In this document: positions 1 to 31,795 of the stretch, piece after piece
How positions within the stretch are numbered: the first letter of the stretch is position 1
Layout: each line of letters opens with the position of its first letter
Notes under the pieces: model-generated
Database searches by the model: none
Seen by the model: only the letters and a program-made list of their open reading frames with translations
Told to the model about the DNA's origin: nothing
From: a virus
DNA length: 31,795 bases
Virus record (IMG/VR): IMGVR_UViG_3300015264_000045
Span: 1-31,795 of that record
Reading direction: 5' to 3' (one strand)
Made by a program: the position numbers and the translations under genes

Positions 1-1
1 G

Positions 2-214
2 ATCAAGCCACCCACTCGCACGCTGTTCGAGAATGCCGAAGCGACTGGCAATGCGCGCCTTCGTCAGAAGGACACCCAGAAACAGCAAGTGAATGACCTG
101 TCGCAGCGAGTCGGCAAGCTCGAAGCAGCCAATGCTACCCTGATCGGCTTCGTGAATGAACTGCAGAAGCAGCTGACTGAGCACTTGAACACCGAGGCAG
201 GAGAGGTAGCATGA
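2..214 (+). CDS. C-terminal part of an unknown coiled-coil protein (cut by window edge)
   Basis: An open frame runs from the left edge to a TGA at 212-214 with no start codon inside the window, so only the last 70 residues are visible. They are hydrophilic and rich in Gln, Glu, Ala, Asn and Leu, with heptad-like spacing, which suggests an alpha-helical coiled coil. The TGA overlaps the ATG of the next gene (ATGA), so the two are translationally coupled. The ORF on the opposite strand here is a shadow. No family is recognisable from this fragment. Confidence 0.6.
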   Translation: MKPPTRTLFENAEATGNARLRQKDTQKQQVNDLSQRVGKLEAANATLIGFVNELQKQLTEHLNTEAGEVA

Positions 215-372
215 CGAACGGTGAAGTCGTGATTCACTTCAACAACATGCACAACGCTGAGAACAGAATCCTCGATCGCATCCACGCCCGCGAGAAAGAG
301 GTCGAGTCGTATGACATCGACCTGGCTAGTGGCATCTGGGGCGACGAGTCACCGAATGTGAGCCGTGACTAA
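211..372 (+). CDS. Small hypothetical protein (53 aa)
   Basis: The ATG at 211 overlaps the upstream stop (ATGA) and is preceded by GGAGAGG, a good ribosome-binding site. The protein is acidic and hydrophilic, with an Asn/His-rich N-terminus and a charged helical middle, and no membrane segment or metal-binding motif. It ends at TAA two bases before the next ATG, which fits a tightly packed early operon. I do not recognise the family. It is called from the coupling, the ribosome-binding site and continuity with its neighbours. Confidence 0.6.
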   Translation: MTNGEVVIHFNNMHNAENRILDRIHAREKEVESYDIDLASGIWGDESPNVSRD

Positions 373-374
373 CA

Positions 375-710
375 ATGCCTGCTACATGGGATGAGGCACG
401 TCGTTGTCCGCGCTGCTCACAGGTAGGTGAGAAAGGTGCTACGAAGCCTACCTTACGACGTGGCGTGCGTGTCGTCATGGTCTGGTGTCGTACTGAAGGG
501 TGTCCTTGGGAAGACACTGCATGGCCTGTGCAGATCAACGAAGACGGTTCGATCCCCGACGCGGCGGCTGATGGTGTCGCTCGTGGACCGAAGCAGTTCG
601 GCAATGACAACCAGCTGAGTGCGTTCGCTAGTCAGGTTGAAGTTGACAATGCGAACCGGCAGGCAGCGGGGTTAGACAAACCTGCGACTAACCTTGAACT
701 CGGAGGGTGA
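375..710 (+). CDS. Zinc-ribbon hypothetical protein (111 aa)
   Basis: The N-terminal half carries two cysteine pairs, CPRC at residues 11-14 and a Cys-x4-Cys at 38/43, separated by a basic beta-like stretch. This is the layout of a zinc ribbon. The C-terminal half is polar and probably flexible. Zinc ribbons of this kind in phage early genes usually bind nucleic acid or a host protein, but nothing here fixes the partner. The gene starts two bases after the upstream stop and belongs to the same run of small + strand genes. The reverse-strand ORF over the same bases is a shadow. Confidence 0.65.
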   Translation: MPATWDEARRCPRCSQVGEKGATKPTLRRGVRVVMVWCRTEGCPWEDTAWPVQINEDGSIPDAAADGVARGPKQFGNDNQLSAFASQVEVDNANRQAAGLDKPATNLELGG

Positions 711-716
711 GGCGCT

Positions 717-905
717 GTGATGTGGGATATCGCTCTTGGCATCATTGTAGCCTGTGCGACCGTTGCGATCACTTGGACGATTGGCTACTACGTGCTCGGT
801 GACATTGTATTTCGAGGTCTCCTGAAACGCAGACACCAACGACGCTTCGAATATGAAGCGCAGCAATGTGATCACTGTCATCGTGACTCGGATGGTGGTG
901 CGTAG
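717..905 (+). CDS. Small single-pass membrane protein
   Basis: The start is GTG at 717 (an ATG follows at 720), with GGAGGG about ten bases upstream. Residues 4 to 30 form one strongly hydrophobic helix. A short Arg/His-rich stretch follows, then a CDHC pair near the C-terminus that might bind metal. This is a typical small phage membrane protein of unknown role. The positive charges after the helix suggest the C-terminus is cytoplasmic, which is an inference. Confidence 0.55.
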   Translation: MMWDIALGIIVACATVAITWTIGYYVLGDIVFRGLLKRRHQRRFEYEAQQCDHCHRDSDGGA

Positions 906-910
906 TTCTA

Positions 911-1042
911 ATGGGTGTGAGGATCAAGCGTACTCCGTCCAAAGGCAGACGTAGAGGTTGCTGGCTCAGATCAGTTGTACTCCTAGTCATAACATCACAT
1001 GTGGTAGTGTGGTGCGTTGTGTCGCTTTCGAGCGTTGTCTAA
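911..1042 (+). CDS. Possible small membrane protein (43 aa)
   Basis: An ATG begins five bases after the previous stop and the frame stays open for 43 codons. The first 16 residues are strongly basic (Arg/Lys), and the remainder forms one hydrophobic Val/Leu-rich helix with a Cys and Trp. That is an ordered basic-head, membrane-helix architecture rather than a random reading. There is no clear Shine-Dalgarno sequence, so translation may depend on re-initiation after the upstream gene. Its TAA lies within the first GTCTAAC copy of the TAGAC-rich region. It could be fortuitous. Confidence 0.4.
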   Translation: MGVRIKRTPSKGRRRGCWLRSVVLLVITSHVVVWCVVSLSSVV

Positions 1043-1134
1043 CTTCAAGTCTAACTTGTGGTCCATAGCTACCTAAGGGCTTCTATAGGCTAGCTATGGT
1101 TCCTTAGTTAGACCTCAATAGACACAGGTCTATA
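1037..1134 (+). repeat. TAGAC-rich intergenic module 1
   Basis: This non-coding stretch contains GTCTAAC at 1037 and 1049 (12 bases apart), then GTTAGAC at 1107, ATAGAC at 1118 and GTCTAT at 1128. Read on the - strand, the first pair is AGTTAGACTTGAAGTTAGAC, very close to the spaced pair found in modules 2 and 3 near 20.06 and 31.31 kb. ATAGAC-acag-GTCTAT forms a perfect 6-bp hairpin. It lies upstream of a promoter, so an operator role is one option; an origin or structural RNA is another. Confidence 0.6.
1049..1113. repeat. Nested inverted repeat inside module 1
   Basis: Two perfect stems are stacked. The inner one pairs CCATAGCTA (1063-1071) with TAGCTATGG (1091-1099) around a 19-base loop. 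The outer one pairs GTCTAACT (1049-1056) with AGTTAGAC (1106-1113), separated from the inner stem by six bases on each side. The symmetric 6/6 internal loop makes the whole a 65-base palindromic structure. It has no trailing T run, so it is not a typical intrinsic terminator. Confidence 0.7.
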
Positions 1135-1174
1135 TCGATTCTAAACTCACTGAGCTCCTAGATTTAAGAGAGCC

Positions 1175-1205
1175 TTGTGGATACTAGCGAGGCCTCCTGT
1201 ATAAT
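1175..1205 (+). promoter_or_regulatory. Sigma70-like promoter for the 1226 operon
   Basis: A perfect TATAAT at 1200-1205 is preceded by TTGTGG at 1175-1180 with a 19-base spacer. The spacer is slightly long and the -35 is imperfect. Transcription should begin near 1212, just before AAGGAG at 1214-1219 and the ATG at 1226, leaving only about 14 bases of leader. It sits directly downstream of TAGAC module 1. Confidence 0.65.
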
Positions 1206-1225
1206 AAAAAGAAAAGGAGAAAAGA

Positions 1226-1429
1226 ATGACGCATTACTCCTACTTCCCTGAACGCCTGCAACGTATCGAAGACGCACTCGTCGTCTCCAAGTCGTTGCTG
1301 CTCATGCTGCAGACACACTTGAGCGCTGAGGCCAAGGCAGTTGTCGTCGACCGGGACGAGTCCGATCTCACTCTGGGTGACTTGATCACCTGCGCTCTGG
1401 ACGAAGAAGGGATGAAGTACGTATCATGA
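1226..1429 (+). CDS. Hypothetical protein (67 aa), first gene after a promoter
   Basis: The start is well supported: ATG at 1226 lies six bases after AAGGAG, itself just downstream of a TATAAT box. The protein is mostly helical with a leucine-rich segment around residues 22-33 (SLLLMLQTHL) and an acidic C-terminal half. It has no catalytic or metal motif and I do not recognise the family. Its TGA overlaps an ATG (ATGA at 1426). The frame continues with coding-like sequence after a +1 shift, described in the next entry. Confidence 0.7.
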   Translation: MTHYSYFPERLQRIEDALVVSKSLLLMLQTHLSAEAKAVVVDRDESDLTLGDLITCALDEEGMKYVS

Positions 1430-1556
1430 CACAGTCACGTACAGCTTCATCGTAGCCAACGGACCCGAAGTGCCTATCTGCCTTGAGGCGATGCTTCGAC
1501 GTTTCAACGTAGACGAGTACCACGAGTGGCTGAAGGAGCATGAACTCAATGACTAA
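1426..1556 (+). pseudogene. Frameshifted or recoded small ORF
   Basis: The ATG at 1426 overlaps the upstream TGA in the usual way, but its frame closes after nine codons. The frame starting at 1428 is open for 42 codons to the TAA at 1554-1556 and looks like real protein: a beta-like stretch TYSFIVANGPEVPICLEA, then an acidic helical segment ending EHELND. It has no start codon of its own at its upstream end. Removing one AC from the ACAC at 1429-1432 would join the ATG to it. Alternatively, a +1 slip at the upstream TGA, which is followed by C as in bacterial prfB, would append it to the 1226 protein. A sequencing error is also possible. Confidence 0.45.
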
Positions 1557-1971
1557 CGTGCACGATACACTCGTCGACGTGCATAACATGCAAAGCAGTA
1601 TGCAAGCTGTTGCCGAGGTGCTAGGTGTGTATGGTGAAGCAGGTACACAACCTATCCACATGCCACACGCCATCGTACGCTTCTCACGAGCCCAGACACT
1701 ACAGCTGGAAGAATGTCTGATCACACGTCGTGGTGAGGATGCGACAGAAGAGACGCTAAGCCAGATAGTTCAAGAGTGGCTTGGTGTTATGTTCATGGCC
1801 GGCGTTGAGTATGGACGTGCAGGTCATACCTTCGACTACTGCGAGTGTGGTGACTTGAAAGCGAACACTCCGGAGGAACTATCACATGTCTGGAGCGACA
1901 ATGAGGGACAGAGGCGCAGTACTACTTCCGGCGCCTCCAGGAATGACGATTCAGCAGAAGCTGCAGAGTAA
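1549..1971 (+). CDS. Hypothetical protein (140 aa)
   Basis: ATGs occur at 1540 and 1549 in the same frame. AAGGAG at 1533-1538 is one base from the first and ten from the second, so 1549 is preferred. The protein is helical, with a CEC pair near residue 106 and a polar Ser/Asn/Glu-rich tail. Its last 86 bases overlap the start of the helicase gene in another frame. The low-complexity tail suggests the overlapping part is under helicase constraint. The family is not recognised, and the position before the helicase says little about its role. Confidence 0.6.
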   Translation: MTNVHDTLVDVHNMQSSMQAVAEVLGVYGEAGTQPIHMPHAIVRFSRAQTLQLEECLITRRGEDATEETLSQIVQEWLGVMFMAGVEYGRAGHTFDYCECGDLKANTPEELSHVWSDNEGQRRSTTSGASRNDDSAEAAE

Positions 1972-3502
1972 GTTCGTACTCCGTGACTTCCAAGCGGACA
2001 TGGTTGCTAAGTTTGTAAACGTACCTTTCGTGCTCTGCGGCGATGACATGGGTCTGGGGAAGACGTACGAAGGCATTGCGCTCGATCGCATCAAGCGACT
2101 ACGTGCAGGTAACCTTCAAACCAATGGTCACCGTCGAGTAGGCACGAGGAGAGCACGTACCTTAGTAGTCACCACTCTCACGATGGTTGACACTTGGCGT
2201 CGAGAGCTCGCTAAGACGATGCCCAACTTGAAGGTCTACTGTATCGACCCGAAGAATCGGCCTGCCTTCATTCATGCTGTGACTAAGGTTCTCTACGATG
2301 TGTACGTATGTCACTGGGACTCTCTACGGTTGATGCCTGAGCTAGCTGATGAACATTGGTTCCACATCATCGGTGACGAGATCCACAAGGTGAAGAACCG
2401 TAAGGCACAAGTAACTAGAGCCTTCAAGATGATCAAGGCAGACCATAAGCTAGGACTGTCTGGTACACCAGGAGACAACAGGCCTGACGACCTGTGGAGT
2501 CCTCTCAACTGGCTCTACCCTAGGAAGTTCACTTCGTACTGGAACTTCACCAAGATGTACTGTGAGTCTATTGCTCTGGAGAGCAAAGAAGGTAACGGCT
2601 ACTCCAAGATCACAGGCGTTAGAAACGAAGCGCACCTGCACAGAGAGATGGCACCCTTCTTCATTCGGAGACGGAAGGAGGAGGTAGCTGCAGATCTTCC
2701 TGACAAGTACTACTCACAGGTATGGGTTGACCTAAGTCCCAGCCAGCGACGTGCATACGATCAAATGAGGCGTGACCAATTAGCTTGGGTAGGTACTAAC
2801 CTAGACCAACCGCTAGCTGCTCCTATCGTGATCGCACGACTCATTCGATTGCAGCAGTTCGCACTAGGTCAGATCAGGATTGACGAGCTGCAGAAGTGGG
2901 TCAGGAACAAGAAGTATGACCCCTCGCGACCTCGTGCAGACTACGACCCTTACAGTCACTGGGAGCAGAACTGGGAACGTCGTCTCAAAGACGTGACTGA
3001 GTACCACATCATCGATCCCAGTTCGAAGCTCGATGCCTGCATGGACTTGATTAGAAACACTGACAGGTCAGTCGTAGTGTTCACTCAGTTCAAAGATGTA
3101 GTGTACAACCTGCAAGCAAGACTTAACAAGGACAAGACTACCTGGTGTGCTATCACAGGTGACGTTGCCAAGCCTGAACGTGATCGTGCTGTGGAGATGT
3201 TCCAAGCACGTCAGAGGCAAGTGTTCATCGGTACGATTGGTGCTGCACGGGAAGGGATTTCCCTCACAGCTGCATCGACAGAGATCTTCATCGACAGGGC
3301 TTGGAGTCCAAGTTGGAACAGGCAAGCTGAGGATCGTTGTCACCGTATCGGACAGTCAGATGGTGTACAGATCTATGACATCATAGCCAGGAACACTATC
3401 GACTTAGGTCGACACCAGACCATTCAGCAAAAATGGATATGGCTACAAAAACTATTCGGAGACAAGACACTAGACTACCAAGAGAAGATGGTGGCAGCAT
3501 GA
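1886..3502 (+). CDS. SNF2-type superfamily 2 helicase/ATPase
   Basis: This 538-residue protein is an ATP-dependent DNA translocase of superfamily 2. Visible motifs in order are Walker A with GLGKT at 56-60, DEIH (motif II) at 164-167, SGTP (motif III) at 192-195, a motif IV-like VVVFTQF, and the C-terminal AREGISLTAAS and QAEDRCHRIGQ blocks (motifs V and VI with the arginine finger). The HRIGQ ending is typical of SNF2 proteins. It has no extra chromatin or nuclease domain. The ATG at 1886 is chosen because GGAGGA lies nine bases upstream; an in-frame ATG at 1943 would shorten the overlap with the previous gene. In phages such helicases act in replication, recombination or remodelling of DNA-bound proteins; which applies here is unknown. 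Confidence 0.93.
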   Translation: MSGATMRDRGAVLLPAPPGMTIQQKLQSKFVLRDFQADMVAKFVNVPFVLCGDDMGLGKTYEGIALDRIKRLRAGNLQTNGHRRVGTRRARTLVVTTLTMVDTWRRELAKTMPNLKVYCIDPKNRPAFIHAVTKVLYDVYVCHWDSLRLMPELADEHWFHIIGDEIHKVKNRKAQVTRAFKMIKADHKLGLSGTPGDNRPDDLWSPLNWLYPRKFTSYWNFTKMYCESIALESKEGNGYSKITGVRNEAHLHREMAPFFIRRRKEEVAADLPDKYYSQVWVDLSPSQRRAYDQMRRDQLAWVGTNLDQPLAAPIVIARLIRLQQFALGQIRIDELQKWVRNKKYDPSRPRADYDPYSHWEQNWERRLKDVTEYHIIDPSSKLDACMDLIRNTDRSVVVFTQFKDVVYNLQARLNKDKTTWCAITGDVAKPERDRAVEMFQARQRQVFIGTIGAAREGISLTAASTEIFIDRAWSPSWNRQAEDRCHRIGQSDGVQIYDIIARNTIDLGRHQTIQQKWIWLQKLFGDKTLDYQEKMVAA

Positions 3503-3804
3503 CTGCACTGAGACTACAGTTGTTGGATAACGCAGGAAGCGTTATCTACGATCTCGTGAACAACCCTGACAACTACCACAATGATAAGGCGCGTGTAGAA
3601 GCCTACAACGAGGCAGTGTGCTTCTTCAAGTTCGCTCTGCAGCACATCAAGAAAGCTGCAGGTAAGAATACCACGATGTATATGGGTCTCTCCGACAGTG
3701 CCTACGCATTCTACGTGAAGATTGATCGCTTCATCAAGATGCTAGCGCCTGAAATGGAAAAGGACGCTTATACCTACGGCATTGCTGCCGAGGTGTACCC
3801 GTGA
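3499..3804 (+). CDS. Hypothetical helical protein (101 aa)
   Basis: The frame is open from 3433, but the ATG at 3499 overlaps the helicase stop (ATGA) and is the natural coupled start; the upstream extension lies wholly inside the helicase gene. The protein is mainly alpha-helical, with aromatic residues in its middle (CFFKFALQH) and a basic patch KKAAGK. It has no enzyme motif. The stop overlaps the next GTG (GTGA). The chain of overlaps from helicase to 4342 indicates one transcript. Confidence 0.65.
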   Translation: MTALRLQLLDNAGSVIYDLVNNPDNYHNDKARVEAYNEAVCFFKFALQHIKKAAGKNTTMYMGLSDSAYAFYVKIDRFIKMLAPEMEKDAYTYGIAAEVYP

Positions 3805-4163
3805 GCAATGCCGAATACCTCGATCAGGTGAGAGAGGCTGAACAGAAGCTCCGAGATGCAACCCGAGAGGCACATGAGGCTCTCAAGGACCTGCGCACGG
3901 AGCACAAAGAGATCAAGGTCACTCTCACGGACTGGAAGAAGGAACTGGACGATGAGTTCGGAGAGTACCTTCGAAAAGAACTGAACATGATGGGTGATCA
4001 GTTCGAACGTGCAAGCCGAGCCTCCGAAGCGAAGGTCTTCAAGAAGTGGGACGAGATCATTGCCGTCATGATGGGTGAAGATGGTACCGACAGAGATAGC
4101 ATCCCTGACCTACTTCGGCGAATGCGTTCACAATACCCTCGAGTGAGGCGACTCGAGCCGTGA
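3801..4163 (+). CDS. Coiled-coil hypothetical protein (120 aa)
   Basis: A GTG start at 3801 is coupled to the upstream stop. The protein is almost entirely charged, with Glu, Lys, Arg and Leu in heptads through residues 8-75, so a long coiled coil is likely. A short basic tail (RRMRSQYPRVRR) closes it. This composition could suit a small scaffolding or DNA-associated protein, but there is no specific signature. It ends in a GTGA overlap with the next gene. Confidence 0.65.
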   Translation: MSNAEYLDQVREAEQKLRDATREAHEALKDLRTEHKEIKVTLTDWKKELDDEFGEYLRKELNMMGDQFERASRASEAKVFKKWDEIIAVMMGEDGTDRDSIPDLLRRMRSQYPRVRRLEP

Positions 4164-4342
4164 GTACACCCAGAGAGCACTATGAGCGGGCAGAGATGTT
4201 AGCCATGAAAGGCTACGAAGACTTGCACAACCTTCAGTTCACGAGAGCAGAACGCTTCTTCGAGGCGTCACGCACCTTCAGTCAACTTGCTGTGACAGGC
4301 ATCAGACTCGCGTTCGCTGAGCAGAGTCAAAGCCTCCTGTGA
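4160..4342 (+). CDS. Small helical hypothetical protein (60 aa)
   Basis: A GTG start overlaps the upstream stop. The protein consists of two amphipathic helices whose pattern (HYERAEMLAMKGYEDL, then FTRAERFFEASRTFSQLA) resembles one and a half TPR-like helical hairpins. That resemblance is weak and may only reflect composition. It is the last gene before the 4.4 kb promoter, so it likely ends the transcript that begins near 1212. No terminator hairpin is visible after it. Confidence 0.6.
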   Translation: MSTPREHYERAEMLAMKGYEDLHNLQFTRAERFFEASRTFSQLAVTGIRLAFAEQSQSLL

Positions 4343-4413
4343 GTCGTGCACTCATCGACCAGGATCGCACATAACCTCGAGGCGTGTGGTATCGGTGTAG
4401 GAGAAATTGCCCC

Positions 4414-4443
4414 TTGATATCATGAGATGACAGGAGATATAAT
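4414..4443 (+). promoter_or_regulatory. Strong sigma70-like promoter, predicted leaderless
   Basis: TTGATA at 4414-4419 and TATAAT at 4438-4443 are separated by 18 bases; the -10 is perfect and the -35 nearly so. Transcription would start about six to seven bases past the -10, at or next to the ATG at 4449. The mRNA should therefore be leaderless, a common form in actinobacteria. The rest of the 106-base gap (4343-4448) has no gene and no obvious hairpin. Confidence 0.8.
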
Positions 4444-4448
4444 TAATC

Positions 4449-4685
4449 ATGAGTTCTTACAACGCACCACAGTCCAAGGTGCGGCGCTTCTACATTTCCG
4501 ATCCAGCTAAGATCAATGAGCAGGAGTGCTACAATCAGGGTCTTCAACACCTCGCGAAGGGTGACGAGGATGAGTTTGAAGTACATTGGCATACATACAT
4601 GAACGGATGCCCTTGCCAGAGCCCTCTTCGCATTGGACGTCATGACAAGAAGTGCTACCGTGTACTGAGTACTGGAGAGGTGTGA
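4449..4685 (+). CDS. Hypothetical protein from a leaderless promoter (78 aa)
   Basis: The ATG at 4449 lies five bases after a TATAAT box, so translation probably begins at the very 5' end of the message, with no Shine-Dalgarno sequence. The protein is polar, with a central acidic segment and a Cys/His-rich C-terminal part (GCPC near residues 53-56 and later H and C residues) that may bind metal. Its role is unknown, but as first gene of a strong promoter it is likely expressed early and well. Confidence 0.65.
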   Translation: MSSYNAPQSKVRRFYISDPAKINEQECYNQGLQHLAKGDEDEFEVHWHTYMNGCPCQSPLRIGRHDKKCYRVLSTGEV

Positions 4686-4687
4686 CA

Positions 4688-4882
4688 GTGCTACCCAATG
4701 AGTACCCCCACTACGTTGCTGTATTAATTCCTGAGGAGTCGTACGGGTACGATGTGATCCAGATCGAAGGCACCGACGAGACGGTAGACCTGGAAGATGT
4801 AGTGAAGATGTACCACAAGCTGCTTCGGGAGTACGCACAGGCTTGCAAGTTGTTGCAAGCCTACAAGGAAGGTATACGGTAA
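4688..4882 (+). CDS. Small acidic hypothetical protein (64 aa)
   Basis: The frame opens at an ATG at 4652 inside the previous gene. GGAGAGG at 4674-4680 sits seven bases before the GTG at 4688, which is therefore the likely start and lies three bases after the upstream stop. The N-terminal half looks like beta strands (HYVAVLIPEE, YDVIQIEG) and the C-terminal half is a long helix rich in Lys, Leu and Gln. No family is recognised. Confidence 0.6.
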   Translation: MLPNEYPHYVAVLIPEESYGYDVIQIEGTDETVDLEDVVKMYHKLLREYAQACKLLQAYKEGIR

Positions 4883-4884
4883 TC

Positions 4885-5142
4885 ATGAGTGACAAGCACA
4901 AGGTGACAGTCGAGCTGATCGTCAAGCACACGTACGAGGTTGACCTCGACAGCGAAGCCTACGAGCACGCAACCACTGTCTTCGATGCCCTACAGGTAGA
5001 TGCAGGTAACGCCTTCGAAGACCCTGTGGAGTGGCTTGAGCTCTTCAGTGAGAGCAACCCGCCTGTGATCGTAGTACGTGCACGTGAGCATGGCACTATC
5101 AAGAACGACATCTACCTGGAGGACACAGATGCCACTGCTTAG
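4885..5142 (+). CDS. Hypothetical protein, paralogue of the next gene (85 aa)
   Basis: The preferred start is the ATG at 4885, three bases after the previous stop and about ten bases after AAGGAAGG; upstream in-frame starts lie inside the previous gene. It is an acidic alpha/beta protein: a beta-like N-terminus (KVTVELIVKHTYEVD), a helix, then the block DPVEWLELFSE and a second beta segment. The same layout recurs in the next gene, so the pair looks like a tandem duplication. Its function is unknown. Confidence 0.65.
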   Translation: MSDKHKVTVELIVKHTYEVDLDSEAYEHATTVFDALQVDAGNAFEDPVEWLELFSESNPPVIVVRAREHGTIKNDIYLEDTDATA

Positions 5143-5386
5143 GATCAAGCTCACGGTTGTGATTAACACCGACGAGGTCGATATAGGTGCAGGTATGACC
5201 TACGTAGACACAACGCCAGCCATGACTGAGCACGACTGGGTTGACGCTATGCAGCAGTACATCGTTGACTACCCTGAAGAAGTGCTGGAAATGTTTAGCG
5301 AGACTGCCGATCAGATTGAGCAGGTCACGGAGAACGCAACGGTTGAATTCGTAGAATGGAACGCAAATGAGCTACCTACCCCATAA
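5129..5386 (+). CDS. Hypothetical protein, paralogue of the previous gene (85 aa)
   Basis: The ATG at 5129 follows GGAGG by about six bases and is preferred over the ATG at 5078, which lies inside the previous gene. The product has the same length (85 aa) as its neighbour and the same order of parts: beta-like IKLTVVINTDEVD, a helix, YPEEVLEMFSE, and a final beta segment VTENATVEFVEW. The shared VD and EVLEMFSE/EWLELFSE blocks support duplication and divergence. Fourteen bases overlap the upstream gene and twenty the downstream one. Confidence 0.65.
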   Translation: MPLLRIKLTVVINTDEVDIGAGMTYVDTTPAMTEHDWVDAMQQYIVDYPEEVLEMFSETADQIEQVTENATVEFVEWNANELPTP

Positions 5387-5648
5387 TCCAGTACCGACAT
5401 ACTACCTACCAGCACCTCGACCGCTGCCTACGAGTGGAATGGCTATCACAGGCTTCGTCCTATCCCTGTTGGGAGTGAGCTTGTTCGGTCTAATCTTCTC
5501 TGCATGTGCCTTCACTGAGATCAACCGTGGTGAGAAGGGTGGCAAAGGATTAGCTGTCGCAGGCCTGACGCTAGGCATCATCGGTACCGTTGGCTGGTTC
5601 ATCTACGTGACGGGCATCATTATCCTTGCCAGTAGCGGTATTAGGTAG
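5367..5648 (+). CDS. DUF4190-like two-helix membrane protein
   Basis: After a Pro/Tyr-rich N-terminus of about 24 residues come two hydrophobic helices, approximately 25-48 and 63-88. They are joined by a polar loop containing INRGEKGGKGLAVAGLTLG. A Gly/Lys loop followed by GLAVAGLxLG is characteristic of the DUF4190 membrane domain common in actinobacteria and their phages. The role of that family is unknown. The start overlaps the previous gene by 20 bases. Confidence 0.7.
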   Translation: MSYLPHNPVPTYYLPAPRPLPTSGMAITGFVLSLLGVSLFGLIFSACAFTEINRGEKGGKGLAVAGLTLGIIGTVGWFIYVTGIIILASSGIR

Positions 5649-5665
5649 GTAGACGGAGGTACGCT

Positions 5666-5857
5666 ATGTCGATTGTACTGAGCTCTGCAGACGGTGACTT
5701 AGGTAATAGCCCTTCGGTAGACGCTACGCATGTACTGAACACCACCAATGAACGTCGCAAGGCAACCTTGATGGTTGCGACTCTAGCGAACAATGTGCAA
5801 GAGTGTGCTGACGTCCTCGGCATGCTAGGTCTTCACCCTGATGATGCAAGGATGTGA
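5666..5857 (+). CDS. Small hypothetical protein (63 aa)
   Basis: ATG at 5666 is preceded by GGAGG at 5655-5659. The N-terminal third is polar and acidic. The rest forms helices (KATLMVATLANNVQECADVL) ending in GLHPDDARM. It has no metal site or membrane segment and I do not recognise it. The stop overlaps the GTG of the next gene (GTGA). Confidence 0.6.
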   Translation: MSIVLSSADGDLGNSPSVDATHVLNTTNERRKATLMVATLANNVQECADVLGMLGLHPDDARM

Positions 5858-6054
5858 ACGTGAGTATGTGGTGGCTCCTGGTTCCTGCTTGGCCCACTGT
5901 GATCATAGTGGTTGCTATGTCGATGAGAGCCTATGAACGGTATTACAAGCCAAAAGGTTTATCGCACGGCTACCAACGACTCCTCAAGAAGAACCCATTC
6001 CTCGTAGGTATGATCGGAGCTTCTGGTGGCCAAGTTCGTGCTGTTGCAATTTGA
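5854..6054 (+). CDS. Small membrane protein with basic tail (66 aa)
   Basis: The start is GTG at 5854, coupled to the upstream stop; GTG 5860 or ATG 5866 are also possible. One strongly hydrophobic helix spans roughly residues 5-25 (WWLLVPAWPTVIIVVAM), followed by a basic, aromatic segment rich in Lys, Arg and Tyr. An N-out, C-in single-pass topology is likely. The last 29 bases overlap the next gene. Function unknown. Confidence 0.55.
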   Translation: MNVSMWWLLVPAWPTVIIVVAMSMRAYERYYKPKGLSHGYQRLLKKNPFLVGMIGASGGQVRAVAI

Positions 6055-6445
6055 TGACGACGCTCAAGCTGACAGACTAGTACAGGCACTACAAGAGTGG
6101 CCAGAAGCCATCGACATCTCTGGTCAAGTCACAGCCGCAGAGCCTGAGTGGTATCACATTGTCGGAGTGAAGCTTCGTGGTGTCTTCAAGAAGCCTACCA
6201 AGTTCTGTGAGTGCAAGAGCCTAAAGAACCGTGGCTTCTCACGCGGTAAGAAGTACGGCTGGTGGGTATGTAGTCAGTGCAAGAAGCCTACCATAGCGTG
6301 GAGTCGTCTGGAAGGCATCTACGGCTTCCTAGGATTCAACTTACTACCTCGCTCAGCGGTAGCGCCTGAGTACCGCGGTGACGGAGACTGGCTTCCAGTA
6401 GAAGCTGACAAAGGAAGGGTCGAACGTAGTGAGCAACAGCAGTAG
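6026..6445 (+). CDS. Zinc-ribbon protein with ferredoxin-like N-terminus (139 aa)
   Basis: GTG at 6026 follows CGGAG by about six bases. The first 60 residues alternate beta strands and one helix (KFVLLQFDDDAQADRLVQAL...), resembling a small alpha/beta domain. A zinc ribbon follows: CEC at 61-63 and CSQC at 82-85, with KKYGWWV before the second pair. The C-terminal part is Arg/Glu/Gln-rich. The arrangement suggests binding to nucleic acid or protein rather than catalysis. The family is not named with confidence. Confidence 0.65.
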   Translation: MAKFVLLQFDDDAQADRLVQALQEWPEAIDISGQVTAAEPEWYHIVGVKLRGVFKKPTKFCECKSLKNRGFSRGKKYGWWVCSQCKKPTIAWSRLEGIYGFLGFNLLPRSAVAPEYRGDGDWLPVEADKGRVERSEQQQ

Positions 6446-6698
6446 TGACTATGAGTACACGATCAAGTTCAACATCAGTGGTACTCCACATTACATGACC
6501 ATCTCAGCAACCTGTCCTCAGGAAGCGGAAGACATCTTCGTTGAGTGGTTACTGGGCGAATCTGGTCAGATGGAAAAAGATCAAAGCAAGAACAAGATCT
6601 GGCGCAAGATTCATACATCCAAGGGACAAGAGACAACCTTCCGCAACGACTGGGTTGCAAGCTGGGAGGTGATGTCGAAGTTCTTCATGATCACGTAG
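6429..6698 (+). CDS. Hypothetical protein (89 aa)
   Basis: GTG at 6429 overlaps the end of the previous gene and has GGAAGGG upstream. The protein begins with two beta strands (YEYTIKFNISGTPHYMTISA) followed by a helix containing EAEDIFVEWLL, and ends in a Trp/Phe-rich segment. This looks like a compact alpha/beta fold without catalytic residues. It is the last gene before the 6.7 kb promoter. Confidence 0.6.
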   Translation: MSNSSSDYEYTIKFNISGTPHYMTISATCPQEAEDIFVEWLLGESGQMEKDQSKNKIWRKIHTSKGQETTFRNDWVASWEVMSKFFMIT

Positions 6699-6711
6699 AG
6701 GATTTTGATCG

Positions 6712-6741
6712 TTGAGATGTCCTAGTGAAGCCCTATATAAT
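6712..6741 (+). promoter_or_regulatory. Sigma70-like promoter for the replication cluster
   Basis: TTGAGA at 6712-6717 and TATAAT at 6736-6741 are separated by 18 bases, the same spacing as the 4.4 kb promoter. Transcription should start near 6748, giving a leader of about 24 bases before the ATG at 6772. That leader shows no clear Shine-Dalgarno sequence. Confidence 0.7.
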
Positions 6742-6771
6742 TAGATTTACAGAGATAGCACTAGAATCCAA

Positions 6772-8064
6772 ATGAAAGGTAACCTAGTGTCTGCACTACT
6801 CGATGTGAACGATTACATCGAGGCTGGACTGACTCACTCACTACACACCAGTGAGCGGAGATCATTTCGTGGTTGTCGTCGTAGGTGGAATTGGCTCTTC
6901 CGAGAGTACTACTACCCACGAGAGACGGCTAAGCCTCTGGAGTTTGGTGTTGCCTACCACAAGGCAATGGAAGTCTTCTACGATCCTATCTGGTGGGATA
7001 AGCCTCGCGACGCGGTCTTGGAGATGTCAATCCAGGCCTTCCGCAAGGCATGTGATAGTCAGCTAGGAGAGTACCGTGAGCTTGTAGGTGAGCCCGACAA
7101 CGAGAAGCTGATCGACTTCAAGGAACGTAAAGTACTCGGCGAAGGTATGATTCGCTACCACGCCGAGGTAGTCGCTCCCGAACTTGATTATCATCACTAC
7201 CGGCCTGTCAAGGTCGAGGTCAAGTTCGAAGTACCGATTAAGAACCCAGAGACAGGCGAGCAGCTCTGGTGTAACTGCGTCAGCTGCTGGAGTCGCTACA
7301 GGGCCTACATGGCGACGCAATACCCGGTAGGCTCTGACGCACTCGACGAGATCGATGCTCTGCACAAGAGGTTTCCGCATCGTTGGATCGGACTGCCTGT
7401 CTCGTACGGTGGTCGCATCGATGCCATCTTCGAGAACAACCAAGGACAGTACTTCGTAGTTGACTGGAAGACAGCAGCCACTCTAGCTGAAGCGTCACAG
7501 AGATTGATGTTCCTCCTGCTTGACGACCAGATCACGTCGTATGTCTGGGCACTCAACGAATGTGGTGTTCGTGTCGTAGGCTTCATCTACCACGAGCAGC
7601 GGAAGGCGTTCGCTCAGCCTCCTGCACTCTTGTCACGACGCTACAAGGGTAAGCTCTTCAGCACGAACAAAGATCAGGCTACCAACCTAGAGATCTTCAC
7701 TCGTACTATTGAAGAGAATGACCCTGAAGGCTATGCGACTGGTATGTACGAAGAGTACATGGATAAGCTTCGTGACGAGCCTCCTAGGTTCCACGCACGC
7801 TATCCAGTGTATCGTACCGACGCAGAGCTTCGACAGTGTGGGCTGAACATCTACAAAGAGGCAGTCGACATGATCAATCCTGATCTGTCGATCTATCCTA
7901 ACGCAGGTCGCTTCAACTGCCAGAACTGCGCCTTCAATCAGCCATGCCTCGAACAAAACTCTGAAGGCGATGTTCTATTCACGCTGGAGTCCCTCTTCGA
8001 GAAGCGACGCTACCACTACTGGGAGTCCAAGAAGCCGTCGACTGAATCCAAAGGTGGTGAGTGA
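6772..8064 (+). CDS. Cas4/RecB-like PD-(D/E)XK exonuclease with Fe-S cluster motif
   Basis: This 430-residue protein has the nuclease motifs of the Cas4/RecB group: a His in AYHKAM (H63), Asp in GGRIDAIF (D217), and the D-x-K pair in VVDWKTA (D231, K233). C35 in the basic motif RGCRRRW and the C-terminal C383-x2-C386-x5-C392 match the four-cysteine iron-sulphur site of Cas4 and AddB/AdnB nucleases. An insertion near 167-172 has three more cysteines. It is probably a 5'-directed or single-strand DNA exonuclease making ends for recombination, in line with the downstream Sak4 and SSB-like genes. It is the first gene after the 6.7 kb promoter. Confidence 0.88.
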   Translation: MKGNLVSALLDVNDYIEAGLTHSLHTSERRSFRGCRRRWNWLFREYYYPRETAKPLEFGVAYHKAMEVFYDPIWWDKPRDAVLEMSIQAFRKACDSQLGEYRELVGEPDNEKLIDFKERKVLGEGMIRYHAEVVAPELDYHHYRPVKVEVKFEVPIKNPETGEQLWCNCVSCWSRYRAYMATQYPVGSDALDEIDALHKRFPHRWIGLPVSYGGRIDAIFENNQGQYFVVDWKTAATLAEASQRLMFLLLDDQITSYVWALNECGVRVVGFIYHEQRKAFAQPPALLSRRYKGKLFSTNKDQATNLEIFTRTIEENDPEGYATGMYEEYMDKLRDEPPRFHARYPVYRTDAELRQCGLNIYKEAVDMINPDLSIYPNAGRFNCQNCAFNQPCLEQNSEGDVLFTLESLFEKRRYHYWESKKPSTESKGGE

Positions 8065-8324
8065 TGGACGAGATACCAGAGCAGAAGCGAATCCCACTGT
8101 ATCTGAAACTTGTACCGGGGCCTCCTGGATTCGTCAAGCTGGATGGTGAGTGGCTCGTACTTGGTCCTCTTGACTTGTTACCTGAGGGTGAGCTGTGTGA
8201 TATTCGCAGGTACACCACAGGTGAAGATGTAGAGGTTAGAGTCACTGAGCACTTGATGCATCGTCGAATTAGGCATCGTGGAGATTCAGAGCACAGCGAA
8301 TACGTACTAGCGAGGTTCAACTGA
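8064..8324 (+). CDS. Hypothetical protein (86 aa)
   Basis: GTG at 8061 and ATG at 8064 are both possible; ATG 8064 is six bases from AAGGTGG and is preferred. The product is beta-rich at first (PLYLKLVPGPPGFVKLDGEWLVLGP) and then acidic, with a His/Arg-rich segment (HLMHRRIRHRGDSEH) near the end. No family is recognised. It is coupled to both neighbours and lies between nuclease and Sak4 genes. Confidence 0.6.
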   Translation: MDEIPEQKRIPLYLKLVPGPPGFVKLDGEWLVLGPLDLLPEGELCDIRRYTTGEDVEVRVTEHLMHRRIRHRGDSEHSEYVLARFN

Positions 8325-8518
8325 TGAAACGCATTGAGCGTGCGATTGCCATCGTCGTCAGCTCTCGTGGGGACATGATGTATCCTGAGTCGGAGAGTGA
8401 ACTCGAGTTCCTCATCGACAACCTCAAAGCAGTAGGTAATGTCCTTGTGTTCCGTAAGCACAGAGAGTACCTCCAGGACAGGCCCCTACCCACTAGGCTC
8501 TTCGAGGAGTTGCCGTAG
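8324..8518 (+). CDS. Small hypothetical protein (64 aa)
   Basis: ATG at 8324 overlaps the previous stop (TGATG). The predicted fold starts with a beta strand (RAIAIVVSSRGDM), then a helix (ESELEFLIDNLKAVGN), then a second strand (VLVFRKHREY), so a small alpha/beta domain is likely. There is no active-site signature. Confidence 0.6.
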   Translation: MKRIERAIAIVVSSRGDMMYPESESELEFLIDNLKAVGNVLVFRKHREYLQDRPLPTRLFEELP

Positions 8519-8521
8519 CGT

Positions 8522-8677
8522 ATGGACATGAACGAGATGTTCCACGAGGAGCTCACTCCTCAGGAAGAGTACCGAGTCAAGTACAACGAGAAGCGCGCAC
8601 TGACTCTCGTCATCTGCCTCTTTGTATTCATGATCCTCATCCTCCTGACTGGTGTATACTTGGCGGCTACACCATGA
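8522..8677 (+). CDS. Small C-terminally anchored membrane protein (51 aa)
   Basis: An ATG three bases after the previous stop opens a 51-codon frame. The first 28 residues are charged and helical (Glu/Lys/Arg-rich). The remainder is one strong hydrophobic helix (LVICLFVFMILILLTGVYLA). Its TGA overlaps the ATG of the next gene (ATGA at 8674). The ordered charged/hydrophobic split and the coupling on both sides make it a convincing gene. Function unknown. Confidence 0.65.
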   Translation: MDMNEMFHEELTPQEEYRVKYNEKRALTLVICLFVFMILILLTGVYLAATP

Positions 8678-8952
8678 GAGTAAACTTCTCAGAGCGTGAA
8701 GCCAACGCCAACTACGATGGCTGGCCTCTCGACGTTGACAAGACTAAGGTCACAAGCTACCTGCAGATGGCTTACTCGTCGCTACAACCACACGGTGACA
8801 TGGCGCAAGACTCCATCGAGGAAATGATGGCTGAACTCCTCAACTCCATGACGGACAAAGAGCAGAAGATCGCGCTCTCTCTCGAGACACACATGTACTT
8901 GAAGCAATTAGGTGGCGTTGAGCATAATAGCCTTCGACACAGTGGGAAGTAG
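8674..8952 (+). CDS. Hypothetical protein with the RVNFSEREAN motif (92 aa)
   Basis: The first eleven residues, MRVNFSEREAN, closely match residues 5-14 of the SSB-like protein encoded at 9738 and the last residues of the primase-helicase at 10362. The rest is helical and acidic. It sits directly upstream of the Sak4-like ATPase. It may be a small recombination accessory factor tied to SSB, but that is an inference from position and the shared motif only. Confidence 0.6.
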   Translation: MRVNFSEREANANYDGWPLDVDKTKVTSYLQMAYSSLQPHGDMAQDSIEEMMAELLNSMTDKEQKIALSLETHMYLKQLGGVEHNSLRHSGK

Positions 8953-8958
8953 GACAGC

Positions 8959-9741
8959 GTGACTGCTGCACTAGATGTGATTACTCCAAGGCACCTTGCT
9001 GGCCTACGTATCGTCAAGGCTGCTGAGCGTCCACCGTTCATCAACATGCTGATCTACGGCAACAGCGGTATGGGTAAGACTCGCCTAGCAGGTACATCTG
9101 ATGACGTGCCCGCGATGCGGAAGGTCTTGATCCTCGACGTTGAGGGTGGAACGCTGACGCTGACACACAGCAACCCCAACGTCGACATTGTACGTGTGGA
9201 GACTTGGAAGGAAGTCCAAGCAGTTTACGACGAGCTGTATACTGGCAACCACGACTACAGCACCATCGTCCTCGACTCGCTGACTGAGATCCAGAAGTTC
9301 AACATGTACAATGTCATGACAGACTTGAAGCGTGAGCACCCTGAGCGCAGCGAAGATGTCCCCTCGATGCGTGAGTGGGGTGTCAACCTCGAGCAGATGC
9401 GGAAGTTCGTTCGTGCCTTCCGTGATATGCCAATCAACACCATCTTCACAGCCCTTGCACGTGAAGAGAAGAACAACAAGACTGGGATGATTCACAAGAA
9501 GCCATCCCTCTCTGGGAAGCTGGCTGATGAGGTCGCTGCCTTCCTGGACATCGTGTGCTACATGTACGTCAAAGAGATCGATGGCGAGATGCAGCGCATG
9601 CTCCTAACTACGTCGACAGATGAATACGTCGCGAAGGACAGGACCGGAAAGCTCCCACTGGTCATTCCTAACCCGACCATGTCGGAGATCTACAAACACA
9701 TCGAATCGACAACCTACACAGAAAACAGGAACAAATCATGA
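8959..9741 (+). CDS. Sak4-like ATPase (single-strand annealing / recombinase)
   Basis: GTG at 8959 starts a 260-residue P-loop ATPase: Walker A GNSGMGKT at 34-41 and a Walker B-like strand VLILDVEGG near 56-64. The block STIVLDSLTEIQK and the later ALAREEKN and GKLADEVAAFLDIV segments are typical of the AAA_24/Sak4 family. These are RecA-core proteins that promote single-strand annealing with a cognate SSB. The next gene encodes such an SSB-like protein and overlaps it by an ATGA, which strongly supports the assignment. A Cas4-like exonuclease upstream completes a phage recombination set. Confidence 0.85.
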   Translation: MTAALDVITPRHLAGLRIVKAAERPPFINMLIYGNSGMGKTRLAGTSDDVPAMRKVLILDVEGGTLTLTHSNPNVDIVRVETWKEVQAVYDELYTGNHDYSTIVLDSLTEIQKFNMYNVMTDLKREHPERSEDVPSMREWGVNLEQMRKFVRAFRDMPINTIFTALAREEKNNKTGMIHKKPSLSGKLADEVAAFLDIVCYMYVKEIDGEMQRMLLTTSTDEYVAKDRTGKLPLVIPNPTMSEIYKHIESTTYTENRNKS

Positions 9742-10193
9742 CTGATGGTTTGCGCGTCAACTTCTCCGAGAAGGAGGCTACGAGCGAAGTTCGTACGCCT
9801 GTTCCCCGTGGGGAGTATCACGTCAAGATCACGGACATCGAACTTCGTGAGTGCGGCGAGAACAGCAAGAACCCTGGTAGTCCCTACTGGGGCATCGAGT
9901 TCACTGTACAGGAAGGCGTTCACGCAGAGCGTAAGCTCTGGTCGAACTGCATGCTGTTCTCACCGGCTCTCTACACCTTCGCGCAGCTGATGAAGGCTCT
10001 CGACTACAACATCTCGGCGGGCGACTTCCTCGTGCCTGACGCCGAAGACCTGATCGGTCGCGATGTTGTCGTTCGTGTCATTATCAAGCCTCAAGACGGT
10101 GACTACGACGAGCGCAACGAAGTGAAGGGCATCAAGGCGTGGGGTACGGCGTCGAAGTCTGGCGGCGGTAAGACCAACGCACTCCTGCCGTAG
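9738..10193 (+). CDS. DUF669-like single-stranded DNA-binding protein
   Basis: This 151-residue protein starts MTDGLRVNFSEKEA and continues PVPRGEYHVKITDIELRE, the opening typical of DUF669-type phage proteins with an OB fold. They act as ssDNA-binding partners of Sak/Sak4 recombinases. Later blocks (YWGIEFTVQEG, LIGRDVVVRVIIKPQ) fit the remaining OB strands. A glycine-rich C-terminus ends in ALLP without the usual acidic tail. Its ATG overlaps the Sak4 stop. It should coat single strands during replication and annealing. Confidence 0.75.
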   Translation: MTDGLRVNFSEKEATSEVRTPVPRGEYHVKITDIELRECGENSKNPGSPYWGIEFTVQEGVHAERKLWSNCMLFSPALYTFAQLMKALDYNISAGDFLVPDAEDLIGRDVVVRVIIKPQDGDYDERNEVKGIKAWGTASKSGGGKTNALLP

Positions 10194-10361
10194 CACTACG
10201 ACAAGGCTCAACGTTGTGATGGTCGAGTCTCAGGTAAGAGCGAGAAGCACTGGGTTTCACCTACAGCCTTCGGGAAATTGCTCCGTCCATGGCTGAGTTA
10301 GGAAGCAGAGTGAGACTGGACCCACTCGCCACCATCACTTCTATGCCCGAGAGGGAGTGGT
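10194..10361 (+). other. Gap between SSB and primase with coding-like remnant
   Basis: No gene with its own start is visible in these 168 bases. Directly after the SSB stop codon, in the same frame, 35 sense codons continue to a TAG at 10300-10302. They read like protein (SEKHWVSPTAFGKLLRPWL). This may be a lost C-terminal extension, a readthrough tail or chance. The last 15 bases hold the ribosome-binding site of the primase gene (AGGGAG). No promoter or terminator is evident. Confidence 0.4.
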
Positions 10362-12611
10362 ATGCAAGGTTTGGAAATCTTTTTCAAGTACCTCTTCGGG
10401 CCCTCTGTTAAAGGTTATGTATGTCTGGCACAACTGAGCAAGTCAAAAGAAGGCTTCAAGGAGCACTTCTTCAAATGGCCAGATCAGCTAGACGACATGA
10501 TCAACTACGTGGGCAAGTACACCTTCACTCATAATCTCTACCTCTGCCCTCAAATCCTCAACACCAAGGTTAGAAGGAAAGAGCACGTCATAGCTTGTCC
10601 TACTGCATGGGCAGACTTGGACGAGTGTTCCCCTGATGAGTGTATAGTACCTCCGACTATCTCTCTGGAGACTTCCGAAGGTAGATTCCAAGCATACTGG
10701 CGCTTCGAAGATCCTCTGGAACCAGAAGAAGCAGAGGCCTTGTCGCGAAAGATAGCGTACTACCACTCCTTCCAAGGTGCAGATAGAAGTGGCTGGGACC
10801 TTACACAGCTACTACGTGTTCCATACACACACAACTACAATCACGGCAGAGAAGATGAGATCGTCAAGGTCTTGTCAATCACTACGAATAAGTACCGAGA
10901 GTCAGACTTCGACAAGTATCCTGCAATCACCAAAGAGGTTGCAGATGACATACCGATGCCTGAAGGTCTGGAGGGTAAGTCGGGCGAAGACATACTTGAT
11001 AAGTATGCTGCAGAGTTGCCACCACAAGTAGACTTCCTATTCCACAACACACCAGACACTCCTAGCTGGAGCGAACAGCTCTGGCGTCTGCAGATGACCT
11101 TATTCGAGAATGGTCTCACACCAGAGGAAGTCTTCCTTGTCGCACGTGATGCACAGTGTAACAAGTACAGACGAGACAACAAGCCTGCTGGTCTGTTGTG
11201 GAAGGATGTCTGTCGTTCCTATGTTAAACACGCAGAGGTGGCGAAGCTCACCACACCACACGCACAGGAACAACCGCCTCTACTGGTGGCTAGTGAGGTT
11301 GAACGCCTTGCTGGTGTTGAAGCCGCTCAACGTGGAATCAACTTTGTAAATGACTACATCACTTGGGCGAAGTCTCTGGGAGACGCCGCAGCACAGTACC
11401 ACCAGGCTGGGGCTTTTATTATCCTCTCATCGTTGCTTGGTGGTTCGGTTCGACTACCAACATCGTTCGGGATGATCAAGCCTAACCTATGGTTTATGAT
11501 CCTAGCAGATACCACGTTGACACGCAAGTCGACTGCGATGGACATTGCCATGGACCTGATTGAGGAGGTAGATAGTGGTGCCATCCTTGCTACTGATGGC
11601 AGCATCGAAGGCCTTATGGGAAGCCTATCCACGCGTCCTGGACAGCCTTCGGTCTTCCTTCGAGATGAGTTCAGCGGACTCCTCGAATCGATCACCAAGA
11701 AAGATTACTATGCCGGAATGGCAGAAACGCTCACCAAGCTCTACGACGGAAAGTTCCAGAAGCGAGTCTTGAAGAAGGAAGTCATCGAGGTCAAGGATCC
11801 TGTTCTGATCCTCTTCGCTGGTGGCATTCGTAACAAGGTGTGCAGCCTGCTAACTGTAGAGAACATCTCTTCAGGCTTCGTGCCTCGCTTCGTGTTCATC
11901 ACGGCAGAATCAGATGCCTCGAAGGTACAACCGTTAGGACCTCCAACTAATCCTAACACTGAGGGTCGTATGGACATGCTCTCTCGAATGCGAGAGATGC
12001 ATAACCACTACAGGCTCGAACCAAAGATCGTAACCATAGACGGTCGCTTGCAGTATAGTGCACCACCTCACTGGGAAGCACAGTTGACCGAAGCTGCATG
12101 GCGTAGGTACAACCTGCTAGAGGCGGACTTGATGAAGGCTGGACTAGCTACTGACCAGCCAGAGATCATGACGCCTACGTATGACCGTCTCGCTAAGTCA
12201 ACCCTGAAGGCAGCAGTCCTCTTAGCAGCATCAGGACAGCGACCAGAGATCGGTGAACCAGTAGTCGTGGAGGAAGACGACCTACTAGTAGCTATTGCAT
12301 TGGCAGAGGGTTGGCGAGAGTATGCAAACCTCATCATCAAGGATGTGGGCATCTCCCAGAATGAAAGAGAGTTCCAACGTATCCTAGCGGCAGTAGGTCG
12401 GAAGAACGGAATCAGTCGCAGTCAGCTTATGCAGAATCATCATCTTACTGCACGGACTGCGGATCAGATCTTCTCGACCCTCGAACAACGTGGCCTCATC
12501 AACCGTGTCCGAACAGGAGGGTCGAGAGGCGAGCGGATCTTCCTACCGAACAGCAATACAAACCTAAAGCCTACTACAGTGAGGATCAGTGAACGTGAAG
12601 CGAATGATTGA
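10362..12611 (+). CDS. Primase-helicase: AEP-type primase with DUF3987 helicase domain
   Basis: 749 residues. The N-terminal part carries archaeo-eukaryotic primase features: the catalytic D-x-D in AWADLDEC (D85, D87), the strand TSEGRFQAYW (104-113) and LLRVPYTHNYNHG near 150-162. Residues about 330-560 form a DUF3987 helicase/ATPase core with a variant P-loop (DTTLTRKST, 383-391) and a Walker B-like VFLRDEF (431-437). A winged-helix-like segment near 670-730 precedes the end. The final residues TVRISEREAND echo the N-terminal motif of the SSB-like protein. AGGGAG precedes the ATG. It likely primes and unwinds at the replication fork. Confidence 0.85.
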   Translation: MQGLEIFFKYLFGPSVKGYVCLAQLSKSKEGFKEHFFKWPDQLDDMINYVGKYTFTHNLYLCPQILNTKVRRKEHVIACPTAWADLDECSPDECIVPPTISLETSEGRFQAYWRFEDPLEPEEAEALSRKIAYYHSFQGADRSGWDLTQLLRVPYTHNYNHGREDEIVKVLSITTNKYRESDFDKYPAITKEVADDIPMPEGLEGKSGEDILDKYAAELPPQVDFLFHNTPDTPSWSEQLWRLQMTLFENGLTPEEVFLVARDAQCNKYRRDNKPAGLLWKDVCRSYVKHAEVAKLTTPHAQEQPPLLVASEVERLAGVEAAQRGINFVNDYITWAKSLGDAAAQYHQAGAFIILSSLLGGSVRLPTSFGMIKPNLWFMILADTTLTRKSTAMDIAMDLIEEVDSGAILATDGSIEGLMGSLSTRPGQPSVFLRDEFSGLLESITKKDYYAGMAETLTKLYDGKFQKRVLKKEVIEVKDPVLILFAGGIRNKVCSLLTVENISSGFVPRFVFITAESDASKVQPLGPPTNPNTEGRMDMLSRMREMHNHYRLEPKIVTIDGRLQYSAPPHWEAQLTEAAWRRYNLLEADLMKAGLATDQPEIMTPTYDRLAKSTLKAAVLLAASGQRPEIGEPVVVEEDDLLVAIALAEGWREYANLIIKDVGISQNEREFQRILAAVGRKNGISRSQLMQNHHLTARTADQIFSTLEQRGLINRVRTGGSRGERIFLPNSNTNLKPTTVRISEREAND

Positions 12612-13296
12612 CAGTGTTGCCGTTGTGAGTGGTGGGATGGACTCAGTCACCCTCCTCTACTGGATGATGGAGTTCGATTACACTCCGCACGTCATCAGCT
12701 TCGACTACGGTCAGAAGCACGTGAAGGAACTGGAGATGGCTAACTACCACGCCACTCACCTGGGACTCTTGCACACCATTGTACCACTCACCGGCTTGAA
12801 CACACTGCTCAAGTCAGCCCTTACTTCCTCCGAAGAAGAGGTGCCTGAGGGTCATTACGCAGCAGACAATATGAAGGCTACAGTCGTTCCGAACAGGAAC
12901 ATGATCATGATGTCAATCGCTGCAGGTCTTCTGATCAGCGAGCATGGTGATACTCTCGCTGTAGGTGTGCATGCAGGAGACCACCAGATCTACCCAGACT
13001 GTCGCCCTGAGTTCATCGTACACATGGAAACGACCCTAAAGCTCGCGAACTCAGGCTTCCTCGACCCTCACTTCCAGATCGTAGCACCATTCGTGTACAT
13101 GGGGAAGCACGACATCGCAGCGATCGGCAAAGACTTCAACGTCGACTACAGCAAGACGTGGAGTTGCTACAAAGGTCAATCCTTGCATTGCGGTCGTTGC
13201 GGCACGTGTGTGGAGCGTAAGGAAGCCTTCGATCTCGCCAAGATGCAAGATCCTACAGCATACGAGACCGACTACGACACGGAGCCCGTAGCATGA
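12589..13296 (+). CDS. queC: 7-cyano-7-deazaguanine (preQ0) synthase QueC
   Basis: QueC converts 7-carboxy-7-deazaguanine to preQ0 using ATP and ammonia. The PP-loop SGGMDS is at residues 14-19. The zinc ligands C193-x7-C201-x2-C204-x2-C207 are intact near the C-terminus. At 235 residues it is a normal-length QueC with no glutamine amidotransferase fusion as seen in Gat-QueC proteins. The GTG start at 12589 overlaps the primase gene by 23 bases; the ATG at 12604 is an alternative. It opens the modification cluster. Confidence 0.95.
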   Translation: MNVKRMIDSVAVVSGGMDSVTLLYWMMEFDYTPHVISFDYGQKHVKELEMANYHATHLGLLHTIVPLTGLNTLLKSALTSSEEEVPEGHYAADNMKATVVPNRNMIMMSIAAGLLISEHGDTLAVGVHAGDHQIYPDCRPEFIVHMETTLKLANSGFLDPHFQIVAPFVYMGKHDIAAIGKDFNVDYSKTWSCYKGQSLHCGRCGTCVERKEAFDLAKMQDPTAYETDYDTEPVA

Positions 13297-13583
13297 GCAG
13301 CCTTGGAGTAGGACCACTAGGATCACCTCACATGCATGAGCCACTTCCTATCATGGAGCATGCAGACTCACTGATGGCACATATCAGCGAGTTGGAAGCT
13401 GAGCTGAAGAGTACATCTTACCTACTTGCAGCTCTGATCTACAAGCTCGGACCGCAGACGCTGACTGTGAAGGACTTGCGTGAAGCGCAAGGCATATCGA
13501 CGCTTCACGTTGAAGCACAACCTGCAACAGGGGCTATCCTGATCGAACTCACTACAGACACGAACAGGGAGCTCCCTGAATGA
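13293..13583 (+). CDS. Hypothetical protein within the preQ0 cluster (96 aa)
   Basis: This gene overlaps queC and queD by ATGA junctions, so it is made with them. A Met/His/Pro-rich N-terminus leads into a helix with coiled-coil features (LMAHISELEAELKSTSYLLA, residues 28-47), followed by a beta-rich tail. It resembles small phage proteins with a leucine-rich helix but not any known deazaguanine enzyme. Its role in modification, if any, is unknown. Confidence 0.6.
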   Translation: MSSLGVGPLGSPHMHEPLPIMEHADSLMAHISELEAELKSTSYLLAALIYKLGPQTLTVKDLREAQGISTLHVEAQPATGAILIELTTDTNRELPE

Positions 13584-14170
13584 CAAGCCCACATGGTCTC
13601 ACTGGTGTCTCCGTCGTAACGGTGAGTCACAACTTCGAGACGGCGCATCGCCTCCCGTTCCTAGGAGGCAAGTGTCAAAACCTTCACGGTCATTCGTGGG
13701 AGGTTGAAGTAGGTCTCGCCAACACAGCCTTCCTGTCAGGCATCAACGAGCACGGCATCTCCATCGAATACGGCCTCGCGAAGAAGGTTATTAGGAGCTG
13801 GATCGACGACAAGCTTGACCACGGCACGATGCTAGGTACAGATGATGCACTGGCAAGGTCCAGCGACACTCTCGACGAGATGGGCAAGGTATTCATCTTC
13901 GGCAGGCCTCTCGACGACTTCGATCAAACCTTGCAGCACGGTGTCTCTGACACCTACCTCGACTTGCCGTGGCCTACAGTCGAGGCTGTGGCGAGGATGC
14001 TGCACAGCAAGTTGCAGGCAGCTCTCACAGAGTCTTGCGGCGAATACATCATGGTCGACATGATTCGCGTCGAGGAGACTGAAGTCAATGCTTCACTCTA
14101 CATACCCGATACAACTCACCTTGAAGTCGGTCTCATGAGCAGGGAGTATTCATCACATGAGACTGAGTGA
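13580..14170 (+). CDS. queD: 6-carboxy-tetrahydropterin synthase QueD
   Basis: QueD makes 6-carboxy-5,6,7,8-tetrahydropterin from 7,8-dihydroneopterin triphosphate. The zinc histidines H23 (ETAHRLP) and H36/H38 (LHGHSW) and the catalytic Cys32 (GKCQNLHGH) are all present. RVEETEVNASLY near the C-terminus provides the pterin-binding Glu. At 196 residues it is longer than typical bacterial QueD because of an extra segment around residues 85-120 and a polar tail. It overlaps both neighbours. Confidence 0.93.
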   Translation: MTSPHGLTGVSVVTVSHNFETAHRLPFLGGKCQNLHGHSWEVEVGLANTAFLSGINEHGISIEYGLAKKVIRSWIDDKLDHGTMLGTDDALARSSDTLDEMGKVFIFGRPLDDFDQTLQHGVSDTYLDLPWPTVEAVARMLHSKLQAALTESCGEYIMVDMIRVEETEVNASLYIPDTTHLEVGLMSREYSSHETE

Positions 14171-14858
14171 GTTGTATACTTCAATCCAAGGCGAAGGGCC
14201 TAGCGTTGGAAGGCCTACTCAATTCGTGAGGTTTGCTGGTTGTAATCTCAAGTGCCCTGGCTGGCCTTGCGATACGCAACATGCCATCGATCCTAAGCTG
14301 TACAGGAACGAATGGCAAACGATTACTCCACAGGAACTACTTGTACGTGTGGAGCGTTGGCCGCGTGCCGTTACGCTCACCGGAGGGGAGCCTCTTCTAC
14401 AGCCTACGGACGATATGAAGTACTTTACGCAGACGCTCTTGGATCGTTACTACACCCTCGAGCTCTTCACGAATGGTACGTTCGAGCTACCTGCGTGGGC
14501 GCGTGACTTTCACACACGCATCATCATGGACTGGAAACTTCCAGGAAGTGGTGAAGACCCGTACAACCAGCAGCGCATTCAAAACGTACGGCATCACCTT
14601 GGTCGATACGACGCAGTCAAGTTCGTATGTGCTAATAGGTCAGACTTCGACCTTGCACTCGATCTGAAGGCTGCCTACGTTGACAATGACCCTGAGCGAG
14701 CTCCTTGGAATACGCCTCATGTATATGTAGGTGTAGCTTGGGGACTGCTCGAAGAGGCGGAACTGGTTGAATGGATACTCAAGGCTAAGATCGACAACCT
14801 TGAGCTGAATGTGCAAGTACACAACTACATCTGGCCAAGAGACGAGCGCCTACGTTAG
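14157..14858 (+). CDS. queE: 7-carboxy-7-deazaguanine synthase QueE (radical SAM)
   Basis: QueE is the radical S-adenosylmethionine enzyme that contracts carboxy-tetrahydropterin to 7-carboxy-7-deazaguanine. The N-terminus YTSIQGEGPSVGRPTQFVRF is typical. The cluster ligands are C29, C33 and C38 (GCNLKCPGWPCDT), spaced C-x3-C-x4-C rather than the standard C-x3-C-x2-C, so there are two extra residues. TLTGGEPLLQ (SAM-binding GGEP) follows. The length, 233 residues, is usual. The ATG overlaps the end of queD by 14 bases. Confidence 0.93.
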   Translation: MRLSELYTSIQGEGPSVGRPTQFVRFAGCNLKCPGWPCDTQHAIDPKLYRNEWQTITPQELLVRVERWPRAVTLTGGEPLLQPTDDMKYFTQTLLDRYYTLELFTNGTFELPAWARDFHTRIIMDWKLPGSGEDPYNQQRIQNVRHHLGRYDAVKFVCANRSDFDLALDLKAAYVDNDPERAPWNTPHVYVGVAWGLLEEAELVEWILKAKIDNLELNVQVHNYIWPRDERLR

Positions 14859-14870
14859 CTATGAGGTAAG

Positions 14871-15545
14871 ATGGTACAGTGGCATTCACCACTAGTCTAT
14901 CTCGTTCGTATTCCGAAAGAAGGTAATGTGTACCAGCGACCTGATCACGCACTTGTACAGGTGGTACAACAGTCAACTCGTCTCGAAGAGGTTGCACCTA
15001 CGTTGCTAGCCGATGCACTCTTGAAGCAACTCAGTGCAGACTACGACTCACTCGATCCACACTTCGCAAACACCGCGAAGCGGTGGGTTGCTTCGTTGAA
15101 GGAGCTTCTGACTCCTGAGCCCTTCAACTTCACCACCTTACCAGCTACCTCTGATGAGATGGTTGTACTCTCACCCATTCCCTTCTACACCATGTGTGCA
15201 CATCACGTCATTCCGTTCTATGGTCGAGCACATGTAGGCTACGTGCCACGAGAGAGCATTGCGGGACTATCGAAGTTCGGACGTCTTGTGAAGAACATGG
15301 CTAAGGGCTTGTGGGTGCAGGAGGATCTCACAGCTCATGTAGCAGACAAGATCGAGGCATACCTTGACCCACGAGGTGTAGCGGTTATCCTCGAAGGCGA
15401 ACACATGTGCATGTCGATGCGCGGCGTGCAGATGCCAGGAGTCGTTACCACCACGTCTGCAATGCGTGGTGTATTCGGAGATCATACCAGGACTGCTAAG
15501 GCAGAGTTCCTGCAAGTGATCGCACCTAGGAGAAACAATGGCTGA
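14871..15545 (+). CDS. folE: GTP cyclohydrolase I FolE
   Basis: FolE opens GTP to give 7,8-dihydroneopterin triphosphate, the first step toward preQ0. The zinc site is clear: C109 and H112 in YTMCAHHVIPF and C180 in GEHMCMSMRG. GRAHVGYVP and IAGLSKFGRLV are family signatures. The length (224 aa) is normal, with a variable N-terminus. GAGG is close to the ATG at 14871. The gene follows queE and precedes a MazG-like gene, so the phage does not depend on the host for this precursor. Confidence 0.95.
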   Translation: MVQWHSPLVYLVRIPKEGNVYQRPDHALVQVVQQSTRLEEVAPTLLADALLKQLSADYDSLDPHFANTAKRWVASLKELLTPEPFNFTTLPATSDEMVVLSPIPFYTMCAHHVIPFYGRAHVGYVPRESIAGLSKFGRLVKNMAKGLWVQEDLTAHVADKIEAYLDPRGVAVILEGEHMCMSMRGVQMPGVVTTTSAMRGVFGDHTRTAKAEFLQVIAPRRNNG

Positions 15546-15936
15546 GCCACAAGTAGGTATGAGAATCCAGATGAACCTACTCGATGTCCTCGCAGCACAG
15601 TGTGCGAAGGACAGCAAGGAATGGTTCCCTGAGGCAGCCAATGCAGCTTCAACCAACCCTGAAGAGCTGACTCGAGCACTCATCCACCACAGTCTAGCGA
15701 TGTGTGGTGAAGTTGGCGAGGTTGCTAACCTAGTCAAGAAGGTCGATCGAGGTACTGTAGACATCACCAACATCGTCTTCCAGAATGACATCCACGAAGA
15801 ACTGACCGACGTCTTCATCTACTTGCTCAACTTGGTAGCACTCCTCAAGATCGACTTGCTGAAGGAGTACATGAAGAAGCGTGACAAGAACGTGAAGCGC
15901 TTCAGTCGTACTCCTCAGAATGGAGCTCGTGCATGA
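15538..15936 (+). CDS. MazG-like nucleotide pyrophosphohydrolase
   Basis: The helical protein (132 aa) has the all-alpha NTP pyrophosphatase pattern: acidic helix CGEVGEVANLVKKVDRG near 61-77 and a second acidic helix EELTDVFIYLLNL near 87-99, which together supply the E-x2-E and E-x2-D metal ligands. Such enzymes hydrolyse dNTPs or unusual nucleotides. In a phage with modified guanine this may clean the nucleotide pool, though substrate cannot be read from sequence. It overlaps folE and the following DUF3310 gene. Confidence 0.8.
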   Translation: MAEPQVGMRIQMNLLDVLAAQCAKDSKEWFPEAANAASTNPEELTRALIHHSLAMCGEVGEVANLVKKVDRGTVDITNIVFQNDIHEELTDVFIYLLNLVALLKIDLLKEYMKKRDKNVKRFSRTPQNGARA

Positions 15937-16175
15937 TGAGTGATGCGGTAGTCCATCCGTTACACTACAACGAACACCCATCAGGCGTTGAGTGTATTGA
16001 TGTTGTAAAGCACATGAACTTCTGCCTAGGTAATGCCATGAAGTACATCTGGCGCGCCGATCTGAAGAACGATGCGATCGAAGACCTTCGCAAAGCGATT
16101 CAGTACATCGAGTTCGAGATCGATCGTCGCCTTAAGCTAGAAGCCAAGGCTCGAGAAGATGGGATCATAACATAA
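15933..16175 (+). CDS. DUF3310 protein
   Basis: The 80-residue sequence matches the DUF3310 pattern: HPLHYN near the start, then GVECIDVVKHMNF, GNAMKYIWRA and DAIEDLRKAIQYIEFEI. It is often annotated as nucleotide kinase-like in phages without biochemical support. The protein is mainly alpha-helical. The start ATG (15933 or 15936) overlaps the MazG-like stop. Its position between nucleotide-handling and modification genes fits a role in DNA metabolism. Confidence 0.8.
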   Translation: MMSDAVVHPLHYNEHPSGVECIDVVKHMNFCLGNAMKYIWRADLKNDAIEDLRKAIQYIEFEIDRRLKLEAKAREDGIIT

Positions 16176-16176
16176 C

Positions 16177-16941
16177 ATGAAGTTAGCATTAATTCCGTCA
16201 CGTGAATGCTTGTATGATCAAGCAGTACGTACAGGCTATCACCTACTACTGCCACAGCATACGGATGATCCGCTATATGGGGGATTCTACATGCGACGTC
16301 GTGCAGAGGGTGACTTCCTCATGCTCGACAATGGTGCATGTGAAGGTCATCTGGTCAGTAACGAGGAGCTGATGCAGACGGCAAACACGTACATGGTGAA
16401 TGAGATCGTCGTACCTGATGTTCTATGTGACATGGAAGCCACACTCAACCTCGTCAAAGGCTTCCAAGATGTTGCCTTGAATAGTCCAGAGTTCAACTAC
16501 ATGGGTGTGCTTCAAGGCCTAACGATGGCTGAGCTACTAGAGTGCCTACGCATGTATGCTCAGATGAGTTACATCAGTACGATAGCCATTCCACGTCATG
16601 TCGAGACAACCGTAGGTTACGGCACTCGCTGGAGGATAGTTCGACATATCAGGGAACACTACTCCTTTCCTCAAGGTCCTCACTACCAGATCCACCTGCT
16701 GGGCACCAATCCTGCCTACATAAATGAACTTATAGTACATAACCGTGACTACGAAGACGCAGGCGTGCGCGGAGTAGATACAGCGTCACCGTACTACTAC
16801 GCTATGAATGGCAAACTCATCAAGGACCTTGAAGGTTGTAAACGTCCTGATGATTACTACAACCACAAGTTCACCAAGTCCGAGCATCAGTTAGCGAAAG
16901 CTAACACATCCGAGGTGTCACTCTGGACCAGGGGGTCGTAG
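16177..16941 (+). CDS. dpdA: DpdA-like DNA guanine transglycosylase
   Basis: This 254-residue protein looks like a compact phage DpdA, a relative of tRNA-guanine transglycosylase that swaps guanine in DNA for a 7-deazaguanine. MLDNGACEG (D51) corresponds to the first catalytic Asp region, VVPDVLCD and MGVLQG to the base-binding strands, IAIPRH and HLLGTNP to later barrel strands, and RGVDTASP (D201) to the nucleophile. It lacks the cysteine zinc subdomain of tRNA enzymes. It is placed after folE, queE, queD and queC, which would supply preQ0. Start ATG 16177; it ends overlapping the polymerase region. Confidence 0.8.
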   Translation: MKLALIPSRECLYDQAVRTGYHLLLPQHTDDPLYGGFYMRRRAEGDFLMLDNGACEGHLVSNEELMQTANTYMVNEIVVPDVLCDMEATLNLVKGFQDVALNSPEFNYMGVLQGLTMAELLECLRMYAQMSYISTIAIPRHVETTVGYGTRWRIVRHIREHYSFPQGPHYQIHLLGTNPAYINELIVHNRDYEDAGVRGVDTASPYYYAMNGKLIKDLEGCKRPDDYYNHKFTKSEHQLAKANTSEVSLWTRGS

Positions 16942-16942
16942 T

Positions 16943-19351
16943 GTGGAGGAAGAGGACACGAGGGGACGTAAACATCCTCTTGCAGAGTGCGAGCGTTGTT
17001 CGCTCCGAGACACAGGAATCTTCGTCCCAACTAAGTTTCCCTCGCATCTACGAAGCGAGCGACGGACTGTACCTAGTACAAGCGCCGTGGGAGATCAAGT
17101 ATTTGCCGTTGTTGGCGAAGCACCTGGACTTCAAGAGGCCAACAGGGGCGAACCCTTCACCGGACCCTCAGGGCGCCTCCTCAACCGAGTGTTACAACAT
17201 TACGACATTGCCAGAGAGGAAGTGATCCTAACCAATGCCGTCCTCTGCAGACCACCAGACAACGACCTCAAGCCTCACAAAGGAGCTGTGGGATGCTGTA
17301 GTAAGCGTCTCGCAAATGATCTTGCAGGCGTGGATAAAGCGCTTGCGCTCGGAAACACCGCGGCCGGGATTCTTCTCGGAACTACTCAGAAAATTACTAG
17401 TCTCCGTGTTGGACCGCCTCGTCCATCTCGCCTCGTGGACGGTCTCCAAGTCGTCCCCACAATTCATCCAGCCGCTTGTCTTCGATCAGGAGACATGTTC
17501 CCTAGTCTCGTCAACGATGCAGGTAAGCTCATCTCAGTTGTCACAGGTTGGGAACCTCCAATCTATGTCGTGGCAACCGAGGTTGAACAGGCACTGGGAT
17601 ATCTACAACAGCTGATAGATAGGCCTGAACTCGAAGAGCTTGCCGTTGACATCGAAGCAGGTATCGACAAGGAGAACTCATACGACCACCCTAACCACTA
17701 CCAACTCCTCTGTGTAGGGATTTGCTATGCGAAAGGAAAGGTAGTAGTCATTGGAGAAGAACCACTTCTCGACCCGAGAGTAGTGGAACTACTTAGCACC
17801 CTCTTACGAACACGAAAGCTCATTGAACAGAACGGCAAGTTCGACAACGCAGGCTTGTACCCCCTACTCGGCAATATTGATGTCTGGTTCGACACCATGC
17901 TGGCTTCCTATTGCATCGACGAACGTCCAGGTAACCATGGTCTGAAGAACAATGCCACTGAGAAGCTAGGTGCGCCTGACTATGAACGAGAGATCCAGAA
18001 GTACCTCGGAGTCGGAAAGCAAAAGAACTACGCAACCATTCCTCGACCAATCCTATACAAGTACAACGCCTACGACTGCGCTGTCACCTGGGACCTCAAG
18101 GAGTACTTTTCAGCGGAACTGGAACGCTTGGGTCTCCGAGGACTACACGACTTCCTCGTTGCCGCTACGAACCAGCTGAAGTTCCTGGAGCTCAACGGGA
18201 TCACAGTCGACCGTAAGTGGAATATGGAACTAGGGAACCAGTACCTAGAAGCCCTGGCTGCCTTAGAAGGAAACCTAGATAGTACTCTACCTCCAGAAGC
18301 TATGTACGATAAGCGTGGAGGGATCAATCCACGCTCGCCTCAGCAGCTCATGAAGTACTTCCAAGACAACAAGATCAATGTTAAGGATACTACTAGAGAC
18401 ACCATCGAGCTCTTGCTAGAGAGTAAGGATCGACTCAAGCTTGTACCTAGGGTCGTAGAGTTCCTAGAGATCCTCTTACAGCATCGTTTGAAGGCAAAGC
18501 GATATGGTACCTACATCAAGGGGATTGCATCGCGTGTGTATCGTGGGCGTGTATATACTACGTATAGCCTCCACGGTACAACCTCAGGACGCCTTGCATC
18601 GAGGAATCCTAACCTACAGAACATCGTACGAGATAAGCCCATCAAGAGACAGTTCACTGTCTCCAAGCCGGAGAACATCTTCGTAGGCGCTGACTATAAG
18701 CAAGCTGAAGGCCGTGTCATCGCGACTCTTGCCCAAGACGAATACCTGAGGGATATCTTTAGTGACACTGAGGCTGACCTGTTCACTGCGCTTGGACGGG
18801 ATCTGTATGGGCAGGAGCTGCTTAATGCAGACGAACGTGTTAGAGTCAAGGCCTACTTTTACGGTCTCGGTTATGGGCGGCAGGCTCATAGCATCGCTGC
18901 CGAGTGGGGAATGTCAGTACGTGAAGCCGAAGAAGGACTCACGGCTTTCATGGACCTCATCCCGAACGTTGCGAAGTGGCAAAGAAGCATCCGTGAACAA
19001 ATCCTGAGTGGTGAGGACCTTGTCACAACTTTCGGACGTAGACGCCGTTTTTGGCTTATTACCAAAGAGAACAAGCAAGACGTCCTCAACGAGGGTTTGT
19101 CCTTCCTGCCTCAATCTACTTCCTCCGATATCTGCCTCTCTGCACTTATACGTCTGCGACCTATGCTCCGCGGTCTTGGACATCTCCGACTCACAATTCA
19201 CGACGCACTTTATGCTGAGTGCCCGGAGGAACGGAAAGATGAGGTTGGGGATCTTCTTCGGACTGTTATGGAGGAAGAAGGTCGTCGCTGGACCGACTAC
19301 GTACCATTCGCAGTAGATCTTTCATACGGTAAAAGCTGGGGTGATATGTAA
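16943..19351 (+). CDS. Family A DNA polymerase with N-terminal uracil-DNA glycosylase domain
   Basis: 802 residues from GTG 16943. Residues 10-215 form a family 4-like UDG: C16-x2-C19, VGEAPG (57-62), GEPFTGPSG (69-77), TNAVLCRPP (C102), C118/C119 and the catalytic-loop HPA (175-177), including four candidate Fe-S cysteines. Residues 225-400 are a 3'-5' exonuclease with D236/E238, D301 and Y374-x3-D378 intact. The polymerase domain has TSGRLASRNPNLQNI, motif A D584-YKQAEGR, O-helix R632/K636/Y640 and motif C H753-D754-A755. It should replicate the phage genome with proofreading; the UDG could remove uracil from template DNA. No frameshift is seen. Confidence 0.93.
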   Translation: MEEEDTRGRKHPLAECERCSLRDTGIFVPTKFPSHLRSERRTVPSTSAVGDQVFAVVGEAPGLQEANRGEPFTGPSGRLLNRVLQHYDIAREEVILTNAVLCRPPDNDLKPHKGAVGCCSKRLANDLAGVDKALALGNTAAGILLGTTQKITSLRVGPPRPSRLVDGLQVVPTIHPAACLRSGDMFPSLVNDAGKLISVVTGWEPPIYVVATEVEQALGYLQQLIDRPELEELAVDIEAGIDKENSYDHPNHYQLLCVGICYAKGKVVVIGEEPLLDPRVVELLSTLLRTRKLIEQNGKFDNAGLYPLLGNIDVWFDTMLASYCIDERPGNHGLKNNATEKLGAPDYEREIQKYLGVGKQKNYATIPRPILYKYNAYDCAVTWDLKEYFSAELERLGLRGLHDFLVAATNQLKFLELNGITVDRKWNMELGNQYLEALAALEGNLDSTLPPEAMYDKRGGINPRSPQQLMKYFQDNKINVKDTTRDTIELLLESKDRLKLVPRVVEFLEILLQHRLKAKRYGTYIKGIASRVYRGRVYTTYSLHGTTSGRLASRNPNLQNIVRDKPIKRQFTVSKPENIFVGADYKQAEGRVIATLAQDEYLRDIFSDTEADLFTALGRDLYGQELLNADERVRVKAYFYGLGYGRQAHSIAAEWGMSVREAEEGLTAFMDLIPNVAKWQRSIREQILSGEDLVTTFGRRRRFWLITKENKQDVLNEGLSFLPQSTSSDICLSALIRLRPMLRGLGHLRLTIHDALYAECPEERKDEVGDLLRTVMEEEGRRWTDYVPFAVDLSYGKSWGDM

Positions 19352-19353
19352 GA

Positions 19354-19662
19354 ATGTCCGGAGTTAATTGGGTTTGGCTAACCATCACTATCGTACTCGA
19401 AGTGATCGGTACCACGCTCTGTATTGTAGACAAGAAGTGTAAAGGAGACATCCTATGTCTTATGACGCGGAAGGGCAAGCGGAATACAGAAGGAAAAACC
19501 CAGACTACGTTCGACGATCAACCTTACAAAAGCAGGCGCGTGTTAAGGCTTTGGGTATCCTCCAGCGTAGGCATAAGGCAGAGTTCGACAACCTCTACGA
19601 CAGATGTTGCAAGGAGCTCGAAATCGATCCACCAAGGAGGTGGGCATCACAGTGAGAGGTAA
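19354..19662 (+). CDS. Possible small membrane protein, C-terminus doubtful
   Basis: An ATG two bases after the polymerase stop begins a frame whose first 30 residues form a plausible membrane helix (VNWVWLTITIVLEVIGTTL) followed by CIVDKKCKG. From about 19455 on, it overlaps the next gene in another frame and becomes Ser/Thr/Arg-rich, as expected of an out-of-frame reading. The real protein may be short with its stop lost, or this may not be a gene. No strong ribosome-binding site is present. Confidence 0.35.
   Translation: MSGVNWVWLTITIVLEVIGTTLCIVDKKCKGDILCLMTRKGKRNTEGKTQTTFDDQPYKSRRVLRLWVSSSVGIRQSSTTSTTDVARSSKSIHQGGGHHSER
19455..19655 (+). CDS. Small basic hypothetical protein (66 aa)
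   Basis: AAAGGAGA precedes the ATG at 19455 by a good distance, so the start is well supported. The protein is very basic, with Arg/Lys-rich helices (EYRRKNPDYVRRST, RVKALGILQRRHKAEF) and two adjacent cysteines. That suits a small nucleic-acid-binding protein, but there is no clear family signature. Its TGA overlaps the GTG of the HNH-like gene. Confidence 0.65.
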   Translation: MSYDAEGQAEYRRKNPDYVRRSTLQKQARVKALGILQRRHKAEFDNLYDRCCKELEIDPPRRWASQ

Positions 19663-19978
19663 GCCAGCCCGAGAGGGTGATCGGTACGTCTCGCAGAATG
19701 GTTACAGCTACACCAAGGTCGATGGTAAGTGGAAGATGACTCATCACATCGTTGCCGAAGAGATGATCGGTCGACCTATCGCTGAAGACGAGCAGGTAAG
19801 GTTCAAGAGCAACAACAGGTTAGATCTTCGTCCAGGTAATATCGAAGTCGTCAAGCGTGGTAAGACTTCCCTACGTCGTCGCAAGGCTCAGCTCGAGGCG
19901 CGTATCGAAGAACTGCAAGCGCAGCTTGATCTCGTCAACAAGGAGCTAGAAGCTCAGAGCGTCGTTGCTAACGCTTAG
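19652..19978 (+). CDS. HNH-like protein with degenerate active site and coiled-coil tail
   Basis: The GTG at 19652 overlaps the upstream stop and has AAGGAGG eleven bases before it; upstream in-frame codons lie in the previous gene. Residues about 18-67 resemble the HNH_3 homing-endonuclease fold: KMTHHIVAEEMIGRPI, then QVRFKSNNRLDLRPGNIEVV. The usual VHH catalytic histidines before the Asn-rich loop are replaced by VRF, so cleavage may be lost. The last 35 residues form a heptad coiled coil (RRRKAQLEARIEELQAQLDL). It may now bind DNA as a dimer. Its TAG stop is part of the first TAGAC of module 2. Confidence 0.75.
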   Translation: MRGKPAREGDRYVSQNGYSYTKVDGKWKMTHHIVAEEMIGRPIAEDEQVRFKSNNRLDLRPGNIEVVKRGKTSLRRRKAQLEARIEELQAQLDLVNKELEAQSVVANA

Positions 19979-20101
19979 ACTCGATATAGACCTATCTAGA
20001 CTCGAGTTAGACAGACAAACTCGCTGATCTAAGGTAGATCTATAGCCGCAAGATCCTTTTAGTTAGATCGCAAGTTAGACGACGGTCTGAGGCCTAGACA
20101 G
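19975..20101 (+). repeat. TAGAC-rich intergenic module 2
   Basis: TAGAC occurs at 19976, 19987, 19997, 20008, 20076 and 20095, with TAGAT at 20064. The first four are 10-11 bases apart, about one helical turn. A GATCTA-agg-TAGATC hairpin lies at 20026-20040. The part from 20005 to 20093 aligns with 31251-31341: AGTTAGAC-nn-ACAAAC, then the AGTTAGA/TAGAC pair 12 bases apart, then CGGTCTGAGGC. No gene lies here. Confidence 0.75.
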
Positions 20102-20127
20102 TGAAACCACACGCATAGGTGTAAACT

Positions 20128-20286
20128 TTGGATGGTGATATAGACTTGAGGAACTTACAGATTTACTTTGACTTCCGAGACTGGTGGATCGGCTACTACC
20201 GAAGTTACGATCACCATTACGTATGCCTCCTACCTACGGTAGTCATTCGATGGTGTCGACCTACATGTGGAGGCCTTGCTCGATGA
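20128..20286 (+). CDS. Small conserved-looking protein with TTG start (52 aa)
   Basis: The frame is open from TTG 20128 (TTG 20146 is an alternative) to a TGA at 20284-20286 that overlaps the RuvC ATG. AGGTG lies six bases before the first TTG. The sequence is rich in Tyr, Trp and Arg (IYFDFRDWWIGYYRSYDHHY, then VCLLPTVVIRW), an ordered composition that looks like a real small protein rather than chance. No ATG or GTG start is available, so the exact beginning is uncertain. The coupling suggests co-expression with the resolvase. Confidence 0.6.
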   Translation: MDGDIDLRNLQIYFDFRDWWIGYYRSYDHHYVCLLPTVVIRWCRPTCGGLAR

Positions 20287-20810
20287 AGCCTGGGAAGCTT
20301 AACATCTTGTGGCTTGATCCGGGAGGTACTACAGGATGGGCTCTCTACACTTGTGACCTGATGTCTATGGGCGAGGGCACGCCTTGGGAACATCACAACG
20401 TGAAGTGGAATTCAGGTCACCTAGGACCTGAGCAACATCACTGTCAGTTGTGGTCTCTCATCGGCGCTTGCCATACAGACAACTACATCCTGGGCTACGA
20501 ATCGTTCGAGTTCAGGCAAGGTAAGCAGCGTGCCAAGATTGTACTCGATTCGAAGGAGTACATCGGCCTCTGCAAGCTCTACGCATGTCTTACCAATCCT
20601 ACAGTACCTGTGGAACTCATCTCACAGACAGCTGCGACTGGTAAAGGGTTCTGGTCTGACGAGAAGCTAAAGCAGGTTGGTCTCTTCACACCCGCTATGC
20701 GACATGCGATGGATGCTACAAGGCACCTGTTGCACTATCTGACTTTTGGACCGTTCCAACGTCGCGAGTGGTTCCAACTACTGAAAGAAGATGGTGAGAC
20801 GCGGTCGTGA
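20283..20810 (+). CDS. RuvC-like Holliday junction resolvase
   Basis: The ATG at 20283 is nine bases after GGAGG and overlaps the previous stop; longer in-frame starts lie in upstream sequence without such a site. In 175 residues the RNase H-fold metal ligands appear in order: D12 in ILWLDPGGTTGWAL, E73 in LGYESFEFRQG, and D144 in the helix HAMDATRHLLHYL, the DAxRH pattern of phage RuvC-like resolvases. It should cut branched DNA during recombination or before packaging. It is the last enzyme of the + strand arm. Confidence 0.85.
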   Translation: MKPGKLNILWLDPGGTTGWALYTCDLMSMGEGTPWEHHNVKWNSGHLGPEQHHCQLWSLIGACHTDNYILGYESFEFRQGKQRAKIVLDSKEYIGLCKLYACLTNPTVPVELISQTAATGKGFWSDEKLKQVGLFTPAMRHAMDATRHLLHYLTFGPFQRREWFQLLKEDGETRS

Positions 20811-20971
20811 GTAGGCGATCCAGTAAACGGATTAGGAAAGCTAACAAGAAGCAGACAAGGTATGAGAACAGAACATCAGGTAGTTCGTTCTGGAGTTCAT
20901 GTCCTATTCGGTTACTAGAAATCGGTACTGTAGGTGCCCTGCTAGCTTGGATGGTGTTTGGTGGCAACTGA
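20807..20971 (+). CDS. Small basic membrane protein (54 aa)
   Basis: GTG at 20807 overlaps the RuvC stop (GTGA). The first 22 residues are very basic (Ser/Arg/Lys). After a polar linker the final 20 residues form one hydrophobic helix (LLEIGTVGALLAWMVFGG). The architecture and the coupling support a real gene. An N-in topology is expected from the charges. Function unknown. Confidence 0.55.
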   Translation: MSRRSSKRIRKANKKQTRYENRTSGSSFWSSCPIRLLEIGTVGALLAWMVFGGN

Positions 20972-21107
20972 CTGGGGTGGTAGTGGTAACGGTAACAAAG
21001 ACGGCAATCGTGGTAATGGTGGTGGTATCCCCTGTCCTATCGTCACAGCCATGATCGTACTTGTGTGTGTGGCGTCACTGCGAAAGATCTTCCGCCCGGT
21101 TAAGTAG
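20961..21107 (+). CDS. Gly/Asn-rich small membrane protein (48 aa)
   Basis: GTG at 20961 overlaps the previous gene by 11 bases. The N-terminal half is a Gly/Asn repeat-like linker (GGSGNGNKDGNRGNGGG). It is followed by a hydrophobic helix (CPIVTAMIVLVCVASL) and a basic tail (RKIFRPVK). It ends three bases before the terminator hairpin, so it is the last gene of the + strand arm. Role unknown. Confidence 0.55.
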   Translation: MATDWGGSGNGNKDGNRGNGGGIPCPIVTAMIVLVCVASLRKIFRPVK

Positions 21108-21109
21108 AC

Positions 21110-21166
21110 GGAAGCCCCGCAAGAATGGACCTGCCGTGCCCGTATACGGCTTCTTGCGGGGCTTCC
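21110..21166. terminator. Strong terminator hairpin between convergent arms
   Basis: A perfect 16-bp stem pairs 21110-21125 (GGAAGCCCCGCAAGAA) with 21151-21166. The 25-base loop contains a second small stem, GCCGT with ACGGC. There is no long T tract after it, only TT. It sits exactly between the last + gene and the end of the - strand arm, so it probably stops transcription from both sides. Confidence 0.85.
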
Positions 21167-21171
21167 TTATG

Positions 21172-21187
21172 CCCTCCTGGCGGAGGG
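21172..21187. terminator. Secondary hairpin downstream of the main terminator
   Basis: CCCTCC (21172-21177) pairs with GGAGGG (21182-21187) over a 4-base loop and is followed by a T-rich stretch GTCTATTTCTG on the + strand. This could be a back-up terminator for the + strand arm. The stem is short, so confidence is modest. Confidence 0.45.
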
Positions 21188-21200
21188 GGTCTATTTCTGT

Positions 21201-21410
21201 CTAGTACGGACGCCAAGCTGCTGTGCCTACTCCAGTGTGCTTGACTGTAGATGCACCACCGTTGAGCGAGACGCCTTGACTGGTCCTAAGCGTAACGTGC
21301 GTCGCATCAATGATCGTTACGACTCTTGCAGACATCCACTTAGGTACACCTGCGACGACGGCCATGTAGCTAACTGGCCTACCGACCTTGAGACGAACCT
21401 TGTTGCTCAC
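21201..21410 (-). CDS. Small hypothetical protein at the end of the lysis/tail arm (69 aa)
   Basis: The frame is open much further upstream (to 21734), but that part lies antiphase inside another gene and reads Arg/His/Cys-rich. The GTG at 21408-21410 overlaps the stop of the upstream gene (GTGA) and is the sensible start. The product is basic and beta-rich (SYMAVVAGVPKWMSARVVTI, then ATHVTLRTSQGVSLNGG), suggesting a small beta barrel or KOW/SH3-like fold. No family is named. It is the last gene of the - strand arm. Confidence 0.6.
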   Translation of the reverse strand: MSNKVRLKVGRPVSYMAVVAGVPKWMSARVVTIIDATHVTLRTSQGVSLNGGASTVKHTGVGTAAWRPY

Positions 21411-21754
21411 GCAGGTACCACAATACCGACTGGAGTGGTCTTCGGCTGGTTGGGGATTGCATACACGCCTGCGGTTGTAGCAACGCAGACAGCGACCTGA
21501 ATCCACTCTTGTGCACTGACACCATTGGAGAGGAAGCCGATCAAGAGCGTGAGACCTGTGGCGAGCGCGTTCACCCAGGTCTTCGAGGTCGCCAGGAGAG
21601 TGGTGTTTGGCATGAGCCAGGTGTACACAGCACCCAGTCCCATGACGGTGAGCTGGAGGTCTTCGGACAAGTCCAAGTGACCGTCGCCAAGGAAGGCGAT
21701 CAATCCTGTTGCGACTGCACCGAAGATAGCCCATACGAGCTTGTTGAGATTCAT
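21407..21754 (-). CDS. Membrane protein, holin candidate (115 aa)
   Basis: Hydrophobic segments lie at about residues 7-22 (VWAIFGAVATGLIAFLG), 34-48, 63-77 (ALATGLTLLIGFL) and 84-100, so three to four membrane helices with short loops. Size and topology fit a phage holin or lysis accessory protein, and it belongs to the same transcript as the endolysin. There is no distinctive family motif; small size plus position is the only basis. ATG 21754 overlaps the upstream stop. Confidence 0.6.
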   Translation of the reverse strand: MNLNKLVWAIFGAVATGLIAFLGDGHLDLSEDLQLTVMGLGAVYTWLMPNTTLLATSKTWVNALATGLTLLIGFLSNGVSAQEWIQVAVCVATTAGVYAIPNQPKTTPVGIVVPA

Positions 21755-22110
21755 TCCATGTCCTGTTCTCGTATTCGTGACGTTGGAGTAAAGTCTCCTT
21801 TCGGTCTACGACTCTTCACAAGGATCTTGGAGAAGATGATTGCTCTCCACCAGATCACAACCACAGTGATGTGGAAGATGATGAAGTTGATGATGGCTCT
21901 TCCAGGAAAGTCACCAAGTGTGACGAAGATCGCTGCAGGTGTCAGGTTGAGCCACACTACCACACCGTAAGCGAAGAAGTGCATTCCTAGTTCGGATTCC
22001 CAGAAGCGCATAGTGATGGCGTACACAACAGGGAAGATCAGCGAACCCAACCATCCAGAGAGGATGAGGACGACGTAGTAGTGATACCAGAAGGTAGGGA
22101 GTGCATTCAT
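21751..22110 (-). CDS. Multi-pass membrane protein (119 aa)
   Basis: Three or four hydrophobic helices are visible: roughly 8-32 (YHYYVVLILSGWLGSLIFPVV), 43-62 (MHFFAYGVVVWLNLTPAAIF) and 70-92 (AIINFIIFHITVVVIWW). A basic C-terminal tail (KSRRPKGDFTPTSRIR) is expected in the cytoplasm. It may take part in lysis with its neighbours, which is an inference from position. The stop overlaps the ATG of the next gene. Confidence 0.6.
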   Translation of the reverse strand: MNALPTFWYHYYVVLILSGWLGSLIFPVVYAITMRFWESELGMHFFAYGVVVWLNLTPAAIFVTLGDFPGRAIINFIIFHITVVVIWWRAIIFSKILVKSRRPKGDFTPTSRIREQDME

Positions 22111-22114
22111 ACTC

Positions 22115-22336
22115 TCATGCCCTCCTGCCTTTCTCTAGCGCCATCAGAAACGTCTCCACGAAACGATTCACTTGTCGAAGCTGCTTACTCTCCTTACGGA
22201 TCTCAGCACCCTTGGCAGTGAGTTCGCGCACTTCTGCTAGACGCTCGTCACCTGTACGTGCAGCCTGGCGGGCTTCCTGAATGCTCTTCTGCGTCTCCTC
22301 TTCAATCTTCTTCCGCCAGTGCCTCAATATGTTCAC
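22115..22336 (-). CDS. Coiled-coil hypothetical protein (73 aa)
   Basis: GTG at 22334-22336 overlaps the upstream stop (GTGA). The product is almost fully charged and helical, with heptads of Glu, Lys, Arg, Ala and Leu (KKIEEETQKSIQEARQAART). It has no membrane segment. It lies between two membrane protein genes and may be a soluble partner of one of them. No family is recognised. Confidence 0.6.
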   Translation of the reverse strand: MNILRHWRKKIEEETQKSIQEARQAARTGDERLAEVRELTAKGAEIRKESKQLRQVNRFVETFLMALEKGRRA

Positions 22337-22638
22337 CGCCCCAAACCTTGGTCGGTTATGGCAAGCCGGGTAACTGCCTCGTTCAGGCTAGCTACGAGCT
22401 TGACTACCACTTCATGATCTTCATGGATTTGCTTTAGTACTGGAATAGTCTCCTGAAGAGCCTGCTCGCGCTGCATTGCTGCATGCTTCCAGAATTCGAT
22501 CGACTCGTCCTTACCTTTGATGATTGAGTCAACCGTACGTCTTGGGACAATGTAACCACGAATGACTGCTAGGATTACAAGTGCCAGTACGCTTGGCGCA
22601 CCGATCCCTCCAATGAGACTGAGATCACCAGCATTCAC
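22333..22638 (-). CDS. Membrane-anchored coiled-coil protein, possible holin-like
   Basis: The start is GTG with GGAGGG four bases upstream. Residues about 8-30 form one hydrophobic helix (GGIGAPSVLALVILAVIRGY). The remainder is a long helix with coiled-coil character (ESIEFWKHAAMQREQALQET). One N-terminal helix plus a long cytoplasmic coil is seen in some small phage holin-like or membrane-tethered proteins. The exact role is unknown. Confidence 0.6.
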   Translation of the reverse strand: MNAGDLSLIGGIGAPSVLALVILAVIRGYIVPRRTVDSIIKGKDESIEFWKHAAMQREQALQETIPVLKQIHEDHEVVVKLVASLNEAVTRLAITDQGLGR

Positions 22639-22668
22639 GATCCCTCCAGTACTGCTAACGCCGCACAG

Positions 22669-22830
22669 CTAATGGGTATTCAGTTGTGCTTCTAGACGCT
22701 CAATGCGCCTCTCGAGCTCACCGATCTTGTCGATGATGTCACCGTTGGTAGCGTTACGTAGAGCTAGAGGTGCGAACTGGTCATAGCTCTGCGGATTGCT
22801 ATCACTAGGTACTGAGAAGGGATTAGTCAC
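22669..22830 (-). CDS. Small hypothetical protein with C-terminal coiled coil (53 aa)
   Basis: GTG at 22828-22830 opens 53 codons; AGGTG lies about ten bases upstream. The first half is polar, and the second half is a short coiled coil (IIDKIGELERRIERLEAQL, about residues 32-50), as in small oligomerising tail or lysis-region proteins. It lies between the Gp37-like tail gene and the small membrane genes. It is a credible gene despite its length. Confidence 0.6.
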   Translation of the reverse strand: MTNPFSVPSDSNPQSYDQFAPLALRNATNGDIIDKIGELERRIERLEAQLNTH

Positions 22831-22841
22831 GGTGTTCGCAC

Positions 22842-23990
22842 CTACGCACCTTCTTGGATTATTTGCGCATTGTAGTTTACAGTGGTGATACCAACGCTCT
22901 CAGGTCCTTGCTGACTATCAGGTGGTGACAGGGCCCAGCCTGTGATCCTCGTACATCCTTTACGTACTGTTGGGAACCTGTAAGGGTCTGCAAGCACGTA
23001 GTCGACGAAGTCGCCCAATCCCCAGTTACCAAAAGCTGAGTCACCTGTGTTAGGATTGAGTACGCAAGCGAAGGTAGGGTTAAGAATAGGGGGCTCGAGT
23101 ACGTCTCGCATGGCTAGCAGCCTCTGCTGTAAGAGCGTTACGTTCTCAGTCTCACTGAATGTGAATCGTTGACGGAGACGTGGGTAGCCACTGGCGAGGT
23201 TGGCCGAGTTAGTAACCACTGCACGAGGTGTACTAGTAGTATTAGCTTTACCAATTCCCGACAGGACGTTAGCTGCATCAGTAGCAGACTCAGACCACCA
23301 GTACTTAGCGATGTCTCCAGGATACTGGAATAGTGAGCGTGCAACACCTGAGGTGTAGTGGATACCGATCATGTAAGCATCACCTAGGTCCCACCGACCT
23401 AGATCGAGTGCTGCTTGGCGTACTCCTGAAGTGTCCTTGAAGTACCTGATACGATACTCCACACCTGCACGTACATACTCATTGACAACATCTGCCCAGT
23501 ACGTATTGTCTACACCGACTAGTGTCTTGGTGACTGTAGAGCCCCCATCACTACCTACTGCTGCAGGCACTTGTAGTACACCCACAGCATTGGCACCGAC
23601 GTTGAATGCTCTGTCGAACATGGTTCGTACGATGTTGGTCTTGTAGTCAGTTAGTGTAAGGTCAACGTCGCAGTAGTCCTTACCTAAGTAGGCATCAAGC
23701 GTCCTAGCCTGAAACTGCATTGATCGACCATCGCTCTGGTATGTGCGTACCCATAAGATGCCACACCAGATAGGTACTTTATCGCGTTCTACCCATACAA
23801 GAGTTTTACCTGGCTGCGTCGCATCAAGGATGTCCTGTGGCTTCCGCATACGTGAGTCCATACGTATGGTGCCTGTCCAGTCACCCGGCGCCGACAGTGA
23901 TTGTGTCATATTGAGACCATACAGACCAGGCAGTTCGTCTAGTAGTTGTCGAGTCGCGAGATCTTCGAAGAAGTATTTGTATTCGGGCAT
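22842..23990 (-). CDS. Tail protein resembling ReqiPepy6 Gp37 family
   Basis: 382 residues; GAGG lies shortly before the ATG at 23990. Beta-rich segments with Trp and Gly (GDWTGTIRMDSRM, VWVERDKVPIWCGILW) and a central YWADVVNEYVRAGVEYRIRY look like the baseplate-hub or minor tail proteins grouped with Rhodococcus phage ReqiPepy6 Gp37 (PF14594). Such proteins follow Dit at the tail tip. Here it lies after the endolysin and an HNH gene, within the same - strand transcript. Confidence 0.7.
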   Translation of the reverse strand: MPEYKYFFEDLATRQLLDELPGLYGLNMTQSLSAPGDWTGTIRMDSRMRKPQDILDATQPGKTLVWVERDKVPIWCGILWVRTYQSDGRSMQFQARTLDAYLGKDYCDVDLTLTDYKTNIVRTMFDRAFNVGANAVGVLQVPAAVGSDGGSTVTKTLVGVDNTYWADVVNEYVRAGVEYRIRYFKDTSGVRQAALDLGRWDLGDAYMIGIHYTSGVARSLFQYPGDIAKYWWSESATDAANVLSGIGKANTTSTPRAVVTNSANLASGYPRLRQRFTFSETENVTLLQQRLLAMRDVLEPPILNPTFACVLNPNTGDSAFGNWGLGDFVDYVLADPYRFPTVRKGCTRITGWALSPPDSQQGPESVGITTVNYNAQIIQEGA

Positions 23991-24039
23991 TTACCTCACC
24001 ACCCTCTCTGCTAGACGAACTGCCGTCAGTCATTACCTG

Positions 24040-24462
24040 TTAGCTGATCAGATTACGTACGAACTGCTCACCTTCATAGTCAGCAGCTGCAGCTACGTGC
24101 TTACCTCCATGTCCACGATGATGCCACTCGCAGAGCCACTCCAGATTCTCTGCAGATTCAATCCACGAGCCTACCTGGTTAGGATTACTGATTCCAGGAT
24201 ACTGCTTCTCCAGCTCCTTGAAGTCTACACCGTTCTGGAACGAGAACTCGATGTGCGAGTGGTGCAGCTCCATAGCGCCTTTACACTCTGCACCGTTACC
24301 AGTCTTGACTGCGAATGCACATTGTGCTGTTGCATGAGTTCTGCGCCTGTAGGCTTCGAACTCGGGGTAGTGTGGATCACCTGGCCGAGGCGCATGTGCA
24401 GGATAGTGCACAGTGTACTTGTGACTATCCGTCTGATCATGTGCTGGAATAGGTGATGTCAC
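24040..24462 (-). CDS. HNH endonuclease
   Basis: GTG at 24460-24462 overlaps the endolysin stop. The metal finger uses C48, C60 and C111 with H114/H115. The catalytic core has ELHHSHIEF (H67/H68), N106 in SAENLEWLC and HHRGHGG. These residues are intact, so nuclease activity is expected. HNH genes inserted among tail genes are usually selfish homing elements; none of its neighbours is obviously interrupted. A role in packaging is less likely because no terminase is nearby. Confidence 0.85.
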   Translation of the reverse strand: MTSPIPAHDQTDSHKYTVHYPAHAPRPGDPHYPEFEAYRRRTHATAQCAFAVKTGNGAECKGAMELHHSHIEFSFQNGVDFKELEKQYPGISNPNQVGSWIESAENLEWLCEWHHRGHGGKHVAAAADYEGEQFVRNLIS

Positions 24463-25418
24463 GGTGCTGGCCGAGGAGTTAACGTGATAGATCCAGTGGT
24501 GTCGTAGGTACCTGCAATGACAGGCGCCACTCCACCTGTAGTACTACCTTCAGCCTTCTGTGCTGCGAGGATAGCGTCCAGCTTAGCCGGAACACTCCTC
24601 TGCGCTTCTGAGGATCGCAGCAGCTCATCGAACGTAGCCTGATTCACTACGTATACAGGGAAGTTGGCTAGCGGATTCACAGCGCCATCAGCTGCAGCCG
24701 CATCGACTCCAGTAATGAAGCCTCCATTCAGAATAGCGATTCCACCAGGGTACTTGATAAGCATTGTATCGTCCTCTCGAGGAGTTGGTTGTGTGGCGGG
24801 TGTTGGTGAGACCTGATAGCTTACTTGACCCCAATCAGGCTTGAGGATGTCGCTAGCGTCACACTGCACGCCGCCAACATTTACATACCCGGCATGCTGA
24901 TACAGATTCGCATCAGCAAAGCGAGCACCGCCTGACCATGCTACTGTCTGCCAGAAGCGTGAGGCAACTCCTGCGACCTTAAGAGCATCGAGGACCGTTT
25001 TCTTACCATACATGCCTGTACGCTGTACATTGAGTACATCGTTCCAGCCCCGAGCATACTCGATGATACCTGGAAAGTCACTTCCAGGCGCATCGTAGTC
25101 AACTGCACCGTAGATGCATCGCAGATCATACACAGGCACAATCTCAAGAGCTCGTGCTAATGCCCACTGACCATCATGCACGCCAGCGGCACGACCCTCA
25201 CGTGACCGGTTAGGCTTGATGTGTTCGTACACAAACGCCACACCGCAGCCGGCACTCGCGAGACTGTTGTACTCTGCAACGTTGATAGGTACTACCGTAC
25301 TCGTAGTACCCTGATAAGGTTCCTTACGAAGGTACCTCACAGCACCTGCATAACCAGCAGCTCTCACCGCTTGCCCATTCAGATGTGCTGAACAATCTAG
25401 CACTTGTCCTAAAGCCAT
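24459..25418 (-). CDS. DUF1906-type endolysin or tail-associated glycoside hydrolase
   Basis: 319 residues; GGAGGAGG precedes the ATG at 25418. Residues 1-205 match the DUF1906 (Rv2525c-like glycoside-hydrolase-like) domain: LDCSAHLNGQAVRAAGYAG at the start, AFVYEHIKPNRS, VPVYDLRCIYGAVDYD, and WGQVSYQ. After a Thr/Pro linker there is a second domain (TMLIKYPGGIAILNGG...) of unknown kind, perhaps cell-wall binding. No signal peptide is seen, as expected for a holin-released lysin. It probably degrades host cell wall, either as endolysin or tail lysin. Confidence 0.8.
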   Translation of the reverse strand: MALGQVLDCSAHLNGQAVRAAGYAGAVRYLRKEPYQGTTSTVVPINVAEYNSLASAGCGVAFVYEHIKPNRSREGRAAGVHDGQWALARALEIVPVYDLRCIYGAVDYDAPGSDFPGIIEYARGWNDVLNVQRTGMYGKKTVLDALKVAGVASRFWQTVAWSGGARFADANLYQHAGYVNVGGVQCDASDILKPDWGQVSYQVSPTPATQPTPREDDTMLIKYPGGIAILNGGFITGVDAAAADGAVNPLANFPVYVVNQATFDELLRSSEAQRSVPAKLDAILAAQKAEGSTTGGVAPVIAGTYDTTGSITLTPRPAP

Positions 25419-25439
25419 ACCTCCTCCACTCTGCCTCTA

Positions 25440-26525
25440 TTAGACGTTAACCATCAGACCATTGTTGGCTGCTGGTGCTTGAGGGACAATCTTGAAGTAG
25501 TACACGGCTTCACCATTGACTGCAGCGTTGATACCCGTTACCCGATTGAAGTTGACCACTACTGAGTGTGCGCCTGTCTGGACAGCACTTCGGAACCAGT
25601 ACGTGCTAGTCCTGTTCACATATGGAATGGCACAGATTCCATTAGCAAGGAAGGCACCACCAGAAGTATCCAGTGTGAGTACAATGTCCCAGCGTGTAGT
25701 AGTATTATCACTGTTACAGTTCGCACTGAACATGCCTTCAATGAAGTATGGGTAACCAGGATCAGGAATACTAATTGTGCCTACGACACTACTGGATGTG
25801 TAAAGTCCATATGTAATGCCGGAGGAGTTGTATACCTGATTGTCAACACCTACAGGACGCCATCCAGTAGTAGGGTCTGCATTCCAGCTTTCAATACGTC
25901 CGTTGTAGTATCGCAGGTCGCCGTAGTCGATACCTGCCGACGAGATGTTGAACGGTCGTGCGATTGCGACGCCGCCTTGACAGGTGTAGAAAGAACGTAG
26001 GTCAGTGATCTTCGCTTGCACGATTGAAGTCACACCTGGACTGACAAGAACCTGAGCCATCGCCGCAACGTTAGTAGGTAGCGCGCCAAAGTTAGGTACG
26101 GCACTACCTACAGCTGCGTTAGTACCTACAATCAGACCGAAGTCATCCTTGTTCAAGGCACCTGAGTACTGCGCATCGTTGGTGTAGATGTAGATCAGGT
26201 CGATGCGTTCCAACGTGATATGCGAAGCACCAATTGCGATGGGGTTGATCTCAGCATCGTTCGCAATGACGTAGTTGCCTTGGGTGTTCGCCTCTAGTCC
26301 CGGAATCGAACCTAGGCCACGCGTCATTCGTACAGACATGTTCGGAGTAGTCTGTGCAAGTACCTTGAACGAGTTTGCAGCGAAGCGTACACCTCCACCG
26401 CCAGCCAAGCTGGCTGCAGGTGTGAAGCTGTCTGGCTTGAGGAGCGATGTGTACGCTAGACGATGTGTGTTGGCGTGGTGATCTGTACGGCCCTGGAAGA
26501 AGCCGCCCGGTACCATGATGGCCAC
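25440..26525 (-). CDS. Minor tail / tail-tip protein (361 aa)
   Basis: GTG at 26525 is close to AGGAGG. The N-terminal 190 residues have features of phage tail-tip proteins (RTDHHANTHRLAYTSL, RFAANSFKVLAQ, HITLERIDLIYI). The C-terminal part is a beta-rich, Gly/Thr/Ser/Asn-rich domain that could bind carbohydrate. Its position after Dit and before the endolysin supports a baseplate or receptor-binding role. No catalytic motif is visible. Confidence 0.7.
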   Translation of the reverse strand: MAIMVPGGFFQGRTDHHANTHRLAYTSLLKPDSFTPAASLAGGGGVRFAANSFKVLAQTTPNMSVRMTRGLGSIPGLEANTQGNYVIANDAEINPIAIGASHITLERIDLIYIYTNDAQYSGALNKDDFGLIVGTNAAVGSAVPNFGALPTNVAAMAQVLVSPGVTSIVQAKITDLRSFYTCQGGVAIARPFNISSAGIDYGDLRYYNGRIESWNADPTTGWRPVGVDNQVYNSSGITYGLYTSSSVVGTISIPDPGYPYFIEGMFSANCNSDNTTTRWDIVLTLDTSGGAFLANGICAIPYVNRTSTYWFRSAVQTGAHSVVVNFNRVTGINAAVNGEAVYYFKIVPQAPAANNGLMVNV

Positions 26526-26533
26526 AATACCTC

Positions 26534-27424
26534 CTAGAAGTAGCCGTCGCGAAAGGTACCATCCAATGGTACCACAGTTGTGGACGTGGCTTGGTACCTT
26601 AGCATATTAGTACCAGGCTGAATTAGAAACCAGCCTTCATTTCCATCTACAGTCATTCGACGTGAGACGCCATTGAGCTTGACAGTTCGCTTGGCAAGGT
26701 CGATAGTGATGATGTCAGAACTCGTAGATGCTGCCAAGCTAGGAAACGACAGCGTCTTACTTACTGTATCGCTTATCAGTCGTGGTCCGGTAACAGGACC
26801 TCTCAAACTGATAAGTGCACCTACTGCCTTATTCCCGTCGTTCACGACGATGACGGAGTTACCTGCAGTAGTAATTCCTCCGAAGCTCAAGTCGTAAGCA
26901 TTATCGAAGCCATGACCGTTTATGACCTCAGAGCTTAGCGTACCTGAAATGCTTTTGACTGCAGATGAATATACTACAGGATCTTGTGCCTGTAGTACGA
27001 TCGTGAAGTTTGTGGAGTTGTACCTACGAGCTTGATCGACATCGTAGCGCACACCAAGACTCTTACAGTATAGTACTCTTTGCACAGTGCCAGGCGACTT
27101 CATGTACAGCGGCTTGTCAGCAGTTCCTGGTTGGTAGTTAGCCTTCAGAGCGTCTAGCTGAGCTTCAATCGACTCTGCGGAGTGACAGAAGAGGATACCT
27201 TCAATAGTCACTGTGCGAGAATCAAGAAACTCATTGTCAACTGTACCTCCATCCATACCTTCAGAGGTCTTCATGGAGGTACGAATGTTACCTAAATCTA
27301 GGCCTGACAACTTCATGATGTCGTAGATAGGCGCACCCAGTACAGGCGCATTACTGTTAGAGTTCAACAAGATACCAGTGTCGGAGAACTGGTAACAGTA
27401 GTCACCAAGTACAGGCACAGCCAT
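26534..27424 (-). CDS. Distal tail (Dit)-like protein
   Basis: 296 residues directly after the tape measure gene, overlapping its stop by one base, with AGGAGG upstream. The N-terminus describes an extended beta structure (SGLDLGNIRTSMKTSEGMDG), followed by DSRTVTIEGILFC and SIEAQLDALKANYQPG, a pattern typical of siphovirus Dit/tail-tube-cap proteins. The C-terminal half is a galectin-like beta sandwich. Dit forms the hexameric hub between tail tube and baseplate. Confidence 0.8.
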   Translation of the reverse strand: MAVPVLGDYCYQFSDTGILLNSNSNAPVLGAPIYDIMKLSGLDLGNIRTSMKTSEGMDGGTVDNEFLDSRTVTIEGILFCHSAESIEAQLDALKANYQPGTADKPLYMKSPGTVQRVLYCKSLGVRYDVDQARRYNSTNFTIVLQAQDPVVYSSAVKSISGTLSSEVINGHGFDNAYDLSFGGITTAGNSVIVVNDGNKAVGALISLRGPVTGPRLISDTVSKTLSFPSLAASTSSDIITIDLAKRTVKLNGVSRRMTVDGNEGWFLIQPGTNMLRYQATSTTVVPLDGTFRDGYF

Positions 27425-30282
27425 TAGCCCACCCTCCTAGACAGTTCAAAGCCTAGCAGTGCAGCATCTCGACCAGGAACGACTGAAGGCGTATTGATGG
27501 TGATGTTCTGGTTCAGGTTTCCACCCTGCCCATTGCTGGGTGTGTACGTGTAAGGTAGAGGACTTGTAGACGATGGCTTACCATCAGGTCCTACACCACC
27601 ACTACCTGACATCCAGTTACTAGCATCACTACCAGTACCATTGCCTGAAAGTATGTTTGCGATGTCGTTTGAGAAGCTTTGCAAGGTACTATGTAGCATC
27701 TTCTTCTTCGACAAGATTCCGTCGATCAGACCATTCATAATCAACTGACCGTTGTTGAAGAGGAGAACCTTGTCCTTTGCAGGAGGACCCTTCTGCAGTG
27801 GAATCATGGCGTTGATCGCTTGCAAGGTACGTGAGAGGAAGTCTCGCCTAGCATTCAAGCCACCAATTAGTGAGTCCATGATTACTTGGCCTACACCGAA
27901 CAGTGATGTACTGAAGTGAGGTGGCAGACCTGCAGCTATAGCATCACCTTGACGATATGCATCAACTGCACGGTTTGCAATTCCTGATGCGAACGATGTA
28001 CCCTTCTCCTCACCTGCAGCAACGACATCACCACTACGACCCTTTAGTTGGTTCACAACACCAGTGATGAGATCGGCAGCCTTCTGGAAGAGTGCCTGTT
28101 GTCCTAGAGTCATGCCGCTGTTGAACAAGTTGACTACATCGATACCAAATGTAGTGAAATCACCATCACGTGTATGTAGACCGAAGAACACAGAGCCTAC
28201 AGTGTTGATCCCACGCTTAATGGCTTCCTGCTGTTGAGAATCTATGCCTTCATTAAACAGCCGTACGAAGTTGATACCAAACATTGTGGACTGCAGGTCC
28301 TGAGAGGATATCCCGAAGAACACACTACCCATTATGTTGACACCTGCATCTATTCCTGCTTGCTGCTCTTTGGTTATACCCTCCGAGAGCCTGTCTGCAA
28401 TGTTCTTACCTACGACATCAAAGTCCTTATCGTGACTTTGAAAGACACCTACAATGCCGTCGATGATGTCCTGTACGGTCTGTTCCTGTATGCGTACATT
28501 CTCTAGGAACATGCCTGCACGTATAGCATCTGCAATGCGTCGACCAGGATCTTGGAACTTAGGCAAGTTGTGATCAATGAAGTCGACGATTCCGCCTACC
28601 ATATTACCGAAGAAGTCATCAACCTTAGTACTCTTGCTCAACCCTAAGGTAATGGAATCGATGATTCGATTACCAGCAGCTACGCCTTCAGGGCCTGTAC
28701 CCAAAGTAAACAAGTCAGCCTTGATATTGTTGATGACAGGCTGCAAGAATCCCTTGCTGTGCGTATCTAACCCTTGCTTTGCTTCTGCTACTGCCTTGAT
28801 CAGATCGCCGGATATGAACGCAGTGATAAGAGCTGGCAGTCCAGCAAATGCATCGCCTACCTTATGAATGACATCGATAACCTTATTCCAGTTATCAACT
28901 AGCCATACAATGCCAGCTACGAGAAGTCCTATACCGACTACAACAGCTGCGAAGATACCAAGCAAAGCGCCTACACTAATACCTGCTAGTGCAGCAGCAC
29001 CTGCCAGCATTGTCATCGCACCTGCTACAACCGTGACAATACCTAGCAATGTCACGAAGGCTGCAGTGATGCCTACAATCATAATGATATGCCGCTGCGT
29101 AGCTTCGCTCAGATTATTCCACCAGTTGAGCAGCTTACCTAGCCAGTCGAGCAACTGGTTAAGAATAGGAATAAGCGCCTGACCAATCGAGATGCGCATC
29201 TCTTGCCAACGGTTGGTCAGCAACTGTGACTTGCTAGCTGTCGTGTTGGCCATGGTGTCATAGGCTTGACTGAATGCACCCTGCGCATTCTTCATGTCAC
29301 CAATAAGTGCAAGGAACTGATCGACTGATGCCTTATCCTTCAATACCGAGTCATAGAACCTACGTGCCTGAATCGTACCGCCTGCACCCTTGAAGAGGTC
29401 TTGCAGAGCTGCACTACGCTGTGGATCAGTCAGCCCATCGAACTTCTTCTGCAAGTCTTGAATAACTCCACCCATATCGCGGAAGTTACCCTGCGAGTCC
29501 TTGACTGCAATGCCCATCTTCTCCAAACGCGTAACTACCTTGGGATTGGAGAAGGCGTCAAAAGCACGAGCTGCAGATGCTGCAGCCATATCAGCCGAGA
29601 GTCCGTTACGAGTCAGGAACGCTAGCATACCCGACAAGGTCTCAATCGACTGTCCTGCTCGTGCTGCAGAAGGTGTTGCCTTACCAATAGCTCCAGCGAA
29701 CTGCTCGAAGGTACCAACACCTTTACGAACCAACTGGAACTGAACGTCGAGAACCTTCGACACACTCTCAATAGGAAGGTGAAAGGCGTTCATGATGCCA
29801 ATAGTAGCTCGAGAGGCCGTCTGCATATCGACTTGACCTGCGACGGCCTCTCGAGCGAACTGATCTAGCAGGTGTGTAGCTTGAGGCAAGTTGACATCCA
29901 TCGACGAGAAGATGTCGTAGAAGCCTTGTGTCAACTGTGCGATAGGAACTGCAACTTGATTAGCTACACCTAGAACCGCGTCACCAAGCTGCTTGGTTGA
30001 GACCTTAACCTTATCAGTCTGCGTTTGTACAAGTGCAATCTGACTCTCAAAGTCCTTAGCATCCTTGATGGTACCTACCATCCAGGCTAGGACAGCTCCA
30101 CCAGCGAATGCCATACCTGCACCCAGCGACACCAATGCTGAGCCTGCCGAGATCTGATTACGTGCAGCAGCTTGGGCAGCCCTATCAACGTTGCCCATCT
30201 CAGTACCAAGCCCTCGCAGCACCCTGCTAGCCTCATCGCGTGCGCGAAGGACTAGTAGCAACTCTCTGCTGCTAAGAGCCAT
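27424..30282 (-). CDS. Tape measure protein
   Basis: 952 residues, the longest gene here, just after the tail chaperones. It begins with a helical segment and a hydrophobic stretch (SALVSLGAGMAFAGGAVLAW, about 48-67), then the TP901-like core (DFESQIALVQTQTDKV, VQTASRATIG-type helices). Further hydrophobic segments lie at about 395-460. From about 600 to 740 it carries tandem repeats of about 44 residues. The end is Gly/Ser/Asn-rich. The protein sets tail length and helps DNA delivery. GAGG lies upstream of the ATG. Confidence 0.93.
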   Translation of the reverse strand: MALSSRELLLVLRARDEASRVLRGLGTEMGNVDRAAQAAARNQISAGSALVSLGAGMAFAGGAVLAWMVGTIKDAKDFESQIALVQTQTDKVKVSTKQLGDAVLGVANQVAVPIAQLTQGFYDIFSSMDVNLPQATHLLDQFAREAVAGQVDMQTASRATIGIMNAFHLPIESVSKVLDVQFQLVRKGVGTFEQFAGAIGKATPSAARAGQSIETLSGMLAFLTRNGLSADMAAASAARAFDAFSNPKVVTRLEKMGIAVKDSQGNFRDMGGVIQDLQKKFDGLTDPQRSAALQDLFKGAGGTIQARRFYDSVLKDKASVDQFLALIGDMKNAQGAFSQAYDTMANTTASKSQLLTNRWQEMRISIGQALIPILNQLLDWLGKLLNWWNNLSEATQRHIIMIVGITAAFVTLLGIVTVVAGAMTMLAGAAALAGISVGALLGIFAAVVVGIGLLVAGIVWLVDNWNKVIDVIHKVGDAFAGLPALITAFISGDLIKAVAEAKQGLDTHSKGFLQPVINNIKADLFTLGTGPEGVAAGNRIIDSITLGLSKSTKVDDFFGNMVGGIVDFIDHNLPKFQDPGRRIADAIRAGMFLENVRIQEQTVQDIIDGIVGVFQSHDKDFDVVGKNIADRLSEGITKEQQAGIDAGVNIMGSVFFGISSQDLQSTMFGINFVRLFNEGIDSQQQEAIKRGINTVGSVFFGLHTRDGDFTTFGIDVVNLFNSGMTLGQQALFQKAADLITGVVNQLKGRSGDVVAAGEEKGTSFASGIANRAVDAYRQGDAIAAGLPPHFSTSLFGVGQVIMDSLIGGLNARRDFLSRTLQAINAMIPLQKGPPAKDKVLLFNNGQLIMNGLIDGILSKKKMLHSTLQSFSNDIANILSGNGTGSDASNWMSGSGGVGPDGKPSSTSPLPYTYTPSNGQGGNLNQNITINTPSVVPGRDAALLGFELSRRVG
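28050..28490 (-). repeat. Tandem ~44-residue repeats within the tape measure
   Basis: The encoded protein repeats a unit of the form FGI-x-(F/V)-(V/I)-x-L-F-N-x-G, QQ-x-A, and G-x-N-x-x-GSVFFG. The VGSVFFG/MGSVFFG codons fall at about 28195 and 28327, 132 bases (44 codons) apart, and less similar copies lie on either side. Tape-measure repeats like this can change tail length by copy number. Confidence 0.65.
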
Positions 30283-30295
30283 CTCAACCTCTTCT

Positions 30296-30481
30296 CTACC
30301 CCTGCTGCTTACGTTCCATCTCTTCCCTCTCAGCTTGCGCTGACAGGACGGCTGCCATCATGTACACGTCTCGAGAATCCTGATCATATAATCCACCAGC
30401 TCGAGGCAGTACATGAAATGCTCTACAAAGGTTCGCCGTCTCGATGGCTTGCTCTACAACCGTATCAGGCTGTCTCTTCAT
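30296..30481 (-). CDS. Downstream half of tail assembly chaperone (T part of GT)
   Basis: This frame begins with an ATG, but it is also open upstream to the frameshift site near 30511, so it is mainly made as the C-terminal part of a GT fusion. The 71 codons from the slip site onward are helical, with EQAIETANLCRAFHVLP and MMAAVLSAQAEREEMERKQQ. In siphoviruses the T part recruits the tail tube protein while G binds the tape measure. It directly precedes the tape measure gene, as in many phages. Confidence 0.8.
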   Translation of the reverse strand: MKRQPDTVVEQAIETANLCRAFHVLPRAGGLYDQDSRDVYMMAAVLSAQAEREEMERKQQG

Positions 30482-30517
30482 GACGACAGAAGCCCTGATA
30501 CGGTCTAAGAGTTTCCC
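30460..30517 (-). promoter_or_regulatory. -1 programmed frameshift signal for G/GT
   Basis: On the - strand GGGAAAC (30517-30511) is read in frame as G-GGA-AAC, a canonical X-XXY-YYZ slippery site. Seven bases later CCGTATCAGG (30503-30494) pairs perfectly with CCTGATACGG (30469-30460); inside, CTGTC and GACAG can form a second stem. After a -1 slip the next codon is CTC and the frame runs into the downstream ORF without a stop. Confidence 0.9.
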
Positions 30518-30885
30518 TCGGGGTTGTCCTCATCCTCGAAGTTGTTCAAGTTGTCAATCAGGACTTCGATCTCCTCGCCAATCTTCGGATCAAGACTGAG
30601 AACACCTTCAGGAGTATGCAAGTTGAGCTTGTTACCCAACTCGTCCTCGAGGTTGTGGTCTACGAGGCAGTGCATGAAGTCAAATAGAGTTGAGTTCTGC
30701 GCGAGCATCTTCAAGTCGATTGAGTTGTTGCGCTTACCCTTCGAGTTCATCGTCATTGATGATGACTGCTCACGTCGTGTGATCTTCTGTCCATACGAGA
30801 GTCGCCTGAGGATTACCCATCCCTCAGGACAAGTCTTGAGGTCGACCTTCTCGCCTGGCGTCTGGTCCACAGTTGCACGAGGCAT
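30505..30885 (-). CDS. Tail assembly chaperone G
   Basis: 126 residues with AGGAG before the ATG at 30885. It is a mixed alpha/beta protein ending in an acidic tail (NNFEDEDNPEGNS). The stop follows the slippery heptamer by two codons. It is placed between the tail tube region and the tape measure, which with the frameshift identifies it as the G chaperone. Ribosomes that do not slip make G; those that slip make G-T of 196 residues (125 + 71). Confidence 0.85.
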   Translation of the reverse strand: MPRATVDQTPGEKVDLKTCPEGWVILRRLSYGQKITRREQSSSMTMNSKGKRNNSIDLKMLAQNSTLFDFMHCLVDHNLEDELGNKLNLHTPEGVLSLDPKIGEEIEVLIDNLNNFEDEDNPEGNS

Positions 30886-30908
30886 TTCATCTCCTAGATT
30901 CTTATGTG

Positions 30909-31190
30909 CTAAGCAAACTCTTTGCCATGCTCCTCGAGGTATACGATGGCACGGGCGAGCCGACGTATATTGTCCTTGAACATGCCAAGGCCTCTGTTAC
31001 AAGATCCGCACAAGAGCGCACGTACATTGCCGACCTCATGATCATGATCAACATGGCAATCACTATTCAACATCCTATCCGAGCAGATGGCACATCGACC
31101 ATCTTGTTCCAAGTACAAACGCTCAAACTGTTCCAGACTGATACCGTACTCCTGGAGCATCCTGTATGCGTTACGTACTGGAACGTTCAT
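30909..31190 (-). CDS. Endonuclease VII-like HNH nuclease
   Basis: 93 residues; AGGAG precedes the ATG at 31190. The pattern is that of the recombination endonuclease VII family (PF02945): CAIC at 33-36, HVDHDHEVGNVRALLCGSCNRGLG with catalytic DHDH (48-51), C61/C64 and N65, then a helix. All key residues are present. It sits between tail genes and beside TAGAC module 3, an unusual place for a true resolvase, so it may be a homing-type nuclease. Confidence 0.88.
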   Translation of the reverse strand: MNVPVRNAYRMLQEYGISLEQFERLYLEQDGRCAICSDRMLNSDCHVDHDHEVGNVRALLCGSCNRGLGMFKDNIRRLARAIVYLEEHGKEFA

Positions 31191-31230
31191 CTAACTCCTA
31201 ACTCTAGTAGCTCGGGTGAGTCTGTACTTA

Positions 31231-31341
31231 GTCTAACCGCTCTAGACTTTAGTTAGACGAACAAACCCGGGCTAGCTTACTCACTACTATGGGCTTCGAT
31301 GGATCGCTAGTTAGACTCGAAGATAGACACCGGTCTGAGGC
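31231..31341 (+). repeat. TAGAC-rich intergenic module 3
   Basis: GTCTAAC at 31231, TAGAC at 31243, GTTAGAC at 31252 and 31310, and GATAGAC at 31322. The part 31251-31341 matches 20005-20093 on the same strand: AGTTAGAC-nn-ACAAAC, a spacer of about the same length, AGTTAGACTCGAAGATAGAC, then CGGTCTGAGGC (11-base exact match). It lies in the gap 31191-31371 between the tail-tube-like gene and the endonuclease VII-like gene, which run on the other strand. Confidence 0.75.
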
Positions 31342-31371
31342 TTGCACCGATACCACACTTCACCGTTGAGA

Positions 31372-31795
31372 TTATGTAATGTTCACCGTAGCTAGAATGG
31401 TGAGCTTATATGCAGGTGCTCCAGTTGGGTCGATGGTTGTCGCTTGATAGGTAATAGCTGCGCGAACCAAGTCGCCCTGGTTAGAGAGGTTCATGACGTA
31501 AGTATCACGGATCGCAGACGCGAGGTCGATCTGGATACTTTCGTTTGCAGACTTCGATGCCTTGAGCTTGATAGCCTGAGACGTGAGAGTCTTGAAGGCA
31601 TCATACTCAGAGCGCGTGAGGAAGTCACGAGTAGTAGTCATCGTGACTGCGCGCTCGCCGTACCTGTTGAACTGTGCTCCACGACCAGTATTCTTCAGGC
31701 GGAACTCCGGCGTACCGTTGTCAGCGACTGTGAACGTGAAGGTATCCATGTCGAATACCTGAGTCGCGGTCGGGATCTCAATCGTGTAGTCACCT
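31372..31795 (-). CDS. Partial tail protein, probably major tail (tube) protein
   Basis: The frame is open to the right edge; a Met codon at 31747-31749 is internal because coding-like codons (IPTATQVFDMD) continue upstream. The visible 140 C-terminal residues are beta-rich (DTFTFTVADNGTPEFRL, then AYKLTILATVNIT). Its place just before the tail chaperones fits the major tail protein, though a tail terminator is also possible. The N-terminal part lies outside the window. Confidence 0.6.
   Translation of the reverse strand, partial: GDYTIEIPTATQVFDMDTFTFTVADNGTPEFRLKNTGRGAQFNRYGERAVTMTTTRDFLTRSEYDAFKTLTSQAIKLKASKSANESIQIDLASAIRDTYVMNLSNQGDLVRAAITYQATTIDPTGAPAYKLTILATVNIT

Follow-up and report, generated by a model that had tools for sequence, protein, structure and literature searches.

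preQ0 synthesis genes and a predicted DpdA-like guanine transglycosylase in a genome fragment of an uncultured phage

Introduction

The locus described here raises the question of whether a phage carrying four preQ0 synthesis genes together with a gene for a DpdA-like protein places their product in its own DNA, and in which form. The preQ0-type modification of guanine in phage DNA is a known anti-restriction strategy. The locus lies in a 31.8-kb virus record of 31,795 nucleotides, referred to below as the window, which is a fragment of the genome of an uncultured phage. The phage is a tailed one, of the siphovirus type, and its host is probably actinobacterial: an Rv2525c-like endolysin points that way, as do the relatives of its primase in phages of Microbacterium, Gordonia, Arthrobacter, and Streptomyces. 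The reading favoured here is that the phage makes preQ0 from GTP and that a DpdA-family enzyme exchanges guanine for it in the phage DNA, which is considered very probable.

Gene organization of the cluster

The cluster is a packed operon on the + strand, situated between the genes of a DUF3987 primase and of a UDG–PolA fusion, with adjacent genes overlapping or separated by at most 12 bases. All the genes that a sequence-only reading had named at 12589–16941 are present there on the + strand, intact and free of frameshifts. The operon and its flanks comprise:

10362–12611, +, primase/helicase (DUF3987; phrog_10514, 3.6e-102), the upstream flank, marking a replication operon
12589–13296, +, queC, 7-cyano-7-deazaguanine synthase (PF06508, 1.6e-61; TIGR00364)
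13293–13583, +, 96-aa ORF with no family match
13580–14170, +, queD, 6-carboxytetrahydropterin synthase (PF01242, 1.2e-21; phrog_2389, 5.3e-27)
14157–14858, +, queE, radical-SAM 7-carboxy-7-deazaguanine synthase with a CX3CX4C motif (phrog_2076, 2.4e-34)
14871–15545, +, folE, GTP cyclohydrolase I (PF01227, 2.6e-47)
15538–15936, +, MazG-like nucleotide pyrophosphohydrolase, operon member (phrog_229, 3.8e-8; MazG just under the cut-off)
15933–16175, +, DUF3310 small protein, operon member (PF11753, 2.8e-14)
16177–16941, +, predicted DpdA-like DNA guanine transglycosylase of a DpdA3-like branch, 254 aa (fold and family profile)
16943–19351, +, UDG–DNA polymerase I fusion, directly 3' of dpdA (PF00476, 3e-59; PF03167, 4.4e-21)

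The queC gene starts with GTG, with an alternative ATG at 12604. Any role of the MazG-like gene in the pathway is putative.

The preQ0 synthesis enzymes

The proposal that folE, queD, queE, and queC make up a full route from GTP to preQ0 is borne out by family matches and catalytic motifs, with a variant cluster spacing in QueE. QueC, a stand-alone protein without a glutamine amidotransferase domain, scores 184.9 bits against the NCBIfam TIGR00364 equivalog cut-off of 150.3, and its SGGxDS (SGGMDS) and C-x7-C-x2-C-x2-C motifs are present in the alignment to 3bl5. QueD, QueE, and FolE give clear family matches but stay under the strict NCBIfam cut-offs, which for QueD is that of TIGR03367. In QueD, the zinc-binding and catalytic motifs AHRL, C, and HGH are found in the alignment to the solved structure 2oba, and in FolE the zinc and catalytic residues (CxHH, HxCM) align with those of 1wm9 (E 1.3e-36).

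QueE was aligned to the solved QueE structures 6nhl, 5tgs, and 4njg over a span including the cluster region. Its motif, CNLKCPGWPC, reads CX3CX4C, with two extra residues between cysteines 2 and 3; it departs from the canonical CX3CX2C spacing of radical-SAM [4Fe-4S] enzymes, all three cysteines are kept, and the QueE family match is full-length despite the variant spacing. The same CX3CX4C is found in the QueE of six related viral contigs (L006, L013, L015, L019, L031, and L032), while the loop is longer still in L016–L018, the QueE of Flavobacterium phage immuto has CX3CX7C, and most of the other relatives have CX3CX2C. The canonical spacing is not required of QueE as such. A QueE with CX14CX2C is known, in which the extension lies, as written there, between the first two cysteines (PMC4389238). 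The variant motif offers a small, clean question for radical-SAM enzymology.

Fold and active site of the transglycosylase

The DpdA-like protein matches no Pfam or NCBIfam family and gives a weak PADLOC DpdA match (E 0.0011), which 8 of the 60 members of its family also give. A direct sequence search of the PDB returned noise only, so that a comparison of structures was required. The AlphaFold2 model built from 60 aligned sequences has a pLDDT of 95.5 and a pTM of 0.92, and in a Foldseek search of the PDB its best 50 matches are all TGTs (TGT E 1.7e-6). VIA-align gave Z 17.1 with the archaeal TGT 1iq8 and Z 17.0, with an rmsd of 3.5 over 230 residues, with the DNA preQ0 insertase DpdA (7ui4); full-chain Z values of 16–17 to TGT, arcTGT, and DpdA indicate a TIM barrel of the TGT type. 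The best viral structural match is a protein of Cellulophaga phage phiST (TM 0.84). On the evidence of the model, the DpdA-like ORF is a guanine transglycosylase by fold; the comparison with a known DpdA structure, suggested beforehand as a check, thus gave a match and no mismatch.

Asp201 aligns with Asp264 of E. coli TGT, which is taken here to be the equivalent of Asp280 of the Zymomonas mobilis enzyme; taken alone the profile alignment is weak (E 0.03), and the confidence placed in it comes from the strength of the structural match. In Z. mobilis TGT the nucleophile is Asp280 (PMC3660597). All 60 family sequences carry L50, D51, N52, E56, H173, G176, and D201; Asp201 is the predicted nucleophile and Asp51 the predicted second catalytic residue. 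His173 and Gly176, within HLLG, align with the HxxG of phage DpdAs, KLHAFG in slur01 and KTHALG in phiSM, a motif which sits on the strand preceding the nucleophile and where E. coli TGT has YLMG. The copy in the DpdA of phage 9g, KVHGFG, contains His196, the residue cited by Hutinet et al. (PMC6884629). The modelled fold, the nucleophile Asp, and the HxxG motif agree with the earlier identification of the gene as one for a DNA transglycosylase.

Relatives and genomic context

A search of viral contigs with the single transglycosylase sequence found nothing, while a family profile derived from a three-sequence alignment yielded 74 relatives; among contigs of cellular genomes only one encodes a relative. 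Of the 43 relatives for which 12 kb of sequence or more is available, 35 have the complete set of four preQ0 genes no further than 8 kb from dpdA, and 39 have three or more of them near it. Of 66 relatives, 56 encode PolA at most 1 kb 3' of dpdA, and a DUF3987 primase/helicase gene neighbours their clusters too. The cluster is far beyond chance, because the same gene set flanks DpdA homologues in dozens of different viral contigs. The nearest relative, L006, has enzymes 53–69% identical to those of the window. Most of this branch of transglycosylases sits in PHROG families of unknown function.

As regards named DpdA proteins, the family profile, built without immuto, CP220, or StAshley sequences, matches the DpdA of immuto (4e-42), a protein of Brevundimonas phage StAshley (1e-29), and CPT_0056 of Campylobacter phage CP220 (2e-28). 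Membership in DpdA1 was rejected, the window enzyme having LDNGACE where DpdA1 has DSGAF, and the scores of the profile with the DpdAs of 9g, slur01, and Godines being below significance and that with Dp-1 DpdA marginal. ORF390 of Vibrio phage nt-1 (464 aa), presumably a DpdA2, scores marginally (E 0.005 at Z 1000) and its structural match is remote. The branch containing immuto and CP220 was reportedly named DpdA3 by Cui et al. in 2023 (NAR), and the name is applied to the window enzyme on the basis of its homology to the CP220 and immuto enzymes. Judged by identity, its similarity to a named DpdA is remote: it is 27% identical to a protein of phage Youna2, which in turn is 26% identical to that of immuto. 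In the tree the window enzyme, L006, and further uncultured phages form a supported clade separate from immuto and CP220; long branches make the positions of immuto, CP220, and StAshley uncertain.

The predicted modification

The DNA-modification reading is well supported by this gene anatomy. Against it count the remote similarity to named DpdAs, the variant cluster spacing of QueE, the scores of QueD, QueE, and FolE under the strict NCBIfam cut-offs, the weakness of the profile alignment to E. coli TGT, and the fragmentary state of the record. In the proposed mechanism, FolE, QueD, QueE, and QueC of the phage would convert GTP to preQ0, Asp201 would attack C1' of dG, guanine would leave the DNA, and the deazaguanine would fill its place. 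The purpose, by analogy with other phages, is presumably protection against host restriction.

PreQ0, or the QueC intermediate ADG, is the most probable base, because no gene for QueF, an amidotransferase, or a formyltransferase was found: QueF has no match over the cut-off in 14 relatives, and GATase_6 and formyltransferase have none in the window and nine relatives. The relatives searched for such later-acting enzymes are contigs of up to 55 kb, L006 (52 kb) included. QueF profile matches under the cut-off do occur in relatives and are read, from their position, as FolE genes of the related T-fold. Phages with DpdA and the four preQ0 genes, and without the amidotransferase, carry dPreQ0, at 32% of G in CAjan and 28% in Rosebush (PMC6884629). 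Since these two share the gene set, dPreQ0 is favoured; dPreQ0 (or dADG) is thus the most likely product in the virion DNA, with dPreQ0 the best guess and dADG the second.

It may be that the final base is processed further, to G+, preQ1, or another form, by an enzyme encoded outside the window or by an unrecognised gene in it. The record is a fragment of 31.8 kb, so a later-acting enzyme may sit beyond its ends, and the related cluster of immuto has both QueF and a formyltransferase; the relatives of about 50 kb, L006 among them, are nevertheless devoid of QueF, GATase_6, and formyltransferase matches over the cut-off, and further processing is regarded as improbable.

As to the level of substitution by preQ0 or ADG, the sequence-only reading had some guanines replaced. 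In CP220 and CPt10, 100% of dG is replaced by dADG (PMC8306585), and the dADG-carrying Campylobacter phages were placed by Hutinet et al. in a group without DpdA (PMC6884629). The replacement in the window phage may go beyond some guanines and could be nearly complete, because its enzyme belongs in a group with that of CP220, for which full substitution has been reported. A bolder proposition, advanced tentatively and itself rather doubtful, is that the phages of a large clade lacking annotation, probably with actinobacterial hosts, exchange all or nearly all guanine for preQ0 or ADG by means of a short DpdA3-type enzyme encoded beside the polymerase and of a QueE whose iron–sulphur loop has a spacing not found described for QueE.

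Queuosine in bacteria needs QueF. A role in tRNA, with the preQ0 genes feeding host queuosine and the TGT-like enzyme acting on tRNA to tune translation, is very improbable, even though the fold is common to the tRNA enzymes and tRNA boosting has been proposed by Hutinet et al. for phages with preQ0 genes and without DpdA (PMC6884629). The window enzyme has no CxCxxC, the zinc motif of tRNA TGT, there is no conserved set of cysteines across its family, and neither it nor any of the relatives searched matches the tRNA TGT signature PF01702 over the cut-off. It has instead the DpdA-type HxxG motif and groups with the DpdA of immuto and with the protein of the dADG phage CP220; a DNA polymerase gene adjoins that of the enzyme in most relatives, and no QueF was found in the relatives searched for it. 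DNA is therefore the inferred substrate.

The 96-aa ORF

The ORF at 13293–13583 is genuine, with 4-nt overlaps (ATGA) with queC and queD, and had been put forward as a candidate new component of the pathway. It was searched for in protein families, phage records, viral contigs, and the gap ORFs of relatives; no family match and no homologue in phage records were found, and the sole detectable homologue lies at the same position in L006 (5190–5465). Its model is of low confidence (pLDDT 57.6). The coupling of its start and stop codons to queC and queD and the counterpart in the nearest relative speak for a pathway component, which is scarcely credible given an identity of 34% against 53–69% for the enzymes and a queC–queD slot occupied by unrelated ORFs or by none in other relatives. 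For these reasons the ORF is judged, from sequence comparisons, to be an accessory small phage gene, and the earlier suggestion was not upheld.

Comparison with known systems

The system is of a known type, phage preQ0/DpdA modification of DNA, and comes from a sparsely annotated branch. The branch of DNA transglycosylases, represented so far by few cultured phages, can be followed into 74 or more uncultured viral contigs. Neither Pfam nor NCBIfam recognises the window enzyme, and in the sequenced Bacillus phages the gene seems to be wrongly annotated.

With CAjan and Rosebush (PMC6884629) the window has in common FolE, QueD, QueE, QueC, and a transglycosylase, and the lack of an amidotransferase, and the dPreQ0 of those phages is predicted in the window phage; their enzymes, of the DpdA1 type, are of about 310 aa, against 254 aa. 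The enzymes of immuto and CP220 belong, by profile, to the same protein family as that of the window. Immuto shares the LDN...E and HLLG motifs and also has preQ0 genes, but differs in having QueF and a formyltransferase, and the window enzyme is in a separate, well-supported clade.

The bacterial DpdA 7ui4, a part of a bacterial modification island, has the same whole-chain fold at 18% identity and is a protein of 413 residues. The tRNA TGTs of Z. mobilis, E. coli, and archaea share the TIM barrel and the position of the nucleophile Asp with the window enzyme, which is shorter and differs from them in the absence of the zinc motif and of a PF01702 match.

The order primase, queC, small ORF, queD, queE, folE, dpdA-like gene, polA is that of Weizmannia phage Youna2 and of the Bacillus phages BSP7 and BSTP as well. 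Their transglycosylases are 27–28% identical to that of the window, their small ORFs are unrelated to the 96-aa one, and their dpdA-like gene is annotated as hypothetical, integrase, kinase, or NadR. As cultured relatives, BSP7, the BSTP phages, and Youna2 make the prediction testable, including a near-complete replacement of guanine across the branch.

Gene content of the window

The window phage is a tailed siphovirus-type phage, as judged from its SNF2-type helicase, HNH endonuclease, tail, Dit, tape-measure and endolysin genes. These and the DNA polymerase gene are located as follows:

1886-3502, 19604-19978 and 22842-30282: SNF2-type helicase and HNH endonuclease (both +), together with the genes for tail, Dit, tape measure and endolysin (all -)

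16943-19351: DNA polymerase I with a uracil-DNA glycosylase domain at the N-terminus

QueE and its cluster motif

QueE of the window (14157-14858) carries a CX3CX4C cluster motif instead of CX3CX2C, and the same motif is found at six loci with dpdA-like relatives (L006, L013, L015, L019, L031, and L032), while in L016-L018 and Flavobacterium phage immuto the loop at this location is longer still. In another such locus, L055, queE appears to be split near position 2761 by an intein situated within the radical-SAM cysteine motif (its end reads ...THN|CDTKYALE), so that splicing would restore the cluster site; L058 holds a fragment of such an apparently split queE.

The dpdA-like gene and its relatives

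The window dpdA (16177-16941) is 53% identical to that of its nearest relative, L006 (8001-8738), the lowest value among the enzymes of the cluster, versus 61-69% for its neighbours. In the GenBank phages BSP7, BSTP5, BSTP8, BSTP10, BSTP12, and Youna2, the dpdA-like gene is variously annotated as an integrase/recombinase, a polynucleotide kinase or NadR, or entered as hypothetical; these labels look mistaken. CPT_0056 (L081, 5995-6771) of Campylobacter phage CP220, labelled 'hypothetical phage protein', is a member of the window transglycosylase family; in CP220 all dG is reportedly replaced by dADG.

What the first reader, a model, noticed from the sequence alone, without database searches (positions are those of the whole stretch)
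20005..20093. A ~90-base intergenic module shared with 31251-31341
Both sites, on the same strand, share in the same order: AGTTAGAC-nn-ACAAAC, a spacer of similar length (56 versus 58 bases between GTTAGAC copies), an AGTTAGA/TAGAC pair exactly 12 bases apart, and an identical CGGTCTGAGGC. Roughly 26 of 34 aligned bases agree in the 3' part. Neighbouring genes run in opposite directions at the two sites, so a simple shared gene-leader explanation fails. An iteron-like origin, operator cluster, packaging or segregation site, or ncRNA are all possible.
Basis: seen in the sequence. Interest (0 to 1): 0.72.

Follow-up and report, generated by a model that had tools for sequence, protein, structure and literature searches.

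The report
Phased TAGAC arrays at phage operon junctions
The repeated ~90-base intergenic module is real and is one of one to five copies per genome, in an uncultured phage group, of a rigidly spaced protein-binding array; the best candidate for its binding protein is a conserved, catalytically dead HNH protein encoded next to one copy, which resembles the animal Smad DNA-binding domain in fold and in the suspected target letters (AGAC).

Summary
The unit is GTTAGAC/GTCTAAC (core AGAC/GTCT). Over 21 contigs these sites sit 11, 21 or 32 bp apart within an arm and 57, 68, 78 or 89 bp apart between arms, in either orientation; TAGAC ranks first of 512 five-base words for such phasing. CCACA(C/G) lies 22-27 bp outside one arm in about 20 of 51 modules. 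Of 51 modules, 39 lie in four conserved gene junctions (5.5 expected). Cores agree better within a genome than at the same junction in other genomes (0/5000 permutations), so this is no gene leader. RNA, prophage integration, ParB and sigma-70 operator readings are not supported. My best explanation: binding arrays for one phage protein, probably the 108-aa HNH-like protein conserved beside the 19976 copy, which has Phe at the catalytic His in all 30 relatives aligned, an I-HmuI-like fold and a C-terminal coiled coil. Binding is inferred, not shown; the output (transcription control, replication start or genome folding) is open.

The parts
1007..1132 (-). Module A, oriented leftwards: right arm GTTAGAC/GTTAGAC at 1037-1055 (minus strand), core, left arm at 1107-1132, CCACAC element at 1007-1012 (minus strand)
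1178..1205 (+). Sigma-70-like promoter match (TGGATA-16-TATAAT) 45 bp beyond module A; nearby, but modules in general are not enriched for such promoters
19652..19978 (+). Gene for the degenerate HNH-like protein with C-terminal coiled coil (108 aa, GTG start); its TAG stop overlaps the first TAGAC of module B; inferred binder of the arrays
19976..20112 (+).
20184..20810 (+). RuvC-like gene downstream of module B (true start may be ATG 20284); flank of the conserved junction
31231..31358 (+).
31372..31749 (-). Major tail protein gene (75% identical to the G001 copy) ending next to module C

Best explanation
The module is a cis-acting nucleoprotein assembly site: two arms of asymmetric 7-bp sites (GTTAGAC or its reverse GTCTAAC) placed one or two helical turns apart, held about 57 bp apart across a core, with a CCACA(C/G) element at a fixed distance outside one arm. 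One phage-encoded protein binds the sites side by side on one face of the helix and builds the same complex at every copy in the genome. The most likely protein is the small degenerate HNH-like protein encoded directly beside module B: a nuclease fold that lost its catalytic histidine and carries a coiled coil, so that it can bind, dimerise and possibly bridge but probably not cut. The output I consider most likely is control or insulation of transcription at the junctions between gene blocks. Shown: the arrays, spacing, conserved positions, within-genome similarity of cores, loss of the catalytic residue, predicted fold. Inferred: that this protein is the binder, and the output.
For: Spacing peaks at 11, 21, 32, 57, 68, 78, 89 bp regardless of orientation over 21 records; TAGAC ranks first of 512 5-mers. 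39 of 51 modules lie in four conserved junctions versus 5.5 expected; the stretch after the HNH-like gene has at least 3 sites in 25 of 39 relatives, background 0.38 per 270 bp. Cores agree more within a genome than at the same junction elsewhere, 0 of 5000 permutations, which points to a common trans-acting factor. The HNH-like protein is single-copy in all 21 records; Phe51 is invariant in 30 relatives where four phage HNH homologues have His; model pLDDT 92.5 with a 34-residue C-terminal helix; best solved match I-HmuI, then I-PpoI, then Smad MH1 domains. Smad MH1 is described as a degraded homing endonuclease (Grishin 2001, cited in PMC4999995) and binds CAGAC/GTCTAGAC (PMC5727232). One subgroup whose HNH-like protein lacks the coiled coil has no array in a 62.7-kb contig that carries the marker genes from helicase to terminase.
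Against: No binding data exist. The Smad matches have low Z (about 3) and fold similarity shows no function. The loss of coil and arrays together is one evolutionary event. Distant relatives keep the protein with few TAGAC sites, although AGAC sites with another 5' base are there. Modules are not enriched for sigma-70-like promoters (3 found, 2.7 expected), which weakens transcription control as the output. Orientation at junctions A and C differs between relatives.
Confidence: 0.5

Rival explanations
1. The modules are iteron-type replication origins or origin enhancers, like ori1/crr of satellite phage P4, bound by the phage primase-helicase or by the HNH-like protein; the core melts and CCACA marks priming.
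For: Direct and inverted repeats at helical spacing around a core less G+C-rich than the genome (0.471 versus 0.549); right arm about half a turn out of phase with the left; orientation varies; the primase has DUF3987 and weak RepB-primase matches and its C-terminus reads like a winged helix (own reading).
Against: One to five copies per genome, one of them inside the late operon; G+C skew follows gene direction and shows no break at modules; the G023 relative keeps the primase at 46% identity but has no array; lower G+C is usual for intergenic DNA.
Confidence: 0.27
2. The modules are genome-organising or bridging sites (MatP/matS-like in action): coiled-coil protein dimers bring the distant copies together and divide early from late domains.
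For: Coiled coil in nearly all homologues; freedom of orientation; copies roughly 10-20 kb apart at block junctions; no promoter enrichment.
Against: No contact or binding data; copy number varies from 0 to 5 detected.
Confidence: 0.18
3. The sites are bound by another protein (host regulator, or the phage proteins wh104/p203 encoded near junctions D and A) and the neighbouring HNH-like gene is incidental.
For: wh104 and p203 homologues lie near D and A in many records and share a PPQxxYxYxK stretch; adjacency alone is weak evidence.
Against: Neither protein has a Pfam match; no p203/wh104 hit in G022, which has a module, though that record is partial; AGAC/GTCT matches what a related fold reads in Smads.
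Confidence: 0.3
4. The modules are mobile or recombinational boundary sequences copied between junctions.
For: Within-genome similarity of cores; orientation flips at A and C; a paper titled 'Nuclease genes occupy boundaries of genetic exchange between bacteriophages' exists (PMC10448857; title and abstract start only).
Against: No tyrosine or serine recombinase in 19 relatives; positions and spacing are conserved over deep divergence; target-site duplications were not tested.
Confidence: 0.1
5. The module is a structured RNA (leader or ncRNA).
For: Module A folds well (z -4.3 and -5.2 as RNA on the two strands), because its arms are inverted.
Against: Modules B and C fold no better than shuffles (z between -0.9 and 1.1); no Rfam match; arm orientation differs between homologous copies.
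Confidence: 0.02

Closest known systems
Smad MH1 domain and its GTCT/AGAC binding element
   Same: A nuclease-like (His-Me/HNH) fold without nuclease activity; recognition letters AGAC/GTCT
   Different: Phage protein with a coiled coil; structural match weak (Z about 3); binding not shown; a shared origin of the DNA-reading trait is not claimed
HNH homing endonucleases of the HNH_3 type (I-HmuI)
   Same: Pfam HNH_3 match above cut-off for several members; same predicted fold (Z 6.7 over 67 residues)
   Different: Catalytic His replaced by Phe in all 30 homologues aligned; conserved at one genome position; C-terminal coiled coil
P4 ori1/crr and iteron origins (from own knowledge)
   Same: Clusters of short direct and inverted sites in two or more places
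   Different: More copies, some within the late operon; initiator link not shown
Cluster A mycobacteriophage stoperators
   Same: Asymmetric sites repeated at many places in the phage genome, read by one phage protein
   Different: Arrays of 3-7 phased sites, not single 13-bp sites; no recombinase of the two main families in relatives; both orientations
MatP/matS (from own knowledge)
   Same: Coiled-coil DNA-binding protein with dispersed sites
   Different: Different fold and site; bridging not shown here

Membership tests
Active HNH_3 homing endonuclease | HNH_3 domain and His-Me fold | tested here: met
   Pfam PF13392 30.0 bits versus cut-off 24.8; I-HmuI best fold match
Active HNH_3 homing endonuclease | Catalytic histidine | tested here: not met
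   Phe51 invariant in 30 homologues; His in four phage HNH homologues
Smad MH1-like DNA-binding domain (works like) | Fold similarity to MH1 | tested here: inconclusive
   Smad MH1 Z 2.3-3.0, below I-HmuI 6.7
Smad MH1-like DNA-binding domain (works like) | Specific binding to AGAC/GTCT | not testable with these tools
   Site core is AGAC/GTCT and the Smad element is GTCTAGAC/CAGAC, but binding needs experiment
Iteron replication origin | Phased repeat sites next to or near the initiator gene | tested here: inconclusive
   Phased repeats present; initiator not identified
Iteron replication origin | AT-rich unwinding element | tested here: inconclusive
   Core G+C 0.471 versus genome 0.549; not compared with other intergenic DNA
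Iteron replication origin | Initiation of replication at the site | not testable with these tools
   Needs marker frequency or plasmid assay; skew shows no break
Cluster A stoperators | Isolated 13-bp asymmetric sites | tested here: not met
   Arrays with 11/21/57 bp spacing
attP or res recombination site | Cognate tyrosine or serine recombinase in the genome | tested here: not met
   PF00589 and PF00239: 0 of 19 relatives, controls ring; records may be incomplete and the window itself was not in that set
parS centromere | ParB protein | tested here: not met
   PF02195: 0 of 19 relatives
Structured RNA | Rfam match or stable conserved fold | tested here: not met
   No Rfam match; B and C no better than shuffles
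Operator of a sigma-70 promoter | Promoter at or next to the module | tested here: not met
   3 promoter-like matches near 51 modules, 2.7 expected; other promoter types not covered

The most novel reading that the evidence does not exclude
A phage clade has turned an HNH homing endonuclease into a non-cutting, coiled-coil DNA-binding protein that reads AGAC/GTCT in helically phased arrays at its main gene-block junctions, a bacterial-virus parallel to the Smad MH1 domain and its binding element.
Probability: 0.4. Interest if true: 0.85.

Novelty: new variant of a known kind. Interest (0 to 1): 0.62.

Why it matters
It defines, for an uncultured phage group found in many metagenomes, a conserved set of control sites and a named candidate protein, so that one binding experiment can test it. 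If the dead HNH-like protein reads AGAC, it is a second case of a cutting enzyme turned into a sequence reader with the same letters as Smads, and it warns that small phage genes annotated 'HNH endonuclease' may be regulators.

Tried and rejected
Near-identity search in isolated phages: no match. Tape-measure search in viral contigs: no relative. Rfam and RNA/DNA folding: rejected RNA for B and C. Recombinase and ParB searches: nothing. Promoter enrichment near modules: none. G+C skew: follows gene direction only. Phased arrays in the isolates Amigo, Yappy and CN1A: TAGAC not phased there; only these three were tried and part of each record. Exact right-arm pattern in IMG/VR: 8 stretches, at least five of them from three contigs of this group already in hand; one other hit contig (G027, 43.3 kb) matched none of my marker genes. 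Host search through GTDB genomes: one distant scaffold from an uncultured bacterium (UASB270), so the host stays unknown. PDB search with the HNH-like profile: nothing significant. Idea that a HNH gene of this kind accompanies each module: rejected, it is single-copy and beside B only.

Full report
What the window is. The record is a 31.8-kb virus contig from IMG/VR. Genes from about 375 to 20810 run rightwards (helicase, exonuclease, Sak4-like protein, primase, DNA polymerase, RuvC-like protein) and those from 21201 to 31749 run leftwards (lysis, tail, tape measure, tail tube). No isolated phage is close: the best-placed primase matches in isolates, from Curtobacterium, Streptomyces and Arthrobacter phages, are about 29% identical or less (polymerase). 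Eighty viral contigs carry a primase 43-76% identical; many are about 50 kb.

The observation. The two sites align far better than shuffles or other window segments (Smith-Waterman 74 against maxima of 42 and 33). A third site at 1037-1132, in the reverse orientation, was missed; it also exceeds the controls. The 20005 site extends left to 19976.

Architecture. I fetched twenty related contigs through handles and counted distances between TAGAC sites. In the first 13 records, same-strand distances pile up at 11-12, 21, 32, 57-58, 68-69, 78 and 89-90 bp. With all 21 records, orientation ignored and site centres used, the peaks are 11 (44 pairs), 21 (43), 32 (18), 57 (23), 68 (20), 78 (21) and 89-90 (34), against about 1.7 per distance expected for random placing. 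Among 512 five-base words, TAGAC shows the largest excess of phased over unphased pairs (120 to 13). So a module has a left arm of two to four sites, a core, and a right arm of one or two sites, with about 57 bp between the inner sites. That is about 5.4 turns of 10.5 bp, so the right arm would lie nearly on the opposite face of the helix; this is my arithmetic. CCACA followed by C or G lies 22-27 bp outside one arm in about 20 of 51 modules. At junction B it points to the RuvC-like gene wherever it was found; at A and C its side differs between relatives.

Place in the genome. With marker genes mapped, 39 of 51 modules fall in four junctions, against 5.5 expected from their lengths: A between a 203-aa protein gene and the helicase, B between the HNH-like gene and RuvC, C between the major tail gene and the tape measure, D between the terminase and a 104-aa protein gene. 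Not every junction holds a detected module: A 13 of 17 records, B 15 of 20, C 8 of 21, D 3 of 10, with a strict TAGAC criterion. The stretch after the HNH-like gene holds at least three TAGAC sites in 25 of 39 loci, against a background of 0.38 per 270 bp. In some loci that lack TAGAC clusters, AGAC sites with another first base stand at similar spacing (CAGAC in G010, GAGAC in G009), so the constant letters are probably AGAC/GTCT.

Same factor for all copies. Cores from one genome agree better with each other (0.490) than with cores at the same junction in other genomes (0.414), with 0 of 5000 label permutations reaching the observed value (orientation and site labels were assigned by me). 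This fits one factor acting on all copies, or copying between junctions, and speaks against gene-specific leaders.

What it is not. No Rfam family matches; modules B and C fold no better than shuffles as RNA. No tyrosine recombinase, serine recombinase or ParB is found in 19 relatives, although the controls ring, so attP, res and parS readings lack their enzyme there. Sigma-70-like promoters are not enriched near modules (3 against 2.7).

The candidate binder. The gene directly left of module B is named HNH endonuclease by family searches. Its start is probably the GTG at 19652 (AAGGAGG upstream; own reading), and its stop overlaps the first TAGAC. It is single-copy in all 21 records. In 30 aligned relatives the position of the catalytic histidine is always phenylalanine, whereas four HNH homologues from other phages have VHH there. 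AlphaFold2 gives a confident model (pLDDT 92.5) of an HNH core and a 34-residue C-terminal helix. The best solved match is I-HmuI (Foldseek E 0.093, probability 0.98; VIA-align Z 6.7), followed by I-PpoI and Smad MH1 domains at Z 2.3-3.0. The MH1 domain is described as a degraded homing endonuclease (Grishin 2001, cited in PMC4999995), and Smads bind CAGAC and GTCTAGAC (PMC5727232). The letters in the arrays are the same. This agreement is suggestive and could be chance; the Z values alone prove nothing.

A natural comparison. One subgroup (L068, L069, L071, L073, L075) has the HNH-like protein cut short before the coiled coil. Its 62.7-kb contig G023, with helicase, primase, polymerase, terminase, portal and tail genes, has no array. 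A neighbour with the full protein (L070/G022) has one; another (L076/G025) has only a degenerate trace. This counts as a single event. G021 (83.6 kb) holds both forms and is larger than expected, so it may be a mixed assembly and I give it no weight.

Judgement. Shown by computation: a conserved, phased, multi-copy array of sites and a conserved degenerate HNH-like protein beside one copy. Inferred: that the protein binds the array (about 0.5), and the output. Transcription control or insulation at junctions is my leading guess, ahead of replication start and genome folding, but the promoter test was negative and none of the three is excluded. The confidences of the rivals are not exclusive of each other: those on output and those on the binder answer different questions.

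Noticed in passing
window 12589-15545 and 16177-16941: Adjacent genes read by eye as queC-, queD-, queE- and folE-like plus a possible transglycosylase, suggesting a 7-deazaguanine DNA modification pathway; not tested with family searches except one weak PHROG match for the last.
   Followed up: no
window 30909-31190 (-): A recombination endonuclease VII-type gene (Pfam 85 bits) lies between module C and the tail genes; it was not analysed further.
   Followed up: no
L069 20415-20648 and the same place in L068, L071, L073, L075: The HNH-like protein is truncated before the coiled coil and the junction B array is replaced by other coding DNA, apparently including another HNH-type gene.
   Followed up: partly
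G021 (loci L161-L165): An 83.6-kb viral contig carries both a full and a truncated HNH-like gene, perhaps a mixed assembly of two relatives.
   Followed up: no
window 4414-4443 and 6712-6741 (+): Two near-consensus sigma-70-like promoters (11 of 12) in the early region, away from any module.
   Followed up: no
L083 2112-2723 and L085 9323-9637 (G001 2112-2723 and 49323-49637): Two proteins near junctions A and D share a PPQxxYxYxK stretch and have no Pfam match; candidate DNA-binding proteins and rivals for the array.
   Followed up: partly
21 records, 57-bp gap between inner sites: The two arms are about half a helical turn out of phase with each other, a fixed geometry I cannot explain.
   Followed up: no
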